Part shown: positions 1 through 57,186 of the stretch, one piece after another
Layout: each line of letters begins with the position of its first letter
Position numbering within the stretch: the first letter of the stretch is position 1
Virus record (IMG/VR): IMGVR_UViG_3300044970_001263
Location: 1-57,186 of that record
Source of the DNA: a virus
Reading direction: 5' to 3' (one strand)
DNA: 57,186 nt
Position numbers and translations under genes: made by a program
Notes under the pieces: model-generated
Database searches by the model: none
The model's input: the letters and a program-made list of their open reading frames with translations, nothing else
Told to the model about the DNA's origin: nothing

Positions 1-47
1 GCGCCCGACGCGCTTATTTGTGCCACCTTGTACCACTTCCTACCACT

Positions 48-67
48 ATATACCCTAAACCCTAACA
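48..67 (-). promoter_or_regulatory. Class A element 1 (junction)
   Basis: Matches the class A core exactly. On the minus strand it points across the circle junction towards 57059. No convincing gene follows before the next class A copy at 57001. A 26-codon GTG ORF (57015-57095 in the right-hand copy) is the only candidate. Confidence 0.6.
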
Positions 68-82
68 TACCGCCCTGTCTGG

Positions 83-96
83 CGAACATCTGTTCT
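83..96. promoter_or_regulatory. LexA/SOS-like palindrome 1
   Basis: CGAACATCTGTTCT: GAAC and GTTC half-sites separated by 4 bp, the form of the LexA box in Gram-positive bacteria and Dehalococcoides. It lies between class A element 1 and class B element 1. It could instead bind a phage repressor. Confidence 0.5.
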
Positions 97-104
97 ATTT
101 GGTC

Positions 105-124
105 TGACCCTAGAACCTAACACG
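105..124 (-). repeat. Class B element 1
   Basis: Class B copies read TGTGTTAGGTTCTAGGGTCA on the minus strand. They share the GTTAGG-N2-TAGGGT body of class A but end in CA instead of ATAT. This copy starts 56 bp from class A element 1, not at the usual 27. Confidence 0.75.
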
Positions 125-216
125 CCTGCGCGGGTCGGGATATTCTGATGGTCGCCCCTTGTAGGGGTGTGTGAGGATATAGGGACAGGGGGAGAGCACG
201 AGTACTCATACCAGAC
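125..216. other. Gap between class B copies, no gene called
   Basis: No ORF with a ribosome site is visible. A 32-codon minus-strand frame runs into element B1 but has no Shine-Dalgarno sequence, so I do not call it. Confidence 0.4.
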
Positions 217-236
217 TGACCCTAGAACCTAACACG
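217..236 (-). repeat. Class B element 2
   Basis: Exact class B body with no adjacent class A copy. It lies 6 bp from a GAAC-N4-GTTC palindrome. Confidence 0.75.
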
Positions 237-242
237 CCTACT

Positions 243-256
243 AGAACAGGTGTTCT
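243..256. promoter_or_regulatory. LexA/SOS-like palindrome 2
   Basis: AGAACAGGTGTTCT, a perfect GAAC-N4-GTTC site lying between class B elements 2 and 3. It shares a 3' TATTC extension with palindrome 3. Confidence 0.55.
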
Positions 257-264
257 ATTCCTAC

Positions 265-284
265 TGACCCTAGACCCTAACACA
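265..284 (-). repeat. Class B element 3
   Basis: Class B body with GTCTAGGGTCA on the minus strand. It starts 48 bp from element B2 and lies downstream of the terminator hairpin of the 350-514 gene. Confidence 0.7.
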
Positions 285-300
285 TCCCCCATAGGGAATA

Positions 301-332
301 GGCAGAGCGGGGGTAGGAGTCCCCGCCCTGCC
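301..332 (-). terminator. Hairpin terminator after the 350-514 gene
   Basis: GGCAG and GCGGGG pair with CCCCGC and CTGCC around an 8-base loop. It lies 18 bases past the stop codon. There is no strong T-run, so efficiency is uncertain. Confidence 0.5.
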
Positions 333-349
333 TTGTATCTAGTGTATCC

Positions 350-514
350 CTAGTATCCTGCCTCTTTGAGGAAGTCTAGGAACTTTATGGTTGCCGCCGA
401 TTTCGTGTAGAAGTAGTAGACCTGCTTTACATAGTCTCCCTGATCGGAGATATAGGTCAGTACCCACGAGCCGTTGGCATTCTTGTATACGCTGATGTCT
501 CTCTTGTATGCCAT
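350..514 (-). CDS. Small hypothetical protein (54 aa)
   Basis: A short ORF of 54 residues starting MAYKRDISVYKN. The start is fixed by an AGGAGG ribosome site about 9 bases upstream. Tyr and Lys are frequent (SWVLTYISDQGDY, QVYYFYTKSAATIKFLDFL), which suggests a small alpha/beta protein. It is a single-gene unit: class A element 2 and a 5' hairpin precede it and a hairpin terminator follows. I do not recognise the family. Cassette position and codon structure support it being real. Confidence 0.7.
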   Translation of the reverse strand: MAYKRDISVYKNANGSWVLTYISDQGDYVKQVYYFYTKSAATIKFLDFLKEAGY

Positions 515-535
515 ACCTTGTGCCTCCTATCTTGT

Positions 536-552
536 GGAGAGGATCTCTCTCC
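536..552 (-). promoter_or_regulatory. 5' leader hairpin of the 350-514 gene
   Basis: GGAGAG pairs with CTCTCC across a 5-base loop, immediately after class A element 2 and before the ribosome site. One of a covarying set of leader stems. Confidence 0.6.
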
Positions 553-556
553 TACC

Positions 557-576
557 ATATACCCTAAACCCTAACA
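557..576 (-). promoter_or_regulatory. Class A element 2
   Basis: The class A core is TGTTAGGGTYTAGGGTATAT on the minus strand. It carries two TTAGGG-like hexamers 7 bp apart and an AT-rich TATAT end resembling a -10 box. Every copy lies on the coding side just upstream of a minus-strand leader. Promoter function is inferred from this placement. This copy serves the 350-514 gene. Confidence 0.75.
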
Positions 577-593
577 TACCGCCTGTCAAGCCC

Positions 594-613
594 TGACCCT
601 AGAACCTAACACA
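594..613 (-). repeat. Class B element 4
   Basis: Lies upstream of class A element 2 with a 36-bp offset, 9 bp longer than the usual 27. Confidence 0.75.
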
Positions 614-629
614 TCTAGACAACAGGAGC

Positions 630-658
630 GAGCAGGGGGCTCTCTTGTCCCCCTGCTC
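630..658 (-). terminator. Hairpin terminator after the 695-991 gene
   Basis: A perfect 10-bp stem, GAGCAGGGGG with its complement, and a 9-base loop, 36 bases past the stop codon. No T-tract. Confidence 0.5.
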
Positions 659-694
659 CCTTGCCTGCCCCGCCTTTATACGCGGGGTGTGTTG

Positions 695-991
695 TTAGGC
701 TCGCGCTACGCCTTGCCGTACCACGCTCTGATGGCGGCTGGTTGTGTGGCTGTACTTCTCCGCTGGTACAACCCACTCCCCGCGCTTTGTGTACCACGCG
801 ATCGGTGTGGCGTAAGAGTAGACAACATATGCCAACTCTCCCGCCGTTGCGTCTGCTAGGTACAACTCTGCCGCCCTGCCGTAGATTTGCCCTGTACCGC
901 TTGGGCTGCGGGTTGCCCAGATGCTGTTGCCTCTAAACTCTGCCCGCTGTGCCACCTTACCAATGGCATCGTGCCGTGTAGTGTATCCCAT
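695..991 (-). CDS. Conserved small phage protein (98 aa)
   Basis: The chosen start (MGYTTRHDAIG) lies 6-7 bases after AGGAGG. A longer frame from 1033 would run through the leader hairpin and class A element and is rejected. The N-terminal half resembles small phage proteins with a conserved substrate-like loop. The C-terminal part (SYATPIAWYTKRGEWVVP, then YSHTTSRHQS) matches a motif often seen in phage proteins of unknown function in which a short beta-hairpin is followed by TTSxHQ. The molecular role is unknown. It is a single-gene cassette behind class A element 3. Confidence 0.75.
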   Translation of the reverse strand: MGYTTRHDAIGKVAQRAEFRGNSIWATRSPSGTGQIYGRAAELYLADATAGELAYVVYSYATPIAWYTKRGEWVVPAEKYSHTTSRHQSVVRQGVARA

Positions 992-1010
992 TTGTTGCCT
1001 CCTACTTTGT

Positions 1011-1027
1011 GGAGAGATTGTCTCTCC
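1011..1027 (-). promoter_or_regulatory. 5' leader hairpin of the 695-991 gene
   Basis: GGAGAG/CTCTCC stem with a 5-base loop, between class A element 3 and AGGAGG. Confidence 0.6.
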
Positions 1028-1031
1028 TATC

Positions 1032-1051
1032 ATATACCCTAAACCCTAACA
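1032..1051 (-). promoter_or_regulatory. Class A element 3
   Basis: Exact core. Serves the 695-991 gene. No class B partner at 27 bp. Confidence 0.75.
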
Positions 1052-1093
1052 TACCCGCCAGCCCCGCTATTGTCTGGCTCGTGCGTGATCTAC

Positions 1094-1102
1094 TTAGTCC
1101 AT
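1094..1102 (-). other. Two-codon leader ORF (Met-Asp-stop)
   Basis: After class A element 4 a strong GGAGG site precedes ATG GAC TAA. No longer ORF begins here, and only about 40 bases remain before class A element 3. It may be a minimal leader ORF or the remnant of a lost cassette gene. Confidence 0.3.
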
Positions 1103-1129
1103 ATATCCTCCTTCTCTTTCTTTCCTACC

Positions 1130-1149
1130 ATATACCCTAGATCCTAACA
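1130..1149 (-). promoter_or_regulatory. Class A element 4
   Basis: Core with GATCTAGGG in the middle. Followed by a purine-rich leader, GGAGG and the two-codon ORF rather than a gene. Confidence 0.7.
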
Positions 1150-1157
1150 GAGCAACC

Positions 1158-1177
1158 TGCCCCTAAACCCTAACACA
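1158..1177 (-). repeat. Class B element 5
   Basis: Variant B copy (plus strand TGCCCCTAAACCC) at exactly 27 bp from class A element 4. Confidence 0.7.
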
Positions 1178-1193
1178 TCCAATAGATAAAAGC

Positions 1194-1227
1194 AAGAGGA
1201 GCCAACCCCGTCGGGCTGGCTCCTCTT
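1194..1227 (-). terminator. Terminator of the 1230-1420 unit
   Basis: A perfect 11-bp stem (AAGAGGAGCCA and its complement) with a GC-rich 12-base loop. On the minus strand it is followed by TGCTTTTATC, a modest T-tract, so it should end transcription from class A element 5. Confidence 0.75.
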
Positions 1228-1420
1228 GATCGGGCTGATTCTGGCTCCCCCGTCGGGATAACCCTCCTCGCCGCCCTACGACTCCCAGACTTACAGCGTC
1301 TGCCCTAGTCGCCATCGCGTTGCCGTGCCTCTCTTCATCCCGCAGTTATGGTCGCGGCTGACTGATCGCTCGTCTAACAGCCTCACCATCGGTGGAGAGT
1401 TCCTAGGATCTCTCCTCCTA
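1228..1420 (-). ncRNA. Candidate structured RNA between promoter-like element and terminator
   Basis: About 190 bases lie between class A element 5 and a strong terminator, with no AGGAGG before any start codon. The only frame is 32 codons (ATG GTG AGG...) without a ribosome site. The transcript contains nested helices: CGACT pairs with AGTCG, and inside it CAGAC pairs with GTCTG around GCTGTAA. It is not a tRNA because there is no T-arm and no U before the presumed anticodon. Either a phage regulatory RNA or a decayed gene. Confidence 0.4.
1394..1415 (-). promoter_or_regulatory. 5' hairpin of the 1230-1420 unit
   Basis: GGAGAG/CTCTCC stem with a 10-base loop. The GGAGGAGAG here is part of the stem, not a normally spaced ribosome site. 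Confidence 0.5.
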
Positions 1421-1422
1421 AC

Positions 1423-1442
1423 ATATACCCTAGATCCTAACA
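1423..1442 (-). promoter_or_regulatory. Class A element 5
   Basis: Core with GATCTAGGG. Heads the candidate RNA unit at 1228-1420. Confidence 0.7.
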
Positions 1443-1463
1443 GACCTAGTGTATCTGCTGGTT

Positions 1464-1485
1464 GAGAGGGATTCTATCCCCTCTC
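1464..1485 (-). promoter_or_regulatory. Hairpin after class A element 6
   Basis: GAGAGGG pairs with CCCTCTC. It lies directly behind class A element 6, but only about 50 bases separate this element from class A element 5, so no gene of its own fits. Confidence 0.5.
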
Positions 1486-1493
1486 TTCCTACT

Positions 1494-1513
1494 ATATACC
1501 CTAGATCCTAACA
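1494..1513 (-). promoter_or_regulatory. Class A element 6
   Basis: In tandem with class A element 5, 71 bp away, giving a double promoter-like arrangement ahead of the candidate RNA. Confidence 0.7.
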
Positions 1514-1521
1514 GACCACTA

Positions 1522-1541
1522 TGACCCTAGAACCTAACACA
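1522..1541 (-). repeat. Class B element 6
   Basis: Exactly 27 bp from class A element 6. Its upstream side is an A-rich stretch (1541-1562) leading to palindrome 3. Confidence 0.75.
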
Positions 1542-1562
1542 TCAAATAAAACAAAATAAAAT

Positions 1563-1576
1563 AGAACAAATGTTCT
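1563..1576. promoter_or_regulatory. LexA/SOS-like palindrome 3
   Basis: AGAACAAATGTTCT, a perfect 14-bp GAAC-N4-GTTC site flanked by an A-rich tract and by class B copies facing each other. Confidence 0.55.
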
Positions 1577-1582
1577 ATTCGG

Positions 1583-1602
1583 TGTGTTAGCATCTAGGGT
1601 CG
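1583..1602 (+). repeat. Inverted class B element (i)
   Basis: A class B body in the opposite orientation (TGTGTTAGCATCTAGGGTCG on the plus strand). Together with B6 it brackets palindrome 3. It abuts the terminator hairpin of the 1632-1904 gene. Confidence 0.65.
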
Positions 1603-1625
1603 GGGGGAGAGTCGCCCCTCCCCCC
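1602..1625 (-). terminator. Hairpin terminator after the 1632-1904 gene
   Basis: GGGGGGAG/CTCCCCCC stem 7 bases past the stop codon. No T-tract. Confidence 0.5.
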
Positions 1626-1631
1626 TTCCTC

Positions 1632-1904
1632 CTAGAAGTGTGGATCTAGGTAGTCTTGCCCGATCCCGATTGCGAGATAGTGCCCGCCCAGTTCGCCGTG
1701 ATACCCATACTTTTCGTCGTACTTGATCTTGGCTCGGTGAACATTCTGACCACGCTTGATTACCGCGTACTTGACCCCGATACCCCACTTCTTGCTCTTG
1801 CGCCCGTTAGCGTACGGGATCAGTTCCGTGATCTCGTATGCGTATGAGTCTGACCCTACGCACAGGGTGGCAGGCATCCCTACCGCGATCTCCGTTTGTT
1901 TCAT
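1632..1904 (-). CDS. Conserved small phage protein (90 aa)
   Basis: Starts MKQTEIAVGMPATLCVGSDSY with a tandem AGGAGGTAGGAG ribosome site. The opening VGMPATLCVGSDSYAYEITEL resembles a widespread small phage family that begins with a (G)M-x-A-T-x-C-x-G-S-D-x-Y segment and forms a compact beta-barrel-like fold. Function unknown. The C-terminal half is basic and aromatic (VKYAVIKRGQNVHRAKIKYDEKYGYHG). A single-gene cassette behind class A element 7. Confidence 0.8.
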   Translation of the reverse strand: MKQTEIAVGMPATLCVGSDSYAYEITELIPYANGRKSKKWGIGVKYAVIKRGQNVHRAKIKYDEKYGYHGELGGHYLAIGIGQDYLDPHF

Positions 1905-1923
1905 CTCCTACCTCCTATCTTTC

Positions 1924-1941
1924 TGAGGGGTGTTTCCCTCA
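1924..1941 (-). promoter_or_regulatory. 5' leader hairpin of the 1632-1904 gene
   Basis: TGAGGG/CCCTCA stem directly after class A element 7. It is a different stem sequence from the copies at 536 and 1011 with the same pairing and place. Confidence 0.6.
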
Positions 1942-1943
1942 CC

Positions 1944-1963
1944 ATATACCCTAAACCCTAACA
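1944..1963 (-). promoter_or_regulatory. Class A element 7
   Basis: Exact core. Serves the 1632-1904 gene. Confidence 0.75.
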
Positions 1964-1971
1964 GACCTATC

Positions 1972-1991
1972 TGACCCTAGATCCTAACACA
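1972..1991 (-). repeat. Class B element 7
   Basis: Offset 27 bp from class A element 7. Confidence 0.75.
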
Positions 1992-2007
1992 CCGCTGAAA
2001 TACAAAC

Positions 2008-2021
2008 AGAACAGATGTTCT
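2008..2021. promoter_or_regulatory. LexA/SOS-like palindrome 4
   Basis: AGAACAGATGTTCT. As with palindrome 3, it is bracketed by a direct and an inverted class B copy. Confidence 0.55.
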
Positions 2022-2041
2022 ATATTCAGGGTATTCGTAGG

Positions 2042-2061
2042 CGTGTTAGATTGTAGGGTCG
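2042..2061 (+). repeat. Inverted class B element (ii)
   Basis: Diverged inverted copy (CGTGTTAGATTGTAGGGTCG). A partial inverted class A word (TTCAGGGTATT) lies just before it at about 2025-2035. Confidence 0.55.
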
Positions 2062-2083
2062 GGGGGAGGTCGCTCCTCCCCCC
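2061..2083 (-). terminator. Hairpin terminator after the 2091-2252 gene
   Basis: GGGGGGAG/CTCCCCCC stem 8 bases past the stop codon. Near-duplicate of the hairpin at 1602. Confidence 0.5.
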
Positions 2084-2090
2084 TTTCCCC

Positions 2091-2252
2091 CTAGTTCTTT
2101 CGGTTTTCCAGTTCCTTCCAGATGATTTCGCGCATCATATACCAGACCCAGTACTGCTTGTCGTCCTTGTTTTCGTTCAGTACCTTTTCCAGTTCCACCA
2201 GTTCGGCTCGGAGATCCGCCTCCGTTGCCTCAGGGTTGATTCTGAGTCCCAT
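2091..2252 (-). CDS. Small acidic helical protein (53 aa)
   Basis: The chosen start MGLRINPEATEADL follows AGGAGG by 6 bases. The longer frame to 2306 overlaps the leader hairpin. Residues 8-50 are charged and helical (EADLRAELVELEKVLNENKDD then a Trp/Tyr-rich helix). It resembles small coiled-coil modules, but I recognise no family. Single-gene cassette. Confidence 0.7.
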   Translation of the reverse strand: MGLRINPEATEADLRAELVELEKVLNENKDDKQYWVWYMMREIIWKELENRKN

Positions 2253-2285
2253 CTTTTTCCTCCTACCTTCTCTCTTGTTTCTCTC

Positions 2286-2302
2286 TGAGGGAGCGACCCT
2301 CA
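2286..2302 (-). promoter_or_regulatory. 5' leader hairpin of the 2091-2252 gene
   Basis: TGAGGG/CCCTCA stem with a 5-base loop. Confidence 0.6.
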
Positions 2303-2304
2303 CC

Positions 2305-2324
2305 ATATACCCTGAACCCTAACA
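2305..2324 (-). promoter_or_regulatory. Class A element 8
   Basis: Variant with GGTTCAGGGTATAT. Serves the 2091-2252 gene. Confidence 0.75.
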
Positions 2325-2332
2325 TAGCAACC

Positions 2333-2352
2333 TGACCCTAGATCCTAACACA
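2333..2352 (-). repeat. Class B element 8
   Basis: Offset 27 bp from class A element 8. Confidence 0.75.
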
Positions 2353-2389
2353 CCAAAAAATAGAAATAAACAAATAAATCTAAGAGGTC

Positions 2390-2409
2390 TGACCCTAGAA
2401 CCTAACACA
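2390..2409 (-). repeat. Class B element 9
   Basis: Second class B copy, 57 bp upstream of B8, separated from it by an A-rich tract. Confidence 0.75.
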
Positions 2410-2418
2410 CCTGCCAAT

Positions 2419-2459
2419 AATCGGCAGAGACTGGCAGCCCCTGCCAGCCCCTGCCGATT
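2419..2459 (-). terminator. Hairpin terminator after the 2465-2803 gene
   Basis: AATCGGCAG/CTGCCGATT outer stem with an inner CTGGCAG/CTGCCAG stem, 6 bases past the stop codon. Confidence 0.6.
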
Positions 2460-2464
2460 CTCTC

Positions 2465-2803
2465 CTAGATTGTGATCGTCTCTCCCTTTCGGAGATCGTA
2501 GATCGCCATCTGGCGATTCTCTCGCCCTAGATTCAGCGCGTCTCTCTTGTTGCGGATGATTGTCGTCGGATCCAGATGGATCGTCTCACCATCAACCCAC
2601 GCTCCCAGATGACGCGTCCCGAAGCGATGCCAGATCAGAAACATCGCTTGACGGATTGTCGTCTCCGTCGCCGTGATCGGCAGACGAATCGCCGTCTCGC
2701 TTGTTGCGCCTACGGCGTAGCCTCGCTTTGGCGAGACCGCTACCATCGTGCGGCTCCTGATCGTTGCGCCCCCATTGCTGAGGATTGTCTCTCTGAGTCC
2801 CAT
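2465..2803 (-). CDS. Conserved phage protein (112 aa)
   Basis: Starts MGLRETILSNGG after AGGAGGAG. The C-terminal half (RHLGAWVDGETIHLDPT, then NKRDALNLGRENRQMAIYDLRKGETI) matches a small phage family with a Gxxx(D/E)GTIHxDP core followed by AxxxGRERxQxAIYDL, of unknown function. Signal and membrane segments are absent. A single-gene cassette, with class A element 9 plus hairpin ahead and a hairpin terminator behind. Confidence 0.8.
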   Translation of the reverse strand: MGLRETILSNGGATIRSRTMVAVSPKRGYAVGATSETAIRLPITATETTIRQAMFLIWHRFGTRHLGAWVDGETIHLDPTTIIRNKRDALNLGRENRQMAIYDLRKGETITI

Positions 2804-2822
2804 ATTCTCCTCCTACTATCTC

Positions 2823-2839
2823 TGAGGGTATCTCCCTCA
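2823..2839 (-). promoter_or_regulatory. 5' leader hairpin of the 2465-2803 gene
   Basis: TGAGGG/CCCTCA stem, AGATA loop. Confidence 0.6.
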
Positions 2840-2841
2840 CC

Positions 2842-2861
2842 ATATACCCTGAATCCTAACA
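2842..2861 (-). promoter_or_regulatory. Class A element 9
   Basis: Variant GTTAGGATTCAGGGTATAT. Serves the 2465-2803 gene. Confidence 0.75.
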
Positions 2862-2869
2862 GACCTGCC

Positions 2870-2889
2870 TGACCCTAGAACCTAACACA
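2870..2889 (-). repeat. Class B element 10
   Basis: Offset 27 bp from class A element 9. Confidence 0.75.
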
Positions 2890-2906
2890 TCGCATAAATG
2901 GAAAAA

Positions 2907-2942
2907 GGGAGAGGCTGAGGGGTGTCGTCCCCAGCCTCTCCC
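2907..2942 (-). terminator. Terminator after the 2948-3187 gene
   Basis: An 11-bp GGGAGAGGCTG/CAGCCTCTCCC stem followed on the minus strand by a TTTTT run. Confidence 0.75.
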
Positions 2943-2947
2943 TTGTA

Positions 2948-3187
2948 TCAGGCGACCTTCTTGGCGAGGAGCCTCGTGGCTCCAAAATCCCACCAGCCGT
3001 CGCCTCGTGCTTGATCGTTCACCAGCAGCCGCCCTGCGATAATGAGAGCCTTGCTCTTGTATTCACCAGCAGCCGCTGCCGTTGCGATTCTGAGCACCTG
3101 CTCTGATGGAGCCTGATTCGTGAGAGCCCTGCCGTGTCGTGCGCTCTTCCCGAACCCAGCCCATCGCTTCATTCCCCAGACCTTCAT
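2948..3187 (-). CDS. Small basic protein (79 aa)
   Basis: Starts MKVWGMKRWAGFG after AGGAGG with 6-base spacing. The N-terminal 25 residues are basic and Trp-rich. An alanine-rich helix follows (residues 30-55), then a WWDFG segment. No family recognised. Single-gene cassette behind class A element 10. Confidence 0.7.
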   Translation of the reverse strand: MKVWGMKRWAGFGKSARHGRALTNQAPSEQVLRIATAAAAGEYKSKALIIAGRLLVNDQARGDGWWDFGATRLLAKKVA

Positions 3188-3206
3188 CTTACGCCTCCTA
3201 CCTTGT

Positions 3207-3226
3207 GGAGTCTCTTGTGAGCCTCC
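3207..3226 (-). promoter_or_regulatory. 5' leader hairpin of the 2948-3187 gene
   Basis: GGAGGCTC/GAGACTCC, 7 of 8 pairs, ACAA loop. Confidence 0.55.
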
Positions 3227-3230
3227 TACC

Positions 3231-3250
3231 TTATACCCTGAATCCTAACA
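3231..3250 (-). promoter_or_regulatory. Class A element 10
   Basis: Ends GGGTATAA instead of GGGTATAT. Serves the 2948-3187 gene. Confidence 0.75.
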
Positions 3251-3258
3251 GAGCGATC

Positions 3259-3278
3259 TGACCCTAGAACCTAACACA
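3259..3278 (-). repeat. Class B element 11
   Basis: Offset 27 bp from class A element 10. Confidence 0.75.
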
Positions 3279-3296
3279 CCTCCCAGAACCCAGCCC

Positions 3297-3316
3297 TGAC
3301 CCTAGAACCTAACACA
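3297..3316 (-). repeat. Class B element 12
   Basis: Second copy, 38 bp upstream of B11. Confidence 0.75.
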
Positions 3317-3332
3317 CCGAATAAACAAAAAA

Positions 3333-3362
3333 AGGCGAGAGGGTACGCTGACCCTCCCGCCT
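3333..3362 (-). terminator. Terminator after the 3373-3558 gene
   Basis: AGGCG-A-GAGGGT pairs with ACCCTC-C-CGCCT. On the minus strand a run of seven T follows. Confidence 0.8.
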
Positions 3363-3372
3363 CTTGTTGATC

Positions 3373-3558
3373 TCAGATCTTGCGATAGTGATCCCGAAGG
3401 ATCTCGTCTACCTGATCCGCGATGAAGTAGACCACCACCAGAACCCCTAGACCTGTGAACCCTCCGATAATCCCGCCTGCGATACCTTGTAGCGTGTATC
3501 CTGCTGCTGCTCCTGCTACCAGAGAGCCTACCATCAGGAGCGTATCCTTCGTGCTCAT
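3373..3558 (-). CDS. Small membrane protein (61 aa), paralogue of 52510-52707
   Basis: MSTKDTLLMVGSLVAGAAAG, with two glycine-rich hydrophobic segments (about residues 7-26 and 28-47) and a charged tail (DQVDEILRDHY). Its start, GLG turn and VD-x2-L-x2-HY tail match the 65-residue protein at 52510-52707, so the two are paralogues on the two sides of the junction. The fold suggests a small holin-like or superinfection-type membrane protein, but the role is unknown. Confidence 0.75.
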   Translation of the reverse strand: MSTKDTLLMVGSLVAGAAAGYTLQGIAGGIIGGFTGLGVLVVVYFIADQVDEILRDHYRKI

Positions 3559-3579
3559 TTCTTGATCCTCCTACTATCT

Positions 3580-3600
3580 GGAGCCTCTAAGTGAGCCTCC
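3580..3600 (-). promoter_or_regulatory. 5' leader hairpin of the 3373-3558 gene
   Basis: GGAGGCTC/GAGGCTCC, one mismatch, 5-base loop. Confidence 0.55.
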
Positions 3601-3604
3601 TACC

Positions 3605-3624
3605 CTATACCCTGAACCCTAACA
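3605..3624 (-). promoter_or_regulatory. Class A element 11
   Basis: GTTAGGGTTCAGGGTATAG form. Serves the 3373-3558 gene and is the last class A copy before the divergent region. Confidence 0.75.
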
Positions 3625-3632
3625 GAGCAGGC

Positions 3633-3652
3633 TGACCCTAGAACCTAACACA
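3633..3652 (-). repeat. Class B element 13
   Basis: Offset 27 bp from class A element 11. Confidence 0.75.
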
Positions 3653-3672
3653 CCGAAAAAGAGCAAAAAAAA

Positions 3673-3709
3673 AGAGAGACCAGAGCAGCCCCGCCGCTCT
3701 GGTCTCTCT
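3673..3709 (-). terminator. Strong intrinsic terminator after the sigma-like gene
   Basis: A 14-bp AGAGAGACCAGAGC stem with a 9-base loop, followed on the minus strand by nine T. It isolates the 3735-4382 gene from the class A cassettes. Confidence 0.9.
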
Positions 3710-3734
3710 CTGGCTGATCTCTCAGCCTCAGCCG

Positions 3735-4382
3735 TTAGTCTCGGCTGCTGTGAGGATCCTTACCCTCGGTGCGCTTCATTGCGCGGCTGACCGCCATATG
3801 AATCGCTTCCACGCTGAAGATCTCGCCCTGCTCAGCGAGCAGAGCCTGAATCTTTTTCGCGTAGCCATAATGCTTGCCACCTACCTGCTGAAGCAGGCTC
3901 AGCACGCGCTGATCATTCAGCGCGCCGCGCTCAGCGTTAGCGGCTCCCTGAGCCGCCTTATCGGATCCGTGAGCCTGAGCCGCTGCCTGAACGCGAGCCG
4001 CTGAAACCTGCTCAGCGAGCGTACCCTCAGCGATCCAACGCTCAGCCTGAGCGCGCTCAGCCGCGCTCAGCCCTGAGATAAATGAGCCGCGCTCATCAGC
4101 GATAGTCTCGCCGATTGTGAGCCCATCCTCTGAGCCTACTTTCGCGCTGAGATACGCGAAAGAAATCTCCTGCTGAACGCCCCCGAAGGAGCCGCGCTCT
4201 GCTCTAAGAGCCGCACGCGCTGCCTTGATAGCAGCAGCAGGATCCAGAGCGGGATTCTCCACAATCAGGAGAGCCGCCTCTTGGATCAGATCCTCTTGCG
4301 AGGCTGAGCCATTCAGCCCCCCGAAATATGAAGCAGCCTCAGCCTTGAGGCTCTTGTAAATGGAACCGAAATCCTGAGCCAT
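3735..4382 (-). CDS. Possible divergent sigma factor / transcription factor (215 aa)
   Basis: Three faint sigma-70-like signals are visible: SQEDLIQEAALLIVE (residues 28-42, like region 2 DLIQEG), ISFAYLSAKVGSEDGLTIGE (73-92, like the SLDxPVGEDxxxxLGD segment before region 3.2), and a C-terminal helix pair ending SVEAIHMAVSRAMKRTEG (190-207, like the region 4 SxExVRQIExRALxKLR helix). The middle is Ala/Glu/Arg-rich. It is the promoter-proximal minus gene and the only left-arm gene without a class A element. Its leader instead shows a TATGCT box near 4470. I infer that it may read the class A promoters. A structural or DNA-packaging role cannot be excluded. Confidence 0.45.
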   Translation of the reverse strand: MAQDFGSIYKSLKAEAASYFGGLNGSASQEDLIQEAALLIVENPALDPAAAIKAARAALRAERGSFGGVQQEISFAYLSAKVGSEDGLTIGETIADERGSFISGLSAAERAQAERWIAEGTLAEQVSAARVQAAAQAHGSDKAAQGAANAERGALNDQRVLSLLQQVGGKHYGYAKKIQALLAEQGEIFSVEAIHMAVSRAMKRTEGKDPHSSRD

Positions 4383-4734
4383 TCTCAGAATCTCCTCTCT
4401 CCCCTATCAGAGCGGCGGGGAGCCGCATCAGAGAGGGGATCCCTCTCCGATAAGAGAAGCATACCACAAAAGCAGAGAGCGCAACTCTGCGAATCCCGCA
4501 ACAGCCCACGAGGGGAGACCTGCGGAATCCGCAAGAATCAGCCAGAATCCTGCGATATCCGCAGAATGCGCCCCCCCTCCGCTACGCTCCACAGCCAGCG
4601 CGGGGGACCCTATTTAGTACCTAGAGGAAATATACACAGAATCCCAAATATTATATAAGAAGAAACTTATACTGTAACACACCACATGTCTTTGCAAGAC
4701 CGTGCGCAAAGACGCAAAAATAAAAAAACGCCAA

Positions 4735-4751
4735 AGACTAATCTAACCCAG
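4735..4751 (+). repeat. 17-bp direct repeat, copy 1
   Basis: AGACTAATCTAACCCAG. The second copy is 186 bp downstream. Each is followed within a few bases by another AACCCAG or AAACCCAG word. Confidence 0.7.
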
Positions 4752-4920
4752 GCTAACCCAGTGGTCTCTCTCTGGAACGCTCTCTGGAACTTCTGTGCTC
4801 CCTCTCTCCCTCAAAAGAAAATACAGAGGGCTCACGCTTAATCTATAAGTTTAACTATTATATGAGACCAAAATAGCCCAAAAAAGCGCGTATAGAGTGA
4901 AGGGTTAAAGTCAGTACAGT

Positions 4921-4937
4921 AGACTAATCTAACCCAG
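4921..4937 (+). repeat. 17-bp direct repeat, copy 2
   Basis: Identical to 4735-4751 and 35 bp before the first plus-strand start codon. A candidate late-gene activator site or terminase recognition repeat. Confidence 0.7.
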
Positions 4938-4971
4938 TAAACCCAGCTAGTAGTCTAATGGGAGTAGAGTT

Positions 4972-5442
4972 ATGAGGCATCCAGATTGGTTTTCCACCTT
5001 ACCATTTAGTGTGGTATGTGAGAAGGGCATGACGAAGGACTACCTCAAGCGATACAAGCCAGCTCTGCTTATATTAGCGAGGGCGGTCACAAACGAAAAA
5101 ATTTTGCTGCGCCTGGTCAGGCTGCATTACCACGAAAGCGAGTACTGCCGAGACGCAGGGTTCGCCGAGGACTGGGTGCACAAGATCACGCTATGCTCCG
5201 CCGACATTGATACGGCACTCCACGAGCTAGCCCACGTCGCCACGCACTCCGAGCATTCGAAGCGCTGGGCGAAGTTCCTATTCCGACTGCACAAGAAGTA
5301 CATGTCACCAATCCAGTGCCAGCGCTGGGACTTGCGGGTTGCCCGCGACTACCCCACCGCAGCACGGTACTATAAGCGGCGCTACAAGCGGGAACCAAGC
5401 CCGTTCCGCAAGCGCCAGAAACAAGAGACACCAGATGTCTGA
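4972..5442 (+). CDS. HELAH zinc-metalloprotease-like protein (156 aa)
   Basis: First plus-strand gene. Residues 79-95 (IDTALHELAHVATHSEH) hold an HExxH zinc motif with further His residues behind it, as in SprT- and ImmA-like small metalloproteases. The C-terminus is very basic (RRYKREPSPFRKRQK). A modest GGGAG lies 9 bases before ATG. It overlaps the next gene by 8 bp. Similar HExxH proteins often sit beside phage terminases. The substrate is unknown. Confidence 0.7.
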   Translation: MRHPDWFSTLPFSVVCEKGMTKDYLKRYKPALLILARAVTNEKILLRLVRLHYHESEYCRDAGFAEDWVHKITLCSADIDTALHELAHVATHSEHSKRWAKFLFRLHKKYMSPIQCQRWDLRVARDYPTAARYYKRRYKREPSPFRKRQKQETPDV

Positions 5443-5998
5443 TGAGACAATCGTTTCAAAAACCCAGGGTCAGATCCGTCGTGGTCGACCATCTGGGGCA
5501 CGAAATAAGCCAAAGCTTGATACCCAGCAGCTCAATGAGCTCAAGGACAAGGTTGGCAGGTTCCTCCCGCAGGCAGACTGGAACTACCTCGCAGGCGTGT
5601 TGGAGGGGACGGATAAACCAGTTCTTGAGAAAGATCTGGACATCTTCCTGACCCTTCAGCTCAAAGCCCTCTTGCCACAACTGGCGCAAGAGATTGAGGG
5701 TGGACAGCTGACAAAGGAGGCGACACAGCGCTCGAGCACCATCAAAGAACTTCTCGCTCTGCGATTCCAAATGGAAAAGCACGAGAAGGGCGAAGATACG
5801 CCGAATGCCGTGACGTTTATACAAAATGTCTTTGAATCCCGTGGAATTGATCAAGCCCGTCTCGCAACTCTCTCAGGAGGATTTGGCGGGTCTATTGAAG
5901 GTGTCGCCCGCGCTGTACCTGGAACTGCTCACGCAGACGAAAGGGGAGCCGACGAAACTGGAACCCTACCAGGTGAACTTCCTGAACGATCGGAGTAA
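5435..5998 (+). CDS. terS: Putative terminase small subunit (187 aa)
   Basis: Placed directly before terL. The chosen start MSDETIVSKTQG overlaps the previous stop region. Residues 13-40 (RRGRPSGARNKPKLDTQQL) look like the basic N-terminal DNA-binding head of TerS. A helical middle (45-130) would form the oligomer. The last 55 residues are Gly/Glu-rich and lie in a 173-bp overlap with terL in another frame, so the true end of conservation may be earlier. The assignment rests on context and the basic N-terminus. Confidence 0.65.
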   Translation: MSDETIVSKTQGQIRRGRPSGARNKPKLDTQQLNELKDKVGRFLPQADWNYLAGVLEGTDKPVLEKDLDIFLTLQLKALLPQLAQEIEGGQLTKEATQRSSTIKELLALRFQMEKHEKGEDTPNAVTFIQNVFESRGIDQARLATLSGGFGGSIEGVARAVPGTAHADERGADETGTLPGELPERSE

Positions 5999-7247
5999 GT
6001 TCCGCATTGTCGCTAAGTCGCGGCAGATCGGCTTCTCCTATATCATTTCTGGGGAAGGTCTCCACAACATCTCTACCAATGCTGGCAAGAAGGTCAACTA
6101 CGTTTCCATCAATCAGAAGGAAGCGTCGGACAAGATCAGTTACGCCAAGCAATTCTACTATTCAATCCCAGAGCAGTCTGGCTTCAGGGCTCCCGTCTAC
6201 ACGTCGGCAGAGTTCGAGTTCAGTCTGCACAACCACCCTAATACGTCATACATGATCAGCCAGCCCGCCTCTGCTGCGGTCCGTGGCGGCGAGAAAGATG
6301 TCTACTTCGATGAGTTCGCGTTTATTCGTGACGCTCGAAAGCTCTATGACGCTGCTATCCCTGCGACCACGCGAGGCAATGGGCGACTGACCGTTGTATC
6401 TACACCTCTCGGACAAAGCGGTCTCTTTTTTGAGATGGCGAACGATCGGGCTCGCTACCCAGAATACTCAGTGCACATTGTGCCCTGGTGGGAATGCTCC
6501 ATTATGTCCATCGATCCAGCCGAGAGTACGGCGCTTGCGCCAGACTTCGATACCGACCAGCGCGTCAAGCGTTGGGGAACGGATTCGATCAAGTCGATTT
6601 ACAATAACATGGGTCTCGACGCGTTCCAACAGGAGTACGAGTGCTCCTTCGCGGATGAGTCGGTCAACTTTTACCCATGGGGTTTGATTGTTAACTGTGT
6701 AGACGACGAACTTAATCAGCAAAACTATGATCCATCGCTCAGTTACGTTATAGGAATTGACATTGCCAAGAAGATCGACAAGACCGTAGTTACGGTCGCC
6801 ACTGTCGATGACGAGACTGGCAATATCACCATCCACAAGACATTTGAGACACAGGATGACTATAGTAAACAAGTTGAGTTCTTCAACAACCTTATTGCAG
6901 ACATTAAGCCTAACCGAGTTACCATTGACGCTACTGGCGTTGGTGGTGTTATTGCGGAGCAGCTAGTCGCCAAGCACGGCGGTATTGTGGAGGCTGTGAC
7001 CTTCACCAATGCCAACAAGGAACGATGGGCAACCACGTTCAAGGGCGATATGCAGATGGGCAAAGTGCGCTTCCCACGTAAGCGCGAACTTCTCGCTGAG
7101 ATCCACGCGATCGAGCGCAAGAAGACTGAAGCTGGCAACTACCAATTCAAAGCCCGCTCTGATGGGCACGACGACTATTTCTGGTCGGCGATGCTCGCAA
7201 TCTATGGCATGGGTCGCAAGGCTCCTGCCATCAACTTTGCATGGTAG
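5826..7247 (+). CDS. terL: Terminase large subunit (473 aa)
   Basis: DNA-packaging motor and nuclease. ATPase: Walker A variant VAKSRQIGFS (residues 62-71), Walker B DVYFDEF (158-164), then the STPLG coupling motif (192-196). RNase-H-like nuclease: IDIAKK (D312), TIDATGVGG (D368) and GHDDYFWSAMLA (D449/D450). The length is normal for the family. The 5826 ATG has no clear ribosome site. A TTG at 5895, 14 bases after AGGAGG, would remove the overlap with terS but lose 23 residues ahead of the ATPase. Confidence 0.95.
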   Translation: MSLNPVELIKPVSQLSQEDLAGLLKVSPALYLELLTQTKGEPTKLEPYQVNFLNDRSKFRIVAKSRQIGFSYIISGEGLHNISTNAGKKVNYVSINQKEASDKISYAKQFYYSIPEQSGFRAPVYTSAEFEFSLHNHPNTSYMISQPASAAVRGGEKDVYFDEFAFIRDARKLYDAAIPATTRGNGRLTVVSTPLGQSGLFFEMANDRARYPEYSVHIVPWWECSIMSIDPAESTALAPDFDTDQRVKRWGTDSIKSIYNNMGLDAFQQEYECSFADESVNFYPWGLIVNCVDDELNQQNYDPSLSYVIGIDIAKKIDKTVVTVATVDDETGNITIHKTFETQDDYSKQVEFFNNLIADIKPNRVTIDATGVGGVIAEQLVAKHGGIVEAVTFTNANKERWATTFKGDMQMGKVRFPRKRELLAEIHAIERKKTEAGNYQFKARSDGHDDYFWSAMLAIYGMGRKAPAINFAW

Positions 7248-7385
7248 ATTTACGTCATGGGGCGCTACTGACCCCAATCAATAGCTACCTCATGACGGGC
7301 TGCTACCGAGCATTGCAAGGATGCAGGGTAACGGTCGAGCGCGTGGCTCCCCCCGTCCATCAACTAATAGAACAGAAGGTGCAGG
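7248..7385. other. Short gap after terL
   Basis: 138 bases without a gene. A TGGGGC/GACCCC-type inverted repeat lies near 7258-7275. A weak AGAAGG ribosome site for the next gene lies at the end. Confidence 0.4.
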
Positions 7386-7595
7386 ATGCCGAATTCGGTG
7401 AAGTGCGCGCACTGCGGCTCACTCTTCGGAATCGAAGGTGAAGACGGAGTACTGCGCATCAAGTTCAAAGATCTCTACCGAGAGATTGAAGGTCGTGTCA
7501 GCGGTCCATGTCGCAAGTGCGCCATGACTGTTGTATGGCCCAATGAGGATGTAATCCTTATTGCCAAGAAGATCAAGGAGGAAAGCCGTGGCTAA
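7386..7595 (+). CDS. Small zinc-ribbon protein (69 aa)
   Basis: Two Cys pairs, CAHC (residues 7-10) and CRKC (42-45), are spaced as in a zinc ribbon. The layout (CxxC, acidic hairpin, GPCRKCA) recalls Com-like translational regulators and other small phage zinc proteins placed before the head genes. It overlaps the portal start by 8 bp, so translational coupling is likely. Confidence 0.75.
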   Translation: MPNSVKCAHCGSLFGIEGEDGVLRIKFKDLYREIEGRVSGPCRKCAMTVVWPNEDVILIAKKIKEESRG

Positions 7596-8856
7596 CATCG
7601 AGCGAATCCCCGTGACCCGTTCCCAGACTCCACCTCGCATTGAGGGAAACCAGAGCCGTGAGACACCATTTAAGTCTCACTCAACCTACACGCGAATGTA
7701 CAAGCAGCACCCTATTGTTCGTGCTGTTATTGACAAGATTTCGCGCACTGCCGTTGCGACTGGTTATCAGTTGTCCCCAGTTGATTCGAAGGACGAATTG
7801 AATGAGTCAAACGCGCAGAAAATTGACCTGACGTTTCGTCGGTCAAAAATTATTTCTTTGCTCCGCCAGACCTACCAAGATCTTTTGATCTACGGTGATG
7901 CATTCTGGTACATTCTCCCAGCGCGTGATGGCGTTCCGTTCCGATTCTATCGGATTGCGCCACAGCAGGTAAACCTTGTTATTGATACTGAGACCCGTGA
8001 AGTCACAAGCTACATCACCCGTGATCCAAAGAATGGACGCGAGACTCAGTACGAGCCAGATGAGTTCCTGCACTTTAAGATCGCCGACCCAGACAACGAC
8101 TTCTACGGGCTAAGCCCGCTTGAGTCGCTTGGCTCAACCGTCGCGCAAGATCTGTTCGCGCAGACTTACAACGAATCATTCTTTGCTAACTCAGCCCAGA
8201 CAGGCATTGTCTTCAACATGAAGAATGCTTCGAAGGAAGAGGTCGAGCGCAACCGTGAGTTCCTGAAGAAGGAATACACTTCGGCTGCAAACGCGCACAA
8301 GCCACTGCTTCTTGAAGGCGATGTGGAAGTCAGCAAGTCCGTTTCCTCACCTGCAGAAATGCAGTTCATCGAGGGTCGACGACAGTTGACGATGGAGATC
8401 CTTGCGGTCTTCGACCTACCGTACACTAAGCTTGGCGGAACCTCAGAGAGCGCAAACCGCTCCCAGAGCGCCGAGAACGACAAGACCTATCGAACGGAGA
8501 CAATCTCTCCTCTGCAAGGTATTGTTGAAGAAGTTATTAATGAGAACTTAATCCTGACAACGTTTGGTATTGATGACGTGATGTTTGAACATCGTGAAGT
8601 CGATACTCGAGACGAAGCGACTCAGATGAAGTTGTACATTGATGCACTAACCCATGGAATTTACGACTTGAACTACATTCGTAATCAGCTAGGATTGGCT
8701 GCAATTCCGAACGGGAGCGAGCCGTTTATTCAAACCTCGACTGGTATCTTGCCAGTATCTCAGCTCCTTGGCGGAGCTCCGCAGCCAAATACGCCAGCTC
8801 CAGCAGAACCTGTTGGAGAAACGACTGACGATGTAGCGGAGGAAACTGATGTCTGA
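7588..8856 (+). CDS. Portal protein (422 aa)
   Basis: HK97-type portal. HPIVRAVIDKISRTAVATGYQL, a DLLIYGDAFWYI segment, EFLHFKI and NDFYGLSPLESL are family hallmarks. A GTG start at 7588 is chosen because GGAGG precedes it by 7 bases. The upstream TTG (7561) lies inside the zinc-ribbon gene. The C-terminal 30 residues are Pro/Ala/Glu-rich. It forms the dodecameric ring for DNA entry and the tail joint. Confidence 0.9.
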   Translation: MANIERIPVTRSQTPPRIEGNQSRETPFKSHSTYTRMYKQHPIVRAVIDKISRTAVATGYQLSPVDSKDELNESNAQKIDLTFRRSKIISLLRQTYQDLLIYGDAFWYILPARDGVPFRFYRIAPQQVNLVIDTETREVTSYITRDPKNGRETQYEPDEFLHFKIADPDNDFYGLSPLESLGSTVAQDLFAQTYNESFFANSAQTGIVFNMKNASKEEVERNREFLKKEYTSAANAHKPLLLEGDVEVSKSVSSPAEMQFIEGRRQLTMEILAVFDLPYTKLGGTSESANRSQSAENDKTYRTETISPLQGIVEEVINENLILTTFGIDDVMFEHREVDTRDEATQMKLYIDALTHGIYDLNYIRNQLGLAAIPNGSEPFIQTSTGILPVSQLLGGAPQPNTPAPAEPVGETTDDVAEETDV

Positions 8857-10672
8857 GATCGAACGAGCAGAGTCATACAGTCCTCCAGAGGGCGTTCGGG
8901 CAGCTGCAAAGCGTGCACTGAAGTGGATCGAAGAAGGCAAAGCTGGAAGCGGCTTTACTGACGTAGGTCGAAAACGCGCAGCAGATCTTGCTCGTGGAGC
9001 AGAGATCTCTGTTGCAACACTTGGACGAATGAAATCGTTCTTCGCTCGACACGAAGTTGACAAGAAAGCTACAGGCTTTAGTTCAGGAGAAGAGGGATAC
9101 CCCTCTCCTGGTCGAGTTGCTTGGGACGCTTGGGGCGGAGACGCTGGTCAGTCGTGGGCTAATAGCATCGTTAAAGACGAAAGGTCCCAAGACGATGAGG
9201 AAGAGCGTGCAATGGCAGGAGAAGTAAAAGAAGGCGATTTTGTCAGTTGGTATTCACCATCTGGTCTCGCTAGTGGTCGGGTAGAACATGTAATGCTTGA
9301 CGGCATTTATGGTCTTCCAGACTCAAACTTTGCACTCCCAGCAAGTCCAGAAAACCCAGCACTGGCAATTAGGATTTATCAGCCAGCTGGTGAGGGATGG
9401 ATTGAAACTGAAATGAGCATCGGCAAGAAAATGTCTGATGTTACAAAGATCAATCCTCTTACGAGCATGCGCTCTGAGGAGCTAATAATGACAACTAACA
9501 ACTGGAAGATCACTATCCCAGTCGATCGTGCCGAAGAGCAGGATGGCGGACTGTTCCTCTATGGACAGGCATCAGGTCCCGAGCGAGATTCTCATGGGAC
9601 TGAGATGGACCCCACTGCGATTCAGGACTTCGCGGATCAGATTGTATCTCGCACAAACGATGGTGATCCACTACCTTACCTAGACCATCACATGAAAGAT
9701 GGTGTCCTCCGCGAACTTGGAGAAGTTGTGGATGGCTCTGTTTCTAGCGACTATAGGTTGAACATCAAAGTTCGCCTACACCCAGATAACCCTGCAGCGG
9801 CGTATTTGCATAGCCGAATTAAGCAGGGTAAAAAGTATGGGATGTCGATCGCTGGAGATGGTGTCCAGTACCGCATGATTGATGACCCCTCCTCTGGAGA
9901 AAAGGTTATCCGATTCCTCAAGATTAAGTTGAAGGAAATTAGTAACACGACGCGCCCCTCGTGGGTACCGTCGTTCGGCACTGTGCTCGCTCGCTCCATC
10001 GAGGGCGAGGAGATTGGAGAAAATATGGCAGAAGAGCTCGTTAAGAGCGACGCAACCGAAGTGGTTGAGAACGTCGCCGCAAATGAGTCTGCGGAACCCG
10101 TTGCCGCTCAGGTGACCGAGCAGACCGAAGCCCCCGTTGTTGAAGCACCCGTTGCTGAGGCTGCACCTGCAGCTGAAGTAGCTCCCGTCGTGGAGGCTGC
10201 GCCTGTAGAGGCTGCTGCTCCCGCTGAGGAGAACGGTGAAGTCGTCGAGCGTGCACGCATCGCCAAGCGCGATGCTGAGAAGCTCGTCGAAGCATTCAAC
10301 GCGCTTAAGGGGCAACTCGAGACGCTCGGGGTATTTGAGCCCGACGCACCGCAGGCTGCAGCGGAAGCACCAGTCGCTAAGACTGAAGATGCTCCTGCAG
10401 ATGAGAACGTGGACTTTAATGGGGTTTCGGTTCGCCGCGACCTCGCTGAGGCTATTACCGCCTTTGTCGCCTCTAAGGTTGACGAGAGCACGGCAGTCCT
10501 CCGCGAGACAGTCGAGAAGCAGGCTGAATACATCAAGAAGCTCGAAGAGCTTCCTGCTGGCAAGTTGCCTGCTGCCGTTGTCCGCGAAAAGTTTGAGACT
10601 GGACTTCCAGACCTCGGCTCAATGAGCAATGAGGATAAGTTGAAGTACGCTCTCGGTAATATCTACAAGTAA
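8849..10672 (+). CDS. Fused N-terminal domain, prohead protease and scaffold (607 aa)
   Basis: Residues 12-110 (VRAAAKRALKWIEEGKAGSGF to SPGRVAWDAWGGD) match a small helical domain common in actinophage head genes. Residues 124-205 (VKEGDFVSWYSPSGLASGRV) resemble a tudor/SH3-like fold. Residues 214-395 look like the HK97-type prohead protease (YLDHHMKDGVLRELGEV, KYGMSIAGDG). Residues 396-607 are Ala/Glu/Pro-rich and helical, like a scaffold. Two in-frame ATGs with ribosome sites (9488 after GAGGAG, 10025 after GGAG) could make separate protease-scaffold and scaffold-only products. Confidence 0.85.
   Translation: MSEIERAESYSPPEGVRAAAKRALKWIEEGKAGSGFTDVGRKRAADLARGAEISVATLGRMKSFFARHEVDKKATGFSSGEEGYPSPGRVAWDAWGGDAGQSWANSIVKDERSQDDEEERAMAGEVKEGDFVSWYSPSGLASGRVEHVMLDGIYGLPDSNFALPASPENPALAIRIYQPAGEGWIETEMSIGKKMSDVTKINPLTSMRSEELIMTTNNWKITIPVDRAEEQDGGLFLYGQASGPERDSHGTEMDPTAIQDFADQIVSRTNDGDPLPYLDHHMKDGVLRELGEVVDGSVSSDYRLNIKVRLHPDNPAAAYLHSRIKQGKKYGMSIAGDGVQYRMIDDPSSGEKVIRFLKIKLKEISNTTRPSWVPSFGTVLARSIEGEEIGENMAEELVKSDATEVVENVAANESAEPVAAQVTEQTEAPVVEAPVAEAAPAAEVAPVVEAAPVEAAAPAEENGEVVERARIAKRDAEKLVEAFNALKGQLETLGVFEPDAPQAAAEAPVAKTEDAPADENVDFNGVSVRRDLAEAITAFVASKVDESTAVLRETVEKQAEYIKKLEELPAGKLPAAVVREKFETGLPDLGSMSNEDKLKYALGNIYK
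9488..10672 (+). CDS. Possible internal-start protease/scaffold product
   Basis: In-frame ATG (MTTNNWKITIPVDRAEEQ) at the exact start of the protease-like domain, 8 bases after GAGGAG. Many relatives encode the protease as its own gene starting this way. Confidence 0.45.
   Translation: MTTNNWKITIPVDRAEEQDGGLFLYGQASGPERDSHGTEMDPTAIQDFADQIVSRTNDGDPLPYLDHHMKDGVLRELGEVVDGSVSSDYRLNIKVRLHPDNPAAAYLHSRIKQGKKYGMSIAGDGVQYRMIDDPSSGEKVIRFLKIKLKEISNTTRPSWVPSFGTVLARSIEGEEIGENMAEELVKSDATEVVENVAANESAEPVAAQVTEQTEAPVVEAPVAEAAPAAEVAPVVEAAPVEAAAPAEENGEVVERARIAKRDAEKLVEAFNALKGQLETLGVFEPDAPQAAAEAPVAKTEDAPADENVDFNGVSVRRDLAEAITAFVASKVDESTAVLRETVEKQAEYIKKLEELPAGKLPAAVVREKFETGLPDLGSMSNEDKLKYALGNIYK
10025..10672 (+). 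CDS. Possible internal-start scaffold product
   Basis: In-frame ATG (MAEELVKSDATEV), 8 bases after GGAG, at the junction of the protease and scaffold-like parts. This is the arrangement of lambda Nu3 inside gene C. The product would be an acidic, helical 215-residue scaffold. Confidence 0.45.
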   Translation: MAEELVKSDATEVVENVAANESAEPVAAQVTEQTEAPVVEAPVAEAAPAAEVAPVVEAAPVEAAAPAEENGEVVERARIAKRDAEKLVEAFNALKGQLETLGVFEPDAPQAAAEAPVAKTEDAPADENVDFNGVSVRRDLAEAITAFVASKVDESTAVLRETVEKQAEYIKKLEELPAGKLPAAVVREKFETGLPDLGSMSNEDKLKYALGNIYK

Positions 10673-10693
10673 TAATAATTAAGGAGACTTTCA

Positions 10694-11569
10694 ATGGCTG
10701 ACATTGAGCGAGCTCTTAGCACGTCCGTCGCATCTACTGGTGCATACCTCCTCCCAGAGGTAGTCGATCCAGTAATCCGCGATTACGTTTCTAAGGCTAC
10801 ACCTGTTCTTAGCGTTGTAACGCGTGTGAACTGGCCTACACAGACCTATTACATCCGCAAGCGAAGCGGGCTTCCTACGGCTGCATTCAGCACCGATGGT
10901 GGTTCACTTCCAAGCGCTTCAAGCTCGACCTACGCTAAGGTCGCAAAGACCGTCAAGTACCTGTACACCCGTGGTGAGGTCACTGGTCCGCTTATCGCGG
11001 CTGCTGGTGGCGTTGTCAACGCGCTGCAGGAAGAGATTCGCGTCCACTCGGGCGTGATTGCTGAGCGACTCGCCACGGCGATCTGCGTCGGCGACGGCAC
11101 CGAAGATACCAACGCTGGTATCATCGGCATCAAGCATCAGATCAACACTTCGACCCCTGGCAATGAGGGTGGTACGACGGACGCTTCGGCTGCCGCTCTC
11201 ACCCTTGCCATGTTGGACAAGGCTCTTGACGACACGAAGGGCGAGGCTGACGTTATCATGACGAGCCGCGCAGTTCGCCGCAAGATCAGTGCCCTTCTTC
11301 AGGGTCAGCAGCGCTTCCTCGACCGAGTTGAGGTTGGCGCTGGCTTCCGCGTTCTTTCGTATGACGGCGTGCCGATCGTTACGGACGACCACTACGAGGA
11401 GAACGAGATTCTCGTCTTCCGACGTGCTGACGCGAAGCTTATCGTGAACCAGGACTTCACGATGGAGATGCTTGCTAAGACCAAGGACGCTGAAGACTTC
11501 TACATCAAGGGGTACTTCGGCTTCGCTCTTGAGGGTCGCCCTGTGCGCCTCAAGAACTTCACGATCTAA
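10694..11569 (+). CDS. Major capsid protein, HK97 fold (291 aa)
   Basis: Starts MADIERALSTSVASTGAYLLPEVVDPVIRD, the usual entry to an HK97-type capsid subunit without a delta domain. E-loop-like region at residues 50-80 (YYIRKRSGLPTAAFSTDGGSLPSAS). A-domain at 170-290 ending GYFGFALEGRPVRLKN. AAGGAGAC ribosome site. Next to portal, protease and scaffold. No extra decoration domain visible. Confidence 0.9.
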   Translation: MADIERALSTSVASTGAYLLPEVVDPVIRDYVSKATPVLSVVTRVNWPTQTYYIRKRSGLPTAAFSTDGGSLPSASSSTYAKVAKTVKYLYTRGEVTGPLIAAAGGVVNALQEEIRVHSGVIAERLATAICVGDGTEDTNAGIIGIKHQINTSTPGNEGGTTDASAAALTLAMLDKALDDTKGEADVIMTSRAVRRKISALLQGQQRFLDRVEVGAGFRVLSYDGVPIVTDDHYEENEILVFRRADAKLIVNQDFTMEMLAKTKDAEDFYIKGYFGFALEGRPVRLKNFTI

Positions 11570-11594
11570 TTTTTTAGCGTGAACTAGGTGCTGC

Positions 11595-11622
11595 TAGGGG
11601 GGTGGAGAAATCCATCCCCCTA
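11595..11622 (+). terminator. Hairpin after the capsid gene
   Basis: TAGGGGGGTGGA pairs with TCCATCCCCCTA (one bulge) around a GAAA tetraloop. There is no T-run. It may stabilise the capsid mRNA 3' end or attenuate readthrough. Confidence 0.6.
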
Positions 11623-11645
11623 CCACACCACACAGAAGGAGGCAC

Positions 11646-11885
11646 ATGATGCCAAAGGCTAAGAAAGCCAACATGGAATTCATTACAGCTGATCTCGACA
11701 AGAGTGAAACTCAGGACCGAGAAGGTTTTGTGAAGATGCTTGCCCCAGTAAACTGGGAAAGGGTCAACTGTCTAGAAACGTTCTATGACGGCGAAGTTGA
11801 AGTTGTAGATGGGGTCGCCTACGTTCCAGCCGAGAACTACCACTGGGTAGATCGGATGCGAATGAATGGGTATGAAGTAGCATGA
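11646..11885 (+). CDS. Small head-region protein (79 aa)
   Basis: Two adjacent ATGs (11646, 11649) follow AAGGAGG. The N-terminus is basic (MPKAKKAN) and the remainder acidic with a YHWVDRMRMNGYEVA tail. It overlaps the glycosyltransferase start by 4 bp (ATGA), so the two are coupled. Function unknown. A head accessory role is plausible from position. Confidence 0.65.
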   Translation: MMPKAKKANMEFITADLDKSETQDREGFVKMLAPVNWERVNCLETFYDGEVEVVDGVAYVPAENYHWVDRMRMNGYEVA

Positions 11886-13057
11886 AGATCCTCATGCTCG
11901 GTGATTCACCGTTCCTTAAAACTGGTTTCGGAATCGTCAACTCGGTTGCTGTAGAGCATCTGAAGTCTAGCGGTCACCAGCTGGTGGTCATTGGAGGTCA
12001 GGATACGCAGAAGCGTGATCTTGGCAAGGGTCATCACTACTACCCAATCGAGTCGATGCAGAAAGATGCAATTGGCTGGAAGAACGTGTCAATCACGCTA
12101 AAGAAGCACAAGATTGATGCGGTGCACATTATTGCCGATCCAGCGACCGTAGTCATGTGGCTACTTCGCCGAGATCTGATCAAGCTCCCTATTACGGTAT
12201 ATATGCCGATTGAGGGTGCCCCGATGAACTATAACTGGGTTCAGGTTCTGCATCAGACACCGAACCTAAAGATCATTACGTGCTCACAGTATGGCGTTGA
12301 TGAGCTCAAGCGAAACGGACTTGAGTCGACAATGGCGTACCATGGAGTGTCTGATGACTTCTACCAGTATGAGCCAGAACACCGACGGTTCCTTCGGGAG
12401 TCCGTTGGATGGGATGACAAGTTCGTTGTCATGAATGTGGCTCAGAACGTTGAGCGTAAGCAGTGGCCTCGGCTATTCGAGGCAATCAAGATTGTAGCTT
12501 ACAAGCACCCGCAAGTGGTGCTCTACGCGCACACCGTGCCGTTTGATAACTACCATCTTGGTGGACATGATCTCCCTCAGCTTGCTCACCAACTGGACAT
12601 TGTAGAGAACGTGCTTTTTTCAGGAAAGCATGCGAAACACAATGACTCAGTTGCTTTAACTTCTCAAAACTATCCTGGTCTTGTTGACCTTTACAACATG
12701 GCTGACTGCTTTGTTTTACCTTCGCAGGTAGAAGGATTCGGTCTTCCACTGGTTGAGGCAATGGCTTGCGGTCTTCCAGTCGCTCACACAAACTACGGCG
12801 CAGGCGCTGAAGTTGTGGGAGATGCTGGGACGTTGATTCAGCCACACGACTGGATAGTCAATAAGAGTCATAGTCGATATGCAAATCTCAGCCCAGAGTC
12901 AATCGCGGCAGAGATTGAGAAGATGTTCCTTAGCCCGTCTCTGCGAGAGCAGATGCGTGAGAAGGGGCTGAGCCGTGCAAAGCAGTTCTCATGGGACGGC
13001 TATCGCACAGCACTATGGAGGGCATTCAATGGCGAAAGCCCGACCATTCACAAATAA
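11882..13057 (+). CDS. GT4-family glycosyltransferase (391 aa)
   Basis: GT-B fold retaining glycosyltransferase. N-terminal MKILMLGDSPFLKTGFGIVNSV gives the GFG loop. The C-terminal domain has LYNMADCFVLPSQVEGFGLPLVEAMACGLPV (about residues 275-305), with the E-x-F-G-x7-E nucleotide-sugar signature. It lies between capsid and connector genes, coupled to 11646-11885. Actinophages with glycosyltransferases beside virion genes are known to glycosylate capsid or tail proteins, so a virion target is likely. Modification of host surface glycans is an alternative. Confidence 0.9.
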   Translation: MKILMLGDSPFLKTGFGIVNSVAVEHLKSSGHQLVVIGGQDTQKRDLGKGHHYYPIESMQKDAIGWKNVSITLKKHKIDAVHIIADPATVVMWLLRRDLIKLPITVYMPIEGAPMNYNWVQVLHQTPNLKIITCSQYGVDELKRNGLESTMAYHGVSDDFYQYEPEHRRFLRESVGWDDKFVVMNVAQNVERKQWPRLFEAIKIVAYKHPQVVLYAHTVPFDNYHLGGHDLPQLAHQLDIVENVLFSGKHAKHNDSVALTSQNYPGLVDLYNMADCFVLPSQVEGFGLPLVEAMACGLPVAHTNYGAGAEVVGDAGTLIQPHDWIVNKSHSRYANLSPESIAAEIEKMFLSPSLREQMREKGLSRAKQFSWDGYRTALWRAFNGESPTIHK

Positions 13058-13232
13058 AGTTAATACTAAGTCGCTTATCCGTAAATTTAAGGTTAATAAA
13101 CGAGCAGATCTTTCCCTTCGCGGAAGGTTGCGCTTCAGGCGGCGTAGGCTGCGCCTGATTGTTCGGGCACGCCTTGCCGCAGTGAAGTTGATTCCAACTG
13201 CATTCCGAAATAAGAAGAAACGATCAGTTTAA
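13029..13232 (+). CDS. Very basic small protein (67 aa)
   Basis: Starts MAKARPFTNKVNTKSLI, 7 bases after GGAGG, overlapping the glycosyltransferase end by 29 bp. About a third of residues are Arg or Lys (KRADLSLRGRLRFRRRRLR). It could bind packaged DNA or RNA, or line the capsid interior. No family recognised. Confidence 0.65.
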   Translation: MAKARPFTNKVNTKSLIRKFKVNKRADLSLRGRLRFRRRRLRLIVRARLAAVKLIPTAFRNKKKRSV

Positions 13233-13241
13233 GGAGGCGCA

Positions 13242-13808
13242 ATGGCGCGGAAGTATATCACTGCTACGGAGTTTAAGGATAAGCCCCTGGGCATTGCTCT
13301 GCGCCAGTACTCCAGCGATCAGCTGGATTCTCTTATTGAGATTGCGACCGAACAGGTTGAGAGCTATTGCGAACGCGTCTTTGAGCAGGCTACCTACACA
13401 GAGACCTTCGTTGGCGATGGCTCTTCAACCTACTTGACGCTTCAGTACCCGTTGACCTCAGTGACTTCAATCTCTGAAACAACAATTGCGACTACCCCAG
13501 TTACAACGACAATTACCCCGAGCACGCTGGTTCGGACAACGGAGACAGATAAGTTTGGCAAGCTCCTTCTTGGACCTGCCAGCGAAACAACGCTGTTCTC
13601 GCCGAGTTCCAAGTATACCATCGTCTATACCGCTGGATACGCCACGCTACCACCAGCTATCAAGCACGCTACTGCGCTGTTCGTCAGCGAGCTAGTAAAG
13701 CCTGACTACGGCGGAGCGCAGGACAGCACACCAGAGATTATTCCGATGACCAGCCAACAGATTGCTGACTTGCTCAGCATCTACCGTCGCCGAAGGATCG
13801 GTGTCTAA
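13242..13808 (+). CDS. Head-tail connector (gp6-like adaptor, 188 aa)
   Basis: Residues 1-45 (YITATEFKDKPLGIALRQYSSDQLDSLIEIATEQVESYCER) are the helical opening typical of gp6-like head completion proteins. A beta-rich insert follows. The end (LPPAIKHATALFVSELV) returns to the family helix. It lies in canonical order after capsid. Confidence 0.8.
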   Translation: MARKYITATEFKDKPLGIALRQYSSDQLDSLIEIATEQVESYCERVFEQATYTETFVGDGSSTYLTLQYPLTSVTSISETTIATTPVTTTITPSTLVRTTETDKFGKLLLGPASETTLFSPSSKYTIVYTAGYATLPPAIKHATALFVSELVKPDYGGAQDSTPEIIPMTSQQIADLLSIYRRRRIGV

Positions 13809-14569
13809 TGGCTTACGAGCGTGGTAAAAATGCCCCAATTTTTGGTATTAGCCTCACGCCAAAGTTTGTTAGTGGCAGGATGACAAGGTTCTTTGGGACC
13901 ACTGTTGAATCAATTGCTTTAACTAGGTCATCAAAAAAGCAAACCGACTTCTACAAAAACCTACAATATTGGAGCATGGATGCTTTCAATAATTTAGGTA
14001 TCAGGGTAAACAACAAAATTGACGAAGCATTCGTCCAGGAAAAAGATCCGACAACTGGTAAAAAGTGGAAAAAGCTTGCAAAGAAAACTCTTAGGGCAAG
14101 AAGGGAATCTGGAAAATCTTTGAAGTATCCAGATAAACCACTCTACTTTACTGGCAAGATGTACCATGTTGCCGCAGGTATTAGGCTAAAAACATTCTCT
14201 GGTGGAAGTGGTCAACAGAAAACTGGAAACATTCGAACAGATGGATTGCAACTAGTAATCCGAAATAACTACCAGCTTGGCGAAAGCGCTATCCTTGGTA
14301 GTTATATGTGGAGACTAGATGGACCAAAAGCTCGTCACCTATTTGGGTACACTGAGCAGTTTGAAAACGTCTACCGTGGCAAGAAATCTGAAAAGAAAAC
14401 TTATGTTGTTCCAGCACGACCATTTGTGCCAAAGTTTAGCAACTCATTCTTCTCTTCTTGGAAGAAGGGACTAAACAAGGATTTCCAAAAGATTATCCAA
14501 GCTACAGAAAAGAACTCTACACTAGTGACCACTCGTTTTGAGCGAGGATCTGGCAGAGGAAAGGTGTAA
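13808..14569 (+). CDS. Virion morphogenesis / neck protein (253 aa)
   Basis: A central segment EKDPTTGKKWKKLAKKTLRARRESGKSL (about residues 77-104) and the later FTGKMYH match the virion morphogenesis family (Mu gpG / HK97 gp10-like). The end PARPFVPKF is also typical. TAATG overlap with the previous stop. The gene is noticeably richer in A+T than its neighbours, which may indicate separate acquisition. Confidence 0.75.
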   Translation: MAYERGKNAPIFGISLTPKFVSGRMTRFFGTTVESIALTRSSKKQTDFYKNLQYWSMDAFNNLGIRVNNKIDEAFVQEKDPTTGKKWKKLAKKTLRARRESGKSLKYPDKPLYFTGKMYHVAAGIRLKTFSGGSGQQKTGNIRTDGLQLVIRNNYQLGESAILGSYMWRLDGPKARHLFGYTEQFENVYRGKKSEKKTYVVPARPFVPKFSNSFFSSWKKGLNKDFQKIIQATEKNSTLVTTRFERGSGRGKV

Positions 14570-14573
14570 CTAA

Positions 14574-15044
14574 GTGGAAGAGGTAATTGACCGTCTTATT
14601 GAAGAGATCAAAAAGTTGACGAGCTTGACTCGCGCTGACGGTGGTCTCGCAGATGTACTCGAAGTGAAGTCTGTCTATTTTGGTGACCCTGGTATCATCC
14701 CGCAAAGCCTTATGCCTTGTGCGATGGTTGAACCAATTGCTGAGTCACCAGATGGGGAAACGACTTCGTACGACAAGCGTGTCGTTGACATAAGCATCTT
14801 GCTTATGATTGATGCTCGTGAGTACTTCGAAGTGGATGCTAGCGAGGCGATGGGAGATAGGAAGCTAGTCCAGTCCGCAGAAATAGTCTCCCGATATTTC
14901 AGGTCCCAAGACAAGCGACAGCTTGATGGACTAGTCAATGATATCAAGGTGAATGATACCACCTACGATATCCAAGATCGCGGAAATGCGATCGTCAAAA
15001 CAGCAAGGGTCAACCTTCAGATCATGAAGGCGTTTACCCGCTAA
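14574..15044 (+). CDS. Tail terminator-like protein (156 aa)
   Basis: GTG start. The alpha/beta pattern (VIDRLIEEIKKL, then a beta-hairpin with RVVDISILLMIDAR and a final VKTARVNLQIMKAF strand) fits tail terminator/completion proteins, and the order connector, neck, terminator, tube is standard. The sequence signature is weak, so the call rests mainly on context. Confidence 0.6.
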   Translation: MEEVIDRLIEEIKKLTSLTRADGGLADVLEVKSVYFGDPGIIPQSLMPCAMVEPIAESPDGETTSYDKRVVDISILLMIDAREYFEVDASEAMGDRKLVQSAEIVSRYFRSQDKRQLDGLVNDIKVNDTTYDIQDRGNAIVKTARVNLQIMKAFTR

Positions 15045-15055
15045 GGAGAAAATAC

Positions 15056-16063
15056 ATGGCTAACAACATTGGCGTTGGCGCTCTAGGGTATATCGCCTAC
15101 GGGAAGGAAACCACCGAAGGTACGTTCGTTACCGCAGGTAATTTCCTCGCTGCCAACAGCTTCAACTTCGACGACACAAACGACTACCTGAGCCCAATGA
15201 CGATCCGTGGCTCAAAGGATATGACGCTCGCCATGCCTGCTCCGTTCAATGTGACGGGTACGCTGGAGATGCCTCTTGTTCCTGACGACATCGAGCTCCT
15301 GCTCAAGTCTGCATTCTCGGCTTCGTCCGTGACGACTGCAGGCGCTTCGAGCAGCTACTCGCATGTCTTCACCCCTGGCGCAATTTCGCCAACTTTTACG
15401 TTTGAGGCTTACACTGGTGGTAGCGATGGTCTCACGACTGACGGCTTGATCCGCCAGTACGGTGGTGTCCGCGTTAACACGCTTGAGCTCCGCGCAGCCT
15501 TCGGTGAAATTGTCACCGCTTCGTTCGGTCTTGACGGCTCAACCCGTCAGGTAAAGCCACTTGCTGGCGGAAACCTTGACCCACTTACGCCTTCCTACGC
15601 TGCCACGTCGCTTCAGCCGTTCCACTTCAATGGTGCGAAGGTTGCGATTGCTGGCTCGGACAGCGCGATTGTCAAGGATCTTACCTTCTCAATCAACAAC
15701 AATGTGGAGCACATTGGTACCCTTCGCCAGACCCGAAACTTCAGCCGTGTTGCCTCTGGCGCACGCGAGATTACGCTTTCCATGGCGATGGACTTCCAGG
15801 ACACGGCTGACTATCAGCGCCTTCTGGATGAGACTGAGTTTGCTGTTTCGATCGAGCTTCGCGGCTCGCTCGTTGGTGGCTCTGTCTACAACAAGCTCAC
15901 GATTGACCTTCCACGTGTGAAGTATCGCCGAGTTGGTGTGCCGATCACTGCTGGTGAGTTCATTACGCAGGACGTTGAGTGCACGGTTCTCAAGCCAAAC
16001 TCCTCGGACATCGCTACGGTGACCTTGGTGAACGGCTCGAGCGCTGCTGCTGCTGGTCTATAA
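15056..16063 (+). CDS. Major tail (tube) protein (335 aa)
   Basis: Starts NNIGVGALGYIAYGKETTEGTFV, a typical tail-tube opening, followed by repeated beta strands (FNVTGTLEMPLVPDDIELLLKSAF). It lies immediately before the frameshifted tail chaperones. AAGGAGAA ribosome site. The subunits stack to form the long non-contractile tail tube. Confidence 0.85.
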   Translation: MANNIGVGALGYIAYGKETTEGTFVTAGNFLAANSFNFDDTNDYLSPMTIRGSKDMTLAMPAPFNVTGTLEMPLVPDDIELLLKSAFSASSVTTAGASSSYSHVFTPGAISPTFTFEAYTGGSDGLTTDGLIRQYGGVRVNTLELRAAFGEIVTASFGLDGSTRQVKPLAGGNLDPLTPSYAATSLQPFHFNGAKVAIAGSDSAIVKDLTFSINNNVEHIGTLRQTRNFSRVASGAREITLSMAMDFQDTADYQRLLDETEFAVSIELRGSLVGGSVYNKLTIDLPRVKYRRVGVPITAGEFITQDVECTVLKPNSSDIATVTLVNGSSAAAAGL

Positions 16064-16100
16064 TCTAAGTTAATATCAAGAAAGAGGAGTTAAGACTTCC

Positions 16101-16478
16101 ATGACTGAAAATACATCTAAGTTCCTTCGTCCCGTCGATCGTACGTTGACGAAGAAGTATGAGCACGAATCTGGCGATTGGCTTGAGCTGCGCCAGAATC
16201 TCTCAAAGCGCGAGGTCAATGCGATCCTTCGCGTAATGCCTGCAGATGCCATTAACGGCACTGCGGACAATAAGAGCGGAGCCGAGATGGTCGACATGTT
16301 GACCTCTGTGGCTGAGACGCTCTTTACCAACCTCGTTGTCGGCTGGTCAGTCGATGACGCTCCTAGCGTTGAGACCTATCTTTCCCTTCCAAGCGACGCT
16401 GCTGGCTGGGTAGACAAGATTCTCTTCGAGCACTTTAACGCTCAGAGCCTTACAGGTGAAGAGCAGGGAAAGCGCTAG
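16101..16478 (+). CDS. Tail assembly chaperone, short form (gpG-like, 125 aa)
   Basis: Acidic helical protein ending GEEQGKR-stop. The stop codon comes one codon after a GGGAAAG slippery heptamer. It binds the tape measure protein during tail assembly. The most abundant product of this locus. Confidence 0.9.
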   Translation: MTENTSKFLRPVDRTLTKKYEHESGDWLELRQNLSKREVNAILRVMPADAINGTADNKSGAEMVDMLTSVAETLFTNLVVGWSVDDAPSVETYLSLPSDAAGWVDKILFEHFNAQSLTGEEQGKR

Positions 16479-16771
16479 ACCTCGCTAAGGGGGCAGCGGA
16501 AGGATACCCGAGGGCGCAAGTCCTCAATAAGTATCCCCGCCTAGCCGAGGCTTACGCCCTATATGACCAATGCCGAACTCGGCAACTAGTTGTTCATGAA
16601 GTACCGAAGCCTGGAGGCAAGACGGAAGTACGGATGGCATTCGTGCCTACTGGATATTCGTTCTTGCCATACCAGGGAGGACTGCTGGATCAGCCCGCAT
16701 TCATCGTTGACGCATTCTCCGAGTTTATGCACGGAGAACGTCTTGGATCAATGAAGAGCCTGACCAAGTAG
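16101..16771 (+). CDS. Tail assembly chaperone, frameshifted long form (gpGT-like, 223 aa)
   Basis: A -1 slip at 16466-16472 continues translation as ALDLAKGAAEGYPRAQVLNKYP and runs to TAG at 16769-16771, adding 99 residues. The extension has no usable start of its own and exactly fills the space before the tape measure gene. In lambda the same heptamer makes gpGT at a few percent. Confidence 0.9.
16466..16472 (+). other. Programmed -1 frameshift site GGGAAAG
   Basis: In zero frame it reads G GGA AAG, a perfect X-XXY-YYZ slippery site identical to that of lambda G/T. The zero-frame stop lies 3 bases downstream. Confidence 0.9.
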
Positions 16772-16777
16772 CCACTA

Positions 16778-16817
16778 GATGCCCACGTAGGTTCACCCCT
16801 GCGTGGGCATCTTTTTA
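16778..16817 (+). terminator. Intrinsic terminator before the tape measure gene
   Basis: GATGCCCACG/CGTGGGCATC perfect 10-bp stem followed by TTTTTA. It must be partial or be followed by a new promoter, because the tape measure gene begins 17 bases later. Confidence 0.85.
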
Positions 16818-16833
16818 TTTATCTGGAGGACCA

Positions 16834-19800
16834 ATGGCTGATGCAAGGTTCGTAGCAAAAGTAGACGGCGACCTAAGTGGTCTAAAGAAAGCTGCTGGAG
16901 AGGCGCAGAGTCTCTTTAAGCAGTTTGCCCCTACTGGGCTAAAAGCTGAATACGAGAAGACTGGCAAAGCCATTGGCGATATGCTTAAGGCTCCTAAGGG
17001 AACCTCAACATCTGCTAAGGTTGCTGTCGGCGGAGCCCTTATTAAAGAAGTCAAGAATGCAGAGAATGCGTTCAACGGCTTGATTAGGAACCTTGGCGAC
17101 AAGCTCGGCTACGCCTTTGGGCGAGCTCTTACGCCAGCAGAAAAACTACGACGCACGATCGCGGACACCAGCGCTGACAAGATGAAGCGCAGCCTCGATA
17201 ACGCTGCGAAAGAAATCCCCAAGATCTCCACCGCACTATTTAAAGTGGACGACGCGTGGAAGGGCATTTCTGTACAGGCGGAACTTCAGCGAAAGAAGCT
17301 GAAGGATCAAGCCTCATATATTTCTACACTTAAACAGAATGTTGCGAACCTCCGCAAGGAGTACGACGCACGAGCCGAAGTCGCTAAGACTGAAGCCGCA
17401 GTCAAGAAGCTCGGAGAAACCCGAAAGCGTCTTGATGAATCTGAAAAGGCTCTTAAGGCTGCTGTCAAGAAGTCAGAAGAAGACCTTAGGAAGAAAGAGT
17501 CTGAGCGAGTTGCCGTACTTGGCAGCATTAATGCTCAGGTCTCTAAGGGTCTTAGTGCGCTCAAGCTTACAACCGAAGAAGAGAAAAAGCTTAGCGTTTC
17601 AGAGAAGCTTCGCCTTGTCACACAAAAGCAACTTACAGAAGAGCAGACCAAACAAGCTAAGATCGCAGCGCAGCAGCAACAGATTGACGCTGCTCGTCGT
17701 CAGGCATATGCCCTTACGATTGCTGGCGGTCAGCTAAAGAACTACGGCGATCAGATGAACCAACTGTCGATGCAGAGCGCAGAGGCATTTGGTAACATCG
17801 ACTACCAGATCCGCCGAGCTGCAGCAGCCAGTGGCGCTAGTGCTGAAATGGTCAATGAGCTAACACAGGCAGCAAAGCGTGCCGCAGAAGAAATGGGATA
17901 TTTCTCGTCTGAGGAAATTGCGAAGGGTATGTACTTCTTCGCATCAACCACAGGTGCGGCTGTAGATAGCACTAGCGATCTAGCGAAGATGATGTCTGAG
18001 CTAACGCCAATTATGCAGGCTGCTGCAATCACTTCGTCCGACATGGAAACAACCATTAAGGGCGTATACGGTGTTCTTAACCAATTCGGTTTGCCAATGG
18101 AGAACGCCTCCAATGTGACCGAAATGCTCTACTACGCAGCGCAGAAGACTGCTGCTGAGCTTCCAGACTTTGTTGAATCACTAAAGATGCTTGGTCCTGT
18201 GGCAGCACAGGCTGGAGTATCGTTCGAAGACACACTTAAGGCGCTTGCGCTGCTTGCTGACAACGGCATTCGTGGAACCATGGCTGGACGCGCAGTCCGA
18301 CAGATGTTCTTGCAGCTGAACGACCCAGCAAACCGCGCAACAGAAGCACTTGACGGTGCTGTAAAAGCGCAGCTTGGGGTAAACAAGAGCTTCAAGGATC
18401 TTGTGTTCCCGAAGGGCGAGTTCATTGGTATGGCTGGATACATTCGCACCCTTGCGAAAGTAACTGCCAACATGAACGACAGGCAGCGTGGTAATATCCT
18501 CGGAATTATCGCAACTGCCGCCGAAGTCCCAGCACTCACAAAGCTTATTGAAGCAGAAACTATTGCCATGAAGAATGGCACAAGCGCCCTAAACGACAAC
18601 ACCAAGGGTATTGGCGATGCTGCTGCAGCGAACGCATTGTTTGCAGACAGCTTGGAGCTTGTTGGTGCTTCTACTAAGGCTAACCTTGGTAGGATTAGCG
18701 CTTCTATTACAAACATTAAGGCAACGATGGGTGAGGCTCTTGCCCCAGCCATCGAGCGCCTATCGATGGTACTCGCAGATGTCTCCGAGAAGTTTGATGC
18801 GTTTGCTAAGGCAAACCCAGAACTTGTCAAGACAATCGCAAACTTTGCAGTTCTTGGTGGAGTTGTAGCGACTGTCGGCGGAGCGCTTCTTGCATTCTTC
18901 GGAGCATTCCGACTCGTAACAAAAGTTGCGTTTGCGGAAATTGCTCTTATTGCCAGGGGTGGAAAGTCAGCAACAGCCGCACTAACTGGTGGCGCTGCTG
19001 GCATGGAAGCCACTGCAGTTGCCGCTGGAGCGGCTGCTAAGCAGACCGCTGGTCTATCAAAAACCACGAGCTTCCTTGGCGGACTCTTTGGTGGTCTTAA
19101 GGCTAAGGCAGCAGCACCGTTCACAGCGATCAAAGCTGGCGGTGGTGTTGGCGCTAAGATCCTTGGTGTTCTTGGCAAGCTCGGAGGATTCCTCGGTGGA
19201 ATCTTCAGGGTGCTTGGTCTTAAGGTACAAGCAGTAATTACAATCTTTGCTGGTCTATTCACTGGTTTGTTCCAGGGTCTAAGCGGTGGCAAGGGCGAAA
19301 CAGATGCGCTTGGTGGCGCAATGAGCGTTCTCGGCACGGTTCTTGAAGGTGTTGGGAAAGTCGTTGAGATCCTATCTGCAGCGTTTGGCTTCTTGTTTGA
19401 AGCTGCTAGGACAGCTGGTATTTTTATCGGTCAGCTCTTCGGAGAAGGCGGACCACTATCTGGCGTTGCTGATGTCATTGGTGGGACTTTTGGTCTTGTC
19501 GGGGATATTCTTGGCAACATCGGCGGGTTCGTCGGTGATGTAACAAATAACCTTAAGCAAATGAATGATGACGCGCTAAACCCACAGGGTAAGCGTCTTC
19601 GTGAAATTGATGCTGAGGTAGCAAGGCTTAAAGCTGGCTATGGCGCGATGAGTGAGTCCGTTAAGGACGACACCCGTGAGCGAATCAGGCTTCTTAACCT
19701 TGAGCGTAACACGATTCTTGGTCTTACTAATGCAACTACAAACGCATGGGCAAACAGTCAGGCATTCATCGACTTCCGAAAGGGAGAGCGAGGAGAGCTA

Positions 19801-21318
19801 GGTTCAGACTGGACTAAAGGCATTATCGCACAGATTAATGCTAATAAGCCTAAGACTGGCGGTGGTGGAGGTGGTGGTGGCAGCGATGCTGGCACTGCTG
19901 CAAAAACAGCGCAAGAGAAAGCTCTTGAGCTTGCTCAACAGGCTGCAAGCCTTGCCGAAGCACTGTACAAGATTGACGGTCTTGACCTTAAAGCTTTGGT
20001 GAAGAGGTCAATGGGCAAGGTGGCGGAAGCCATGAAGCTTGCTATTAAGTACTCACTTCCATACGCAAAGGCATTCTCTGCAAAGACGTTAACTGTTGTT
20101 GGTAACTTTGCTGATGCAGTTGGTAAGGTTGCCTCTGCAATCGGTGGCATGGTTGACGCAGCTGAAAAGATTGCGACATACAAAGCACCTAAGCCAGCGG
20201 CTCTTAAGCAGATTGTAGCAGATATCTCTGTTGCAATGAAGTACATGATTGCCGAGTCGAAGAAATTCGCGGGCAGCTCAGTCGTTCAGGTACAGGCATT
20301 CGCTGACTCAGCGCAGGCTGTTGTAGGCTCCATTGGGGCTGCAGTAGATGCCTTTAACTCAATGGCTACGGGCGTGTACAGCCCACCTGGAGATATCCTA
20401 AAGAAGATTGCTGACGACATTAGTAAGGCAGTTGCTGCATTTGTGGCACAGCTTGCTAGTGCGCCAACGCAGCCAATGCTTGACAAGGCTCAGGCATTTG
20501 CTACGGCGGCTGACGCAACTCTTGGGACAATCGGAAATGCTGTAAACGCATTTAAGGATCTACGAAAGTTTGTACGACCACTACCAGGTGACCTACAAGC
20601 AGTAGTTGACACCATTGAACTTGCCATCCGAAAGATGCTTGTTTCTATGGGCAACTTCAGCTTGACTAAGGACCAACTTGAGGTAGTGAATACGTTTGCT
20701 GGAGTAGCAAAGGCGATTGCTGATGCAGTCGGCGGAACCTACGATGCGTTCGTAAAACAGATGGATTTTGTCGACCAGTTTAGGACCGAAATCGATTACG
20801 ATAAGGTATTTGGCTGGATCGAGATGGGCATCCGCAAGATGGCGGATATCGCAGGGGCTATGCCAGTCGGAATGATTGCCATGGCAAATGATGCAGCGGA
20901 GGCTGCCCAAGCAATTGCTGGGGCGCTCGAGTCATTCTTTAACCTTGCAGTAAATACTGGTGGCGACCCAGCGCTGCTTGCAGATTCTCTGCAGGTTGCG
21001 GTGAACAGCGTACTCGCAGTCATTGAGGCATTTGCCTCCACGACCGAGTTTGTTGGCGCACAGTTCGTTGACAGTCTAATCGTCGGGATGCAGTCCCGTG
21101 AGTCTGCACTGGCGGCTGAGGCTGCTCGACTTACACAGATTATGGGTAGCGTTGGTGGAACCTCTCTCATGAGGACCAACAACAATACCATGACCATTAA
21201 CCATGTGGTCACTGATCCGAACGGCGTTCTCAAGAATGCCTCGGCTCAAGAGGTCGCTAACTTGCTTAGCGGAGATGTGTTCATTAGCAATCTCCAGCAT
21301 AGCATTAAGACACAGTAG
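16834..21318 (+). CDS. Tape measure protein (1494 aa)
   Basis: Long helical protein. Coiled-coil charge pattern at residues 100-290. A TP901-type tape measure core at about 300-600 (MNQLSMQSAEAFGNIDYQIRRA, then AGRAVRQMFLQL and AEVPALTKLI). Hydrophobic glycine-rich segments at about 660-880. A Gly-rich linker near 1010. Repeated alanine/valine helices (ADAVGKVASAIGGM) in the last 450 residues. By the usual 1.5 A per residue the tail would be near 220 nm. GGAGGA ribosome site. Confidence 0.95.
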   Translation: MADARFVAKVDGDLSGLKKAAGEAQSLFKQFAPTGLKAEYEKTGKAIGDMLKAPKGTSTSAKVAVGGALIKEVKNAENAFNGLIRNLGDKLGYAFGRALTPAEKLRRTIADTSADKMKRSLDNAAKEIPKISTALFKVDDAWKGISVQAELQRKKLKDQASYISTLKQNVANLRKEYDARAEVAKTEAAVKKLGETRKRLDESEKALKAAVKKSEEDLRKKESERVAVLGSINAQVSKGLSALKLTTEEEKKLSVSEKLRLVTQKQLTEEQTKQAKIAAQQQQIDAARRQAYALTIAGGQLKNYGDQMNQLSMQSAEAFGNIDYQIRRAAAASGASAEMVNELTQAAKRAAEEMGYFSSEEIAKGMYFFASTTGAAVDSTSDLAKMMSELTPIMQAAAITSSDMETTIKGVYGVLNQFGLPMENASNVTEMLYYAAQKTAAELPDFVESLKMLGPVAAQAGVSFEDTLKALALLADNGIRGTMAGRAVRQMFLQLNDPANRATEALDGAVKAQLGVNKSFKDLVFPKGEFIGMAGYIRTLAKVTANMNDRQRGNILGIIATAAEVPALTKLIEAETIAMKNGTSALNDNTKGIGDAAAANALFADSLELVGASTKANLGRISASITNIKATMGEALAPAIERLSMVLADVSEKFDAFAKANPELVKTIANFAVLGGVVATVGGALLAFFGAFRLVTKVAFAEIALIARGGKSATAALTGGAAGMEATAVAAGAAAKQTAGLSKTTSFLGGLFGGLKAKAAAPFTAIKAGGGVGAKILGVLGKLGGFLGGIFRVLGLKVQAVITIFAGLFTGLFQGLSGGKGETDALGGAMSVLGTVLEGVGKVVEILSAAFGFLFEAARTAGIFIGQLFGEGGPLSGVADVIGGTFGLVGDILGNIGGFVGDVTNNLKQMNDDALNPQGKRLREIDAEVARLKAGYGAMSESVKDDTRERIRLLNLERNTILGLTNATTNAWANSQAFIDFRKGERGELGSDWTKGIIAQINANKPKTGGGGGGGGSDAGTAAKTAQEKALELAQQAASLAEALYKIDGLDLKALVKRSMGKVAEAMKLAIKYSLPYAKAFSAKTLTVVGNFADAVGKVASAIGGMVDAAEKIATYKAPKPAALKQIVADISVAMKYMIAESKKFAGSSVVQVQAFADSAQAVVGSIGAAVDAFNSMATGVYSPPGDILKKIADDISKAVAAFVAQLASAPTQPMLDKAQAFATAADATLGTIGNAVNAFKDLRKFVRPLPGDLQAVVDTIELAIRKMLVSMGNFSLTKDQLEVVNTFAGVAKAIADAVGGTYDAFVKQMDFVDQFRTEIDYDKVFGWIEMGIRKMADIAGAMPVGMIAMANDAAEAAQAIAGALESFFNLAVNTGGDPALLADSLQVAVNSVLAVIEAFASTTEFVGAQFVDSLIVGMQSRESALAAEAARLTQIMGSVGGTSLMRTNNNTMTINHVVTDPNGVLKNASAQEVANLLSGDVFISNLQHSIKTQ

Positions 21319-21325
21319 TAGAAAT

Positions 21326-21351
21326 GGGGGAGGGGCTGCGGCTCCTCCCCC
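21326..21351 (+). terminator. Hairpin after the tape measure gene
   Basis: GGGGGAG/CTCCCCC stem, 12-base loop, no T-run. Possibly an attenuator. Confidence 0.5.
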
Positions 21352-21366
21352 TGATTGAGAGGTCAG

Positions 21367-24348
21367 ATGCCAACTCAGACATACGCTTGCTCAGCAGACG
21401 CTTCGGCTCTTAAGGGCGCAGATGGTACGAACTATACTTCAGACTGGAACGGCACTGGCTACATGACCCCTATTGGGGTTTCTGCATCTGGGACCTTTGT
21501 GTTCCGTGGTCTTATGCACTTTAGTTCATTTACGACCAGTGGGATCACTAGCATTACCTCGGCTACTCTTCAACTTAACTATTATAATAACGGTCCTGAC
21601 GGCGGAAACGCGCTCAATGCTGGAAACAGCACGAACAGGACAGTTGAAGTATACCTAGCCCCATCTTCCTTTGTTAATGCTGGTGCTGCTGCTGGATTCC
21701 CAGCAACTGGTTGGACTAACTACTCACCATATACTTACGAAGCTAAATGCACTGGATATCTTACTACTCCAAAAGCAACCTACCTGGTTAGCGGTACTAA
21801 AGCCGACGGAGCAAACATCAACATCGATGTTACTAGCCTTATGGCTTATGTTCTTGCAAACCCTTCGTTTACTTTTCGAGGGTTTGTGCTCAAGGTTAGC
21901 AGTGAGTCAGCAAGCAGCACAAACTCGTGCGTACAATTCTACTCAATCGACTCAAGCGTTTCTGCTAATGATCCAGTTCTTAGCGTAACGTATAACAGCA
22001 ATACTGCTCCAAACGCGCCAACCAGCTTGACCCCTACTGGGGGAGGCTTTACAACAAGCAAAGTTCTTTCTGCAACTTTTAGCGATCCAGATTCTGGAGA
22101 TTCTTTAAGTGCCTACCAGGTGCAGATTTCTACAGGCAGTGCATTCTCTACAATCCTCTATGATTCAGGAGAAGTGGCGGACACTGGCACTTCTATTGCC
22201 CATACACACACGGCAGCACTTACCTACAACACGACCTACTACTGGCGTGCTAGGACAAAGGATGCTGCTGGTCTCTGGGGTCCGTACTCTGCTGGAACGG
22301 ACTCGTTCAAGCCTAACACGAAGCCGAATACTCCGTCTAACCTAACGCCTTCTGGTGGATCTATCGTAAACAGCCTAACGCCAACATTCAGCGGAAGTTC
22401 GTCAGATCCAGATAGCGGTGACTCCCTTGCGCTTGCAAGGATTCGTGTGTACCGATCCAGCGATAACCGCATGGAGTGGGACAGCGGAGACTTTGCTTCT
22501 GGCGTTGCATCGTTTACGAAGATCTTCGGAAGCGGCGGAACTACATACAATAACCTAAGTCTCAATACTGATTACTATTGGACTGCTGTCGTAAAAGACA
22601 GTAACGGAGCCTCATCCTCGACCTCATCCTCTGCAACGTTTGCAACGTACGCATCAGGTGTAGGCGACATGACACCATCAGTCACAAATGGTGATGGCTG
22701 GGTCAAGACCCTTACTCCATCGTTCAACTTTACTACACCAGTAGATATGAATCAGTATACCCTTAGGATCTATGATACTAACGGTACACTAATTAGGACT
22801 ATCGGTCCAACGACCGTAAGCCCAGTGGCGACAACGCTATCGACTGCGTACACTTACTCTGGGGCACCTGCTCTTGAGTTTGGTAATAGGTATCAGTGGA
22901 CTGCTCAGTTTCGAGACACTAACAACGTAACTCAAACCGAGTCGGCGAAGGAAGTGTTTTGGACGAACGCGGCCCCTGTAGCAAATAATATTTTCCCATC
23001 GAACAACCAGGCCGTTACGTCAATTAACCCTGCGATCGAAGTAGGGTTTGCTGACCAAGACCTGTCCAATGGGTTCGCTGACTCTCCAACGGCTCTGTCC
23101 GTCGAGGTCAGCCGATCTAGCGACAGTGTAATCATGTACACGATGAGCAAGACTGCTTCGCTTTCTAGCGTAAGCAATGCCTTGTCACAGGGTGCTTCTG
23201 GTGTAACAACTACGGCTGGTGCTGGCGGGACGACCTTAACAAAGAACGTTCAATACCGATACCGTAGCCGCTATACGGACAACTCAGCCGCATCAAACGC
23301 GGTCGGTTCTTACAGCGAGTACGTATTCTTCAAGCCGACAGATGGTCCAAGCGCAGCATATAAAACCAGTGGTGGGTACACCAGCGGTGTTGCTGATAGC
23401 GACCTGACCACAGGCAAGATCAATAACCCTCTGCCAGAGCTAAGCTACACCTTTACTGGTGCTTTTAGCAAAACGCAGAAAAACCGACGGCTCAGGATTA
23501 TTGAGACATCTGCAAGCAATGCCATTCGGTATGACAGCGGATTTGTTCTTACTTCTGAGTCAACGCTGACCGTCCCAGATAGTATTATTCTTAATAATGC
23601 TACCTACAAATTTGAGATCACTGCAGTAGATACGGACGATCTTGCTGCTACTCCAATCGAGACGACACTTGTTGCCCTGTGGAATGCTCCAGCTCAGATT
23701 ACTGGTCTTGACGTTCAGCAAGGCAACGGTACGCTAAAGCTTACTTGGAACCAGACGGCAGATGCAAACTTTACAAAGTATAACATCTACCGTCGACTTT
23801 TTGGATCTGGTTTGCAGTTCACGCTGCTGACAAGCATCTCGGATAGCACAGTGCTCAACTACACAGACTACTCCGCAGGAGTGGGCGTGAAGTACGAGTA
23901 CAAAATTACCCAGACTTCTCAGCCTCCTGCATCTAACTCAGTAGACTCGGACATCGACGCTGCTTCTGCAGTGACCGCTGCCTCAGAGTCGGATAACTGG
24001 TGGATTGTCTACGAAGGCGACGAGAGCCTTGGTGTCGAGCTGTACGTAGATTCAGAGAGCCGCACCAATCCGTACCAAGAAGAAATCTTTGAGCCGTTCG
24101 GACGACCCCGCAAGGTCGTTGTCCGATACGCTCAGTTTGGCGTTGAGGGTAGCCTCTCTGCGTACATCCCGAACGACGAGTCTTCGGTCAAGATGCCGAA
24201 GATCAAGTTGCTGTTTGGGCTTAGCGTTCCGCTCTATCTAAAGACACCGTTTGGTGACGTGTACAAGGTCTACTTCGGTACGCCGACGTACGAATACGCC
24301 ACCGCTGGAACGGTCAAGCTATCAGTAGGATATATCGAGGTTGATTAA
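21367..24348 (+). CDS. Tail protein with DNRLRE-like and Fn3-like domains (993 aa)
   Basis: The start MPTQTYACSADASALKG is chosen for AGAGGT upstream; an in-frame TTG 12 bases earlier is less likely. Residues 1-200 resemble a carbohydrate-binding DNRLRE-type beta-sandwich. Repeated modules follow, each opening PNxPSNLTPxGG or AP..NxxPSN and holding SDPDSGDSL plus YYWxAxxxD, as in Fn3-like/Ig-like repeats. A classical Fn3 lies near 780-865 (QGNGTLKLTWNQTADANFTKYNIYR). The C-terminal 120 residues look like a tail-tip adaptor. Probably distal tail or fibre attachment protein. Confidence 0.75.
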   Translation: MPTQTYACSADASALKGADGTNYTSDWNGTGYMTPIGVSASGTFVFRGLMHFSSFTTSGITSITSATLQLNYYNNGPDGGNALNAGNSTNRTVEVYLAPSSFVNAGAAAGFPATGWTNYSPYTYEAKCTGYLTTPKATYLVSGTKADGANINIDVTSLMAYVLANPSFTFRGFVLKVSSESASSTNSCVQFYSIDSSVSANDPVLSVTYNSNTAPNAPTSLTPTGGGFTTSKVLSATFSDPDSGDSLSAYQVQISTGSAFSTILYDSGEVADTGTSIAHTHTAALTYNTTYYWRARTKDAAGLWGPYSAGTDSFKPNTKPNTPSNLTPSGGSIVNSLTPTFSGSSSDPDSGDSLALARIRVYRSSDNRMEWDSGDFASGVASFTKIFGSGGTTYNNLSLNTDYYWTAVVKDSNGASSSTSSSATFATYASGVGDMTPSVTNGDGWVKTLTPSFNFTTPVDMNQYTLRIYDTNGTLIRTIGPTTVSPVATTLSTAYTYSGAPALEFGNRYQWTAQFRDTNNVTQTESAKEVFWTNAAPVANNIFPSNNQAVTSINPAIEVGFADQDLSNGFADSPTALSVEVSRSSDSVIMYTMSKTASLSSVSNALSQGASGVTTTAGAGGTTLTKNVQYRYRSRYTDNSAASNAVGSYSEYVFFKPTDGPSAAYKTSGGYTSGVADSDLTTGKINNPLPELSYTFTGAFSKTQKNRRLRIIETSASNAIRYDSGFVLTSESTLTVPDSIILNNATYKFEITAVDTDDLAATPIETTLVALWNAPAQITGLDVQQGNGTLKLTWNQTADANFTKYNIYRRLFGSGLQFTLLTSISDSTVLNYTDYSAGVGVKYEYKITQTSQPPASNSVDSDIDAASAVTAASESDNWWIVYEGDESLGVELYVDSESRTNPYQEEIFEPFGRPRKVVVRYAQFGVEGSLSAYIPNDESSVKMPKIKLLFGLSVPLYLKTPFGDVYKVYFGTPTYEYATAGTVKLSVGYIEVD

Positions 24349-25553
24349 TGTATTCAAGCATCCCTAATCTTGCAGAGTTCAAAGAGGCGCTAAACGCGCC
24401 AATTCGTGACGTTAAGATTCGGGTTACTGCTTTGAACAGCAGCCTCACCCCAATTGAGGAGGTCACTGCCTCCACGATTGAAGGCACTGTCTACGTCGAT
24501 ACGGCGCGAGCGACACGCAGGACGTGTCAGCTCCGCCTTATCGACAAAGACGGTCAGTATACTCCTAAGGATTCAAGCTCAGTCTTCTACTGGGACAAGC
24601 TCATTAAGATTGAGTATGGTCTCAAGGTAGGCGGCGATTATACCTACATTCCGCTCGGCATCTTCACGATTGACCGATCTGAGGTCATCGCGGAGAACGG
24701 TGCCGCAGTCATCAACCTTGACGGCAGCGACCAGTGGGACTCGTTCTCAATGGCAAACTTTGCAAGCAGCAGTGGCTGGGCAAGCGGAACTTCAATCAAT
24801 ACGATTATTACCGATGTCGCTACAACGTACGGTGTTCCATCATCTCGGCTAACGCTCGATCCGTTAACCACGCGGGGAGCAACTGAGAAGCAGGTCAACG
24901 TCACGTGGCGATACCAACTCGGCGAAAACGTCGGGGAGCGGCTCAAGAAGTGGGCTGAGGACTGGTCGATCGACATCTACTTTGATGTGAACGGCAACCT
25001 CGTAACCCGCGACATGACACTGCCACCGTACACTGGTACGTCTAACAGCGCACCAGATGCGATCTTCACATCTGGCGAGAACGCCATTATGCTTGGAATC
25101 CAGAAGGCTCAATCGTCGCATACGATCTATAACCACATCGTGGTTACTGGAGATACTGGCGATGGTACCGCTGCAGTTCGCGGCGAGTACATCGAGGGCA
25201 CTGGAACCAACGTAAGCACTGCCCCACTTAAGCGAACATTCAACCAGCGATCAAACACTGGTCTGACTGTTTCTGAGCTTGGCGACAAGGTGCTCATTAT
25301 CCGAACAACGACGCTGAAGACTTCGCAGCAATGCCTCGACCGAGCAATGGTTGAACTTTCTAAGAACCTTGTGGTTGAAGAGACGATCAACCTCCCGACA
25401 ATCGTAAACCCTCTCTTCGAGGGGAAAGACGTGATTGAGATTACAGAGACGAACACTGGTCTTAACCAGCAGCGGTACACGCTGGATTCGTTTGACATTC
25501 CAATGCGTTCTAGCCGACAGGTCTTGAACGTCAAGAAGATGAGGGCACTGTAA
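24348..25553 (+). CDS. Tail-tip / baseplate hub-like protein (401 aa)
   Basis: A beta-rich first 110 residues (DVKIRVTALNSSLTPIEEVTASTIEGTVYVDTARATRRTCQL) and an IPLGIFTID motif are typical of tail-tip proteins that contact Dit. The middle (ENVGERLKKWAEDWSIDIYFDVNGNLV) resembles gp27/gp44-type hub domains. TAATG coupling to the upstream gene. It would form the tail-tip ring. Confidence 0.7.
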   Translation: MYSSIPNLAEFKEALNAPIRDVKIRVTALNSSLTPIEEVTASTIEGTVYVDTARATRRTCQLRLIDKDGQYTPKDSSSVFYWDKLIKIEYGLKVGGDYTYIPLGIFTIDRSEVIAENGAAVINLDGSDQWDSFSMANFASSSGWASGTSINTIITDVATTYGVPSSRLTLDPLTTRGATEKQVNVTWRYQLGENVGERLKKWAEDWSIDIYFDVNGNLVTRDMTLPPYTGTSNSAPDAIFTSGENAIMLGIQKAQSSHTIYNHIVVTGDTGDGTAAVRGEYIEGTGTNVSTAPLKRTFNQRSNTGLTVSELGDKVLIIRTTTLKTSQQCLDRAMVELSKNLVVEETINLPTIVNPLFEGKDVIEITETNTGLNQQRYTLDSFDIPMRSSRQVLNVKKMRAL

Positions 25554-26515
25554 TGGCAGAGATTGGCGATAAAGTATTTACGACAGACATGATCCAGTTG
25601 ATCAAGGATGCTGTCAAGGCTGAGTTGGGAACCAACGCATATGTCAACCGCTACTTGGCGGAAGTCACTGCGGTAGATACCACAACATCAGCAGTGTCGG
25701 TCAAACTTTCAGGTTCTGACTCTGTGTCAGACAGTTTCCGAGCACGCGGCATTCACTTGCCAGAAGTTGGGCAGCAGGTTGTCGCCTGTATTGATGGGCA
25801 AGACCGATGGATTGAATCAGTGATTCGACCAACAACCAGTACACCGTATTTTACTTTTGATACTGCTGCAGCCGTCCCAACTGGGGCAATTGTAGCATGG
25901 CTTACGACTACTGCACCAACTGGCTGGCTGTTCTGTGATGGAACAACAAAAAATTATAATGATTACCCAGAACTTGGTGCACTGCGCGGAGGTACTGCAG
26001 GCGGAACATTTACTGTCCCTAACTTGCAAGATCGTTTTATCGCAGGAAATTCATCAGTAACAAGTGCAGCGTCAAACAATTCTGGAACATTTGCTCCAAC
26101 TTCTAGACTATCAGATCATAGCCATTCCTTTACTGGAGATTCTCATTCTCATGATATTGCTCACGGTCATGCAAACAATATTTCAGTAGGTACACACGGA
26201 GATCACACCCACACCGTTAACCCAGCAGCAACATCAAGCGGAACTGCTTCTGTTGGTGCTATTGACAACACTCAGTTTGCTTATATTGCAAGCGGGGCAA
26301 CTTACCGTGCGCATACTCACTCAACAGACATTGGTTCTACGACTTCTTCTGCTGAAAATGCTAATCTTACCCATACCGTTAGTGGTGGAGTAACAAACCT
26401 TGGGTCAACCCAAAGCCTTGCTACAACTGCTACTGGTACAAATAGTGTTCAGGACTGGACTACTGCTGAGGCTACTGCTAAAGCGTCATTACTAAACTTT
26501 ATTATTAAAACCTAA
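25553..26515 (+). CDS. Tail collar fibre with His-rich metal-binding shaft (320 aa)
   Basis: N-terminal OB-like domain (residues 30-95, GIHLPEVGQQVVACIDGQDRW). A phage collar domain at 105-165 (GAIVAWLTTTAPTGWLFCDGTTKNYNDYPEL to VPNLQDRFIAG). Then HSH, HSHDIAHGH and DHTHT clusters around residues 185-225, which recall the HxH iron sites that lock T4 gp12-like trimeric needles. A+T-rich compared with its neighbours. Confidence 0.8.
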   Translation: MAEIGDKVFTTDMIQLIKDAVKAELGTNAYVNRYLAEVTAVDTTTSAVSVKLSGSDSVSDSFRARGIHLPEVGQQVVACIDGQDRWIESVIRPTTSTPYFTFDTAAAVPTGAIVAWLTTTAPTGWLFCDGTTKNYNDYPELGALRGGTAGGTFTVPNLQDRFIAGNSSVTSAASNNSGTFAPTSRLSDHSHSFTGDSHSHDIAHGHANNISVGTHGDHTHTVNPAATSSGTASVGAIDNTQFAYIASGATYRAHTHSTDIGSTTSSAENANLTHTVSGGVTNLGSTQSLATTATGTNSVQDWTTAEATAKASLLNFIIKT

Positions 26516-26524
26516 GGAGGGCTT

Positions 26525-26878
26525 ATGCCTGCTGGAAAGCATGACATTATTATCGAGCAAGGGGCTACCTTCCGACGGGTTATTACCTGGAAGGATTCGT
26601 CTGGATCTCCAATCAATCTTACTGGGTATACAGCCAAGATGCAAGTGCGCGAGCGAGTCCGCGATTCGGACGTGGTACTCGAGTGCAGTACATCTAATGG
26701 GCGAATCACGCTAGGCGGCTCCGCTGGCACGATTACAATCGTTGCCCAGGATGAGGTGACTGTACTTTTAAGCGAGATGCCAAAGGCTGTGTACGACCTA
26801 GAGTTGACTTCTGCTGGCGGTGAAGTCACTCGTCTACTACGAGGTAACGCCGAAATTATTGGCGAGGTAACGCGATGA
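26525..26878 (+). CDS. BppU-like N-terminal domain protein (117 aa)
   Basis: Starts MPAGKHDIIIEQGATFRRVITWKD and contains INLTGYTAKMQVRE, the hallmark of the BppU-type fibre attachment domain. No fibre extension, so it is probably a baseplate connector for the following fibre proteins. ATGA overlap with the next gene. Confidence 0.75.
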   Translation: MPAGKHDIIIEQGATFRRVITWKDSSGSPINLTGYTAKMQVRERVRDSDVVLECSTSNGRITLGGSAGTITIVAQDEVTVLLSEMPKAVYDLELTSAGGEVTRLLRGNAEIIGEVTR

Positions 26879-27231
26879 GCAATACCACAGTAGAGCAGCC
26901 AGCAAACGTCGTTATTATTGACGAAGAGCACATTGCCGTAACTGTACAGGAAAACGCATTTGACGTTATCCTTGCAGAGACTGGTGTGCAAGGTCCACAG
27001 GGTCCGCAAGGTCTGCAGGGCACTCCTGGAATTGACCGAAATACTTATGTACACAATCAGAATGTTCCTTCTGCGGTCTGGAACATTGTTCACAACCTAG
27101 GCTCGTACCCGTCGGTGACGGTTATCGACAGCGCAGGAACTACCGTTGTTGGTGACGTTCTATACGTCTCAGCCAACGCGATAACAATCACCTTCTCTGG
27201 GTCGTTCTCAGGGCAGGCATTTTTGAATTAA
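26875..27231 (+). CDS. Short tail fibre with collagen-like segment (118 aa)
   Basis: A Gly-x-y stretch at residues 38-52 (VQGPQGPQGLQGTPG) followed by a compact C-terminal beta domain (VHNQNVPSAVWNIVHNLG to FSGQAFLN) that often caps collagen-like phage fibres. The triple helix would trimerise the protein. Confidence 0.8.
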   Translation: MSNTTVEQPANVVIIDEEHIAVTVQENAFDVILAETGVQGPQGPQGLQGTPGIDRNTYVHNQNVPSAVWNIVHNLGSYPSVTVIDSAGTTVVGDVLYVSANAITITFSGSFSGQAFLN

Positions 27232-27240
27232 GGAGAATAC

Positions 27241-28398
27241 ATGGCTACGCGATTTCTCGCTAACATCAACCTAAGCCAGAACGAACTTCAGAACGCTCGA
27301 GTCCAGAACCTTACGACCACACAGATCAACGCGATCAGCGCGCCAGTCGATGGTCAGATCGTTTACGACTCAACGCTAGACTACCTGAAGTATTACAATG
27401 GCAGTGCATGGGTTGCGCTTTCGACTGCAACTGGTACGGTCACAACCGTTACGGCATCTAGCCCTCTTGCTTCGACTGGCGGCAATACGCCAGACATCAG
27501 CATCCAGGACGGTACGACCAGCGCCAAGGGTGCTGTGCAACTTGAGGACTCGTACTCGAGCACCTCGACCACCAAGGCTGCAACGCCTGCTGCTGTTAAG
27601 GCTGCTTACGACCTTGCTGCTGGCAAGGCAAGCACTGCTAACAAACTGAGCGACTTTGCTGCGACGACTTCCGCCGAACTCGCTGGTGTCATCACTGATG
27701 AGACTGGCTCTGGCGCACTCGTCTTTGCTACTAGCCCAACGCTCGTTACGCCGAACATCGGTGTAGCAAGCGGTACGAGCCTGACCCTTTCTGGTGACCT
27801 GACGGTCAACGGAACGACGACGACGGTAAACTCGACGACCGTAACGGTTGACGATAAGAACCTTGAACTCGGTTCAATCGCAAGCCCAACTGATGCTGCT
27901 GCTGATGGCGGTGGTATTACTCTTAAGGGTACGACCGACAAGACTCTTAACTGGGTCGACGCAACTGACGCATGGACCTCATCGGAGAACTTTAATCTTG
28001 CCACTGGCAAGGTCTACGAAATCAACGGAACCAGCGTTCTTAGCGCAAGCACTCTTGGCAGCGGCGTAACCGCCTCAAGCCTTACCTCTGTCGGAACCAT
28101 CACCTCTGGTGTGTGGAACGGCACAGACATCGCCGTCGCAGACGGTGGTACGGGCGCAAGCGATGCGGCTGGTGCTAAGACCAATCTAGGATTCATGACC
28201 CGCTATGCAGTCACGGCAACGTGGACTGCTGGTGAGAACAAGACTGTTACTCACTCGCTCGGAACGAAGGACGTTATCGTTAACGTCTACGATTCGTCCG
28301 ATGCAATGGTCATCGCAGATGTGGTGACCACTTCTACCAGCGCAATCACTGTGATGTGCAGTGTCGCTGGCGACTACCGAGTAGTCGTAATCGGCTGA
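27241..28398 (+). CDS. Tail fibre protein (385 aa)
   Basis: An N-terminal FLANINLSQNELQNARVQNL module and a FDGQIVYDSTLDYLKYYNGSAW-like repeat (residues 35-60) are common in fibre shafts. The middle is Thr/Ser/Gly-rich beta repeats with VADGGTGA (about 300). The C-terminus (TATWTAGENKTVTHSLGTKDVIVNVYDSSD) is the same fold as the end of the previous gene, so these fibres share cap domains. Confidence 0.75.
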   Translation: MATRFLANINLSQNELQNARVQNLTTTQINAISAPVDGQIVYDSTLDYLKYYNGSAWVALSTATGTVTTVTASSPLASTGGNTPDISIQDGTTSAKGAVQLEDSYSSTSTTKAATPAAVKAAYDLAAGKASTANKLSDFAATTSAELAGVITDETGSGALVFATSPTLVTPNIGVASGTSLTLSGDLTVNGTTTTVNSTTVTVDDKNLELGSIASPTDAAADGGGITLKGTTDKTLNWVDATDAWTSSENFNLATGKVYEINGTSVLSASTLGSGVTASSLTSVGTITSGVWNGTDIAVADGGTGASDAAGAKTNLGFMTRYAVTATWTAGENKTVTHSLGTKDVIVNVYDSSDAMVIADVVTTSTSAITVMCSVAGDYRVVVIG

Positions 28399-28416
28399 TA
28401 ACTAAAGGAGGTTTAA

Positions 28417-29577
28417 ATGCCTAAGTTTACTGCGTCACTAAATCTCCCCAAGTACGCCGCTGCTCCATCTACTCCTGTTGACGGAGACGTTTACTACAAC
28501 ACGGCTGACCACAAGGTCTATTCTCGCATCAATGGTGCGTGGGTAGACCTTGGGGCAACCTCTTCACCAGGTGCTGGAATCCCAGAGACCATTATCGACG
28601 CTAAGGGCGACCTTATTGTCGGGTCTGCTGCCGATACAGCGGTACGACTTGCTGTTGGCTCAGACGGTCAAATCGTTTCTGCTAATAGCGCTGTTGCTGG
28701 CGGAGTCGAGTGGATTGACAACGTTGCCGATGAAACTCGCCTTCTTGTTAAGAACCAGACTGGCTCCACTCTTACTAAGGGTCAAGTTGTTTACATCAAC
28801 GGTGCAAGCGGCAATCTCCCAACGGTTACGCTTTCTCAGGCTAATTCAGAGACGACATCTTCCAAGACAGTCGGTGTTGTTCGGCAAACAATCGTCAATA
28901 ATGAAAGCGGATATGTAACGCTTTCTGGGCTACTAAAAAACGTTGATACGCAAGGTTTTACTGCTGGTCAAGCGGTCTGGCTGTCTGCTGCTACGGCTGG
29001 TGCATTTACTGCAACACGACCACCTGCGCCAGACCACGCCGTACTAATCGGCTATGTCCCAAAGGTTTCTGCTAATGGCGAGATCTTTGTAATGATTCAG
29101 AATGGTTTTGAACTACAAGAACTTCATAATGTCTCTATTACTGGCGCTGCTAGCGGAGACTACCTTAGGTATAACGGAACACTTTGGACGCATGACGATC
29201 AGGTTGTCACTCTTACAGGGACACAAACACTCAGCGGTAAAACTATCGATACTCCAATTATTACTGGAAGCGGAATCGATATCCCAGACAACACTGCTTA
29301 TAAAATTAACGCTGTAGAAGTCCTGAATGAAACCACACTCGGAAGCGCAGTTGTAAACTCCTCTCTTACCAGCGTTGGCACAATCGGCATTGGTACATGG
29401 AACGGAACGGCGATTGCAATCCAGCACGGTGGAACGGGTCACGACACAGCGGCAGAGGCAATCAATGCCCTGCTCCCAGTTCAAACAAGCCATACTGGTA
29501 AGTTTCTTACCACAAACGGGACTGACCCATCATGGGTTGATCTCAATAATATTACGCTTGATGGCGGAGGAGCCTAA
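28417..29577 (+). CDS. Tail fibre protein (386 aa)
   Basis: Opens MPKFTASLNLPKYAAAPSTPVDGDVYYNT, then an IDAKGDLIVGSAADTAVRLAVGSDGQ shaft module, a VKNQTGSTLTKGQVVYINGASGNLPT domain and a QTLSGKTIDTPIITGSGI repeat. The IQHGGTGHDTAAEAINALLP motif near the end is shared with many siphovirus fibres. Follows and resembles 27241-28398. Confidence 0.75.
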   Translation: MPKFTASLNLPKYAAAPSTPVDGDVYYNTADHKVYSRINGAWVDLGATSSPGAGIPETIIDAKGDLIVGSAADTAVRLAVGSDGQIVSANSAVAGGVEWIDNVADETRLLVKNQTGSTLTKGQVVYINGASGNLPTVTLSQANSETTSSKTVGVVRQTIVNNESGYVTLSGLLKNVDTQGFTAGQAVWLSAATAGAFTATRPPAPDHAVLIGYVPKVSANGEIFVMIQNGFELQELHNVSITGAASGDYLRYNGTLWTHDDQVVTLTGTQTLSGKTIDTPIITGSGIDIPDNTAYKINAVEVLNETTLGSAVVNSSLTSVGTIGIGTWNGTAIAIQHGGTGHDTAAEAINALLPVQTSHTGKFLTTNGTDPSWVDLNNITLDGGGA

Positions 29578-30306
29578 ATGAAAAACATCACATTTACCTC
29601 AAGGTATGATGTTCAGAAAGAATACTACCCACGACCTTCATCCCAGAACCTACCAGAGTGGTATGTAAAACTTCAGTCTTACGGAGGCTTCGGCAGCCAA
29701 AGGGATCAAGGGCTTTTTAAGAAGAGTGTACTTCGCGGTAGTACTGACCCAAACGCAACCATTAAAAAGTGCGTCCCAGTTCTTGATGCAATGACTGCTG
29801 GGTATCTTCTTGTTACACCAGCAGATATTTGGGTAGAAATGGCGGACGGAGAAAGCGACCAGACCTTTAGCACACGGGGTTTTTTCAAGGTAAGCGGTCA
29901 TGACTACGGTCAAGCATCTGGAAACCCATATGTCAAGTCCGATAAAATTATCCCTAAGTTGAATAATCCATGGGGGATAAAAACACCTTCTGGTTACTCA
30001 GTTCTGATTACTGCTCCAATGCATAGCGATAATGGATACTTTACTTGCCTTCCTGCAGTAGTTGATACTGACACTTATACGGCAGAAATCAATTTTCCTT
30101 TTGTTCTAAATGACCCTAACTTTACTGGTCTCATCCCTGCTGGAACTCCAATGGTTCAAGTTATTCCCTTTAAACGTGATTCTTGGGAGATGAAGATTGG
30201 CTCAGAAAAAGATTTAGAGAATATTAAGAAAACATCCGATAAGCACCTTACTAAAATCTTTAATTCCTACAAGACTCAGTTCTGGTCCAAGAAGGAGTTC
30301 AAATAA
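29578..30306 (+). CDS. Conserved tail-cluster protein of unknown function (242 aa)
   Basis: Features a WGIKTPSGYSVLITAPMH segment, a VVDTDTYTAEINFPF segment and GTPMVQVIPFKRDSW. These match a phage family of unknown role that occurs among fibre genes. No signal or membrane segment. Lower GC than neighbours. It might process or decorate fibres. Confidence 0.6.
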   Translation: MKNITFTSRYDVQKEYYPRPSSQNLPEWYVKLQSYGGFGSQRDQGLFKKSVLRGSTDPNATIKKCVPVLDAMTAGYLLVTPADIWVEMADGESDQTFSTRGFFKVSGHDYGQASGNPYVKSDKIIPKLNNPWGIKTPSGYSVLITAPMHSDNGYFTCLPAVVDTDTYTAEINFPFVLNDPNFTGLIPAGTPMVQVIPFKRDSWEMKIGSEKDLENIKKTSDKHLTKIFNSYKTQFWSKKEFK

Positions 30307-30309
30307 CAT

Positions 30310-31659
30310 ATGGCAAACATTATCAAGTTGCGACGAGATACTGCTACAGCGTGGTCATCTGTTAACCCTGTCCTCGCTAATGGCGAGATGGGGCTAGATA
30401 CCACGAACGACAAAATCAAAATCGGCGACGGCTCGAGCACTTGGTCCGCATTGCCATATGCTTTTGATACTCCTTCAGAGGTGACAACAAAAGCAACCAA
30501 CGCTCAGGCTGCTGCAGAGTCTACTGCCGCAGGCGCTCTTACGGCGCACGAGGGCGATGTTTCAACGCACGGCGTTGGCGTTGTTGTCGGCACTTCAGAA
30601 TCTCAAACCCTAACAAACAAGACCATTGACGGAAACAGCAATACCCTTACTGTTCTGAATAGTCAGACAACGGCTACTTCATCAAGCACTGCCAGCGCTA
30701 TTGTGTCAAGGGATTCAAGTGGCAACACTGCCATCAATCAGGTCACTCTTGGCGCTGACCCGACAGACGCGATGCACGCCGCGACAAAGCAGTACACAGA
30801 CAACCTTGCATCTGGTCTTCACGCTGCTCCATCGGTTCTTGCTGCAACAACCGCGAACCTTTCTGCTACCTACCTCAACGGCACTCTCGGAGTAGGGGCG
30901 ACTCTGACGAGCACGTCAAATGGCGCGTTTCCAGGTGTAGATGGCGTAACAACTGGCTGGACCCAATACAAGGGAATACTTGTCAAGAATCAAAGCAGTT
31001 CCTTCCAGAATGGTCGATACTTCCTATCCACTGTAGGAAATGGATCTACCCCTTGGGTTCTAACGAGGTGTCCTTTCTGCGATGAGGCAGACGAGATCCC
31101 TGGTTCTTATATCTTTGTACAAGAAGGAACCGCCAACGCTGGCAAGGGTTTTGTCGGGCTAGTGGGGGATGCGACTACATTCGTTGTCGGCACAGACGCT
31201 ATTACATACACCCAATTTACATCCTCTTCGTCTATTAGCGCAACTGCCCCTTTGGATCTGACGGATAACGTCTTGACCATTGCAGCGGCAACCACCTCTG
31301 TTCCTGGGTCAATGAGCGCAGCAGATAAGACGAAGCTCGATGCGCTCGAAATGCCTATCTCGTTTCACATTGCTGGAACGCTTAGTGCTGGAGTCAAGCA
31401 GCCTAGGTTTATCTCGCCAATTGCCTGTACCCTTGTGAATGCTCGAGCGTACGCTGGAGGTGGGTCTGGTGTGACATACCGACTTGTAAAAAATGGATCT
31501 ACAAACTCAAACACAAGCGGAACAGTTGGAAACTCTGTTGTGACCACTTCTCTTTCCACAGTCACATCGCTGGCTGTTGGAGACACACTTCAAGTGGAAA
31601 TTGTTAGCGCTGGAACATCTGGTGCAGACCTTTCCGTAACCGTGGAGGCTACCTACTAA
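30310..31659 (+). CDS. Tail fibre with Mtd-like N-terminal domain (449 aa)
   Basis: Residues 1-50 (IIKLRRDTATAWSSVNPVLANGEMGLDTTNDKIKIGDGSSTW) are the major tropism determinant N-terminal domain. Then LTNKTIDGNSN repeats, an ATKQYTDNLASG helix-turn and a GILVKNQSSSFQNGRYFL domain. No reverse transcriptase or template repeat is present, so it is not a diversity-generating target here. Confidence 0.75.
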   Translation: MANIIKLRRDTATAWSSVNPVLANGEMGLDTTNDKIKIGDGSSTWSALPYAFDTPSEVTTKATNAQAAAESTAAGALTAHEGDVSTHGVGVVVGTSESQTLTNKTIDGNSNTLTVLNSQTTATSSSTASAIVSRDSSGNTAINQVTLGADPTDAMHAATKQYTDNLASGLHAAPSVLAATTANLSATYLNGTLGVGATLTSTSNGAFPGVDGVTTGWTQYKGILVKNQSSSFQNGRYFLSTVGNGSTPWVLTRCPFCDEADEIPGSYIFVQEGTANAGKGFVGLVGDATTFVVGTDAITYTQFTSSSSISATAPLDLTDNVLTIAAATTSVPGSMSAADKTKLDALEMPISFHIAGTLSAGVKQPRFISPIACTLVNARAYAGGGSGVTYRLVKNGSTNSNTSGTVGNSVVTTSLSTVTSLAVGDTLQVEIVSAGTSGADLSVTVEATY

Positions 31660-32855
31660 TGCCCATTACAGTTTCTGATACGTTTACTCGTGCAAATACA
31701 TCTGTTGGTACACTGGGATCTACAGAAACTGGGCAAGTCCTTGCATGGCAAAATGCTGTGGACTGGCAAATCAGTGGAAACGTAGCCCAAAATGATGGCA
31801 CAACAGCCTCACCAGCTTGGGTGCGTAACGAAGTTGCAAATGCCACAGTCTCCATGGAGACCCTAAATGGCAATGGACCTGGCATTGCATTCTGGGTAAA
31901 AGACTCTACAAATTTCTGGATGACATGGCTACGATCAAACAGGTACGTTGCTAGTACATCAGTAACATGCAATTCTTGTTCTGATTGCGCATGCGGAGGT
32001 TGCAACGTCTCTGGATATACAGGGTGTAGCAAAAGTTCGAGCACGGCGCTAGCCCAGTCATTCAGTGGGTGCGGAGCATGTTCTGCTGGATCATGCACTA
32101 CAGCAAGCCATTCGTGTGGAAATAGCGGAAACGGAACTTTTTCATTGTTCACATATGCAGTTTGTGGTGCTGGCTGCACTAATAGGAGAACGTGTAGCAG
32201 AGGCTGCAATGGAGCGAATGCCTGTGGCTCAGTTAGCTGTAACGCTTATAGCTGTTCAACATCTTGCAGCACAGCAAATGCAAACAACAGATGCGGAAGC
32301 AGTCCTCTTTGCGGAAGTTACTCTAGTACTCAATGCGGTTCATCTTGCGGGTCTACTGGCAGATCAAACCGAAACTGTTCAGCAGTTTGTAGCGGATGCA
32401 CTGAAACATATAATGCTGCGGATTCCTGCAGTGGCGGTGGTGGATCTAGTATCAACAGTGAGGCATGCCAAAACTGTGGATATACTACAAGCACAAACTA
32501 CGACTACGACTATTATCTGCGTGTAGATCGGGTAGTAAATGGTACTGCAACAAACGTTGTAAACCAGTTCTATGCCGATCTTGGTAGTAGTAGTGGATTC
32601 TTCGCAGCGATGCGTGTAATAACCAGCGGGAACACATATCGAGTTCAGGGGTACAGTGATACTGGCTTTGCGACCTCAGTATCCGATACTGGTGTTCTTA
32701 CTGATGCAAACAACTCACACCTTCTTGCCGTTGGGCATGGTATTGTGGTTGGCGCTCTAGGATCTGCAAGTCCAGGTTCTGGAAACCAAGTTGACAATTT
32801 CACTTTAGAGTTTGAGCCGCTTGGCGGTGATAGCGTTGGAATTATTACAGGATAG
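31659..32855 (+). CDS. Cysteine-rich fibre/adhesin with a lectin-like sandwich (398 aa)
   Basis: Residues 1-100 (SDTFTRANTSVGTLGSTETGQ, GIAFWVKDSTNFWMTW) and 280-398 (YYLRVDRVVNG to VDNFTLEFEPL) form one LamG/concanavalin-like beta-sandwich. Between them residues 104-273 contain 28 cysteines (about one in six) among Ser, Gly and Asn, with none elsewhere in the protein. This looks like an inserted disulfide-rich loop at the tip of the sandwich. It is the last fibre gene, and a thioredoxin-like gene follows 12 bases later. Likely receptor-binding. Confidence 0.75.
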   Translation: MPITVSDTFTRANTSVGTLGSTETGQVLAWQNAVDWQISGNVAQNDGTTASPAWVRNEVANATVSMETLNGNGPGIAFWVKDSTNFWMTWLRSNRYVASTSVTCNSCSDCACGGCNVSGYTGCSKSSSTALAQSFSGCGACSAGSCTTASHSCGNSGNGTFSLFTYAVCGAGCTNRRTCSRGCNGANACGSVSCNAYSCSTSCSTANANNRCGSSPLCGSYSSTQCGSSCGSTGRSNRNCSAVCSGCTETYNAADSCSGGGGSSINSEACQNCGYTTSTNYDYDYYLRVDRVVNGTATNVVNQFYADLGSSSGFFAAMRVITSGNTYRVQGYSDTGFATSVSDTGVLTDANNSHLLAVGHGIVVGALGSASPGSGNQVDNFTLEFEPLGGDSVGIITG

Positions 32856-32867
32856 GAGAGGTAAAAG

Positions 32868-33527
32868 ATGCCTAAGAAAAATGATGCGTGGAAAAAACTA
32901 ATTCAGGAACATTCTGATAGCCCCGTGTTGTATTATTTCAGCACGGAAGATTGTCCATTCTGCGTTCGGGCAAAGCCATATATCGATGTCCTTGCCGAAA
33001 AATATGAAAAGCTTGGTCTTAAAGTTGTTAAGGTTGATGTCGATTCTGAGCCAGACATTATTAGTGCTGCAAATGTCGACCAATGGCCTTCATACATTTT
33101 TGTTGAAGATGGCGAGCCAAAAGCTAAGGACGTTGGATGGGAAGAGGGTCAGCGCGTTTGGCTAGAAGAGCGCCTTGGTCTTGATAAGCGATTTGGTTTG
33201 CTTGCTGGACTGGCTCTAAGCCAAGAAGAAATGGATGCAATCAAGGAAGACCCTAATGCAAAAGTCGGTGGCGTTGCCAGTGATGAATATGCAAACCCAT
33301 CCTCTAACAAGAATGGCTGTGGAGATTCCACACAGCAAGTAGCAGAGATCGCCGCTGGTATGGATGAGGCGCTGACCAAGATCGACAACAAACTTCGCTC
33401 TATCCTTGCTCGCCTTGATGCGATCGAGTCGCGCTTTGCGCCGCTGTCTGATGACATCATGGCAGCAGTGGGCGCAAAGCCAGAGACTGGTAGCAAGTGC
33501 AAGTGCGGTAAGCACAAGGAGGACTGA
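32868..33527 (+). CDS. Thioredoxin-like protein with extended C-terminus (219 aa)
   Basis: Thioredoxin fold at residues 15-105, with active site CPFC (29-32) and cis-Pro loop QWPS (about 72-75). Residues 106-219 are a charged helical extension (MDEALTKIDNKLRSILARLDAIESRF coiled coil) ending in CKCGKH. No signal peptide, so it acts in the cytoplasm. Its place right after the 28-Cys fibre suggests it handles that protein's disulfides. A general redox role is the alternative. Confidence 0.8.
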   Translation: MPKKNDAWKKLIQEHSDSPVLYYFSTEDCPFCVRAKPYIDVLAEKYEKLGLKVVKVDVDSEPDIISAANVDQWPSYIFVEDGEPKAKDVGWEEGQRVWLEERLGLDKRFGLLAGLALSQEEMDAIKEDPNAKVGGVASDEYANPSSNKNGCGDSTQQVAEIAAGMDEALTKIDNKLRSILARLDAIESRFAPLSDDIMAAVGAKPETGSKCKCGKHKED

Positions 33528-33528
33528 C

Positions 33529-33753
33529 ATGTCCTCTAAGCCTTGGGATCTACTAAACCCGAACATCGGTCGAGTCTCTGATGAGGTGCTTGAGCAGCGT
33601 CTCGCTATCTGTAAGGGCTGTGAGTTCTTCATTAAACTGTCGAAGCAGTGTAAGAAATGCGGCTGCTTCATGCGGCTTAAAGGCTCCCTCCCACATTCGG
33701 AATGTCCTGTGGGGAAGTGGGGAAAGGTAAAGGACGACAATGGCTCCATCTGA
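33529..33753 (+). CDS. Small Cys-rich zinc-binding protein (74 aa)
   Basis: Starts MSSKPWDLLNPNIGRVS after AGGAGG. Residues 27-55 hold CKGCEFF, CKKCGCF and SECPVGKW, a four- to six-Cys zinc cluster. Near-identical small proteins (SSKPWDL and ICxGCxFF followed by CKKCGCFM) recur in freshwater and marine phages beside lysis genes. Function unknown. Confidence 0.8.
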   Translation: MSSKPWDLLNPNIGRVSDEVLEQRLAICKGCEFFIKLSKQCKKCGCFMRLKGSLPHSECPVGKWGKVKDDNGSI

Positions 33754-33925
33754 TACAAAGCAGATCCTTGAGCGCCTTGAGCGCATCGAGAATGATCTTA
33801 ATGAAATCAAACTAGAAATGGCAGAAACCCGTGGTGCATACCGCCTTGCAAAGTTTGTGATTGCCCTTCTGGGCTTGAGCGGACTAGGCGGCTTGACCGC
33901 ATGGCTATCTGGGATGGGCAAGTGA
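33740..33925 (+). CDS. Small coiled-coil membrane protein (61 aa)
   Basis: Residues 5-32 form a charged coiled coil (ILERLERIENDLNEIKLEM) and 38-58 a membrane helix (AKFVIALLGLSGLGGLTAWL). This layout is common to small haemolysin-XhlA-like lysis accessory proteins. Overlaps both neighbours. Confidence 0.75.
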   Translation: MAPSDTKQILERLERIENDLNEIKLEMAETRGAYRLAKFVIALLGLSGLGGLTAWLSGMGK

Positions 33926-34182
33926 TGTCAGAGCCAGTTCTAACAGTACAGTACGCTCCTAACTACCCTGGGCTGCCAGGTGAGGAGCACGCTTTCTTTG
34001 TTCATTTTGCCTACCAGCTACAGGGCGATACATATACTGGAAAGTTTTTTATGTATTCTCACCCAGCTGTTTCATGCCTCATTGACCATAACGCTCGTCT
34101 TGCTGACGAGGAGATTACTGATGCTGGCAGGCTAGAAGTTCGCAAAATGATCTGGGAAATTCACAATAAGTTAGGGATTTAA
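33925..34182 (+). CDS. Hypothetical protein (85 aa)
   Basis: Start MSEPVLTVQYAP with TGATG overlap. Soluble, no motif recognised. Coupled between a membrane protein and the lysis-region surface protein. Confidence 0.6.
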   Translation: MSEPVLTVQYAPNYPGLPGEEHAFFVHFAYQLQGDTYTGKFFMYSHPAVSCLIDHNARLADEEITDAGRLEVRKMIWEIHNKLGI

Positions 34183-34203
34183 CCATACCCTGAGGAGGTG
34201 CGT

Positions 34204-35364
34204 ATGAACCGACTCAGAGTTACTATAGTAACCACGATTATCTTTACCGCCGCGTTTACTGCGGCACTATTCTCCGCTACGCCAGTCAAGGGGCTGGACG
34301 ATGCGGATACTTGGGATCAGCAGATTGATGCCAATGGCACGATCACGCTGGAAGAAGGCTCCATTGTAATCGACGGGTCAAATTATCCGTTGCCAGGGCA
34401 GCCTACGCAGAATACCTCAACGCAAATCACCACCATTGTATTGGATGGTGAGACAGTCACCTTTGACTGGTCTTATTTCACCACCGACGGCGCGTTCTTT
34501 GACAAGCCGCAGGTGCTCTGGAACGGCGAGTGGTACAACCTCGTTGAGGGAAATGCGCAGAGTGGAAATGGAACGATGACTGGGTATATCGCCGCTGGCG
34601 GTCTATTCGGGTTTAGAGTTCTGTCCACAGATTCCTGCTGTGGCGTAGGGACGCTTACGATTACGAATACCTCTTGGATTGTCGGACCTCCGCCAACTCC
34701 AGAGCCAACTCCTGAACCAAGCCCAGAACCAACCCCGACTCCTGAGCCGACACCAGAGCCAACTCCTGAGCCGACCCCTGAGCCAACGCCTACCCCAACC
34801 GTAGAGCCAACGCCAACTCCGACTCCAGAGCCTACGCCTGAGCCTACGCCAGAGCCGACGCTGCCGCCAACGCCAGAGCCAACTGTAGAGCCAACGCCTG
34901 AGCCGACACCGACTCCAGAGCCAACGCCACAGCCAACTCCAGCGCCAAGTCCGCAGCCAAGCGAGGAGCCGTCAATTGAACCAACACCGAACCCGACTGC
35001 CACACCCGAGCCGTCGCCCGAAGCGACCGCTTCGCCCGTTCCTGTGGTATCTCCTGATCCCACTAGCGTTCCTTCTCCTGAGCCAGAACAGCCCACTCTG
35101 CCGTCTCCCGTAGAGGCAATTGGTGCGGCTGCTGAGGCAGTAGGAGAGGCTGTCGCTGCGGTCGGCGAGACCATTGGTGCAGCAGTTGAAACCGTTACCA
35201 ATCTCGGCAAGGATCTCTCTCCAGTTGAGAGGGAGAAGGCTCGTGAAGCCGTACTGCCAGCAATCATTGTCACTCAGGTGGCGCAGGCTGCAGTCGGAAT
35301 GGCTATGGCTGCACTCGGCAATACACCTTCAGGTGGCAGCAGCACGACAAGGAGCCGTAAGTGA
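34204..35364 (+). CDS. Membrane-anchored Pro/Thr/Glu-repeat surface protein (386 aa)
   Basis: ATG 6 bases after GAGGAGG. Signal-type segment at residues 7-31 ([20 protein letters not shown]), a beta-rich domain (35-160), then about 130 residues of PTPEP/PEPTP repeats with SPSP variants, a helical region and a hydrophobic C-terminal stretch ([20 protein letters not shown]). The repeat would span the cell wall. Next to holin-like and lysin genes it may act as a spanin-like or wall-anchored lysis factor. Similar repeats are frequent in Chloroflexota and Actinobacteriota surface proteins. Confidence 0.7.
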
Positions 35365-35531
35365 TTAAGAAGATCATTAATGAAATCGTAGCCACTGGCT
35401 GGACTGTTTTCGGTCTTGCCATTGCATGGGCAGTTTTGCCCGACGGAGCAACCCGCGACTTTGTTGGCGCGACCCTGTTGTTTCTGACACTAATCTGGGG
35501 TCTTACGATGCCCCTTCGCATTAAAGACTGA
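35361..35531 (+). CDS. Small two-helix membrane protein, holin-like (56 aa)
   Basis: GTG start overlapping the previous stop (GTGA), 6 bases after AAGGAG. Two hydrophobic segments ([15 protein letters not shown] and [15 protein letters not shown]) around a charged turn (PDGATRDF). It lies directly before the lysin, as expected for a holin or antiholin. Confidence 0.75.
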
Positions 35532-35541
35532 GGAGAAACTC

Positions 35542-36177
35542 ATGAAGTTTAAGGTCAAGTCACAACTCGACCACGTTGAAAAGGGCGGAATTCTGGATGA
35601 CTGCGGTCCTTCCAGCGTGGCTGCTCTAGTCGCTTGGGCATCCAAGTACAAGGTTGATCCCTCCGCTGGAGATGGCATCAAGGCAAAGGCGAAGGCAACT
35701 GGCTTCGTTGAGAAGCAGGGCGTATCCGATAACGGATCATCGCTGGGAGACCTTATCAAGACGGCAAAAGTCCTTGGCGCTACCGCTCGGTACGCAAAGT
35801 CTTGGGACGATGTTGTCGCTTCCGCAACTCGCGGCGCTGGTATCGGCGTGTGGGTGCAGCAGCCTGTTGGCTATCCAGTAGGTCTAGAGATCTCTGAGTG
35901 GCACAAGCGCTGGGAGAAGTGGTGGGGTCCTAAGGGTGGCGGCGGGAAGAAAGACCCGAAGCACATCAAACTTGGCTACGGTCACATGACCGCTGCTGGG
36001 TGGGACTCAGTAGAAGGCTGGCAGTGGGCTTGCCCAACTCGTTCAGGCAAGGGCAAGGAGCAGTTCGCCGTCAAGGTGACTGAGGCGCAACTCAAGGAGA
36101 TCGCCGACTCTAAGCGCGTTTCTGGAAAGAGCAAGGGTCTCCCACACAAGCACGTCATTATTGTTGAATGGAAGTAG
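35542..36177 (+). CDS. Endolysin, C39-like cysteine peptidase (211 aa)
   Basis: N-terminal DDCGPSSVAAL (catalytic Cys about residue 22), a YGHMTAAGWDS segment (His about 144) and a late WA-C-PT form a papain-like C39 fold, as in the peptidase domain of actinophage LysA. No separate wall-binding domain is obvious, although the Lys-rich C-terminal 40 residues may bind the wall. It cuts peptidoglycan peptides at lysis. Confidence 0.85.
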   Translation: MKFKVKSQLDHVEKGGILDDCGPSSVAALVAWASKYKVDPSAGDGIKAKAKATGFVEKQGVSDNGSSLGDLIKTAKVLGATARYAKSWDDVVASATRGAGIGVWVQQPVGYPVGLEISEWHKRWEKWWGPKGGGGKKDPKHIKLGYGHMTAAGWDSVEGWQWACPTRSGKGKEQFAVKVTEAQLKEIADSKRVSGKSKGLPHKHVIIVEWK

Positions 36178-36185
36178 GGGTAAAT

Positions 36186-36479
36186 ATGTACGCAGATCTT
36201 AAGGCATGGGTTCAGCACATCAAGGACAACACTGGGGTCGATGAGGCTCTCGTGGAGTTCTTCCGCACCTTCGTAACGGTTTCAATTTCCGTTGCGCTTG
36301 GTCTTGGTATTCCACTTCTGGACATCTCTGGCGGTGACTTCCGAACAATTCTTTCGGCTGGTCTCGCTTCTGGTCTCCAGATTCTTGTAAAGTATCTTGA
36401 CCCAAAGAACACAGCGTTTGGAATCAAGGAGAAGGCTCCTGAGGATAAGGACGCTGATAACGTTCAGTACGACATCTAA
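36186..36479 (+). CDS. Holin (97 aa)
   Basis: Amphipathic N-terminus, then two hydrophobic helices (FVTVSISVALGLGIPLL and TILSAGLASGLQILVKYL) and a charged C-terminus (KEKAPEDKDADN), the class II holin layout. AGGGG site 6 bases upstream. Last gene of the plus-strand late block. Confidence 0.85.
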   Translation: MYADLKAWVQHIKDNTGVDEALVEFFRTFVTVSISVALGLGIPLLDISGGDFRTILSAGLASGLQILVKYLDPKNTAFGIKEKAPEDKDADNVQYDI

Positions 36480-36495
36480 TTAGAACGACAGAACT

Positions 36496-36532
36496 CGCCC
36501 CCTTCAGGCTACGGCTTGAGGGGGGCGGTTTT
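36496..36532. terminator. Bidirectional terminator between convergent genes
   Basis: CGCCCCCTTCA pairs with TGAGGGGGGCG (11 bp, one G-T) and is followed by GTTTT on the plus strand. The stop codon of the minus-strand methyltransferase lies inside the loop. Confidence 0.85.
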
Positions 36533-37156
36533 GTGTTTCCTGTAGATAAAGAAGCGACCGACCCAATCAGTCCCATCAAACGCCTCGTCAAGTGCAACCT
36601 CGCTTCGGTGGATTGGAACCCACTCTGGGTGCAGTTCGGCGATCTTCTTCTCCCACCACTCACGGCTCTTCATCGTGACGTGCGTAACGTCCACATCATG
36701 CTCTGCTGATGCTCCGTCTGAGAGTGCAATGCGGAGCCAGATCTCCCCGCCGACTTTAACTACGCGGCTCATGTCATCAAGAATTGAGCCGACCTTACCC
36801 TCTGGGATGTGCTCAAAAAACTCCCACGATGTGAGGATGTCAAATACCTCAGTCGCGTACGGGAGACCGTACTCCACATTGGCAACGGTCAATGCGCCTT
36901 GAGCCATCGGTGCGCAGTTCTCCACTGCGTAGCGGCTTACATCAACACCAAGAGCCTCGTGCCCACGCATATTGCAATGGTGCACGAACCACCCTTTGGC
37001 TGCTCCTACATCAAGGATGGTAAGACCGCGCATACCATACGGCTCCTCAATGAGATTGATAATCGGATTCCAGCGAGGATCGTCAGAGTAGTTCTTGTAG
37101 TTAGAGCCTTCTGCTCGCTCGAAATACCCCTCGCCGTACTGTTCCTCAGCCGTCAT
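36509..37156 (-). CDS. SAM-dependent methyltransferase (215 aa)
   Basis: Class I fold: ILDVGAAKGWFVHHC (about residues 46-60) is the SAM loop, LGVDVSRYA the acidic strand end, and FDILTSWEFFEHIPE motif IV-like. Start MTAEEQYGEGYFERAEG, 8 bases after GGAG. An unspecified small-molecule, protein or nucleic-acid target. DNA methylation motifs (DPPY/NPPY) are absent. Confidence 0.8.
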   Translation of the reverse strand: MTAEEQYGEGYFERAEGSNYKNYSDDPRWNPIINLIEEPYGMRGLTILDVGAAKGWFVHHCNMRGHEALGVDVSRYAVENCAPMAQGALTVANVEYGLPYATEVFDILTSWEFFEHIPEGKVGSILDDMSRVVKVGGEIWLRIALSDGASAEHDVDVTHVTMKSREWWEKKIAELHPEWVPIHRSEVALDEAFDGTDWVGRFFIYRKHKTAPLKP

Positions 37157-37338
37157 TCTCCCCTTCTCCGATCTTTCTTTGCCCAGCCTTCTCCTTTGTA
37201 GAGAACTCCTGGCGCAGTAAAGACCCGCTTCATCTTGGTGTTGTCTTCTGGGCAGCGAACTTCTTTGTTGCTGTTCATAGACACTACCACGTCCATCACG
37301 AGGTCGCACTTCTTGCAGATGTACTCGTAGGTAGCCAT
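37153..37338 (-). CDS. FmdB-like zinc-ribbon protein (61 aa)
   Basis: MATYEYICKKCD opening and RCPEDNTKMKRVFTAPG follow the FmdB zinc-ribbon family (short N-terminal CxxC, then a C-P-x-C variant with only one clear second Cys). Overlaps the methyltransferase start. Role in phage unknown. Confidence 0.75.
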   Translation of the reverse strand: MATYEYICKKCDLVMDVVVSMNSNKEVRCPEDNTKMKRVFTAPGVLYKGEGWAKKDRRRGE

Positions 37339-37339
37339 G

Positions 37340-37501
37340 TTAGCGAAGGTTGATAAGTGCGAACAACGAGATGGCGTGGATTGCGAACGCTACATTGCGT
37401 ACTGCCAGCGACTCGCCGTCCTTGTGCTGGAGATAGGCTCGCATAAAGCCGATGCTCTGGAAGATCCAGATCACGACGAGCCACGCATACCAGAAGTTCA
37501 T
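37340..37501 (-). CDS. Small membrane protein (53 aa)
   Basis: MNFWYAWLVVIWIFQSIGF (helix 1), a charged turn QHKDGESLAVR and helix 2 (NVAFAIHAISLFALIN). GGAGG lies 8 bases before ATG. A 4-bp ATGA overlap with the RlpA-like gene. Confidence 0.75.
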   Translation of the reverse strand: MNFWYAWLVVIWIFQSIGFMRAYLQHKDGESLAVRNVAFAIHAISLFALINLR

Positions 37502-38019
37502 CGTGGATCCTCCAATTTATCTAGAATGGCCAATTTAATTTTCATAATACCACGGCTCTTGGATACACCAAGTGCATCCCAAACCTCTGGGGCGAGGTCA
37601 ATCAACCGCTCGTCTCCATCCACCTTAACCTTGCCCTTGCAAGAACACCAGTCCACCACCCAGACAAGGACGCTGCGACCCGTTGCCACCGAAGTGACTA
37701 GGACGGTATAGGGCTTGTTGGCGTAGGTAAAGTTTCGGTACTTTCGGAGTTCTGGACCAGCCGCACCGTAGAATCGGTATGGACCATCCTGCTGGTTGCG
37801 AGCAGAACCCCCATTCTTGCGTGTGTACCACGCATTGTTCTTTGTTGCATCATACCAAGTAGCAATTCCCTCAAGGGTCACGATGTTCTTGATAGTGACC
37901 TCAACTTCAGGGGTTGGACTTGGTGACGGCTCCACTACCGCTGGCTTCGGAAGCACAATCGTTCCCGAGAGTGCGACTACAAAGATCGCGGTGAAGAGCG
38001 CGTTCAGGATGAACCTCAT
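37498..38019 (-). CDS. Membrane-anchored RlpA-like double-psi beta-barrel protein (173 aa)
   Basis: Signal anchor at residues 3-22, a short Pro/Glu spacer (EPSPSPTPEVE), then a DPBB domain: GIATWYDATKNNAWYT, a KPYTVLVTSVATGRSVLVWVVDWC strand set and LIDLAPEVWDALGV. RlpA domains act on peptidoglycan glycan strands. It may be a lysis accessory or a wall remodeller during entry. TAATG overlap with the next gene. Confidence 0.8.
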   Translation of the reverse strand: MRFILNALFTAIFVVALSGTIVLPKPAVVEPSPSPTPEVEVTIKNIVTLEGIATWYDATKNNAWYTRKNGGSARNQQDGPYRFYGAAGPELRKYRNFTYANKPYTVLVTSVATGRSVLVWVVDWCSCKGKVKVDGDERLIDLAPEVWDALGVSKSRGIMKIKLAILDKLEDPR

Positions 38020-38372
38020 TAGTCGGTGAACCCTAGCCACGATTGCTCGTTGCGGCTCACAAAGACTGGCATACACCCCTTATCGCTTGCGGCGTATGCC
38101 CCAGCGATGTTGAAGTCAAAAAACTCCACAGCCTCAAGGTAGAAGTCGCGGTCGCTCAGATCGTCCATTGGGAACGACTCCTTCGCGCTGACCTCAAACT
38201 CTTGCTGGAGCGCCTCAATAATCTTGTCTCGGTCGTACACCGCAACTGGCTTGATGCCCTGTGGCGTGAAGTGCGAGCCGTAGCCGATGAATGCGTAGTC
38301 ATGCTCGCGCATAACTACTGCGCCATCAAACTCCTCGCTGTACATTGTGTCGTGCTTAATCTCTGGAGTCAT
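38019..38372 (-). CDS. Hypothetical protein (117 aa)
   Basis: Soluble alpha/beta protein (MREHDYAFIGYGSHFTPQGIKPVAVYDRDKIIEAL). No motif recognised. Overlaps both neighbours by a few bases within the minus-strand operon. Confidence 0.65.
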   Translation of the reverse strand: MTPEIKHDTMYSEEFDGAVVMREHDYAFIGYGSHFTPQGIKPVAVYDRDKIIEALQQEFEVSAKESFPMDDLSDRDFYLEAVEFFDFNIAGAYAASDKGCMPVFVSRNEQSWLGFTD

Positions 38373-38830
38373 GCTTCACCTCGCTTCTTATACCGTGGAG
38401 CCTGATCGTCACCGCCATAGAGATCCTCAATGGAGATGTTCAGAATCTCCAGCAGCGCAGGGATCATGTTGGAACGAGGAGTCGTTCGTCCATGCTCCCA
38501 GAGACTGACTGCTGCCTGCTTGATACCAAGCGCATTAGCCAGTTGCTGCTGCGATACATTCGCCGCCTTACGGTAGCGTCGGATGTTATTACCGATTGTA
38601 CTCGCCGTTTGAGATACGTCAAGCGAGCGGACACGGAAGCGTGGCTGCTCGTACGTCTTGACCTGATCCGCATTGACGACGACTGGTGAATCTGATCCCT
38701 CAATCCGAACCACATAGTAGTCCAGCGTGGCTCCATCGGCAGTACCCACACGGATACGCTCCTTGAGCACCTCGCCACGGATTGAGACGATTGCACCTCC
38801 TTTAAACGAGAAATCTACATTGTCGGACAT
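38369..38830 (-). CDS. XRE-family transcription regulator (153 aa)
   Basis: The C-terminal half (residues 80-140) is a clear HTH-XRE domain: IGNNIRRYRKAANVSQQQLANALGIKQAAVSLWEHGRTTP. The N-terminal 75 residues form an unrelated beta-rich domain (IVSIRGEVLKERIRVGTADG). It is the only obvious repressor-like protein here and a candidate binder of the palindromes or the class A/B elements. Confidence 0.8.
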   Translation of the reverse strand: MSDNVDFSFKGGAIVSIRGEVLKERIRVGTADGATLDYYVVRIEGSDSPVVVNADQVKTYEQPRFRVRSLDVSQTASTIGNNIRRYRKAANVSQQQLANALGIKQAAVSLWEHGRTTPRSNMIPALLEILNISIEDLYGGDDQAPRYKKRGEA

Positions 38831-38847
38831 CTAGTGCCTCTCTCTTT

Positions 38848-39477
38848 CTACGATTGCCAGCGCGTGGAGTGGAGTTCTGGGTACCCATCTTCATTCCCTG
38901 ATGGTGTCTTATGGATACCAGTTGCGTTCCTAAAGATTTCCTCAATGGCTTCCTGCGTGTCCACATATCGTGGGTGTCCGTAGGTCTCCATTGCTAGTGC
39001 GTTTACGAAGTCTACTGGATCTACCTTGCCCATACTGTCCCAGTCCTTTGCGAACGCAAGGCAGTACTGCTTGGTGATCTGACCCTCATAAGTCTTGAGA
39101 GTATCACAACTACGCTTTACATCGCGGACGCGGACTCGACCTACGAAGATAATGTTTACAAAGTCTTCAACAAACATCTCTTCGCCGTCAGCCTGCTTCG
39201 CCGCTTGCATCATCTGGGCTATCGTCGACTGTCCACTCTTCACCCTCGTCGTTATACGAGATGCCATATCCGAGAGATAAGCCAAGCGATTCTTCTGTTC
39301 GTCGGTAAGCGGCATCAAGATCTTCGAATCGCCCAGTAGACGTTGGGCTTCCACAAGTGACTCGAGGGCACCACGCCCACGATCCTTCGCCGCTACTTTT
39401 GGCGAGGGTGTAGGTCGGGTCTCCACAAGAGGCACAAGGGGGACCGTCGCCAAGTTGCCGAACTTTACGTCGCTCAT
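38848..39477 (-). CDS. Hypothetical replication-region protein (209 aa)
   Basis: The start MSDVKFGNLATV follows GGAGGG by 8 bases. A disordered 30-residue head, then helical segments (LTDEQKNRLAYLSDMASRITTRVKSG and FVEDFVNIIFVGRVRVRDVKRSCDTL). A different 165-residue frame overlaps its 5' third and is rejected. Confidence 0.65.
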   Translation of the reverse strand: MSDVKFGNLATVPLVPLVETRPTPSPKVAAKDRGRGALESLVEAQRLLGDSKILMPLTDEQKNRLAYLSDMASRITTRVKSGQSTIAQMMQAAKQADGEEMFVEDFVNIIFVGRVRVRDVKRSCDTLKTYEGQITKQYCLAFAKDWDSMGKVDPVDFVNALAMETYGHPRYVDTQEAIEEIFRNATGIHKTPSGNEDGYPELHSTRWQS

Positions 39478-39719
39478 AGCGTACACCCTCCGTCGCATTC
39501 TGGTTCGTCGCAGTCGTAGCAGAGTCCGCTATCGGTTCGCTGCTGGTCGCAGAGGAGAGTGACTCCTCGCCGACAGGCATCGCATTCACAGGATTGGACT
39601 TCAATGACTGGCTGCTCCTCCCCCTCTTCGGGAGAGGAGCGCCTGTCTGGTTCTTCTTCCGCGACAACCGCAATGATTGTTTCATGATCTTCTGGATCTA
39701 GTCCAGACCAATCAGTCAC
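39474..39719 (-). CDS. Acidic Cys-rich zinc-finger-like protein (81 aa)
   Basis: Residues 42-81 hold CECDAC, CDQQ and CYDCDEPECDGGC, nine cysteines in a 40-residue C-terminal cluster, behind an acidic first half. It overlaps its downstream neighbour by 4 bp and the upstream gene by 8 bp. Confidence 0.65.
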   Translation of the reverse strand: MTDWSGLDPEDHETIIAVVAEEEPDRRSSPEEGEEQPVIEVQSCECDACRRGVTLLCDQQRTDSGLCYDCDEPECDGGCTL

Positions 39720-40284
39720 CGTTTACCAGCGATGCCACGGCTGCGGCGTACGCTGGGTCAACGGATGGTGCGGTGTTCGTTGCTGGCTGGCTGATCTCAG
39801 CAGACCCAACGCTTCGGCGACCAGCCAAAGGCTTGATCGTCACAACGCGGTTCTTCTGCTTGCCATCGTTCTTTCCCAAGTAGACAATCAGCGAGAGGCG
39901 AACCTCACGACCAACCAACTCCTCAGTATCGCCCGAAGGAATCTTGGAGTTCAGGTCAGAGATACCATTTGCTGCGAGGAAGAACTGGCGAGCAATGCTT
40001 GCCGTGCCATCCTGCTTGAACCCCATGCGGCTTGGATCAACGTCCTTCCAGATCCAGCGGGACTCAACCTTATTGCCGTCAATGTCCTCAATCGGAGCAC
40101 CGTCAGCGAATGAAAGGATGTCAAACTTAATGGTGAAGACATCAATGATCTTCCCCTCAAAGTTTGGCTTAGCCTGCTGCTTGATCTCTAGGATCTTGGC
40201 GCGATAGTCTTCGTTTCCTGGAAGTGCCTTTCGGTCTTCCACTCCACTAAACTCGTCTGCCCCAGGAACTGAATAGTTAGCCAT
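39712..40284 (-). CDS. Probable single-stranded DNA-binding-like protein (190 aa)
   Basis: First gene of the minus-strand operon. A DUF669/SSB-type OB-fold region is suggested by YRAKILEIKQQAKPNFEGKIIDVFTIKFDILSF (residues 27-60) and EELVGREVRLSLIVYLGKNDGKQKNRVVTIKPL. The Ser/Pro/Ala tail ends VNGD, shorter than a typical acidic SSB tip. It faces the nuclease and helicase genes. The assignment is tentative. Confidence 0.55.
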   Translation of the reverse strand: MANYSVPGADEFSGVEDRKALPGNEDYRAKILEIKQQAKPNFEGKIIDVFTIKFDILSFADGAPIEDIDGNKVESRWIWKDVDPSRMGFKQDGTASIARQFFLAANGISDLNSKIPSGDTEELVGREVRLSLIVYLGKNDGKQKNRVVTIKPLAGRRSVGSAEISQPATNTAPSVDPAYAAAVASLVNGD

Positions 40285-40345
40285 TCTAACTTACCTGCCT
40301 TTCTTTTCTCTCTCTATCTATCTTACCTGTTATTCAGGTCAGCCC

Positions 40346-40374
40346 AGTATAAGGGTTAAGAAATCGGCTGTCAA
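40346..40374 (-). promoter_or_regulatory. Consensus sigma-70/sigma-A promoter
   Basis: On the minus strand TTGACA, a 17-bp spacer and TATACT, close to perfect. It drives the 39712-36509 operon and should be read by the host RNA polymerase alone. A second set (TTGTAT-N18-TATAAG) lies just upstream. Confidence 0.85.
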
Positions 40375-40455
40375 CACAACCGATAACTTATACTTATCTT
40401 AGTCTATCATATACAAGTTATAAGTACCTCCTCTCCACTTGTCCACAAACTGGTG

Positions 40456-40464
40456 TGCTATAGT
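40456..40464 (+). promoter_or_regulatory. Possible extended -10 promoter
   Basis: TGCTATAGT, 35 bases before the nuclease start codon. No good -35 box at 17 bp. Confidence 0.4.
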
Positions 40465-40498
40465 CCCCCCGTCAAACATTTTAGTTAGAGGAGGTTCT

Positions 40499-41431
40499 AT
40501 GCCAGTAATAGGGTTCATCTCATCGGATGGTACATCAGACCAGCCAGAAGGTCAAGGGCATTGCTCATTTGAGTTTGCCCTCCAACTGGCTAAGGATCGC
40601 CACGAGGCGTTCCCTTATCCGTACCCACTCCTTAAGGGGATCGTGGACGCTGTTCAGAATCGGGGCGACTACATCAGCGCGACTTCCGTGCTGCATTGTC
40701 TCCGTGCCGACTACATGAAGCGGAAGGAAGATTACTACTCCACCGTGGAGTCCATGTACCCATCCTTCCGTGGCACGCTGTTCCACGGCTTGCTTGAAAA
40801 GAATGCGCCAGACAATGCGCGCATTGAAGAGAAGGTTAAGCGAACGCATAAGGGAATTGAGATCGGCGGTACGTTTGATTCGCTGCTCTGCTTCCCTGAC
40901 GCTGACGAAAAGAAGTACATCATTCAGGACTGGAAGACGACGGACAATCTGCCGAAGTACGACAGTCCATACTCGTCGCACGTCGTTCAGGTAAACCTCT
41001 ATCGCTGGCTGCTTGGGTTCAAGCCTGAGGATGTCGTGATGGAAGTGCACTACTTCTCCATGAAGGGTCATAAGGTCTGCCGCCTCAAGGATGGCACAGG
41101 CATTGCCCGAGGTGGACGCGCTCCAGTAAACCAGCATTGGTCGGATGCGCAGGTGGAATCGTACCTAGACGACCGACTGATCAAACTCAAAGCCTCAATG
41201 GTGGCTGGCATTCCGATGCCGTACAACATGGTGGGCGAGGACGAGAAGTGGGAGTGCGAGTACTGCCCAGTCCGACAGAAGTGCGCAACGCTCGCTCGCA
41301 GCGAGGAGGAAGCCACATGGCGCAAGCGCGCAGGGCTGCCACCGACAGGTGCTGAGGGCGAAGATTCGGTAGCGTGGGTAGAACTCATCAAGGGCGTAGA
41401 GGCTCGCATCGCTAAGGCTGGTGCAAAGTGA
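40499..41431 (+). CDS. RecB/Cas4-like nuclease with Fe-S cluster motif (310 aa)
   Basis: The start MPVIGFISSDG follows GAGGAGG. Residues 58-90 (ISATSVLHCLRADYMKRKED) carry the first Cys, GTLFHGLLE the motif helix and IIQDWKTTD (about 143) the PD-(D/E)XK core. The end has WECEYCPVRQKC, giving the other three Cys of a Cas4/AddB-type 4Fe-4S cluster. Probably a 5'-3' exonuclease acting in replication-recombination. It is the first gene of the plus-strand replication operon. Confidence 0.85.
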   Translation: MPVIGFISSDGTSDQPEGQGHCSFEFALQLAKDRHEAFPYPYPLLKGIVDAVQNRGDYISATSVLHCLRADYMKRKEDYYSTVESMYPSFRGTLFHGLLEKNAPDNARIEEKVKRTHKGIEIGGTFDSLLCFPDADEKKYIIQDWKTTDNLPKYDSPYSSHVVQVNLYRWLLGFKPEDVVMEVHYFSMKGHKVCRLKDGTGIARGGRAPVNQHWSDAQVESYLDDRLIKLKASMVAGIPMPYNMVGEDEKWECEYCPVRQKCATLARSEEEATWRKRAGLPPTGAEGEDSVAWVELIKGVEARIAKAGAK

Positions 41432-42783
41432 ACGCCGTTGCTGCCGTAGGGACTACACCGCACAGCAGGGAGGCTGAGGCTTCCTTCCTTGCGTCGTGTC
41501 TCATTGACGAGAACGCCGTGGAGATCGGACTGGATCTGGACATTAAGCCAGAGGACTTCTTCGTGCCAGCGAACGCTGACATCTGGAAGGTCATGACCAG
41601 TCTGAAGAACAACCGCAAGGTTGTTGATATGATCACGGTCTCCGAAGCGTTGCGTGGGTGCGCAAGCATTGAGTTCCCCGCCAGTTTCATTGCGGAACTG
41701 AGCCGCGCCAATGCTGGGCTGTCCTACAACGCGAAGGACTACGCCCAGATCGTCCGTGATAAGGCGAGCCGACGCGCTCTGCTCAGCGCCACTCAGCAAA
41801 TCGCTGGGCTGGCGTACGACGAGAGCCGTCATGTGGATGTGATCTTTGATCAGGCTGACGCTGCCTTCCGCCGCGTCACCGCAAAGGTCGTAGACACCGC
41901 CACCGATCCTAGCCCCGCCGCCGTCATTGAGCGGATGGAGCAAACCAAGTCCACAGGAGTCCCAGTCAAGTTCCCGCGACTCAACCAGATTACTGGCGGT
42001 CTCGTCAAGGGACACCTCTGGGTCGTCGGTGGCTTCTCGTCCACAGGAAAGAGCGCATTCGCGGTCAATCTGCTGGACGATGTTGCTCGTGCTGGACAGG
42101 CTTCGGTGATGTTCTCCACGGAGATGAGCGCGGAGCAGTATATGCACCGTATGATCTCGCTGACCAGCCAGATCCCACAGCGTGTGCTGAAGAACGGCGC
42201 GATGACGCTGGAGGAAAGCCAGTCGTACAAACTGGCGACTGACTACTGGAAGTCCAAGAAGGTCATGATCTACGATAGCCTCTACACGGTCACCAAGATC
42301 CGACGCGCTGCCAAGCGCATCAAGGAACAGCAGGGTCTGGATGTCGTCTTCGTGGACTTCATCCAGAACTTGTCGGAGACTGGCGATGAGGTCAAGGACG
42401 CTCGCCTTGCCGCAATCCAACTGCAAGCGATGGCGAAGGAACTGGATGTCTGCGTCGTAGCACTCAGCCAGATCTCCAACGCTCAGGCGATGCAGCAGAA
42501 CGAGAGCGGGGCGATGGGCAACTACTACGCCTTCAAGGGCAGCGGTGCGATCAAGGATGCCGCCGATGTTGCCATTATGCTTGACCGTGACCGCGTGAAC
42601 AAGCCTGATGTCCTCTGGGTGAACATCGTCAAGAACCGCCACGACTCCATTGACCGACTCGCTGGTTGGTTTGAGTTGTCCACTGGCACGATCCGCCCGA
42701 TGACTATGGATGAGCAGATGGCGGCAGACCCAAACAGCGGTCGCCGCTCCAAGCAGAAGGAGGGCACCGATGAAGTTTCCTAA
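41428..42783 (+). CDS. dnaB: DnaB-like replicative helicase (451 aa)
   Basis: GTG start overlapping the previous stop. An N-terminal DnaB domain (residues 12-110, EAEASFLASCLIDENAVE). RecA-like ATPase with Walker A GGFSSTGKS (201-209), Walker B DVVFVDFIQNLS and the sensor/arginine region ELDVCVVALSQI. It unwinds the fork. No phage polymerase or primase is visible, so host replication proteins are probably recruited. Confidence 0.9.
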   Translation: MNAVAAVGTTPHSREAEASFLASCLIDENAVEIGLDLDIKPEDFFVPANADIWKVMTSLKNNRKVVDMITVSEALRGCASIEFPASFIAELSRANAGLSYNAKDYAQIVRDKASRRALLSATQQIAGLAYDESRHVDVIFDQADAAFRRVTAKVVDTATDPSPAAVIERMEQTKSTGVPVKFPRLNQITGGLVKGHLWVVGGFSSTGKSAFAVNLLDDVARAGQASVMFSTEMSAEQYMHRMISLTSQIPQRVLKNGAMTLEESQSYKLATDYWKSKKVMIYDSLYTVTKIRRAAKRIKEQQGLDVVFVDFIQNLSETGDEVKDARLAAIQLQAMAKELDVCVVALSQISNAQAMQQNESGAMGNYYAFKGSGAIKDAADVAIMLDRDRVNKPDVLWVNIVKNRHDSIDRLAGWFELSTGTIRPMTMDEQMAADPNSGRRSKQKEGTDEVS

Positions 42784-43015
42784 AGGCATAGAAGTAGAAA
42801 AGGTATTTGTTCCAGAGACAGGCGACTTGACCGCAGACGGCAAGCGAGCCATTGAGAACTTGATAGACAAGGACATCTTGATCACCGTTCGTGGAAAGAT
42901 TAGGTATGTCGGAAGCCGCGTAGCAACCATCCAAGCAACCGATGCGTATGACAAAGTGGATACCATCGGAGTAAGGCTGAGCGATATTGCGGGGCTGGAG
43001 TTCCCAAATGAGTAG
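42770..43015 (+). CDS. Small hypothetical protein (81 aa)
   Basis: ATG 6 bases after AAGGAGGG inside the helicase 3' end. MKFPKGIEVEKVFVPETGDLTADGKRAIENL, with beta-rich ILITVRGKIRYVGSRVATIQ. No known family. Confidence 0.65.
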   Translation: MKFPKGIEVEKVFVPETGDLTADGKRAIENLIDKDILITVRGKIRYVGSRVATIQATDAYDKVDTIGVRLSDIAGLEFPNE

Positions 43016-43394
43016 CCAAGTAACGCAGAGCGAGCAGGAACTGCTGGCTCATGTACTCCAGATGCTTGGAACAGGTCAGGCAACAACACAGAATCTTGAC
43101 GACTATGTGATTGGATACGCCGTCTTAGGGCGCATCGTAGCCATTGCACAGGGTGAGGCGGAGCGAGCGGAGCAGGAGCGCAAGGTTTCTTGGGCACGAG
43201 CATTCGCTGACGCAAAGTCCTCGCCAGAAAAGACGAGTGACAAACTTGCCGAAGTCAAGGCAGACCTCGTAGTGGAGAGCCTCCGACTCAAGGAGATCAA
43301 CGCACGGGAGCGGCTGACGAACCTTCGCAATACTTGGCAAGCGGTGGAGCAAGCCATCAACGCCATCAAGTTCTTGGGAAGGAACGGTGCGTAA
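43008..43394 (+). CDS. Coiled-coil protein (128 aa)
   Basis: Starts MSSQVTQSEQELLAHVLQ (8-bp overlap). Residues 40-120 are heptad-rich and charged (IAQGEAERAEQERKVSWARAFADAK, LKEINARERLTNLRNTWQ). Possibly a helicase or nuclease partner. Confidence 0.65.
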   Translation: MSSQVTQSEQELLAHVLQMLGTGQATTQNLDDYVIGYAVLGRIVAIAQGEAERAEQERKVSWARAFADAKSSPEKTSDKLAEVKADLVVESLRLKEINARERLTNLRNTWQAVEQAINAIKFLGRNGA

Positions 43395-43790
43395 ATGCGA
43401 GATCCATTTCGCAAGCCTCCAGTAAACGCTGGCTCCAATGTGGTGTGTGTGGACTTTGACGGAACGCTGTTTCCGTATCGTCCACTGTATGAATTAAATC
43501 CTCCACTTGCTGGCGCAGTTGAGGCTGTACGATGGATGAAGGCGCAGGGGTATAAGGTCGTGATCTTTACCTCTCGTTGCTCCACTACTTGGTGTGAGCA
43601 GTCTGGCGAAAGCCTCGCTGCCAACCTCGTGTGGGTCATTGACCGACTGATTGAGAATGGGATTCCGTATGACGACATCACGGCAGAGAAAGTCCCAGCA
43701 GAGTTTTATATTGACGACCGAGCGATTGAGTTCCGAGGAGACTGGAACGAGATAATGAACCGCCTGAAGGCAGAACGGAGGACGCATTGA
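43395..43790 (+). CDS. HAD-family phosphatase (131 aa)
   Basis: VVCVDFDGTLFPY (residues 17-29) is HAD motif I (DxDGT). VIFTSRC is motif II and EFYIDDRAIEFRGDW motif IV. This small layout is typical of phage HAD hydrolases and polynucleotide 3'-phosphatases. The substrate may be a nucleotide or a DNA/RNA 3' end. Confidence 0.85.
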   Translation: MRDPFRKPPVNAGSNVVCVDFDGTLFPYRPLYELNPPLAGAVEAVRWMKAQGYKVVIFTSRCSTTWCEQSGESLAANLVWVIDRLIENGIPYDDITAEKVPAEFYIDDRAIEFRGDWNEIMNRLKAERRTH

Positions 43791-44401
43791 AGAACATCGC
43801 CATTGCTGGCAAGTTCGCTGTCGGCAAGACTAGCGTAGCGAACATCCTAGAAGCCAACCACGGATACATCAGGATGTCCATTGCGTCGTCCCTGAAGCAG
43901 TTCGTGAACGAAATGTACGCCCGTGATGTGTACGGGTCGGACGAGAACGCGGTGCTGCAGAAGTCGGACATCGTGTTTATCAACTCGTCGGATGGTCGCA
44001 AGGCTGTGAGTGTCCGTCAGTTGCTGCAGGACATCGGCAACACAATGAAGACGATTGACCAAGACATTTGGCTTCGTGGCGTACGGCATCAGGTGCTCCT
44101 CTGGAACGACATGGGGAAGTCAGTTGTCATTGACGATGTGCGCTTCCCACGAGAAGCAGAGTACCTCAAGATGATTGGGTTTGTCAATGTTCGGCTGACT
44201 GCCAAAGAAGATACGCGGCTTGAGCGATACTTCAGGACATACGGCATCACCCCAAGCCGACAGGAACTAGACGACAAGAGCGAGACACTCGTAGATGCCA
44301 TCATGCCAGACCACGATCTGGATGGGGAGCGTTCGGCTGAGGAGTTGGCTGATGTGATTTCAGCCATCGCTCAGGAGCAGCCGAATGATTTTGTGTACTA
44401 A
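43787..44401 (+). CDS. Deoxynucleoside monophosphate kinase (204 aa)
   Basis: TTG start 5 bases after GGAGG, overlapping the HAD stop. P-loop GKFAVGKTS (residues 8-16), a DVRFPREAEYLK segment typical of the T4 gp1/dNMP kinase family, and RLTAKEDTRLERYFR for the lid. It phosphorylates dNMPs for phage DNA synthesis. Confidence 0.8.
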   Translation: MKNIAIAGKFAVGKTSVANILEANHGYIRMSIASSLKQFVNEMYARDVYGSDENAVLQKSDIVFINSSDGRKAVSVRQLLQDIGNTMKTIDQDIWLRGVRHQVLLWNDMGKSVVIDDVRFPREAEYLKMIGFVNVRLTAKEDTRLERYFRTYGITPSRQELDDKSETLVDAIMPDHDLDGERSAEELADVISAIAQEQPNDFVY

Positions 44402-44516
44402 ATGCCGAAAGAAGTTCAACGGGCTGGAAGCGCAGACCCGCAAGTTTGGCAAGAGCAAGAAGGTGCAATGTCCCTTCTGTTCGGAATGGATTGAGTATGC
44501 TAAAGCCGTACGATGA
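44385..44516 (+). CDS. Zinc-ribbon microprotein (43 aa)
   Basis: MILCTKCRKKFNG opening with CTKC and CPFC pairs 23 residues apart, basic middle (TRKFGKSKK). AGGAG lies 8 bases upstream. Overlaps both neighbours. A complete two-knuckle zinc ribbon, probably nucleic-acid binding. Confidence 0.75.
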   Translation: MILCTKCRKKFNGLEAQTRKFGKSKKVQCPFCSEWIEYAKAVR

Positions 44517-44883
44517 AGGTGAAGTCCTCCGTATTGACAGCATCGTATATTCGCTAGACGGCGACATTGACTACCTTAAGTTTCTGATTGCCGAGCAGCC
44601 GTACATCCGAAGCGCAATGCTGGCGACTAGCCCACCGACTGACCCAGAGGAATGGACTGGTCGCTACCCGACCACCATCGGCAATGCCCTGCACTGCGAC
44701 CTCATTGAGTTGGAAGCGTGGATGGAGACGCTCGCCCCTAACGACCGATACATTCTTACTGAGTGGGCGAATCGCCAGAAGGCGAAGCCCTACTTTGCAG
44801 CGGCTAAGATCCGTCGTGTCAAGCACCTGATTGGGAAGTTCCCTCAGGCTCGTCGCGGACGAAGGAGCCGAGATGAGGAATAA
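44497..44883 (+). CDS. Hypothetical regulator-like protein (128 aa)
   Basis: Starts MLKPYDEGEVLRIDSIVYSLDGDIDYL. The second half (LIELEAWMETLAPNDRYILTEWANRQKAKPYFAAAKIRRVKHLIG) has a helix-turn-helix-like rhythm reminiscent of sigma region 4 or phage ArpU-type regulators, but no firm match. Weak ribosome site. Confidence 0.55.
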   Translation: MLKPYDEGEVLRIDSIVYSLDGDIDYLKFLIAEQPYIRSAMLATSPPTDPEEWTGRYPTTIGNALHCDLIELEAWMETLAPNDRYILTEWANRQKAKPYFAAAKIRRVKHLIGKFPQARRGRRSRDEE

Positions 44884-45076
44884 CTTTTCTGGTGATGCTG
44901 CACTAAAGTTTATGTACGAGAAGTATTTGGAGGATCGTGAGAAGTCAGGCAAGAAGGTCAGTTTCCACAAATGGCTCAAGGTACGAGGCATCCTCTCTCC
45001 CGATGCGGAGCAGATGATTCGCCAGAACGAGTTCCCAATGAGCGAAGATGGATTTGAAAGTGAGGAGAAATCATAA
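44873..45076 (+). CDS. Small hypothetical protein (67 aa)
   Basis: MRNNFSGDAALKFMYEKYLEDREKSGKKVSFHKWLKVRG after GGAG with 6-base spacing. Charged helical protein. Its last base is the first base of the next ATG. Confidence 0.6.
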   Translation: MRNNFSGDAALKFMYEKYLEDREKSGKKVSFHKWLKVRGILSPDAEQMIRQNEFPMSEDGFESEEKS

Positions 45077-46170
45077 TGCCTAATAGCGGATTCTTTTGGA
45101 CGGAAGAGATCTTGAAGAAACTTCTGACCATCACAAAGGAGCAGTTCCTTAGTGAGCACCCAGAAGTCACGAAGCACGCCTATCGTCAGCGATTGGCGGA
45201 GGAGTTGAAAGGTATGAAGGACAAGGCGAAGGTAGCGGTTGTAGATGTCTCGCTGTCGCAGGTGCATCACGAGATTGCTCCTGTGACCCCAGTCAAGTAC
45301 TCGTACATTGACAAGATCGGCAAGCCGATTGAGAAGCGCGGTGAGATTGTGATCGCGGCTGGGGATTTCCAGTTCCCATTTGAAGATCCCGATGTGTTTG
45401 CTGCGTTCCTGACATTCCTCGCCACCGAGAAGCCAGACCGCATCGTGCTGACTGGCGACATCCTTGACCTGACCAGCGTCTCCGCCTTTGAGCGAGACCC
45501 GCGTCTTGGTCTCCCTGTGCAGGACGAGTTGAACCACGCCCACAAGCGGCTGGCTGAGATCCGTGCTGCTGCTGGCAAGAAGGCAAAGATCTTTTTCATC
45601 TACGGCAACCACGAAGCGCGCTTCTCCAAGTGGCTGGCTCGCAAGGCTCCCGACCTCGTTGGTCTCCACGATGCCAACGGCGTAGAGATGCTCTCGCTGG
45701 CGAATCTCTTGCGGCTTGATGCGCTGGACATTACTCCGTGCATTGACAACGCTGTCTCGTACAGCGGACCAGAACATTTGCGCTCGTACTACAAGATCAC
45801 CGAGGATCTGATTGCGACGCACGGCACTTACTCGCGCACCGCTGGTGGCGCTTCGTCCATCATTCCGATTTGTGAAGCGGCGGGCGTTTCCGTTGTTGGC
45901 GGGCACGATCATTCGCAAGGTATGGCATTCCGCACAATGGGTGGGTTCGCCGAACTTGAGGAGAAGCGAATGGTTGCGATCTCCACAGGGATGATGTGCC
46001 GACGCACCGAACTGGGCTACCTCGCCCAGCATCAGGTCGCTCGCTGGGCGGCTGGCTTTGCGGTCATTGAGTTGTGGGGTGAGGGTGCTGGTGAGTGGCA
46101 GCCTGACTTTGCTTCGTGGACTGGCACCTCGCTGGTCTGGCGCGGCAAGCGCTACGCGGGGAAGCCGTGA
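45076..46170 (+). CDS. Metallophosphoesterase (364 aa)
   Basis: Calcineurin-like motifs in order: AAGDFQFPFED (motif I with Gln in place of His), VLTGDILD (II), FIYGNHEAR (III), LIATHGTYS and GGHDHSQG (IV/V). N-terminal 75 residues are helical. Fits SbcD- or DHH-like phage phosphoesterases acting on DNA ends or nucleotides. Confidence 0.85.
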   Translation: MPNSGFFWTEEILKKLLTITKEQFLSEHPEVTKHAYRQRLAEELKGMKDKAKVAVVDVSLSQVHHEIAPVTPVKYSYIDKIGKPIEKRGEIVIAAGDFQFPFEDPDVFAAFLTFLATEKPDRIVLTGDILDLTSVSAFERDPRLGLPVQDELNHAHKRLAEIRAAAGKKAKIFFIYGNHEARFSKWLARKAPDLVGLHDANGVEMLSLANLLRLDALDITPCIDNAVSYSGPEHLRSYYKITEDLIATHGTYSRTAGGASSIIPICEAAGVSVVGGHDHSQGMAFRTMGGFAELEEKRMVAISTGMMCRRTELGYLAQHQVARWAAGFAVIELWGEGAGEWQPDFASWTGTSLVWRGKRYAGKP

Positions 46171-46727
46171 AAGCGCGAGGACGAGATAGTGGGATGCTGC
46201 GCGATCCATTTGGGCAGCCGCTTGTGAAGCAGGAGTCCAAGTCCACGGACGAGCAAAAGAAATCAAAGCGCGCACTCCTGCGCCGATCCAAAGATGCAGA
46301 GCGCGAGTTCGCTCGCTGGCTCACAGACAAGGATGGCTTTGACGAGAAGTACCGCAACCTCACATCGTCCACTGGTCGCATTGGTCAGATCACTGGTATT
46401 CAAGCGGACATCCTTTCTGTTCATTATATCGGTGAAGCGAAGAACGAGAAGTTCCCGCTGAAGTGGCTACGCTATTGGCATAAGATTGTTCAGAAGGGTG
46501 CGGAGTGGAAGAAGGATTCAATCCTTATGATCCTCCCGCCCAACCGAGGCGAAGTAGATCCGAGGCTACCAGCGCTCCATATCATTACGCCAGAGCGTCA
46601 CGCAGAACTGCTCCGCAAGGAGAAGTACTACGACGAACACGACGGCGATGCTGAAGCAAAGTTTATCCAGCCCATCAACCCTAACCCAGTTACTAAGATC
46701 GCAAAGGAGTTAAAGAATGGCAAGTAA
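46167..46727 (+). CDS. PD-(D/E)XK Holliday-junction resolvase-like nuclease (186 aa)
   Basis: GTG start with GTGA overlap. An ATG at 46194 is an alternative. SKDAEREFARWLTDKDG, SSTGRIGQITGIQADIL and VHYIGEAKNEKFPLKW match the archaeal Hjc/phage resolvase layout: E from helix 1, D from QADI, E-x-K from GEAK. It would resolve replication or recombination joints before packaging. Confidence 0.75.
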   Translation: MKARGRDSGMLRDPFGQPLVKQESKSTDEQKKSKRALLRRSKDAEREFARWLTDKDGFDEKYRNLTSSTGRIGQITGIQADILSVHYIGEAKNEKFPLKWLRYWHKIVQKGAEWKKDSILMILPPNRGEVDPRLPALHIITPERHAELLRKEKYYDEHDGDAEAKFIQPINPNPVTKIAKELKNGK

Positions 46728-46914
46728 GAAGCCAGCAAAACTAGCGGTAAAAGAGGCGCGTTCGTCTCGCCCATTCCCACTAAAACTTTGCTACAAGTGC
46801 GGCAAGACTATTGCAGCGGCAAAAGATTATCTGACCGTTCTGGTTATCAACCGAAACGATACCAGCCGTTCTAGCCGCTATCAAGATTGCCACCGCACTT
46901 GCATCAAGGTTTAG
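46717..46914 (+). CDS. Small zinc-binding protein (65 aa)
   Basis: Basic first third, then LCYKCGKT and CHRTC, a CxxC plus CHxxC set for one zinc. The last plus-strand gene of the operon. Its stop overlaps the convergent gene by 4 bp. Confidence 0.65.
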   Translation: MASKKPAKLAVKEARSSRPFPLKLCYKCGKTIAAAKDYLTVLVINRNDTSRSSRYQDCHRTCIKV

Positions 46915-47402
46915 GCTCCTCGCCCATCAAGTTGTGGGTGAGACGGCGCACCGCCGTACTCGTGGCGGCGCTTGTAGTTGTACTTGCGATGGTAAAACAA
47001 ATGCTTGCACACAAGGCTAAGTGCGCGGCTCACATCATTGCGATCCCATCCATCAATCATAATGCTGCCCTGCTCCGCTTGCGACGCTGGCAGAATCACG
47101 ACATTCCCGACAAGGAATGACTTGACATCCAACTCGTGCAGGAGCGCGGTGGCATTACGATTGAGCGGACTGATGTGCTCCCACAGAGCCTCAGGGTCGC
47201 CGTAAATATTTACGAGCACCCCCTTGCTGGGGTCTACGATCTCAGGAAGCCAGACATCGCGGTACAGAATCCCAGCATCAGGGGCGGTGATTAGCCCCTT
47301 GATTGCAGTGATCCAGTCCTTGTGCGTTGCAGTCTGCTCCTCCGAGAACCGAGCCACCTCTGGCTCACTCATTGCTCCGATATAGATTCCGTACTGACTC
47401 AT
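46911..47402 (-). CDS. Hypothetical protein (163 aa)
   Basis: The start MSQYGIYIGAMSEPEV follows AAAGGAGGAGAG. Alpha/beta protein (GVLVNIYGDPEALWEHISPLNRNATALLHELDVKSFLVGNVVILP). Downstream of the VWA gene, so part of the MoxR-VWA operon. No family known to me. Confidence 0.65.
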   Translation of the reverse strand: MSQYGIYIGAMSEPEVARFSEEQTATHKDWITAIKGLITAPDAGILYRDVWLPEIVDPSKGVLVNIYGDPEALWEHISPLNRNATALLHELDVKSFLVGNVVILPASQAEQGSIMIDGWDRNDVSRALSLVCKHLFYHRKYNYKRRHEYGGAPSHPQLDGRGA

Positions 47403-47413
47403 CTCTCCTCCTT

Positions 47414-49573
47414 TCATTCTCCGATTATCCCACGCATCGTGAGTTTGCGCAAGAGGCTCGCCATCTTGACTGGCAACTCCGACGGATCGGCGCAGTCAAT
47501 AAACTCTGGGTACATCTTGCGGTTGTCGTCGTCAGCCCCATAAGTCCCGATGCCTACACCGATCACGATGCCGCCCTCTTTGCGGATTGACTCCACGAGA
47601 TCCTTGACATTCTCAGCGACCGCGCCATCCGTGAACTGAACCACGATGCGCTTCTTAGCATCAACCGCCTTGAGCCGCTCCCACGCCACAGCCAGACCTT
47701 CAGCGGCTGGCGTACCGCCACCACCCCAAGTCCACATATTGGTGAGAGCCTCGTGCGTCAGCGGATCGCTGAACTTCTTGACGATGCCAACCCGCCAGTC
47801 GGAGAATGCGTGCACCTCGTGCGGGATGCTGGAGCGCGAGAGCGCAGCCGACATCAACGCCGATGCTTGCAAGGCGTAGTAGAGCGGCGGGATAATCCCA
47901 CGCCGACCATACATTTCCTTACGAGCAGCATCCAGATCCAGTTTGCTCTTGTGCCCATTGGCGATCCAGTCCTGCGCTAGTCGCATTACTGAACCTTCGT
48001 GCTGATTCAGCGACTCTGCGAAGTCCTTGAGTTGCGTTGTGTGAGCCGCACCCTCCGTCATTGAACCGCTGAGATCCACCGACAGAATGAATGCGCTGCC
48101 ACCGCTGCGACCAGTATCTGGCTCGCGGAAAATATTCATCTTACCAAGTGCAGCCTGTGACGCACGGCGTACATCAAGCCGACCAGTCCGCTCAAACGAG
48201 CGATGCTTACGCCCCGCCTTTGTCTGAGAGAATGTCCGCATCTGCAGAGCCAACGCATTTGCATAAGCACCGACCTCAGCCACCATATTTGCAGCCGCTG
48301 CCTTGTCCTGCTTGAGCACTTCCTCTGATGGCGCGTAGTACTGGTTGCGATTGACTGGTACGACATTGACAGACGCTCCGTCATAGCCGACCTTGCCGCT
48401 GCCGATGGATACCTTGACACGACCATACTCGTCGCCGAGATTCTCAAAGTCCAAGTCCAACTTATTCAGCGGACTGCTTCCACGATTCTGAGTCGGAGTC
48501 AGATTAGTCTGCGGCGCATAGGTGGACTGCTCCACATTGTCGCTCCACAGCGTTGCCTCTGGCTTGAGGGCATCCAACTTCTTGATGAGGCTACGAGCAC
48601 GGCGGCGGATTGAGTCGCTGGTTGCGCCACCCACCACCTTGTCGTTCTTGCCATCAGAGTTGATTTCCCTGCGTGAGTCGCTAACCTGCGTCCCATCTCC
48701 CATACGCTGCATTGCCTCTCGCTCGTGGCGACGCTCATCCGCATCGTAGGTCGTGCTGTCGGTCTCCTTGATTTGGGCTGTGCTTGAATCGCCGCCCGAC
48801 GCTGAGCCTCGTGCAGACCCCCCATCTTGAGCATCCTGATTAGACGCGCTAGGAGCCTCGTTGCCGCTCTTAGGGTCACCAGACCCTACTCCCTGACCCT
48901 GCGTGCCTCCTCGTGGCTCCTGCCCCCCTGTACGAGGCATCTCTGGGGCTGGGGACGGCTGTGCTGCAGCCTTTGCCTTGCGCCCACGGCTGGCGATCTG
49001 GTCGGCTACCTCATCAAAGAGTGGGAACACCCGCTCTACGATTGGCAGCAACTCCTCCGTTGTCTTTGCAGCCCGAGCCGCATCACGCAGCCCAGACTCG
49101 CGGAACTTCTTTGCCAACTCCCGCGCTCGCGGCTTGAGAATCTGTGAGTCGTATTCATATCCTGCTACCTCTAGATACAGCGACTTGATTGCCTGAATGA
49201 TCCACGCTTCTCCCTGAACCTGAGGGATCGTCTGATCTACAAGGTTGCGCTGGAACTGCACGCGCAGACCACGCTTCTTGTGGAATGACTTGCGCTCCAT
49301 ACGCCCATCCTCAAGAGAGTTTAGAATCATCATAGTGCCTTCGTCCAAGTGCCGAGCCGCAGTTGCCGAAGTGCTCGTGATATGCAGAGCCTCGTGCGCT
49401 GCTAGATCCTGAGCATACGGCGACCCGACTGGCAGACTGACCACGCGCTGAGGAATGTGAGTGTTGGCTCCGTGAGCGATGTCACGGATGACAACTGGAT
49501 CCCCACTATTCCCAGCGAATGCGTCAATGTACGATGCCAACTGAGAGCGGTTGAAGCGGTACTTCTTAGACAT
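47414..49573 (-). CDS. VWA-domain protein, CobT/MoxR-partner type (719 aa)
   Basis: Start MSKKYRFNRSQLASYID after GGAGGAGG. An HEALH motif at 60-64 resembles a zinc site. A low-complexity Gly/Ser/Asp/Gln linker (about 195-330) is followed by a von Willebrand A domain with MIDAS ILSVDLSGSMTEG (about 494-506), then TWGGGGTP and VQFTDGAVAENVK. The HExxH-linker-VWA order is that of CobT-like partners of MoxR ATPases. Paired with 49566-50558, it may remodel or activate protein complexes, such as the virion or host enzymes. Confidence 0.8.
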   Translation of the reverse strand: MSKKYRFNRSQLASYIDAFAGNSGDPVVIRDIAHGANTHIPQRVVSLPVGSPYAQDLAAHEALHITSTSATAARHLDEGTMMILNSLEDGRMERKSFHKKRGLRVQFQRNLVDQTIPQVQGEAWIIQAIKSLYLEVAGYEYDSQILKPRARELAKKFRESGLRDAARAAKTTEELLPIVERVFPLFDEVADQIASRGRKAKAAAQPSPAPEMPRTGGQEPRGGTQGQGVGSGDPKSGNEAPSASNQDAQDGGSARGSASGGDSSTAQIKETDSTTYDADERRHEREAMQRMGDGTQVSDSRREINSDGKNDKVVGGATSDSIRRRARSLIKKLDALKPEATLWSDNVEQSTYAPQTNLTPTQNRGSSPLNKLDLDFENLGDEYGRVKVSIGSGKVGYDGASVNVVPVNRNQYYAPSEEVLKQDKAAAANMVAEVGAYANALALQMRTFSQTKAGRKHRSFERTGRLDVRRASQAALGKMNIFREPDTGRSGGSAFILSVDLSGSMTEGAAHTTQLKDFAESLNQHEGSVMRLAQDWIANGHKSKLDLDAARKEMYGRRGIIPPLYYALQASALMSAALSRSSIPHEVHAFSDWRVGIVKKFSDPLTHEALTNMWTWGGGGTPAAEGLAVAWERLKAVDAKKRIVVQFTDGAVAENVKDLVESIRKEGGIVIGVGIGTYGADDDNRKMYPEFIDCADPSELPVKMASLLRKLTMRGIIGE

Positions 49574-50558
49574 TTGCCACCTCCTCCACAACAGGCTGGC
49601 TCTCATCGTCGCCAGCGAACGCATCCAAGAACAACTTGTGAACGACAGGACGATCCTCGCCGTTGATCTTATTAGTGAACGCGATCTCTACCGCAGCCAT
49701 AATGCTGATCTCTGTTGAGAGCAGCGCGATGTCAATGGCGCGGCGGGTACTAGCCGTCACGAACATTGAGAGCGGTTGCTGCTTGACCTTCTGAGTCTCT
49801 GAGCCATCCTCATTCTTGATCGTCTCAAGAACTGGCTCGCCCAGACCAGCAGCACGGCGCACGCTGTTGAATACCTCAACGATGCGAGTCGCACGAGAAT
49901 GCTTGATCTTGCCAGCACGAGCGATGACTGCCGCTTCCTTCTCAGGATTCTCCAGACCGAGATACGCAACCTCTGCTACAATAAAGCGGTCAAGAGTTGC
50001 CTCGTTCAGAATGCGAGCACCAGCGTACTGACCGCTGTCTGCAGGGTTCGCCGTTGCCACCAACATAAATGCTGGATGCGGCTCAATGAACTCTGCACCA
50101 TCGGGCTTCTCATAGACATTGAGTCGGTACTCCGTTGCCAAGAAGTCGTGCAGTCGCATCAGCGTCCGCTCATCGGCAGCGTTGATCTCGTCCAAGACGA
50201 GGATGCCACCCTGACGCAGAGCCGTAGGGAGCGCACCATCACGCCACTCCACAGCGATGCCACCATTGCCAGTCACAGGGATCGGCATACCAATCAACTG
50301 ATCGGTCGTCGTTCCCTCAGCCAGCGAGACAACATAGACAGGCAGCCCCAACTGGTTGGCGAACCAACGAATCGCAGCATTCTTACCAGTCCCAGTATGC
50401 CCAGTCAGCATTACAGGACGCTTGTGCTTGAACCCAAGAGCGAGAGCCGTAGCCTCCTCACCCTGAATCTCGTAATCCTCAGGCTTCGGGATTAGATGCT
50501 CCCCACCTGAAATCTTTGGCTTCTCCAATGAGATGCCCTGAATCTGTACTTCTGCCAC
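49566..50558 (-). CDS. MoxR/CobS-family AAA ATPase (330 aa)
   Basis: GTG start after GGAGGAGG. Walker A GHTGTGKN (residues 53-60), Walker B ILVLDEINAADE (119-130), the AEGTTTDQLIGMPIP hairpin and a sensor/arginine-finger region (NPADSGQYAGARILNEATLDRF) are MoxR-type. Overlaps the VWA gene by 8 bp. Class A element 12 and a leader hairpin precede it. Confidence 0.85.
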   Translation of the reverse strand: MAEVQIQGISLEKPKISGGEHLIPKPEDYEIQGEEATALALGFKHKRPVMLTGHTGTGKNAAIRWFANQLGLPVYVVSLAEGTTTDQLIGMPIPVTGNGGIAVEWRDGALPTALRQGGILVLDEINAADERTLMRLHDFLATEYRLNVYEKPDGAEFIEPHPAFMLVATANPADSGQYAGARILNEATLDRFIVAEVAYLGLENPEKEAAVIARAGKIKHSRATRIVEVFNSVRRAAGLGEPVLETIKNEDGSETQKVKQQPLSMFVTASTRRAIDIALLSTEISIMAAVEIAFTNKINGEDRPVVHKLFLDAFAGDDESQPVVEEVANV

Positions 50559-50580
50559 ATTACACCTCCTCCATACTTCG

Positions 50581-50600
50581 GGGCAGCCGAACGACTGCCC
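50581..50600 (-). promoter_or_regulatory. 5' leader hairpin of the MoxR operon
   Basis: GGGCAG/CTGCCC with TCG..CGG closing, an 8-base loop before GGAGGAGG. Another stem sequence in the same position as the left-arm leaders. Confidence 0.6.
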
Positions 50601-50607
50601 TCACAAC

Positions 50608-50627
50608 CTATACCCTGAAACCTAACA
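50608..50627 (-). promoter_or_regulatory. Class A element 12
   Basis: Diverged copy (TGTTAGGTTTCAGGGTATAG). Serves the MoxR-VWA operon. Confidence 0.7.
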
Positions 50628-50633
50628 GACCTG

Positions 50634-50905
50634 ATTTCCATTTCCTTTGTCCTTCCATTTACTAGCGGCTGGTTTGTGGGGGGTGCACTCTTACTACAAA
50701 GTCCCCACCGACCAATCTTGAGGCTAATGAACCAAAGGTTCGCCCCAGCAGAACAGGTAGTTCGGGGTGTCTGCCACCTCATCCCCTAGCGATAGATCTT
50801 TGATGGCTACCTTTCACCGAGAGCGGCGCAACTGGCTTATGTACACTCCACCAGTCACTAATGCTCAGGGTTACCACGAGTCGCCAGACCCATCGTCCCT
50901 TCCAC
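50634..50905 (-). ncRNA. Candidate structured RNA after class A element 13
   Basis: No gene fits these 270 bases. A ribosome-like GGAAGGG precedes only an 11-codon frame (50858-50893). The transcript has strong nested pairing: CTGGC/GCCAG; TGAGG/CCTCA enclosing CCCCGAAC/GTTC..GGGG and GAACC-TTT-GGTTC; and GTGGGG/CCCCCAC. This looks like a multi-helix RNA with a three-way junction. No tRNA signatures. An attenuated leader for the MoxR operon is an alternative. Confidence 0.45.
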
Positions 50906-50906
50906 T

Positions 50907-50926
50907 ATATACCCTAGATCCTAACA
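50907..50926 (-). promoter_or_regulatory. Class A element 13
   Basis: GATCTAGGG core. Heads the candidate RNA. Confidence 0.7.
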
Positions 50927-50944
50927 TAGCATCTTTGGTACACA

Positions 50945-50964
50945 GGATACCCTAAACCCTAACA
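50945..50964 (-). promoter_or_regulatory. Hybrid class A/B element
   Basis: GTTAGGGTTTAGGGTATCC, intermediate between classes. It lies 38 bp from class A element 13 and 27 bp from B14, making a triple site. Confidence 0.65.
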
Positions 50965-50972
50965 CACCATAC

Positions 50973-50992
50973 TGACCCTAGATTCTAACACA
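50973..50992 (-). repeat. Class B element 14
   Basis: Exact 27-bp offset from the hybrid element. Followed by an A+T-rich stretch to 51030. Confidence 0.75.
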
Positions 50993-51031
50993 CCAACCAT
51001 TTGTTATAAAATAAACAAATGGTAAATAAAT

Positions 51032-51229
51032 CTAAACCTTCAATCCGTACCGACGCAGATCGCGTTTGAGATTCTGCACCGCACGATTATCGCTTGGCGT
51101 GAACGATGAGAACACCTTCGCACCATTCGGGGAGACCCACGATAGATGCGTGTTCTTTCGCTGCTCAACTCGCCAGCCCTGCGAAACCGCGATGTCAAAT
51201 AAATCTTGGTAAACCTTCGGGACTCTCAT
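51032..51229 (-). CDS. HicA-like protein (65 aa)
   Basis: MRVPKVYQDLFDIAVSQGWRVEQRKNTHLSWVSP, with TPSDNRAVQNLKRDLRRYGL, gives the small dsRBD-like fold of HicA mRNA interferases, including the conserved His of KNTHLSW. No HicB partner adjoins it, so it is either an orphan or a structural relative. ATGA overlap with the upstream gene. Confidence 0.7.
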   Translation of the reverse strand: MRVPKVYQDLFDIAVSQGWRVEQRKNTHLSWVSPNGAKVFSSFTPSDNRAVQNLKRDLRRYGLKV

Positions 51230-51366
51230 CTCAGAATGCTCCAAACAATAATCCCCAAAGTAATCAGCGCGCAGACTGCGATGGTCGCATCCTGCCGCTC
51301 TCGTGTCTTACGAGCCTCCTTCACATAATATGACTCAATGTTGCGTACCTTCTTGCGTGTCCTCAT
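51226..51366 (-). CDS. Small single-helix membrane protein (46 aa)
   Basis: Basic N-terminal half (MRTRKKVRNIESYYVKEAR) and a C-terminal membrane helix (TIAVCALITLGIIVWSIL). GGAGG 6 bases upstream. Confidence 0.7.
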   Translation of the reverse strand: MRTRKKVRNIESYYVKEARKTRERQDATIAVCALITLGIIVWSILR

Positions 51367-51725
51367 TCCACACCTCCTTGCTCAATGTCCAAATAGCGGG
51401 ACTTCTTGCCCACAACAAACTCCAGTTGCGTTAGCAGCCGCTTCGCCTCGTCCAGTTTGAGACGGATCGGCATCAAGTCATCAGCCAGATCACGACCTTC
51501 TGGGCTTGAGACCCAGATCGTCACGAGCGCATCCTGACCTAGTTCGCTCTGCTCATCAAAGTCTGCGTCCACCCATAGAGAGATCTGACCGACGATGCCG
51601 ACGAACGGATCGCTGTAGACAGGAACCTCCTGCCCATAGTCAAACACATTCTTGTCGTTCTCCTGTCGCTCAATCGTTGCGTGAACCGCATCCTGAATCA
51701 CCAGCGGGAAATCTTTCGCGTTCAT
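51363..51725 (-). CDS. Hypothetical protein (120 aa)
   Basis: ATG at 51725 follows GGAGG by 6 bases. MNAKDFPLVIQDAVHATIERQENDKN, with acidic beta-rich QISLWVDADFDEQSELG and a helical C-terminus. ATGA overlap downstream. Confidence 0.65.
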   Translation of the reverse strand: MNAKDFPLVIQDAVHATIERQENDKNVFDYGQEVPVYSDPFVGIVGQISLWVDADFDEQSELGQDALVTIWVSSPEGRDLADDLMPIRLKLDEAKRLLTQLEFVVGKKSRYLDIEQGGVE

Positions 51726-51727
51726 AC

Positions 51728-52510
51728 TCAACCTCCGATGCTCATAAAGCCTTCGTCATTCCAAAGGCGCATTCCGTTGTCGTAATATTCCTTACTGATC
51801 ACTCGCTTAGGGTCGTCCTCCCAGAATGGATCAACCTCAATAGTCTCACCTTCTGACTCAACTTCCCAGAAGCCTTCGTCTGTGCATTCTCCGTTGATGA
51901 AAGTATTCTCTCCGATGAAGCCCATCCCCATCTCTGCAAACTTGATATGCACGATCAGGTCAGGATACTTCGCCGATAGTTTTTCTAGGATACGCATCGG
52001 TGGAGACCACGCCGTATCAAAGTTGATAGACACAGCGCGGTCGTACTGGTTGTAGCCAGAGACGGATACATCATCCCCGCTAACGCCCCACTTCGTGCCC
52101 CAGTTTGCGATATTCCAGTTCCACCAGAATAGTGGGTGCTCCGACACCTTGATTCCCAAGTGTTCTGGGCAACGCTCAACAGGAGAGCCGATCTCGCTGG
52201 CAAACGATCCGTCAATCTTTGCGTTATCCTTCAGCGGTGGCTTGCCATTGACTAGCCACGCTCCATTAGGAGCCTCGCCCACATACTCAGCCTTGCAGTC
52301 GCACCCTACATAAGAGTGCTGCGACGGCTCGCCCCGATAGATGCGCGCATCCTCTGGGTCGCCAATCGGCGGTGGCACAATCTTGGCGAAGTCAAAGTCA
52401 GAGTGCTCCGACTTGATCTCGCTAAGAATCTGCTTCAGTCTCTCCTCCGCAGACTCAGCCTTGTCGCTCTCAGCCCTGAGCGTAATAGTATTGCCGCACC
52501 AGTTAGGCAT
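51728..52510 (-). CDS. YubB/DUF1281-like ferredoxin-fold protein (260 aa)
   Basis: Opens MPNWCGNTITLRAESDKAES, the signature of the plasmid/phage YubB (Api92-like) family. It also carries WWNWNIANWGTKWGVSGDDV and an NFDTAWSPPMRILEKLSAKYPDL segment, both conserved there. Function unknown. Coupled by one base to the membrane protein upstream. Confidence 0.8.
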   Translation of the reverse strand: MPNWCGNTITLRAESDKAESAEERLKQILSEIKSEHSDFDFAKIVPPPIGDPEDARIYRGEPSQHSYVGCDCKAEYVGEAPNGAWLVNGKPPLKDNAKIDGSFASEIGSPVERCPEHLGIKVSEHPLFWWNWNIANWGTKWGVSGDDVSVSGYNQYDRAVSINFDTAWSPPMRILEKLSAKYPDLIVHIKFAEMGMGFIGENTFINGECTDEGFWEVESEGETIEVDPFWEDDPKRVISKEYYDNGMRLWNDEGFMSIGG

Positions 52511-52707
52511 TAGAACCTCCCCTTCTTGTTGTAATGATTGCTAAGCGTCTGATCAACCTTGTCGCCGACCAGTAGGATCACACCAAGCAGACCAAGACCA
52601 GACAACGCCCCGACGATCACGCCGAGAGAGTTGTTGCCGTTCAGCCCTGCGATGAATCCACCTCCGAACATAAACCCGAATGCTACTAGCGTATCCTTCG
52701 TATCCAT
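52510..52707 (-). CDS. Small membrane protein (65 aa), paralogue of 3373-3558
   Basis: MDTKDTLVAFGFMFGGGFIAG, two hydrophobic helices around a GLNGNNS turn and a VDQTLSNHYNKKG tail. First gene of the operon behind class A element 14. Confidence 0.75.
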   Translation of the reverse strand: MDTKDTLVAFGFMFGGGFIAGLNGNNSLGVIVGALSGLGLLGVILLVGDKVDQTLSNHYNKKGRF

Positions 52708-52729
52708 CTCAACCTCCTTCTCTACTTGA

Positions 52730-52746
52730 TGAGGGAACTTCCCTCA
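52730..52746 (-). promoter_or_regulatory. 5' leader hairpin of the 52510-52707 operon
   Basis: A perfect 8-bp stem, TGAGGGAA/TTCCCTCA, with a single-base spacer. In RNA the inner pairs would open to a small loop. Confidence 0.6.
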
Positions 52747-52748
52747 TT

Positions 52749-52768
52749 ATATACCCTAGATCCTAACA
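52749..52768 (-). promoter_or_regulatory. Class A element 14
   Basis: GATCTAGGG core. Serves the operon 52707 to 51032. Confidence 0.75.
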
Positions 52769-52773
52769 GACCA

Positions 52774-53184
52774 CTATTCCCAAACATATTCCAAGTCAGG
52801 AGATTCATCCCAACCGAACTTAGAATAGTACTCAGGATTCTTACGCAGCAGATTGCTCCGATGCGATGCGTGGAAGTCCTCGCGTCCCAACCACTTTGGA
52901 ACTACGATAGCCGTCTTGTAGTTTCGGTACGCCATAATCTTGGCGAAGCAAGTGTCCTTGTATCCTCGCTTGATCCACTCAGTACAAATCACCATCCCAT
53001 AGATCGCCAGAGCGTTCTCGTAGCCGCGCCACATCTTTGTGGCGGGATGGTTCACCCACCCCTTTGTCTCGCCAGCCAACGCTTTCAGCAGTTGTAAAAC
53101 TTCTACGCGCTGCTTACCAAGTCGTTGGCGGTCAAGAACTTGCGCCGACTTCTCAAAGTCGTTGTACGGCAGGAAAGTCTGCAT
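52774..53184 (-). CDS. Pyrimidine-dimer DNA glycosylase-like protein (136 aa)
   Basis: MQTFLPYNDFEKSAQVLDRQRLGKQRVEVLQLLKAL, with GWVNHPATKMWRGYENALAIYGMVICTEWIKRGYKD, follows the MSMEG_6728/T4 DenV-related family (nHPaxxMWxGYxxAL, EWxxRGYxD). It would start repair of UV dimers. It lies in the operon of class A element 15. Confidence 0.8.
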   Translation of the reverse strand: MQTFLPYNDFEKSAQVLDRQRLGKQRVEVLQLLKALAGETKGWVNHPATKMWRGYENALAIYGMVICTEWIKRGYKDTCFAKIMAYRNYKTAIVVPKWLGREDFHASHRSNLLRKNPEYYSKFGWDESPDLEYVWE

Positions 53185-53600
53185 TAGTCCCACCACCAGA
53201 CTACTTGGTCGCCACGAATCTCAAACTCGTCCGCTCCAAGATTCGCACCTCGTAGCGCAGCAAGAGTCAGCGTCTTTGAGTCTCCGACAGGCGTAGAGGC
53301 ACACAGACCCTCAACGCTAAGTCGTGCGTCCGTGCGTCCTTGACCGACAACATACCCGATGAAGTGAACATCTAGTCCCTGCTCCATCAGTTTGCCAGCC
53401 TCAATGAGAAGCATCGGCAGACCGATAAAGTTATTCCATCGTGTAATATCTGCCAACTCAGGAGCAGCCTCAATCGCACCGATCAACTCGCCGACCGACA
53501 CATTTGAGAACCTTCGTAGCCCACCGCTCCAGTCGCCATCAAAGTTCCCGACCAGCGCATCCTCAATACGAGAGACCGCCAGATCCTTATCCTCAGACAT
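53184..53600 (-). CDS. Hypothetical protein (138 aa)
   Basis: MSEDKDLAVSRIEDALVGNFDG after GAGGAGG. Helical first half, beta-rich second half ending VVWWWD. TAATG overlap with the glycosylase. Confidence 0.6.
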   Translation of the reverse strand: MSEDKDLAVSRIEDALVGNFDGDWSGGLRRFSNVSVGELIGAIEAAPELADITRWNNFIGLPMLLIEAGKLMEQGLDVHFIGYVVGQGRTDARLSVEGLCASTPVGDSKTLTLAALRGANLGADEFEIRGDQVVWWWD

Positions 53601-53802
53601 TATCCACCTCCTCATCTAAATCCTCAAACCCAGAGACCAGAGCCTCCCCGACAATCTGTCGTGGGTCAGCATCGTAAACCACAGGGACGGCTCGGTCAAT
53701 AACCTTGTCGTCCTCCTGAATCACGATTACATCCAGCCCCTCAATATCGGTTGTCGCATCAGCGACTAGACCACCACGAACCTGAATCACTACTACTGGC
53801 AT
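53593..53802 (-). CDS. Small acidic protein (69 aa)
   Basis: MPVVVIQVRGGLVADATTD after GGAAGGAGGG. Very acidic (EDLDEEVDNV). First gene behind class A element 15. The leader has no hairpin. Confidence 0.65.
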   Translation of the reverse strand: MPVVVIQVRGGLVADATTDIEGLDVIVIQEDDKVIDRAVPVVYDADPRQIVGEALVSGFEDLDEEVDNV

Positions 53803-53821
53803 ACTTCCCTCCTTCCCTACT

Positions 53822-53841
53822 ATATACCCTAGAACCTAACA
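53822..53841 (-). promoter_or_regulatory. Class A element 15
   Basis: GTTCTAGGGTATAT form. Only about 20 bases separate it from the ATG at 53802, so the leader is very short. Confidence 0.75.
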
Positions 53842-53845
53842 TACC

Positions 53846-54175
53846 TTATTGGTGCTGCTCTGGCAGACAAGCCGCGCAGTACGGAACACCTATATCGGTA
53901 TTCAGTTGCTTAGACGCTGGGTCGTACCAAATAATATCGTCCTCAACCACAATGCCGTCGCACTCTGAGCAGTTCTCTACATCGTCAAACTTCTCAGCCC
54001 TGCGATCCTCGCAGCCCCGACAATAAACCAGCACCACGCCAGACCAGTTCTTGTTGCTGTAAAACCACTCGCCGTTGTTATCATTGGCTTGTAGCGACTC
54101 GCCGCATTGGTCGCACTTTGTTGGCTCCTCGTCCATCAAAATCTTTCTATTCATCTGATCACTCATCGCTGCCAT
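53846..54175 (-). CDS. Zinc-ribbon protein (109 aa)
   Basis: CDQCGES, CRGCED, CSECDG and CAAC give four CxxC pairs (eight cysteines), so probably two zinc ribbons. ATG at 54175 is 5 bases after GAGGAGG, overlapping the upstream stop (TGATG). Confidence 0.7.
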   Translation of the reverse strand: MAAMSDQMNRKILMDEEPTKCDQCGESLQANDNNGEWFYSNKNWSGVVLVYCRGCEDRRAEKFDDVENCSECDGIVVEDDIIWYDPASKQLNTDIGVPYCAACLPEQHQ

Positions 54176-54378
54176 CAGTCCTCCTCGTAGCCGTCAAACC
54201 ACGCGCCGTACTTTGCCGTGTGTGCCTTACCCGCTACGCTCTGCGTCGTGCTGCTGCTTGTGTCTGGGTCGGAGCACCATCGCTGAACCTGTTCTAGCGT
54301 CTTGCCCCTTGCCAGAACCCGCGTAGGCTCGTCGCTCAGATACATCCGAACCACCTTGTACTTCTTGCCGTCGCTCAT
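54175..54378 (-). CDS. Small hypothetical protein (67 aa)
   Basis: MSDGKKYKVVRMYLSDEPTRVLARGKTLEQVQRWCSDPDTSSSTT: a KVVRMYxSDEP-x5-RGLTLEEAQxHCxDPDTSSxT pattern widespread in actinophages. Function unknown. Behind class A element 16. Confidence 0.8.
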   Translation of the reverse strand: MSDGKKYKVVRMYLSDEPTRVLARGKTLEQVQRWCSDPDTSSSTTQSVAGKAHTAKYGAWFDGYEED

Positions 54379-54394
54379 AGCCACCTCCTTCACT

Positions 54395-54414
54395 ATATAC
54401 CCTAGACCCTAACA
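54395..54414 (-). promoter_or_regulatory. Class A element 16
   Basis: Overlaps the last codons of the next gene upstream: GTT AGG GTC TAG encodes its V-R-V-stop. Confidence 0.75.
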
Positions 54415-54767
54415 GACCGCTCTACGCTCTTGACCGATCCACAACGATGGCATCGGAAAGTCTTGCCGTCCCACTTGTCTGGTTCTGGCTCAACCTCCAC
54501 GCCTCCTGCGTCAGTCGTCCCGAATCCGTCCGCGTTCACATCATTACCGCACTCGCAGACAAGGAAGTCGCCGTCGTACCTGATCTCGTGCTCCTGATGG
54601 TCGTAGGCTCGTCCCGCGTGAACCGCGCTGATCTCCTCCTCCCACCAGTCGCCGATCTCCATCTCTCTGGCGATCTCCTCAGCCTTCCGCATTGCTTCCG
54701 CTGCGGTCTTGGCTTCCACTCTGATCTCAACATCCGCTACCTTGCGAACCTCAACCTCAAAGATCAT
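54402..54767 (-). CDS. Acidic protein with zinc ribbon (121 aa)
   Basis: MIFEVEVRKVADVEIRVEAKTAAEAMRKAEEIA is an Arc/SSB-like alpha/beta start. CECGND and CHRCGS form a zinc ribbon. Its C-terminus RSVRV is encoded by class A element 16. Confidence 0.75.
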   Translation of the reverse strand: MIFEVEVRKVADVEIRVEAKTAAEAMRKAEEIAREMEIGDWWEEEISAVHAGRAYDHQEHEIRYDGDFLVCECGNDVNADGFGTTDAGGVEVEPEPDKWDGKTFRCHRCGSVKSVERSVRV

Positions 54768-55039
54768 TACTGAACCTCCTCGTCAATGAATCCGTCCAGT
54801 CGGAACTGATCAACGATCACCCCCGCTGGCACTTCCGTGCCGTATACCCGATGCGAGACACCCTCTGGCATCTCAATGCGCTCGTCGCTGTCTCCGTTGC
54901 GTACCGCCTCAATCGCCGCCTGTGCCACCGCGATCATAGATCGTGGCGGTGCGGGATAGAGATTGCTGGTCATATGCCACTCCAACGCGACATCCTCGCT
55001 TGCTACCTCGCGCATCCCCATCAGTCCTGTGTATCCCAT
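54767..55039 (-). CDS. Small hypothetical protein (90 aa)
   Basis: MGYTGLMGMREVASEDVALEWHMTSNLYPAPPRSMIAVAQAAIEAV. A leader GGAGGTACTGAT almost identical to that of 55729-55998. Cap-like VPAGVIVDQFRLDGFIDEE tail. Unknown family. Confidence 0.7.
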   Translation of the reverse strand: MGYTGLMGMREVASEDVALEWHMTSNLYPAPPRSMIAVAQAAIEAVRNGDSDERIEMPEGVSHRVYGTEVPAGVIVDQFRLDGFIDEEVQ

Positions 55040-55058
55040 ATCAGTACCTCCTTCCACT

Positions 55059-55078
55059 ATATACCCTAGAACCTAACA
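55059..55078 (-). promoter_or_regulatory. Class A element 17
   Basis: GTTCTAGGG form. Serves 55039 to 54402. Confidence 0.75.
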
Positions 55079-55081
55079 TAC

Positions 55082-55387
55082 CTATTCTAGATACCACTCA
55101 ACCTCAGCGAGATCGCCGTCGTAGAGCATCTGCTCAACCGCAGCGAGATCCATCCCTCGCACCACTTGCGCGAACGCCGTGTCGCAGTCCAAGCAGTAGA
55201 GTTCCTCAGCCGTAGTCTGGTCAGGGAATAGATCCTCGTAGAAGTCGCTCAGCCAGAACGCCCGACCACCATCCTCAAAAGGTTTCAGGTTTGCCAGCAC
55301 CTTCGCCGTGATGCTGATGCCACGAGGGTAGTCCGCTTCCTTTGCCTCGTCGCACTTGTGTCTGTAATACTTATTCTCTCCTGCCAT
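55082..55387 (-). CDS. Small hypothetical protein (101 aa)
   Basis: MAGENKYYRHKCDEAKEADYPRG, with an ELYCLDCDTAFAQV segment that contains one CxxC. Acidic C-terminus (DGDLAEVEWYLE). The CLDC word recurs in 55427-55687. Single-gene unit. Confidence 0.7.
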   Translation of the reverse strand: MAGENKYYRHKCDEAKEADYPRGISITAKVLANLKPFEDGGRAFWLSDFYEDLFPDQTTAEELYCLDCDTAFAQVVRGMDLAAVEQMLYDGDLAEVEWYLE

Positions 55388-55419
55388 ATAGCACCTCCTT
55401 CTTGCTATGCCTTCCTACT

Positions 55420-55439
55420 ATATACCCTAAACCCTAACA
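55420..55439 (-). promoter_or_regulatory. Class A element 18
   Basis: Encodes V-R-V-stop of the 55427-55687 gene, as class A element 16 does for its upstream gene. Confidence 0.75.
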
Positions 55440-55687
55440 TACCGCAAGATATTCTGCGCTGTGTGTGCCACAAACTTCTCGTGCTCCCCGCACTCGCACG
55501 GAGCGCAGTCCAAGCAGTAGAAACTCGTTGCCTCAGCAGCGTTATCCTCATTGACCACGATAAAGATATTCTTGGGGTGATCCGAATCCACCCGCACGCC
55601 TCTATCGCTCACCCAGAATCCAGCCACCACCTCGTCGGGGTAGTAGATCAGCGTGTCGCACTTGCTACAAGTCCTTGCCTCGTACAT
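55427..55687 (-). CDS. Zinc-ribbon protein (86 aa)
   Basis: MYEARTCSKCDTLIYYPDEVVAGFWVSDRG: CSKC and CLDCAPCEC form a ribbon. The start is set by GGAAGGAGGG. It ends within class A element 18. Confidence 0.75.
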   Translation of the reverse strand: MYEARTCSKCDTLIYYPDEVVAGFWVSDRGVRVDSDHPKNIFIVVNEDNAAEATSFYCLDCAPCECGEHEKFVAHTAQNILRYVRV

Positions 55688-55705
55688 TGTTCCCTCCTTC
55701 CTACT

Positions 55706-55725
55706 ATATACCCTAGACCCTAACA
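55706..55725 (-). promoter_or_regulatory. Class A element 19
   Basis: GTCTAGGG core. Leader of about 20 bases to the 55687 ATG. Confidence 0.75.
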
Positions 55726-55728
55726 TAC

Positions 55729-55998
55729 CTACTTGTTGGCAGGGAATCGCTCCACGAGCCAGTCGTATGCCTTCTTAGCGTCCTCGTCCCCTGCTGCCAT
55801 AGCGTTGCCTAGATGCCCTGCGATATTCACGATAGATCCGATCAGAGCACGAGCGTTGTCGCGTTGCTCACGCTCCACCACGCTCACAATGTTATCCCCA
55901 AAGAGAGCCGCCATCGTCGCGTATCCCTGCTTGTCGGGAGTCAGGTCAATGAATCCCTCGTTGCGTTCCTTGATTGCTGCGTCCTTCATAGCACCCAT
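55729..55998 (-). CDS. Small helical protein (89 aa)
   Basis: MGAMKDAAIKERNEGFIDLTPDKQGYATMAALFGD, with ALIGSIVNIAGHLGNAMAAGDEDAKKAYDWLVERF. A four-helix-like pattern without motifs. Single-gene unit. Confidence 0.7.
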   Translation of the reverse strand: MGAMKDAAIKERNEGFIDLTPDKQGYATMAALFGDNIVSVVEREQRDNARALIGSIVNIAGHLGNAMAAGDEDAKKAYDWLVERFPANK

Positions 55999-56017
55999 AT
56001 CAGCACCTCCTTCTACT

Positions 56018-56037
56018 CTATACCCTAAACCCTAACA
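56018..56037 (-). promoter_or_regulatory. Class A element 20
   Basis: Core ending GGGTATAG. Serves 55729-55998. The region before it (56041-56075) holds a CGGGGGAG/CTCCCCCG hairpin that probably terminates the upstream unit. Confidence 0.75.
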
Positions 56038-56041
56038 TAGC

Positions 56042-56072
56042 GGTCGGGGGAGCCAGTCGCCCGACTCCCCCG
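56042..56072 (-). terminator. Hairpin terminator after the 56079-56444 gene
   Basis: TCGGGGGAG pairs with CTCCCCCGA around a 13-base loop. No T-run. Confidence 0.55.
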
Positions 56073-56078
56073 ATACCC

Positions 56079-56444
56079 CTAAATATAATCGCTCAACGCT
56101 ACTACCTTCTCCATAGTCTCACCCCACGCGCAGCGGTAGTGCTTCACTCGTAGATCGCTCCACCCCTTACGCCACTCCACATATGGTCGGTTCTCCTGAT
56201 CCTGCGGGTCAATCCCACGACCACACACATAGCAGTCTCGTGGCTCAACCTTGTAGGCATCAAGGTGCGCGATCCCACACTTCCAAGTGCGAGTCCTAGC
56301 CCACGCCCGACGAAAATCGTCAAGGGTATCCGCACCCTCATACGCCATCCACCGCTTGCTGATGTGCTCACGCCCATCAGGGAGCGTGGTTCTAATCACA
56401 CCCCAATGCTCTGGCAGCGAAGTATTCCCCTTGTAGTATCCCAT
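56079..56444 (-). CDS. Hypothetical zinc-binding protein (121 aa)
   Basis: MGYYKGNTSLPEHWGVIRTTLPDGREHISKRWMAYEG. CYVCGRGIDP with an earlier C-x-IAH and later HYRC suggests a treble-clef zinc site. Single-gene unit behind class A element 21. Confidence 0.7.
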   Translation of the reverse strand: MGYYKGNTSLPEHWGVIRTTLPDGREHISKRWMAYEGADTLDDFRRAWARTRTWKCGIAHLDAYKVEPRDCYVCGRGIDPQDQENRPYVEWRKGWSDLRVKHYRCAWGETMEKVVALSDYI

Positions 56445-56464
56445 ACCCTACCCCCTACTCTATC

Positions 56465-56484
56465 GGGATCAGATTGTCTGACCC
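56465..56484 (-). promoter_or_regulatory. 5' leader hairpin of the 56079-56444 gene
   Basis: GGGTCAGA/TCTGATCCC with one bulge and a 3-base loop. Confidence 0.55.
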
Positions 56485-56489
56485 TCACC

Positions 56490-56509
56490 ATATACCCTAG
56501 ACCCTAACA
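56490..56509 (-). promoter_or_regulatory. Class A element 21
   Basis: GTCTAGGG core. Serves 56079-56444. Confidence 0.75.
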
Positions 56510-56514
56510 TACCC

Positions 56515-56691
56515 CTATGGCAGCAGAGTCTGATACTCCTTTGGGCACTCCTTGTCGTACCCATTGCGCGCTCCGATCCAAGTAAGATCCTCGTGCTGAG
56601 CGAATAGTCGGGTGAACTGCTTAGTCCACCCCTTCTCGCACGCCTCGTCAATCTCCTTCTGAATCTGAACCAGTCGCTCGTCAATGCTCAT
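56515..56691 (-). CDS. Small hypothetical protein (58 aa)
   Basis: MSIDERLVQIQKEIDEACEKGWTKQFTRLF after GGAGG. A charged helical N-terminus, then LTWIGARNGYDKECPKEY. Complete but short. Its stop abuts class A element 21. Confidence 0.7.
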   Translation of the reverse strand: MSIDERLVQIQKEIDEACEKGWTKQFTRLFAQHEDLTWIGARNGYDKECPKEYQTLLP

Positions 56692-56708
56692 ATGCTCCTC
56701 CTTCCAAC

Positions 56709-56728
56709 ATATACCCTAAATCCTAACA
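56709..56728 (-). promoter_or_regulatory. Class A element 22
   Basis: GATTTAGGG core. Serves 56515-56691. Confidence 0.75.
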
Positions 56729-56810
56729 TACCTATTTGCTTATAAATATTGCGTAAATAATACCCTTATATACCCCTAAAAATCGCCCGAAATACCCTAG
56801 ATATATCAAC

Positions 56811-56984
56811 TCATAGGGGAGTCTGCTTCCCTCTACGAGCCAGTAGTGCCTCCTGCTCCATACGCTTCTGACGAGCCTTCTCCATCAGTTCGTTGTGGAG
56901 TCTAAGCGTACCCTTCCCACTCATTACCATACGGAATGAGCGTGAATCTACCTTCTTGTCTCTATTGCTCTTGTCGTAGTCCAT
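56811..56984 (-). CDS. Small basic helical protein (57 aa)
   Basis: MDYDKSNRDKKVDSRSFRMVMSGKGTLRL after GAGGAGG. Residues 30-57 form a basic helix (NELMEKARQKRMEQEALLARRGK). Possibly nucleic-acid binding. Confidence 0.7.
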   Translation of the reverse strand: MDYDKSNRDKKVDSRSFRMVMSGKGTLRLHNELMEKARQKRMEQEALLARRGKQTPL

Positions 56985-57000
56985 ATCCTACCTCCTCACT

Positions 57001-57020
57001 ATATACCCTAAATCCTAACA
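57001..57020 (-). promoter_or_regulatory. Class A element 23
   Basis: GATTTAGGG core, 16 bases before the 56984 ATG. The stop of the doubtful 57015-57095 frame lies in it. Confidence 0.75.
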
Positions 57021-57095
57021 TAGCAGTCTAGGCATAATCCTAGCGTATAACAAGGCGACGCGCCCGACGCGCTTATTTGTGCCACCTTGTACCAC
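57015..57095 (-). CDS. Doubtful 26-codon ORF across the circle junction
   Basis: GTG start, basic (NKRVGRVALLYARIM), behind class A element 1. The AGGAA ribosome-like word touches the start codon, so spacing is poor. A GC-rich GCGCGTCG repeat in it could instead be an RNA stem. Confidence 0.2.
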   Translation of the reverse strand: MVQGGTNKRVGRVALLYARIMPRLLC

Positions 57096-57186
57096 TTCCT
57101 ACCACTATATACCCTAAACCCTAACATACCGCCCTGTCTGGCGAACATCTGTTCTATTTGGTCTGACCCTAGAACCTAACACGCCT
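57060..57186. repeat. Terminal direct repeat, right copy
   Basis: Second copy of 1-127, including class A element 1 (57107-57126), palindrome 1 (57142-57155) and class B element 1 (57164-57183). Confidence 0.9.

Follow-up and report, generated by a model that had tools for sequence, protein, structure and literature searches.

In the T4 MotA middle promoters, a core element lies directly upstream of a -10-like part and takes the place of the -35 element, and in cluster A mycobacteriophages the L5 stoperators are many copies of one asymmetric, oriented site. Phages phiEco32 and 7-11 are described as encoding a sigma-like protein and using the host polymerase (PMC4331800, PMC8948821). The Start Associated Sequences (SAS) of actinophages and their second upstream element (ESAS) were described in 2011 (PMC3203893); as late as 2024 no reader had been identified for them (PMC11373665). 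In cluster K they stand at the starts of non-structural genes, the ESAS consensus differing between subclusters (PMC3203893; PMC11373665). The gene analysed here, from an uncultured phage, encodes a small protein that probably reads the start signals before dozens of phage genes.

The window (the whole stretch of DNA analysed, a virus record of 57,186 bp) bears a 127-bp direct terminal repeat. The genome is therefore circularly complete, and its left arm (4382 to 1) runs on into a right arm formed by the minus strand from 57.1 to about 50 kb. The reading frame of the sigma-like gene (Table 1) is open, and its translation contains the three segments quoted in an earlier note, DLIQEAALL among them, in the order given there. 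Two further viral contigs encode full-length homologues (83% and 77% amino acid identity) at the corresponding place, divergent from the packaging genes, so the frame is not a chance one. No relative was found in the annotated phage records or bacterial genomes searched.

Two related motifs recur along both arms, almost all on the minus strand: class A, with 25 core matches (0.00 expected), and class B, with 37 (0.05 expected). Class A is a contiguous block of 27 bp, with about 7–8 bp between its two parts. When position 0 (p0) is set at the G of GTTAGG, 23 class A sites share G-5, T-3, T-1, GTTAGG (0–5), T7, AGGGTATA (10–17) and T21 without exception, and position 22 is a purine in all 23. 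Class B has the same core, with TCAG replacing TATA; as a core without the -10 part, it may be bound by something that does not initiate there. Class B lies upstream of class A, with preferred gaps of 26–29, 35–37 and 47–50 bp across types (defined below). In the leftward arm, most transcription units have a class A site at their head, and overlapping downstream genes are without one. Every left-arm coding gene other than the sigma-like gene is preceded by class A, which bears out the view that this gene alone lacks both classes; no class A or B core was found upstream of it in phages of type I, II or III. Where other viral contigs matched the class A pattern in a single copy, the matches were taken as chance. 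Behind one class A site, about 230 nt (window 1180–1445, minus strand) form a non-coding cassette that is conserved in types I, II and III, the class A ahead of it differing in each; tRNA and Rfam searches of the window, this cassette included, gave no match. Antisense sites of class B type were also seen (window 1585–1601 and 2044–2060, plus strand; L063, 10880–12210; L065, 11410–13540). These immediately adjoin, on the 3′ side, the foot of strong G+C hairpins without a U-tract, as if a bound protein stood in for the U-tract (a roadblock terminator); the other terminators in the left arm of the window have T-runs.

Table 1. Coordinates of the sigma-like gene, its candidate control elements and the class A and class B sites in the window
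Feature	Position	Strand	Remarks
Sigma-like gene	3735..4382	-	215 aa, ATG start
Sigma-like protein, N-domain	residues ~1-66		likely sigma-2-like
Sigma-like protein, linker	residues 67-95
Sigma-like protein, C-domain			helical; HTH-like end at residues ~170-205
Intrinsic terminator of sigma-like gene	3667..3711	-	19-pair stem (3711-3671), then T9
Candidate host-read promoter	4650..4678	-	GTTACA-17-TATAAT, about 273 bp upstream of ATG
Operator-like palindrome	4488..4500	.	TGCGGGATTCGCA
Operator-like palindrome	4521..4533	.	TGCGGAATCCGCA
Operator-like palindrome	4551..4563	.	TGCGATATCCGCA
Class A	3602..3628	-	before gene 3373-3558
Class B	3632..3654	-	26 bp upstream of A site 3602..3628
Class A	3228..3254	-	before gene 2948-3187
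Class B	3258..3280	-
Second class B	3296..3318	-
Class A	2839..2865	-	before gene 2465-2803
Class B	2869..2891	-
Class A	2302..2328	-
Class B	2332..2354	-
Class A	1941..1967	-	before gene 1632-1904
Class B	1971..1993	-
Class A	1491..1517	-
Class A	1420..1446	-	before non-coding RNA cassette
Class A	1029..1055	-
Class A	554..580	-	before gene 350-514
Right-arm array, more class A matches	50605..57130	-	contiguous with left arm in circular genome
CI/Cro-type HTH protein	38369..38830	-	candidate repressor of sigma-like gene

The protein resembles ECF (group IV) sigma factors, such as sigH, sigL and sigJ of M. tuberculosis, in its size, in the sigma-2-like signal of its N-domain, in its HTH-like C-terminus and in that the promoter set follows the type of the protein. 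Unlike them, it has neither a family-model match nor a detectable region 4, and its site is a contiguous 27 bp without -35/-10 spacing. By description it is like the sigma-like protein of phiEco32 and 7-11; the difference is that several specificity types occur among the close relatives of the window phage. Class B recalls the L5 stoperators as a many-copied, asymmetric and oriented site, whereas class A sits at the transcript start.

Close relatives were found by a terminase scan, and the syntenic homologues of the sigma-like protein make up at least three specificity types and probably four. In four type II contigs (L029, L031, L032 and L033) the terminases are 93–95% identical, while the syntenic sigma-like homologue is only about 40% identical; where the arm is covered, their arrays have TATGTGAAATGATTTCGGCTAGAGGGT as class A and TATGTGAAATGATTnTGGCTCyG as class B. 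Type III (L036–L038 and L063–L065; terminase 79%) has a sigma-like version of 261–318 aa, 28–33% identical, together with a third motif, in which class A is AAGCCCGTAATG...TTGATAGT or a close variant and the B sites are AAGTGTGTAATG. Type IV is tentatively represented by one contig (L040) with three A sites. The co-occurrence that the earlier note proposed to check was seen: the gene and the motif are both present in every contig covering both, and the gene is there in each of the three type I contigs that have arrays. In six more distant contigs (L046, L048, L050–L052 and L056; terminase ~50%) no sigma-like gene or motif array was detected; many tRNA T-loop-like repeats were seen in these.

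The window was compared gene by gene with an 83-kb contig in which a type I arm and a type II arm are both present. Among genes of at least 100 aa, about 22 are common to the window and both arms, and the sigma-like protein, with 42% identity between types I and II, is the lowest of them; packaging and structural genes are 86–98% identical, and genes common to types I, II and III (e.g. 695–1033 and 2465–2803) are 80–86% identical between I and II. This contig (IMGVR_UViG_3300027608_000021, 83149 bp) has two terminases about 55 kb apart, behind the type I and type II arms, and was probably assembled as a chimera of two phages that occur together; the type II findings have support beyond this contig. 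Also conserved between types is a MoxR-like AAA ATPase (330 aa) beside a VWA-domain protein (736 aa; window 47414–50558, minus strand). Between types I and II the promoter-like motif is replaced throughout the arm, the upstream part and the -10-like part alike. The -10-like half is TATATrGT in type I, TAGAGggT in type II, and TTGATAGT, TGGATAGT or TATA.agT in type III. Since the virions are near-identical and the -10-like part nevertheless differs, a factor that sets both halves, as a sigma factor does, is the simplest account. The upstream elements are GTTAGG in type I and GTnAATG-like in types II and III. Of the seven central residues of an 18-residue C-terminal helix, six are the same in types II and III (NAVRVAV, NRVRVAV), type I having EAIHMAV; in these five sequences the helix residues may track the type of upstream element, which is suggestive only. 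The CI-like HTH protein, the only recognisable HTH regulator, is in contigs of both types 77–78% identical to that of the window and was rejected as the reader of class A because it does not switch with type.

The likeness of the protein to sigma factors was examined by profile and by structure. Pfam, NCBIfam and PHROG gave no match of the protein to a curated sigma family, and Sigma70_r2 had no match in the window genome, though it was found in control genomes. A profile of ten homologues matched a single PDB sequence at E<10, the ECF sigma factor SigJ (E 0.11), and SigW ranked first with the N-domain profile (E 0.51). In hhalign, the N-domain (first ~65 residues) scored 20.5 against eleven ECF sigma factors, nine of them from phage records, and aligned at region 2, the helical part of sigma factors that opens promoters and holds the -10 strand; none of 100 column shuffles of the N-domain reached this value (maximum 12.3), and the whole-profile shuffle test against sigma gave 0/100 for A4 and A5. 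The AlphaFold model of the type I protein is of low confidence (pLDDT 60.7, pTM 0.37). In Foldseek, its top three PDB hits were ECF sigma factors (134–148 columns, E 0.12–1.9), and nearly all its best aligned chains were sigma factors. Its residues 1–66 aligned with sigma-2 of M. tuberculosis sigH over 63 residues at 2.8 Å, with a Z of 6.6 that is within the range arising by chance. The better model of the type II homologue (pLDDT 71.8) had no sigma match among its top hits, and a BFVD fold search gave no significant match, with a few sigma entries far down the list. The C-domain aligned with sigma-4 at the expected helix, but 43 of 100 shuffles scored equally well. A match of residues 148–208 to T. 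thermophilus sigA was discarded, since the aligned residues 259–314 of that protein fall outside region 4. The profile and structure comparison with sigma factors was thus divided, with hhalign and the type I Foldseek search in favour and the family libraries and the type II model against. As for the claim that the quoted segments represent sigma regions 2, 3 and 4, the region 2-like N-domain is supported, whereas region 4, whose HTH in sigma factors contacts the -35 element, does no better than shuffles. Several weak tests converge on an N-domain that is likely sigma-2-like; a full sigma architecture is unproven. The comparative evidence of co-switching is stronger than these tests.

These data also bear on the possibility that the protein, instead of being a sigma factor, activates or represses by sequence-specific binding to the core of A and B, while the host sigma factor reads the -10-like part. 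Such a protein would suit a core that A and B share and that in B comes without the -10 part, B-to-A gaps whose clusters differ by roughly one helical turn, as with bound proteins that interact, antisense sites that adjoin terminator hairpins, and the weak sigma-4 evidence. We consider it unlikely, though well worth keeping in view: the -10-like half switches too among phages whose structural genes are 86–98% identical, where a host sigma factor would keep one -10, and the N-domain resembles sigma-2 and not a repressor. The switching of the -10 part likewise separates these relatives from T4 MotA middle promoters.

The geometry of the sites bears on where transcripts begin. Behind T21, in types I, II and III, comes either a Shine-Dalgarno (SD) sequence, mostly from p22–26 with an ATG at p33–38, or a leader hairpin, most stems of which begin at p22–27. 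In right-arm genes, class A abuts the SD (p22–26). If T21 were position -7, the resulting start at p28 would remove the SDs and most 5′ stems. Either the site is itself transcribed, or transcripts start near p22 and class A is a compact block that spans about -27 to -1. Class A contains no -35/-10 pair at 16–18 bp, the spacing of ECF promoters, and its geometry is unlike that of a normal -35/-10 sigma promoter, so that 'sigma factor' is here to be read as 'sigma-like promoter-specificity factor'. The abutment on the SD in right-arm genes would also suit an RNA or translation element like the cluster K SAS, for which a role in translation has been proposed (PMC3203893), with the protein binding RNA or acting otherwise. 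This seems very doubtful. The stretch from the upstream terminator to the leader contains, in the left arm, only B and A, and the promoter must therefore be there; class A also heads the non-coding cassette and is missing from overlapping downstream genes, and B-type sites are seen in both orientations. SAS/ESAS (cluster K mycobacteriophages and cluster EF Microbacterium phages) and the present sites are alike in having a short ribosome-binding-site motif on many non-structural genes and a second upstream element. SAS is, however, a 13-bp motif of GGGATAGGAGCCC type located 3–9 bp before the start codon, and class A a different 27-bp motif ending at the SD; ESAS contain inverted repeats with SigA-like hexamers, whereas the sites here are non-palindromic; and the window phage has a co-switching candidate reader.

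Another phage or host protein might read class A, the sigma-like gene diverging for an unrelated reason, and three further genes (53184–53615, 53846–54175 and 55082–55387) do fall to 49–58% identity between types I and II. Yet two of the three were not found in type III, the third occurs in one type III phage only and at a higher identity than in type II, no above-cut-off Pfam match among them points to a DNA-binding regulator, the CI-like HTH protein does not co-switch, and no factor of the host could switch from one near-identical phage to another; we regard such a reader as the most improbable. The likeness of class A to a compact promoter block raised the possibility of a T7-type polymerase, but no PF00940 match was found in the genome (control genomes gave none either), nor any polymerase gene among the large ORFs scanned.

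The sigma-like gene is itself set apart by a T9 terminator that proved real, with a 19-pair stem followed by T9. The weakest point of the earlier description is its 'ordinary-looking promoter'. The candidate in Table 1 is the best sigma-70-like match upstream of the gene. Its TATAATATTT block, 234–273 bp upstream, is conserved between phages of types I and II, but the region holds no more matches of this kind than shuffles do. Three palindromes of the form TGCG-N5-CGCA lie nearer the gene than this block. Other phages have different repeats there, and two type II phages (L032 and L062) share theirs with two of type I (L002 and L003). Across seven contigs (L002, L003, L032, L062, L033, L029 and L031) these repeats are exchanged independently of regulator type, like immunity modules. 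A repressor, perhaps the CI-like protein, may use them as an interchangeable operator. Elsewhere in the window, palindromes AGAACAnnTGTTCT, resembling SOS/LexA boxes of Gram-positive type, occur at 83–96, 243–256, 1563–1576, 2008–2021 and 57142–57155 (five found, 0.13 expected); the arms of types II and III have GAACnnnnGTTC in single copies.

That the protein and the motif switch together, and the CI-like HTH gene does not, leads us to favour, at somewhat better than even chances, a small two-domain promoter-specificity factor working like an alternative sigma factor. The protein would be expressed early, from a promoter of its own that has no class A and is read by the host polymerase, and would then recruit the host core RNA polymerase to class A sites. 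Its N-domain may be responsible for the -10-like half of the site and its C-terminal HTH for the upstream element, and a repressor at the operator-like repeats would control a single master gene. A fuller version, improbable when taken whole, has a compact sigma-like factor reading the contiguous block from about -27 to -1 and setting the 5′ end at the ribosome-binding site or leader hairpin. Under this version, the factor would also bind class B, the sites serving, according to their orientation, either as phased activator sites or as roadblock terminators, and specificity would change by replacement of the whole arm, giving near-identical phages with mutually exclusive promoter codes.

A candidate reader thus adjoins the array, which offers an answer to the same kind of puzzle as that of SAS/ESAS, though the sites are not SAS by sequence. 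The close relatives constitute a natural swap, in which structural genes stay near-identical while the protein is exchanged together with some 20 or more promoter-like sites. If the proposed role is true, types I and II would provide promoter systems that are orthogonal and whose partners are known.

Follow-up and report, generated by a model that had tools for sequence, protein, structure and literature searches.

What is the product of a gene in a phage tail-fibre module in which 28 cysteines are packed into one segment in the middle of the protein, and how might such a segment be held together and used? We addressed this question in the window, by which we mean the whole 57,186-nucleotide stretch analysed (IMG/VR record IMGVR_UViG_3300044970_001263), a 57-kb record of an uncultured virus with terminase, minor tail, collar, fibre-repeat, and Mtd_N fibre genes. 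The gene in question (positions 31659..32855, plus strand) encodes P0001, a putative fibre-tip protein of 398 residues, recognized from its ORF and translation and from homologues in IMG/VR contigs. Its cysteines are residues 104, 107, 110, 112, 115, 123, 138, 141, 146, 153, 169, 173, 179, 183, 189, 194, 199, 203, 212, 218, 226, 230, 240, 244, 247, 257, 270, and 273. The insert that they delimit (residues 104-273, 31968..32477, plus strand), which we propose to be a disulfide knob, is rich in Ser, Gly, Ala, Asn, and Thr, and 28 of its 170 residues (16.5%) are cysteines, versus none of the 228 residues in the flanks. The sequence-only reading that drew attention to the gene had placed all 28 cysteines between residues 104 and 273, and their count and positions in the translation agree with it. 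Its statement that the insert has no histidine was wrong (His-151 is present; two further histidines, His-354 and His-360, are in the C-terminal flank), which leaves the conclusion on disulfides reached below unaffected. The remaining tail-module genes of the window encode 0-3 cysteines each. The cysteine layout of P0001 cannot be put down to chance because over 100 related domains have it too. We also considered a frame artefact as the source of the cysteines and rejected it: the reverse frame is filled with stop codons, relatives retain the cysteines, and dN/dS is mostly below 0.4.

Fold of the flanks and distribution of the family

We modelled P0001 with AlphaFold2 using an alignment of 64 diverse family members (an alignment of five close homologues gave a pLDDT of 27). 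In this model, the two flanks come together as one concanavalin-like sandwich with pLDDT mostly above 90. The N-terminal half (residues 1-84, 31659..31910, plus strand) is cysteine-free, has pLDDT mostly above 90, ends with FWVKDSTNFW, and belongs to the match to PDB entry 8zdp (VIA-align Z 16.6); the C-terminal half (residues 294 to about 385, followed by a short tail and the stop codon; 32538..32855, plus strand) has pLDDT values of 82-97 over residues 294-390 and is likewise matched by VIA-align. The guess of the sequence-only reading that the flanks are two halves of a single LamG/concanavalin sandwich is therefore backed by both the model and the structure comparison. The structure prediction that it had proposed as a check on the bonds was informative for the flanks, but the insert was modelled at pLDDT below 50 over most of residues 113-253, so the model gives no bond pattern. 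According to DSSP, the insert is bordered by two long strands of 19-20 residues each, residues 85-104 (31911..31970, plus strand), which is the last sandwich strand toward the insert, and residues 275-293 (32481..32537, plus strand), which leads back into the sandwich. Given these lengths, the strands of the hairpin reach the edges of the insert, and they may form the up-strand and down-strand of a free-standing β-ribbon stalk.

When solved structures were compared by VIA-align, the closest was the C-terminal domain of the Douge central fibre (Z 16.6, 2.7 Å, 168 residues), and Z scores of 12-17 were obtained with CBM66 (Z 16.0), GH43 C-terminal domains, galactocerebrosidase, and legume lectins. 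Foldseek gave weak matches in the PDB (best E 0.05), nearly all of them to jelly-roll lectin or carbohydrate-binding module (CBM) folds; among predicted viral structures, it matched uncharacterized proteins from uncultured Caudovirales, with identities reaching 45%, whereas minor tail proteins from phages of Arthrobacter, Streptomyces, and Gordonia matched less strongly. The two-sheet jelly roll of the ConA-like/LamG-type fold is thus seen in the modelled flanks and in their VIA-align matches. P0001 and the relatives scanned had no above-cut-off match in Pfam or NCBIfam, no PHROG matched the sandwich, and a comparison of P0001 with PDB sequences returned nothing useful. We therefore assign P0001 to this fold and not to a named sequence family.

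The Douge domain (mycobacteriophage Douge gp20 CTD, PDB 8ZDP/8ZDQ) shares with P0001 both the sandwich fold and the position at the end of a tail fibre. It has a CBM fold, and the tip-CTD, produced recombinantly, binds glycans of the host surface (PMC13033339). However, the aligned identity is about 16%, and the matched segment (residues 690-878, 189 residues) has no room for a 170-residue insert. Similarly, Bacillus subtilis CBM66 (PDB 4B1M, 4AZZ; Z ~16) shares the fold but is compact (161-165 residues), insert-free, and non-viral, with 12% identity to P0001.

Direct relatives of P0001 in IMG/VR have 60-68% identity, followed by a group at about 40% and then by more distant groups. We scanned for the family with a DNA pattern of the N-flank motif G-x-[AS]-F-W-V-x-[DN]-x-x-N, which does not require any cysteine, and obtained at least 119 stretches; profile searches of the collected DNA gave at least 117 complete domains, five of which have no insert (L173 and the group of L186, L224, L238, and L243). 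A tblastn search of a cultured-phage collection found no relative of the domain, and the query L128 matched Burkholderia phages only through a short N-terminal segment that is not part of the domain. Candidate family members on bacterial genome contigs were not confirmed. The open-access literature contained no description of such a family, although absence there is no proof of novelty. Judged from sequence, sandwich proteins with a cysteine insert are a large uncharacterized family in uncultured phages.

Several members depart from the common arrangement. In L186, L224, L238, and L243, the insert-free sandwich carries a long C-terminal tail instead (e.g. L186:3699-4301 and downstream), and the tails in L186 and L238 contain dozens of cysteines between long polyproline runs. 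The cysteine-rich gene at L020:7383-8497 is frame-broken past the insert, between 8261 and 8309, and in L147 and L148 (around 4426-4501) it is split into two ORFs, each encoding one half of the sandwich (N or C) in its own frame. In a distant sister group (L025, L029, L031, and L036), two cysteine-rich blocks of the insert are separated by long YNAxSYNAxT and GGNxKGGN repeats.

Gene neighbourhood and a thioredoxin-fold protein

The cysteine-rich gene lies in the tail-fibre module, downstream of the collar, fibre-repeat, and minor tail genes and directly beside a gene for a tail-fibre protein with an Mtd_N domain (30310..31659, plus strand; PF18454, E 6.5e-13; PHROG tail fibre 8745, E 2.9e-25). 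The Mtd_N fibre gene and the cysteine-rich gene share a single base, with which the stop codon of the former ends and the start codon of the latter begins, and the same gene order occurs in relatives. Upstream, at 29578-30306, the window encodes a DUF6065-like/phrog_7084 protein, diverged copies of which are found downstream of the cysteine-rich gene in L022, L025, L029, and L036.

On the other side, after a gap of 12 bases, follows a gene for a thioredoxin-fold protein (32868..33527, plus strand; PF00085, E 6.7e-12) with a CPFC motif, later GCGD and CKC, and a helical C-terminal region. All nine aligned homologues of this protein have a CxxC motif (CPFC, CVFC, CSFC, CHFC, CKFC, CNYC, or CTFC). 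The gene comes after the cysteine-rich gene in every contig of the window clade that has downstream sequence, with an extra ORF between the two in L036 and L117; the one in L036 (6513-7172) is methyltransferase-like. Thioredoxin matches anywhere on the contig were found in 9/9 records of the window clade versus 4/40 other family contigs. We considered a thioredoxin-fold gene as a feature of the whole family and rejected it, the gene following the cysteine-rich gene only in the clade of the window; the wider family lacks such a neighbour and so does not generally require one. From its adjacency, the thioredoxin-fold protein is a candidate redox helper that may assist in folding or proof-reading the knob.

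Two further genes lie downstream. The gene for a small DUF6171 protein with six cysteines (33529..33753, plus strand; PF19668, E 3.7e-8), which probably starts at 33529 rather than at 33406, often neighbours cysteine-rich fibre genes across the family, which we note as an association only. The protein encoded at 34198-35364 has many repeats of a 13-residue type and hydrophobic ends, and its N-terminal part is conserved in close relatives.

Pairing of the cysteines and variability of the insert

Among the matches listed, the number of cysteines in the insert was even in 60/60 clusters at 60% identity (0 to 50 cysteines; two clusters are cysteine-free, and all 58 that bear cysteines are even), in 94/94 clusters at 90% identity, and in 35/35 at 45%. 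When cysteines were counted over the whole domain, which involves no choice of boundary, 57/60 clusters were even (p 3e-14), the exceptions reflecting one flank cysteine; such p values are guides only because the clusters share ancestry. Shifting the boundaries mostly left 58-60 of 60 clusters even, and the number fell to 47/60 only when the first residues of the C-strand were removed. Ten other residue types counted in the same inserts displayed no parity bias (21-38 of 58 even). Across the family, cysteine makes up 9.6% of insert residues versus about 0% of flank residues, and in the nine clusters with mixed cysteine counts, the differences are always even. In the window clade (eight sequences), six cysteine columns are truly variable and form three perfectly matched pairs; a seventh difference, at 198/199, is an alignment shift. 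The pair 112/257 is present in the window, L020, L022, and L023 and absent in L001, L002, L003, and L005; 123/247 is absent only in L020, L022, and L023; and 179/194 is present in the window only. The cysteines are thus even in number and change in pairs, as in a disulfide-rich (knottin-like) module, and from parity and covariation, we infer that they form disulfides. The bonds suggested by covariation are only 112-257, 123-247, and 179-194, on a base of three pairs in eight sequences from few lineages. The first two are nested, which is the arrangement that zipping of the insert from the base would give.

The insert was also proposed in the sequence-only reading to be hypervariable, with an alignment of homologues as the check. 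Among the matches listed, the inserts of insert-bearing domains range in length from 77 to 392 residues and in cysteine count from 4 to 50, and the insert is less conserved than the flanks in 187/219 compared pairs. In the window clade, the identity is about 63-65% in the insert versus 66-75% in the flanks. For the pair L168/L273, the flanks have a dN of 0.003 and a dS of 0.054 and the insert has a dN of 0.34 and a dS of 0.89, with 17/18 cysteines kept; for L264/L273 and L194/L202, dN/dS is about 1 in the insert versus 0.16-0.22 in the flanks. Further, blastn homology breaks off and restarts within the insert in L168/L273, L231/L258, L262/L279, and L124/L166, and in the same four pairs the edges of the insert stay with the conserved side. 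This indicates that knob interiors are replaced as blocks, and between close relatives, the interior is replaced while stem and flanks are conserved. Hypervariability therefore holds at the level of the family, where interiors are swapped between near relatives, but within the window clade, the variability of the insert exceeds that of the flanks only moderately. A diversity-generating retroelement (DGR) as the source of variation is not supported for the window because it contains neither a reverse transcriptase (no RVT_1; the record may be incomplete) nor a second copy of the cysteine-rich gene usable as a template.

We weighed two other uses of the cysteines. They could bind metal, as zinc or iron-sulfur clusters, and so fold the knob; several CxxC motifs (CNSC, CQNC) look like halves of zinc sites, the cysteine count is divisible by four in 35/58 cysteine-bearing clusters, and the cytoplasm is reducing during assembly. 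However, in 23/58 clusters the count is not a multiple of four (6, 10, 14, 18, 22, 26, 34, 42, and 50 all occur), cysteines shift in twos and not in fours, histidine accounts for 0.5% of insert residues, and many cysteines stand alone within repeat units (e.g. in L260 and L132). Even parity together with paired gain and loss favours disulfides over metal sites, in agreement with the preference of the sequence-only reading for disulfides over zinc, and we give metal binding a slim chance. Disulfides could instead join subunits and thereby lock the fibre or the baseplate. Such a lock has a precedent in Agrobacterium phage Milano, where extensive disulfides link tail subunits, including receptor-binding proteins (PMC10811340). 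Even counts per chain would fit symmetric inter-chain pairs as well, parity being blind to the difference between intra- and inter-chain bonds. Against such a lock, the Milano bonds are few per protein and spread across many tail proteins, whereas here all cysteines are in one insert and the other tail proteins of the window have next to none, and the nesting of 112/257 and 123/247 is as expected within one chain. We consider an inter-subunit lock slightly less probable again than metal binding.

A different objection concedes a disulfide-braced insert but denies it any part in specificity: the knob would be a protective or spacer element, and the lectin face alone would bind the host. The ConA-like fold does bind sugars by itself in relatives such as Douge (PMC13033339), a few family members (L173 and the L186 group) manage without an insert, and the insert is only moderately variable in the clade of the window. 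On the other hand, nearly all members among the matches listed have the insert, and the block replacement and raised dN of the knob next to conserved flanks are expected of a specificity element and not of a spacer. We therefore regard a pure spacer as unlikely.

A proposed fibre-tip adhesin

We conclude that P0001 is probably a fibre-tip adhesin, in which a lectin sandwich carries a disulfide-braced variable knob on a β-ribbon stalk toward the host surface. In the mechanism we propose, the tip domain of a tail fibre would be a concanavalin-like (CBM66/LamG-type) sandwich broken at a single hairpin, whose strands would be drawn out into a β-ribbon stalk bearing the 170-residue knob. The knob would be held by fourteen disulfides, some or all of them nested (as 112-257 and 123-247 would be), and the insert would thus be zipped up from the base. 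Between the cysteines, residues would vary and pass from phage to phage in blocks, which would change the contact surface on a lasting framework of cysteines and sandwich. Contact with the host surface would be made by the knob, perhaps together with the lectin face. The disulfides may form in virions that have been released into oxic water, or the neighbouring thioredoxin-fold protein may help to close them. Both the receptor contact by the knob and the timing of oxidation are extrapolated from these features.

Part of this arrangement has counterparts elsewhere. The ultralong CDR-H3 of bovine antibodies is a β-ribbon stalk with a disulfide-rich variable knob (PMC8602281) and, like P0001, extends a loop of a β-sandwich into such a structure; the likeness is a functional analogy without homology. 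The antibody loop belongs to an Ig fold, the whole CDR measures 50-70 residues as opposed to an insert of 170 residues with 28 cysteines, and its diversification takes place in antibody genes, that of P0001 by phage evolution. Mtd and the tentaclins are variable receptor-binding proteins of phages that are diversified by DGRs (PMC10743442). They resemble the window in variable, tail-borne, lectin-type receptor binding, and an Mtd_N domain is present in the adjacent fibre, but they have a C-type lectin fold, not a ConA-like one, and the window has no reverse transcriptase or template copy. Milano shows that disulfides can be functional in the tail and receptor-binding proteins of a phage; its bonds, however, connect subunits in the sheath, tube, and baseplate, and it has no cysteine-rich insert.

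To our knowledge, few reports describe dense disulfide scaffolds in proteins that are synthesized in the cytoplasm of bacteria. The precedent we found in phage tails, Milano, concerns bonds between subunits, whereas here cysteine frameworks appear to hold hypervariable binding loops, in a family with no curated match and, by sequence, no cultured example. There is an even chance, in our estimation, that these proteins make up a widespread and undescribed class of phage adhesins, a phage counterpart of the stalk-and-knob loops of antibodies, in which a lectin sandwich bears a large knob scaffolded by up to ~25 disulfides, knobs are swapped as cassettes, and one lineage has a dedicated thioredoxin-fold folding gene. 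This would offer a testable answer to how recognition is varied without a DGR in such phages, prompts one to ask at what point, and through what agent, disulfides close in a phage virion, and would make the family a natural library of disulfide-knob scaffolds.
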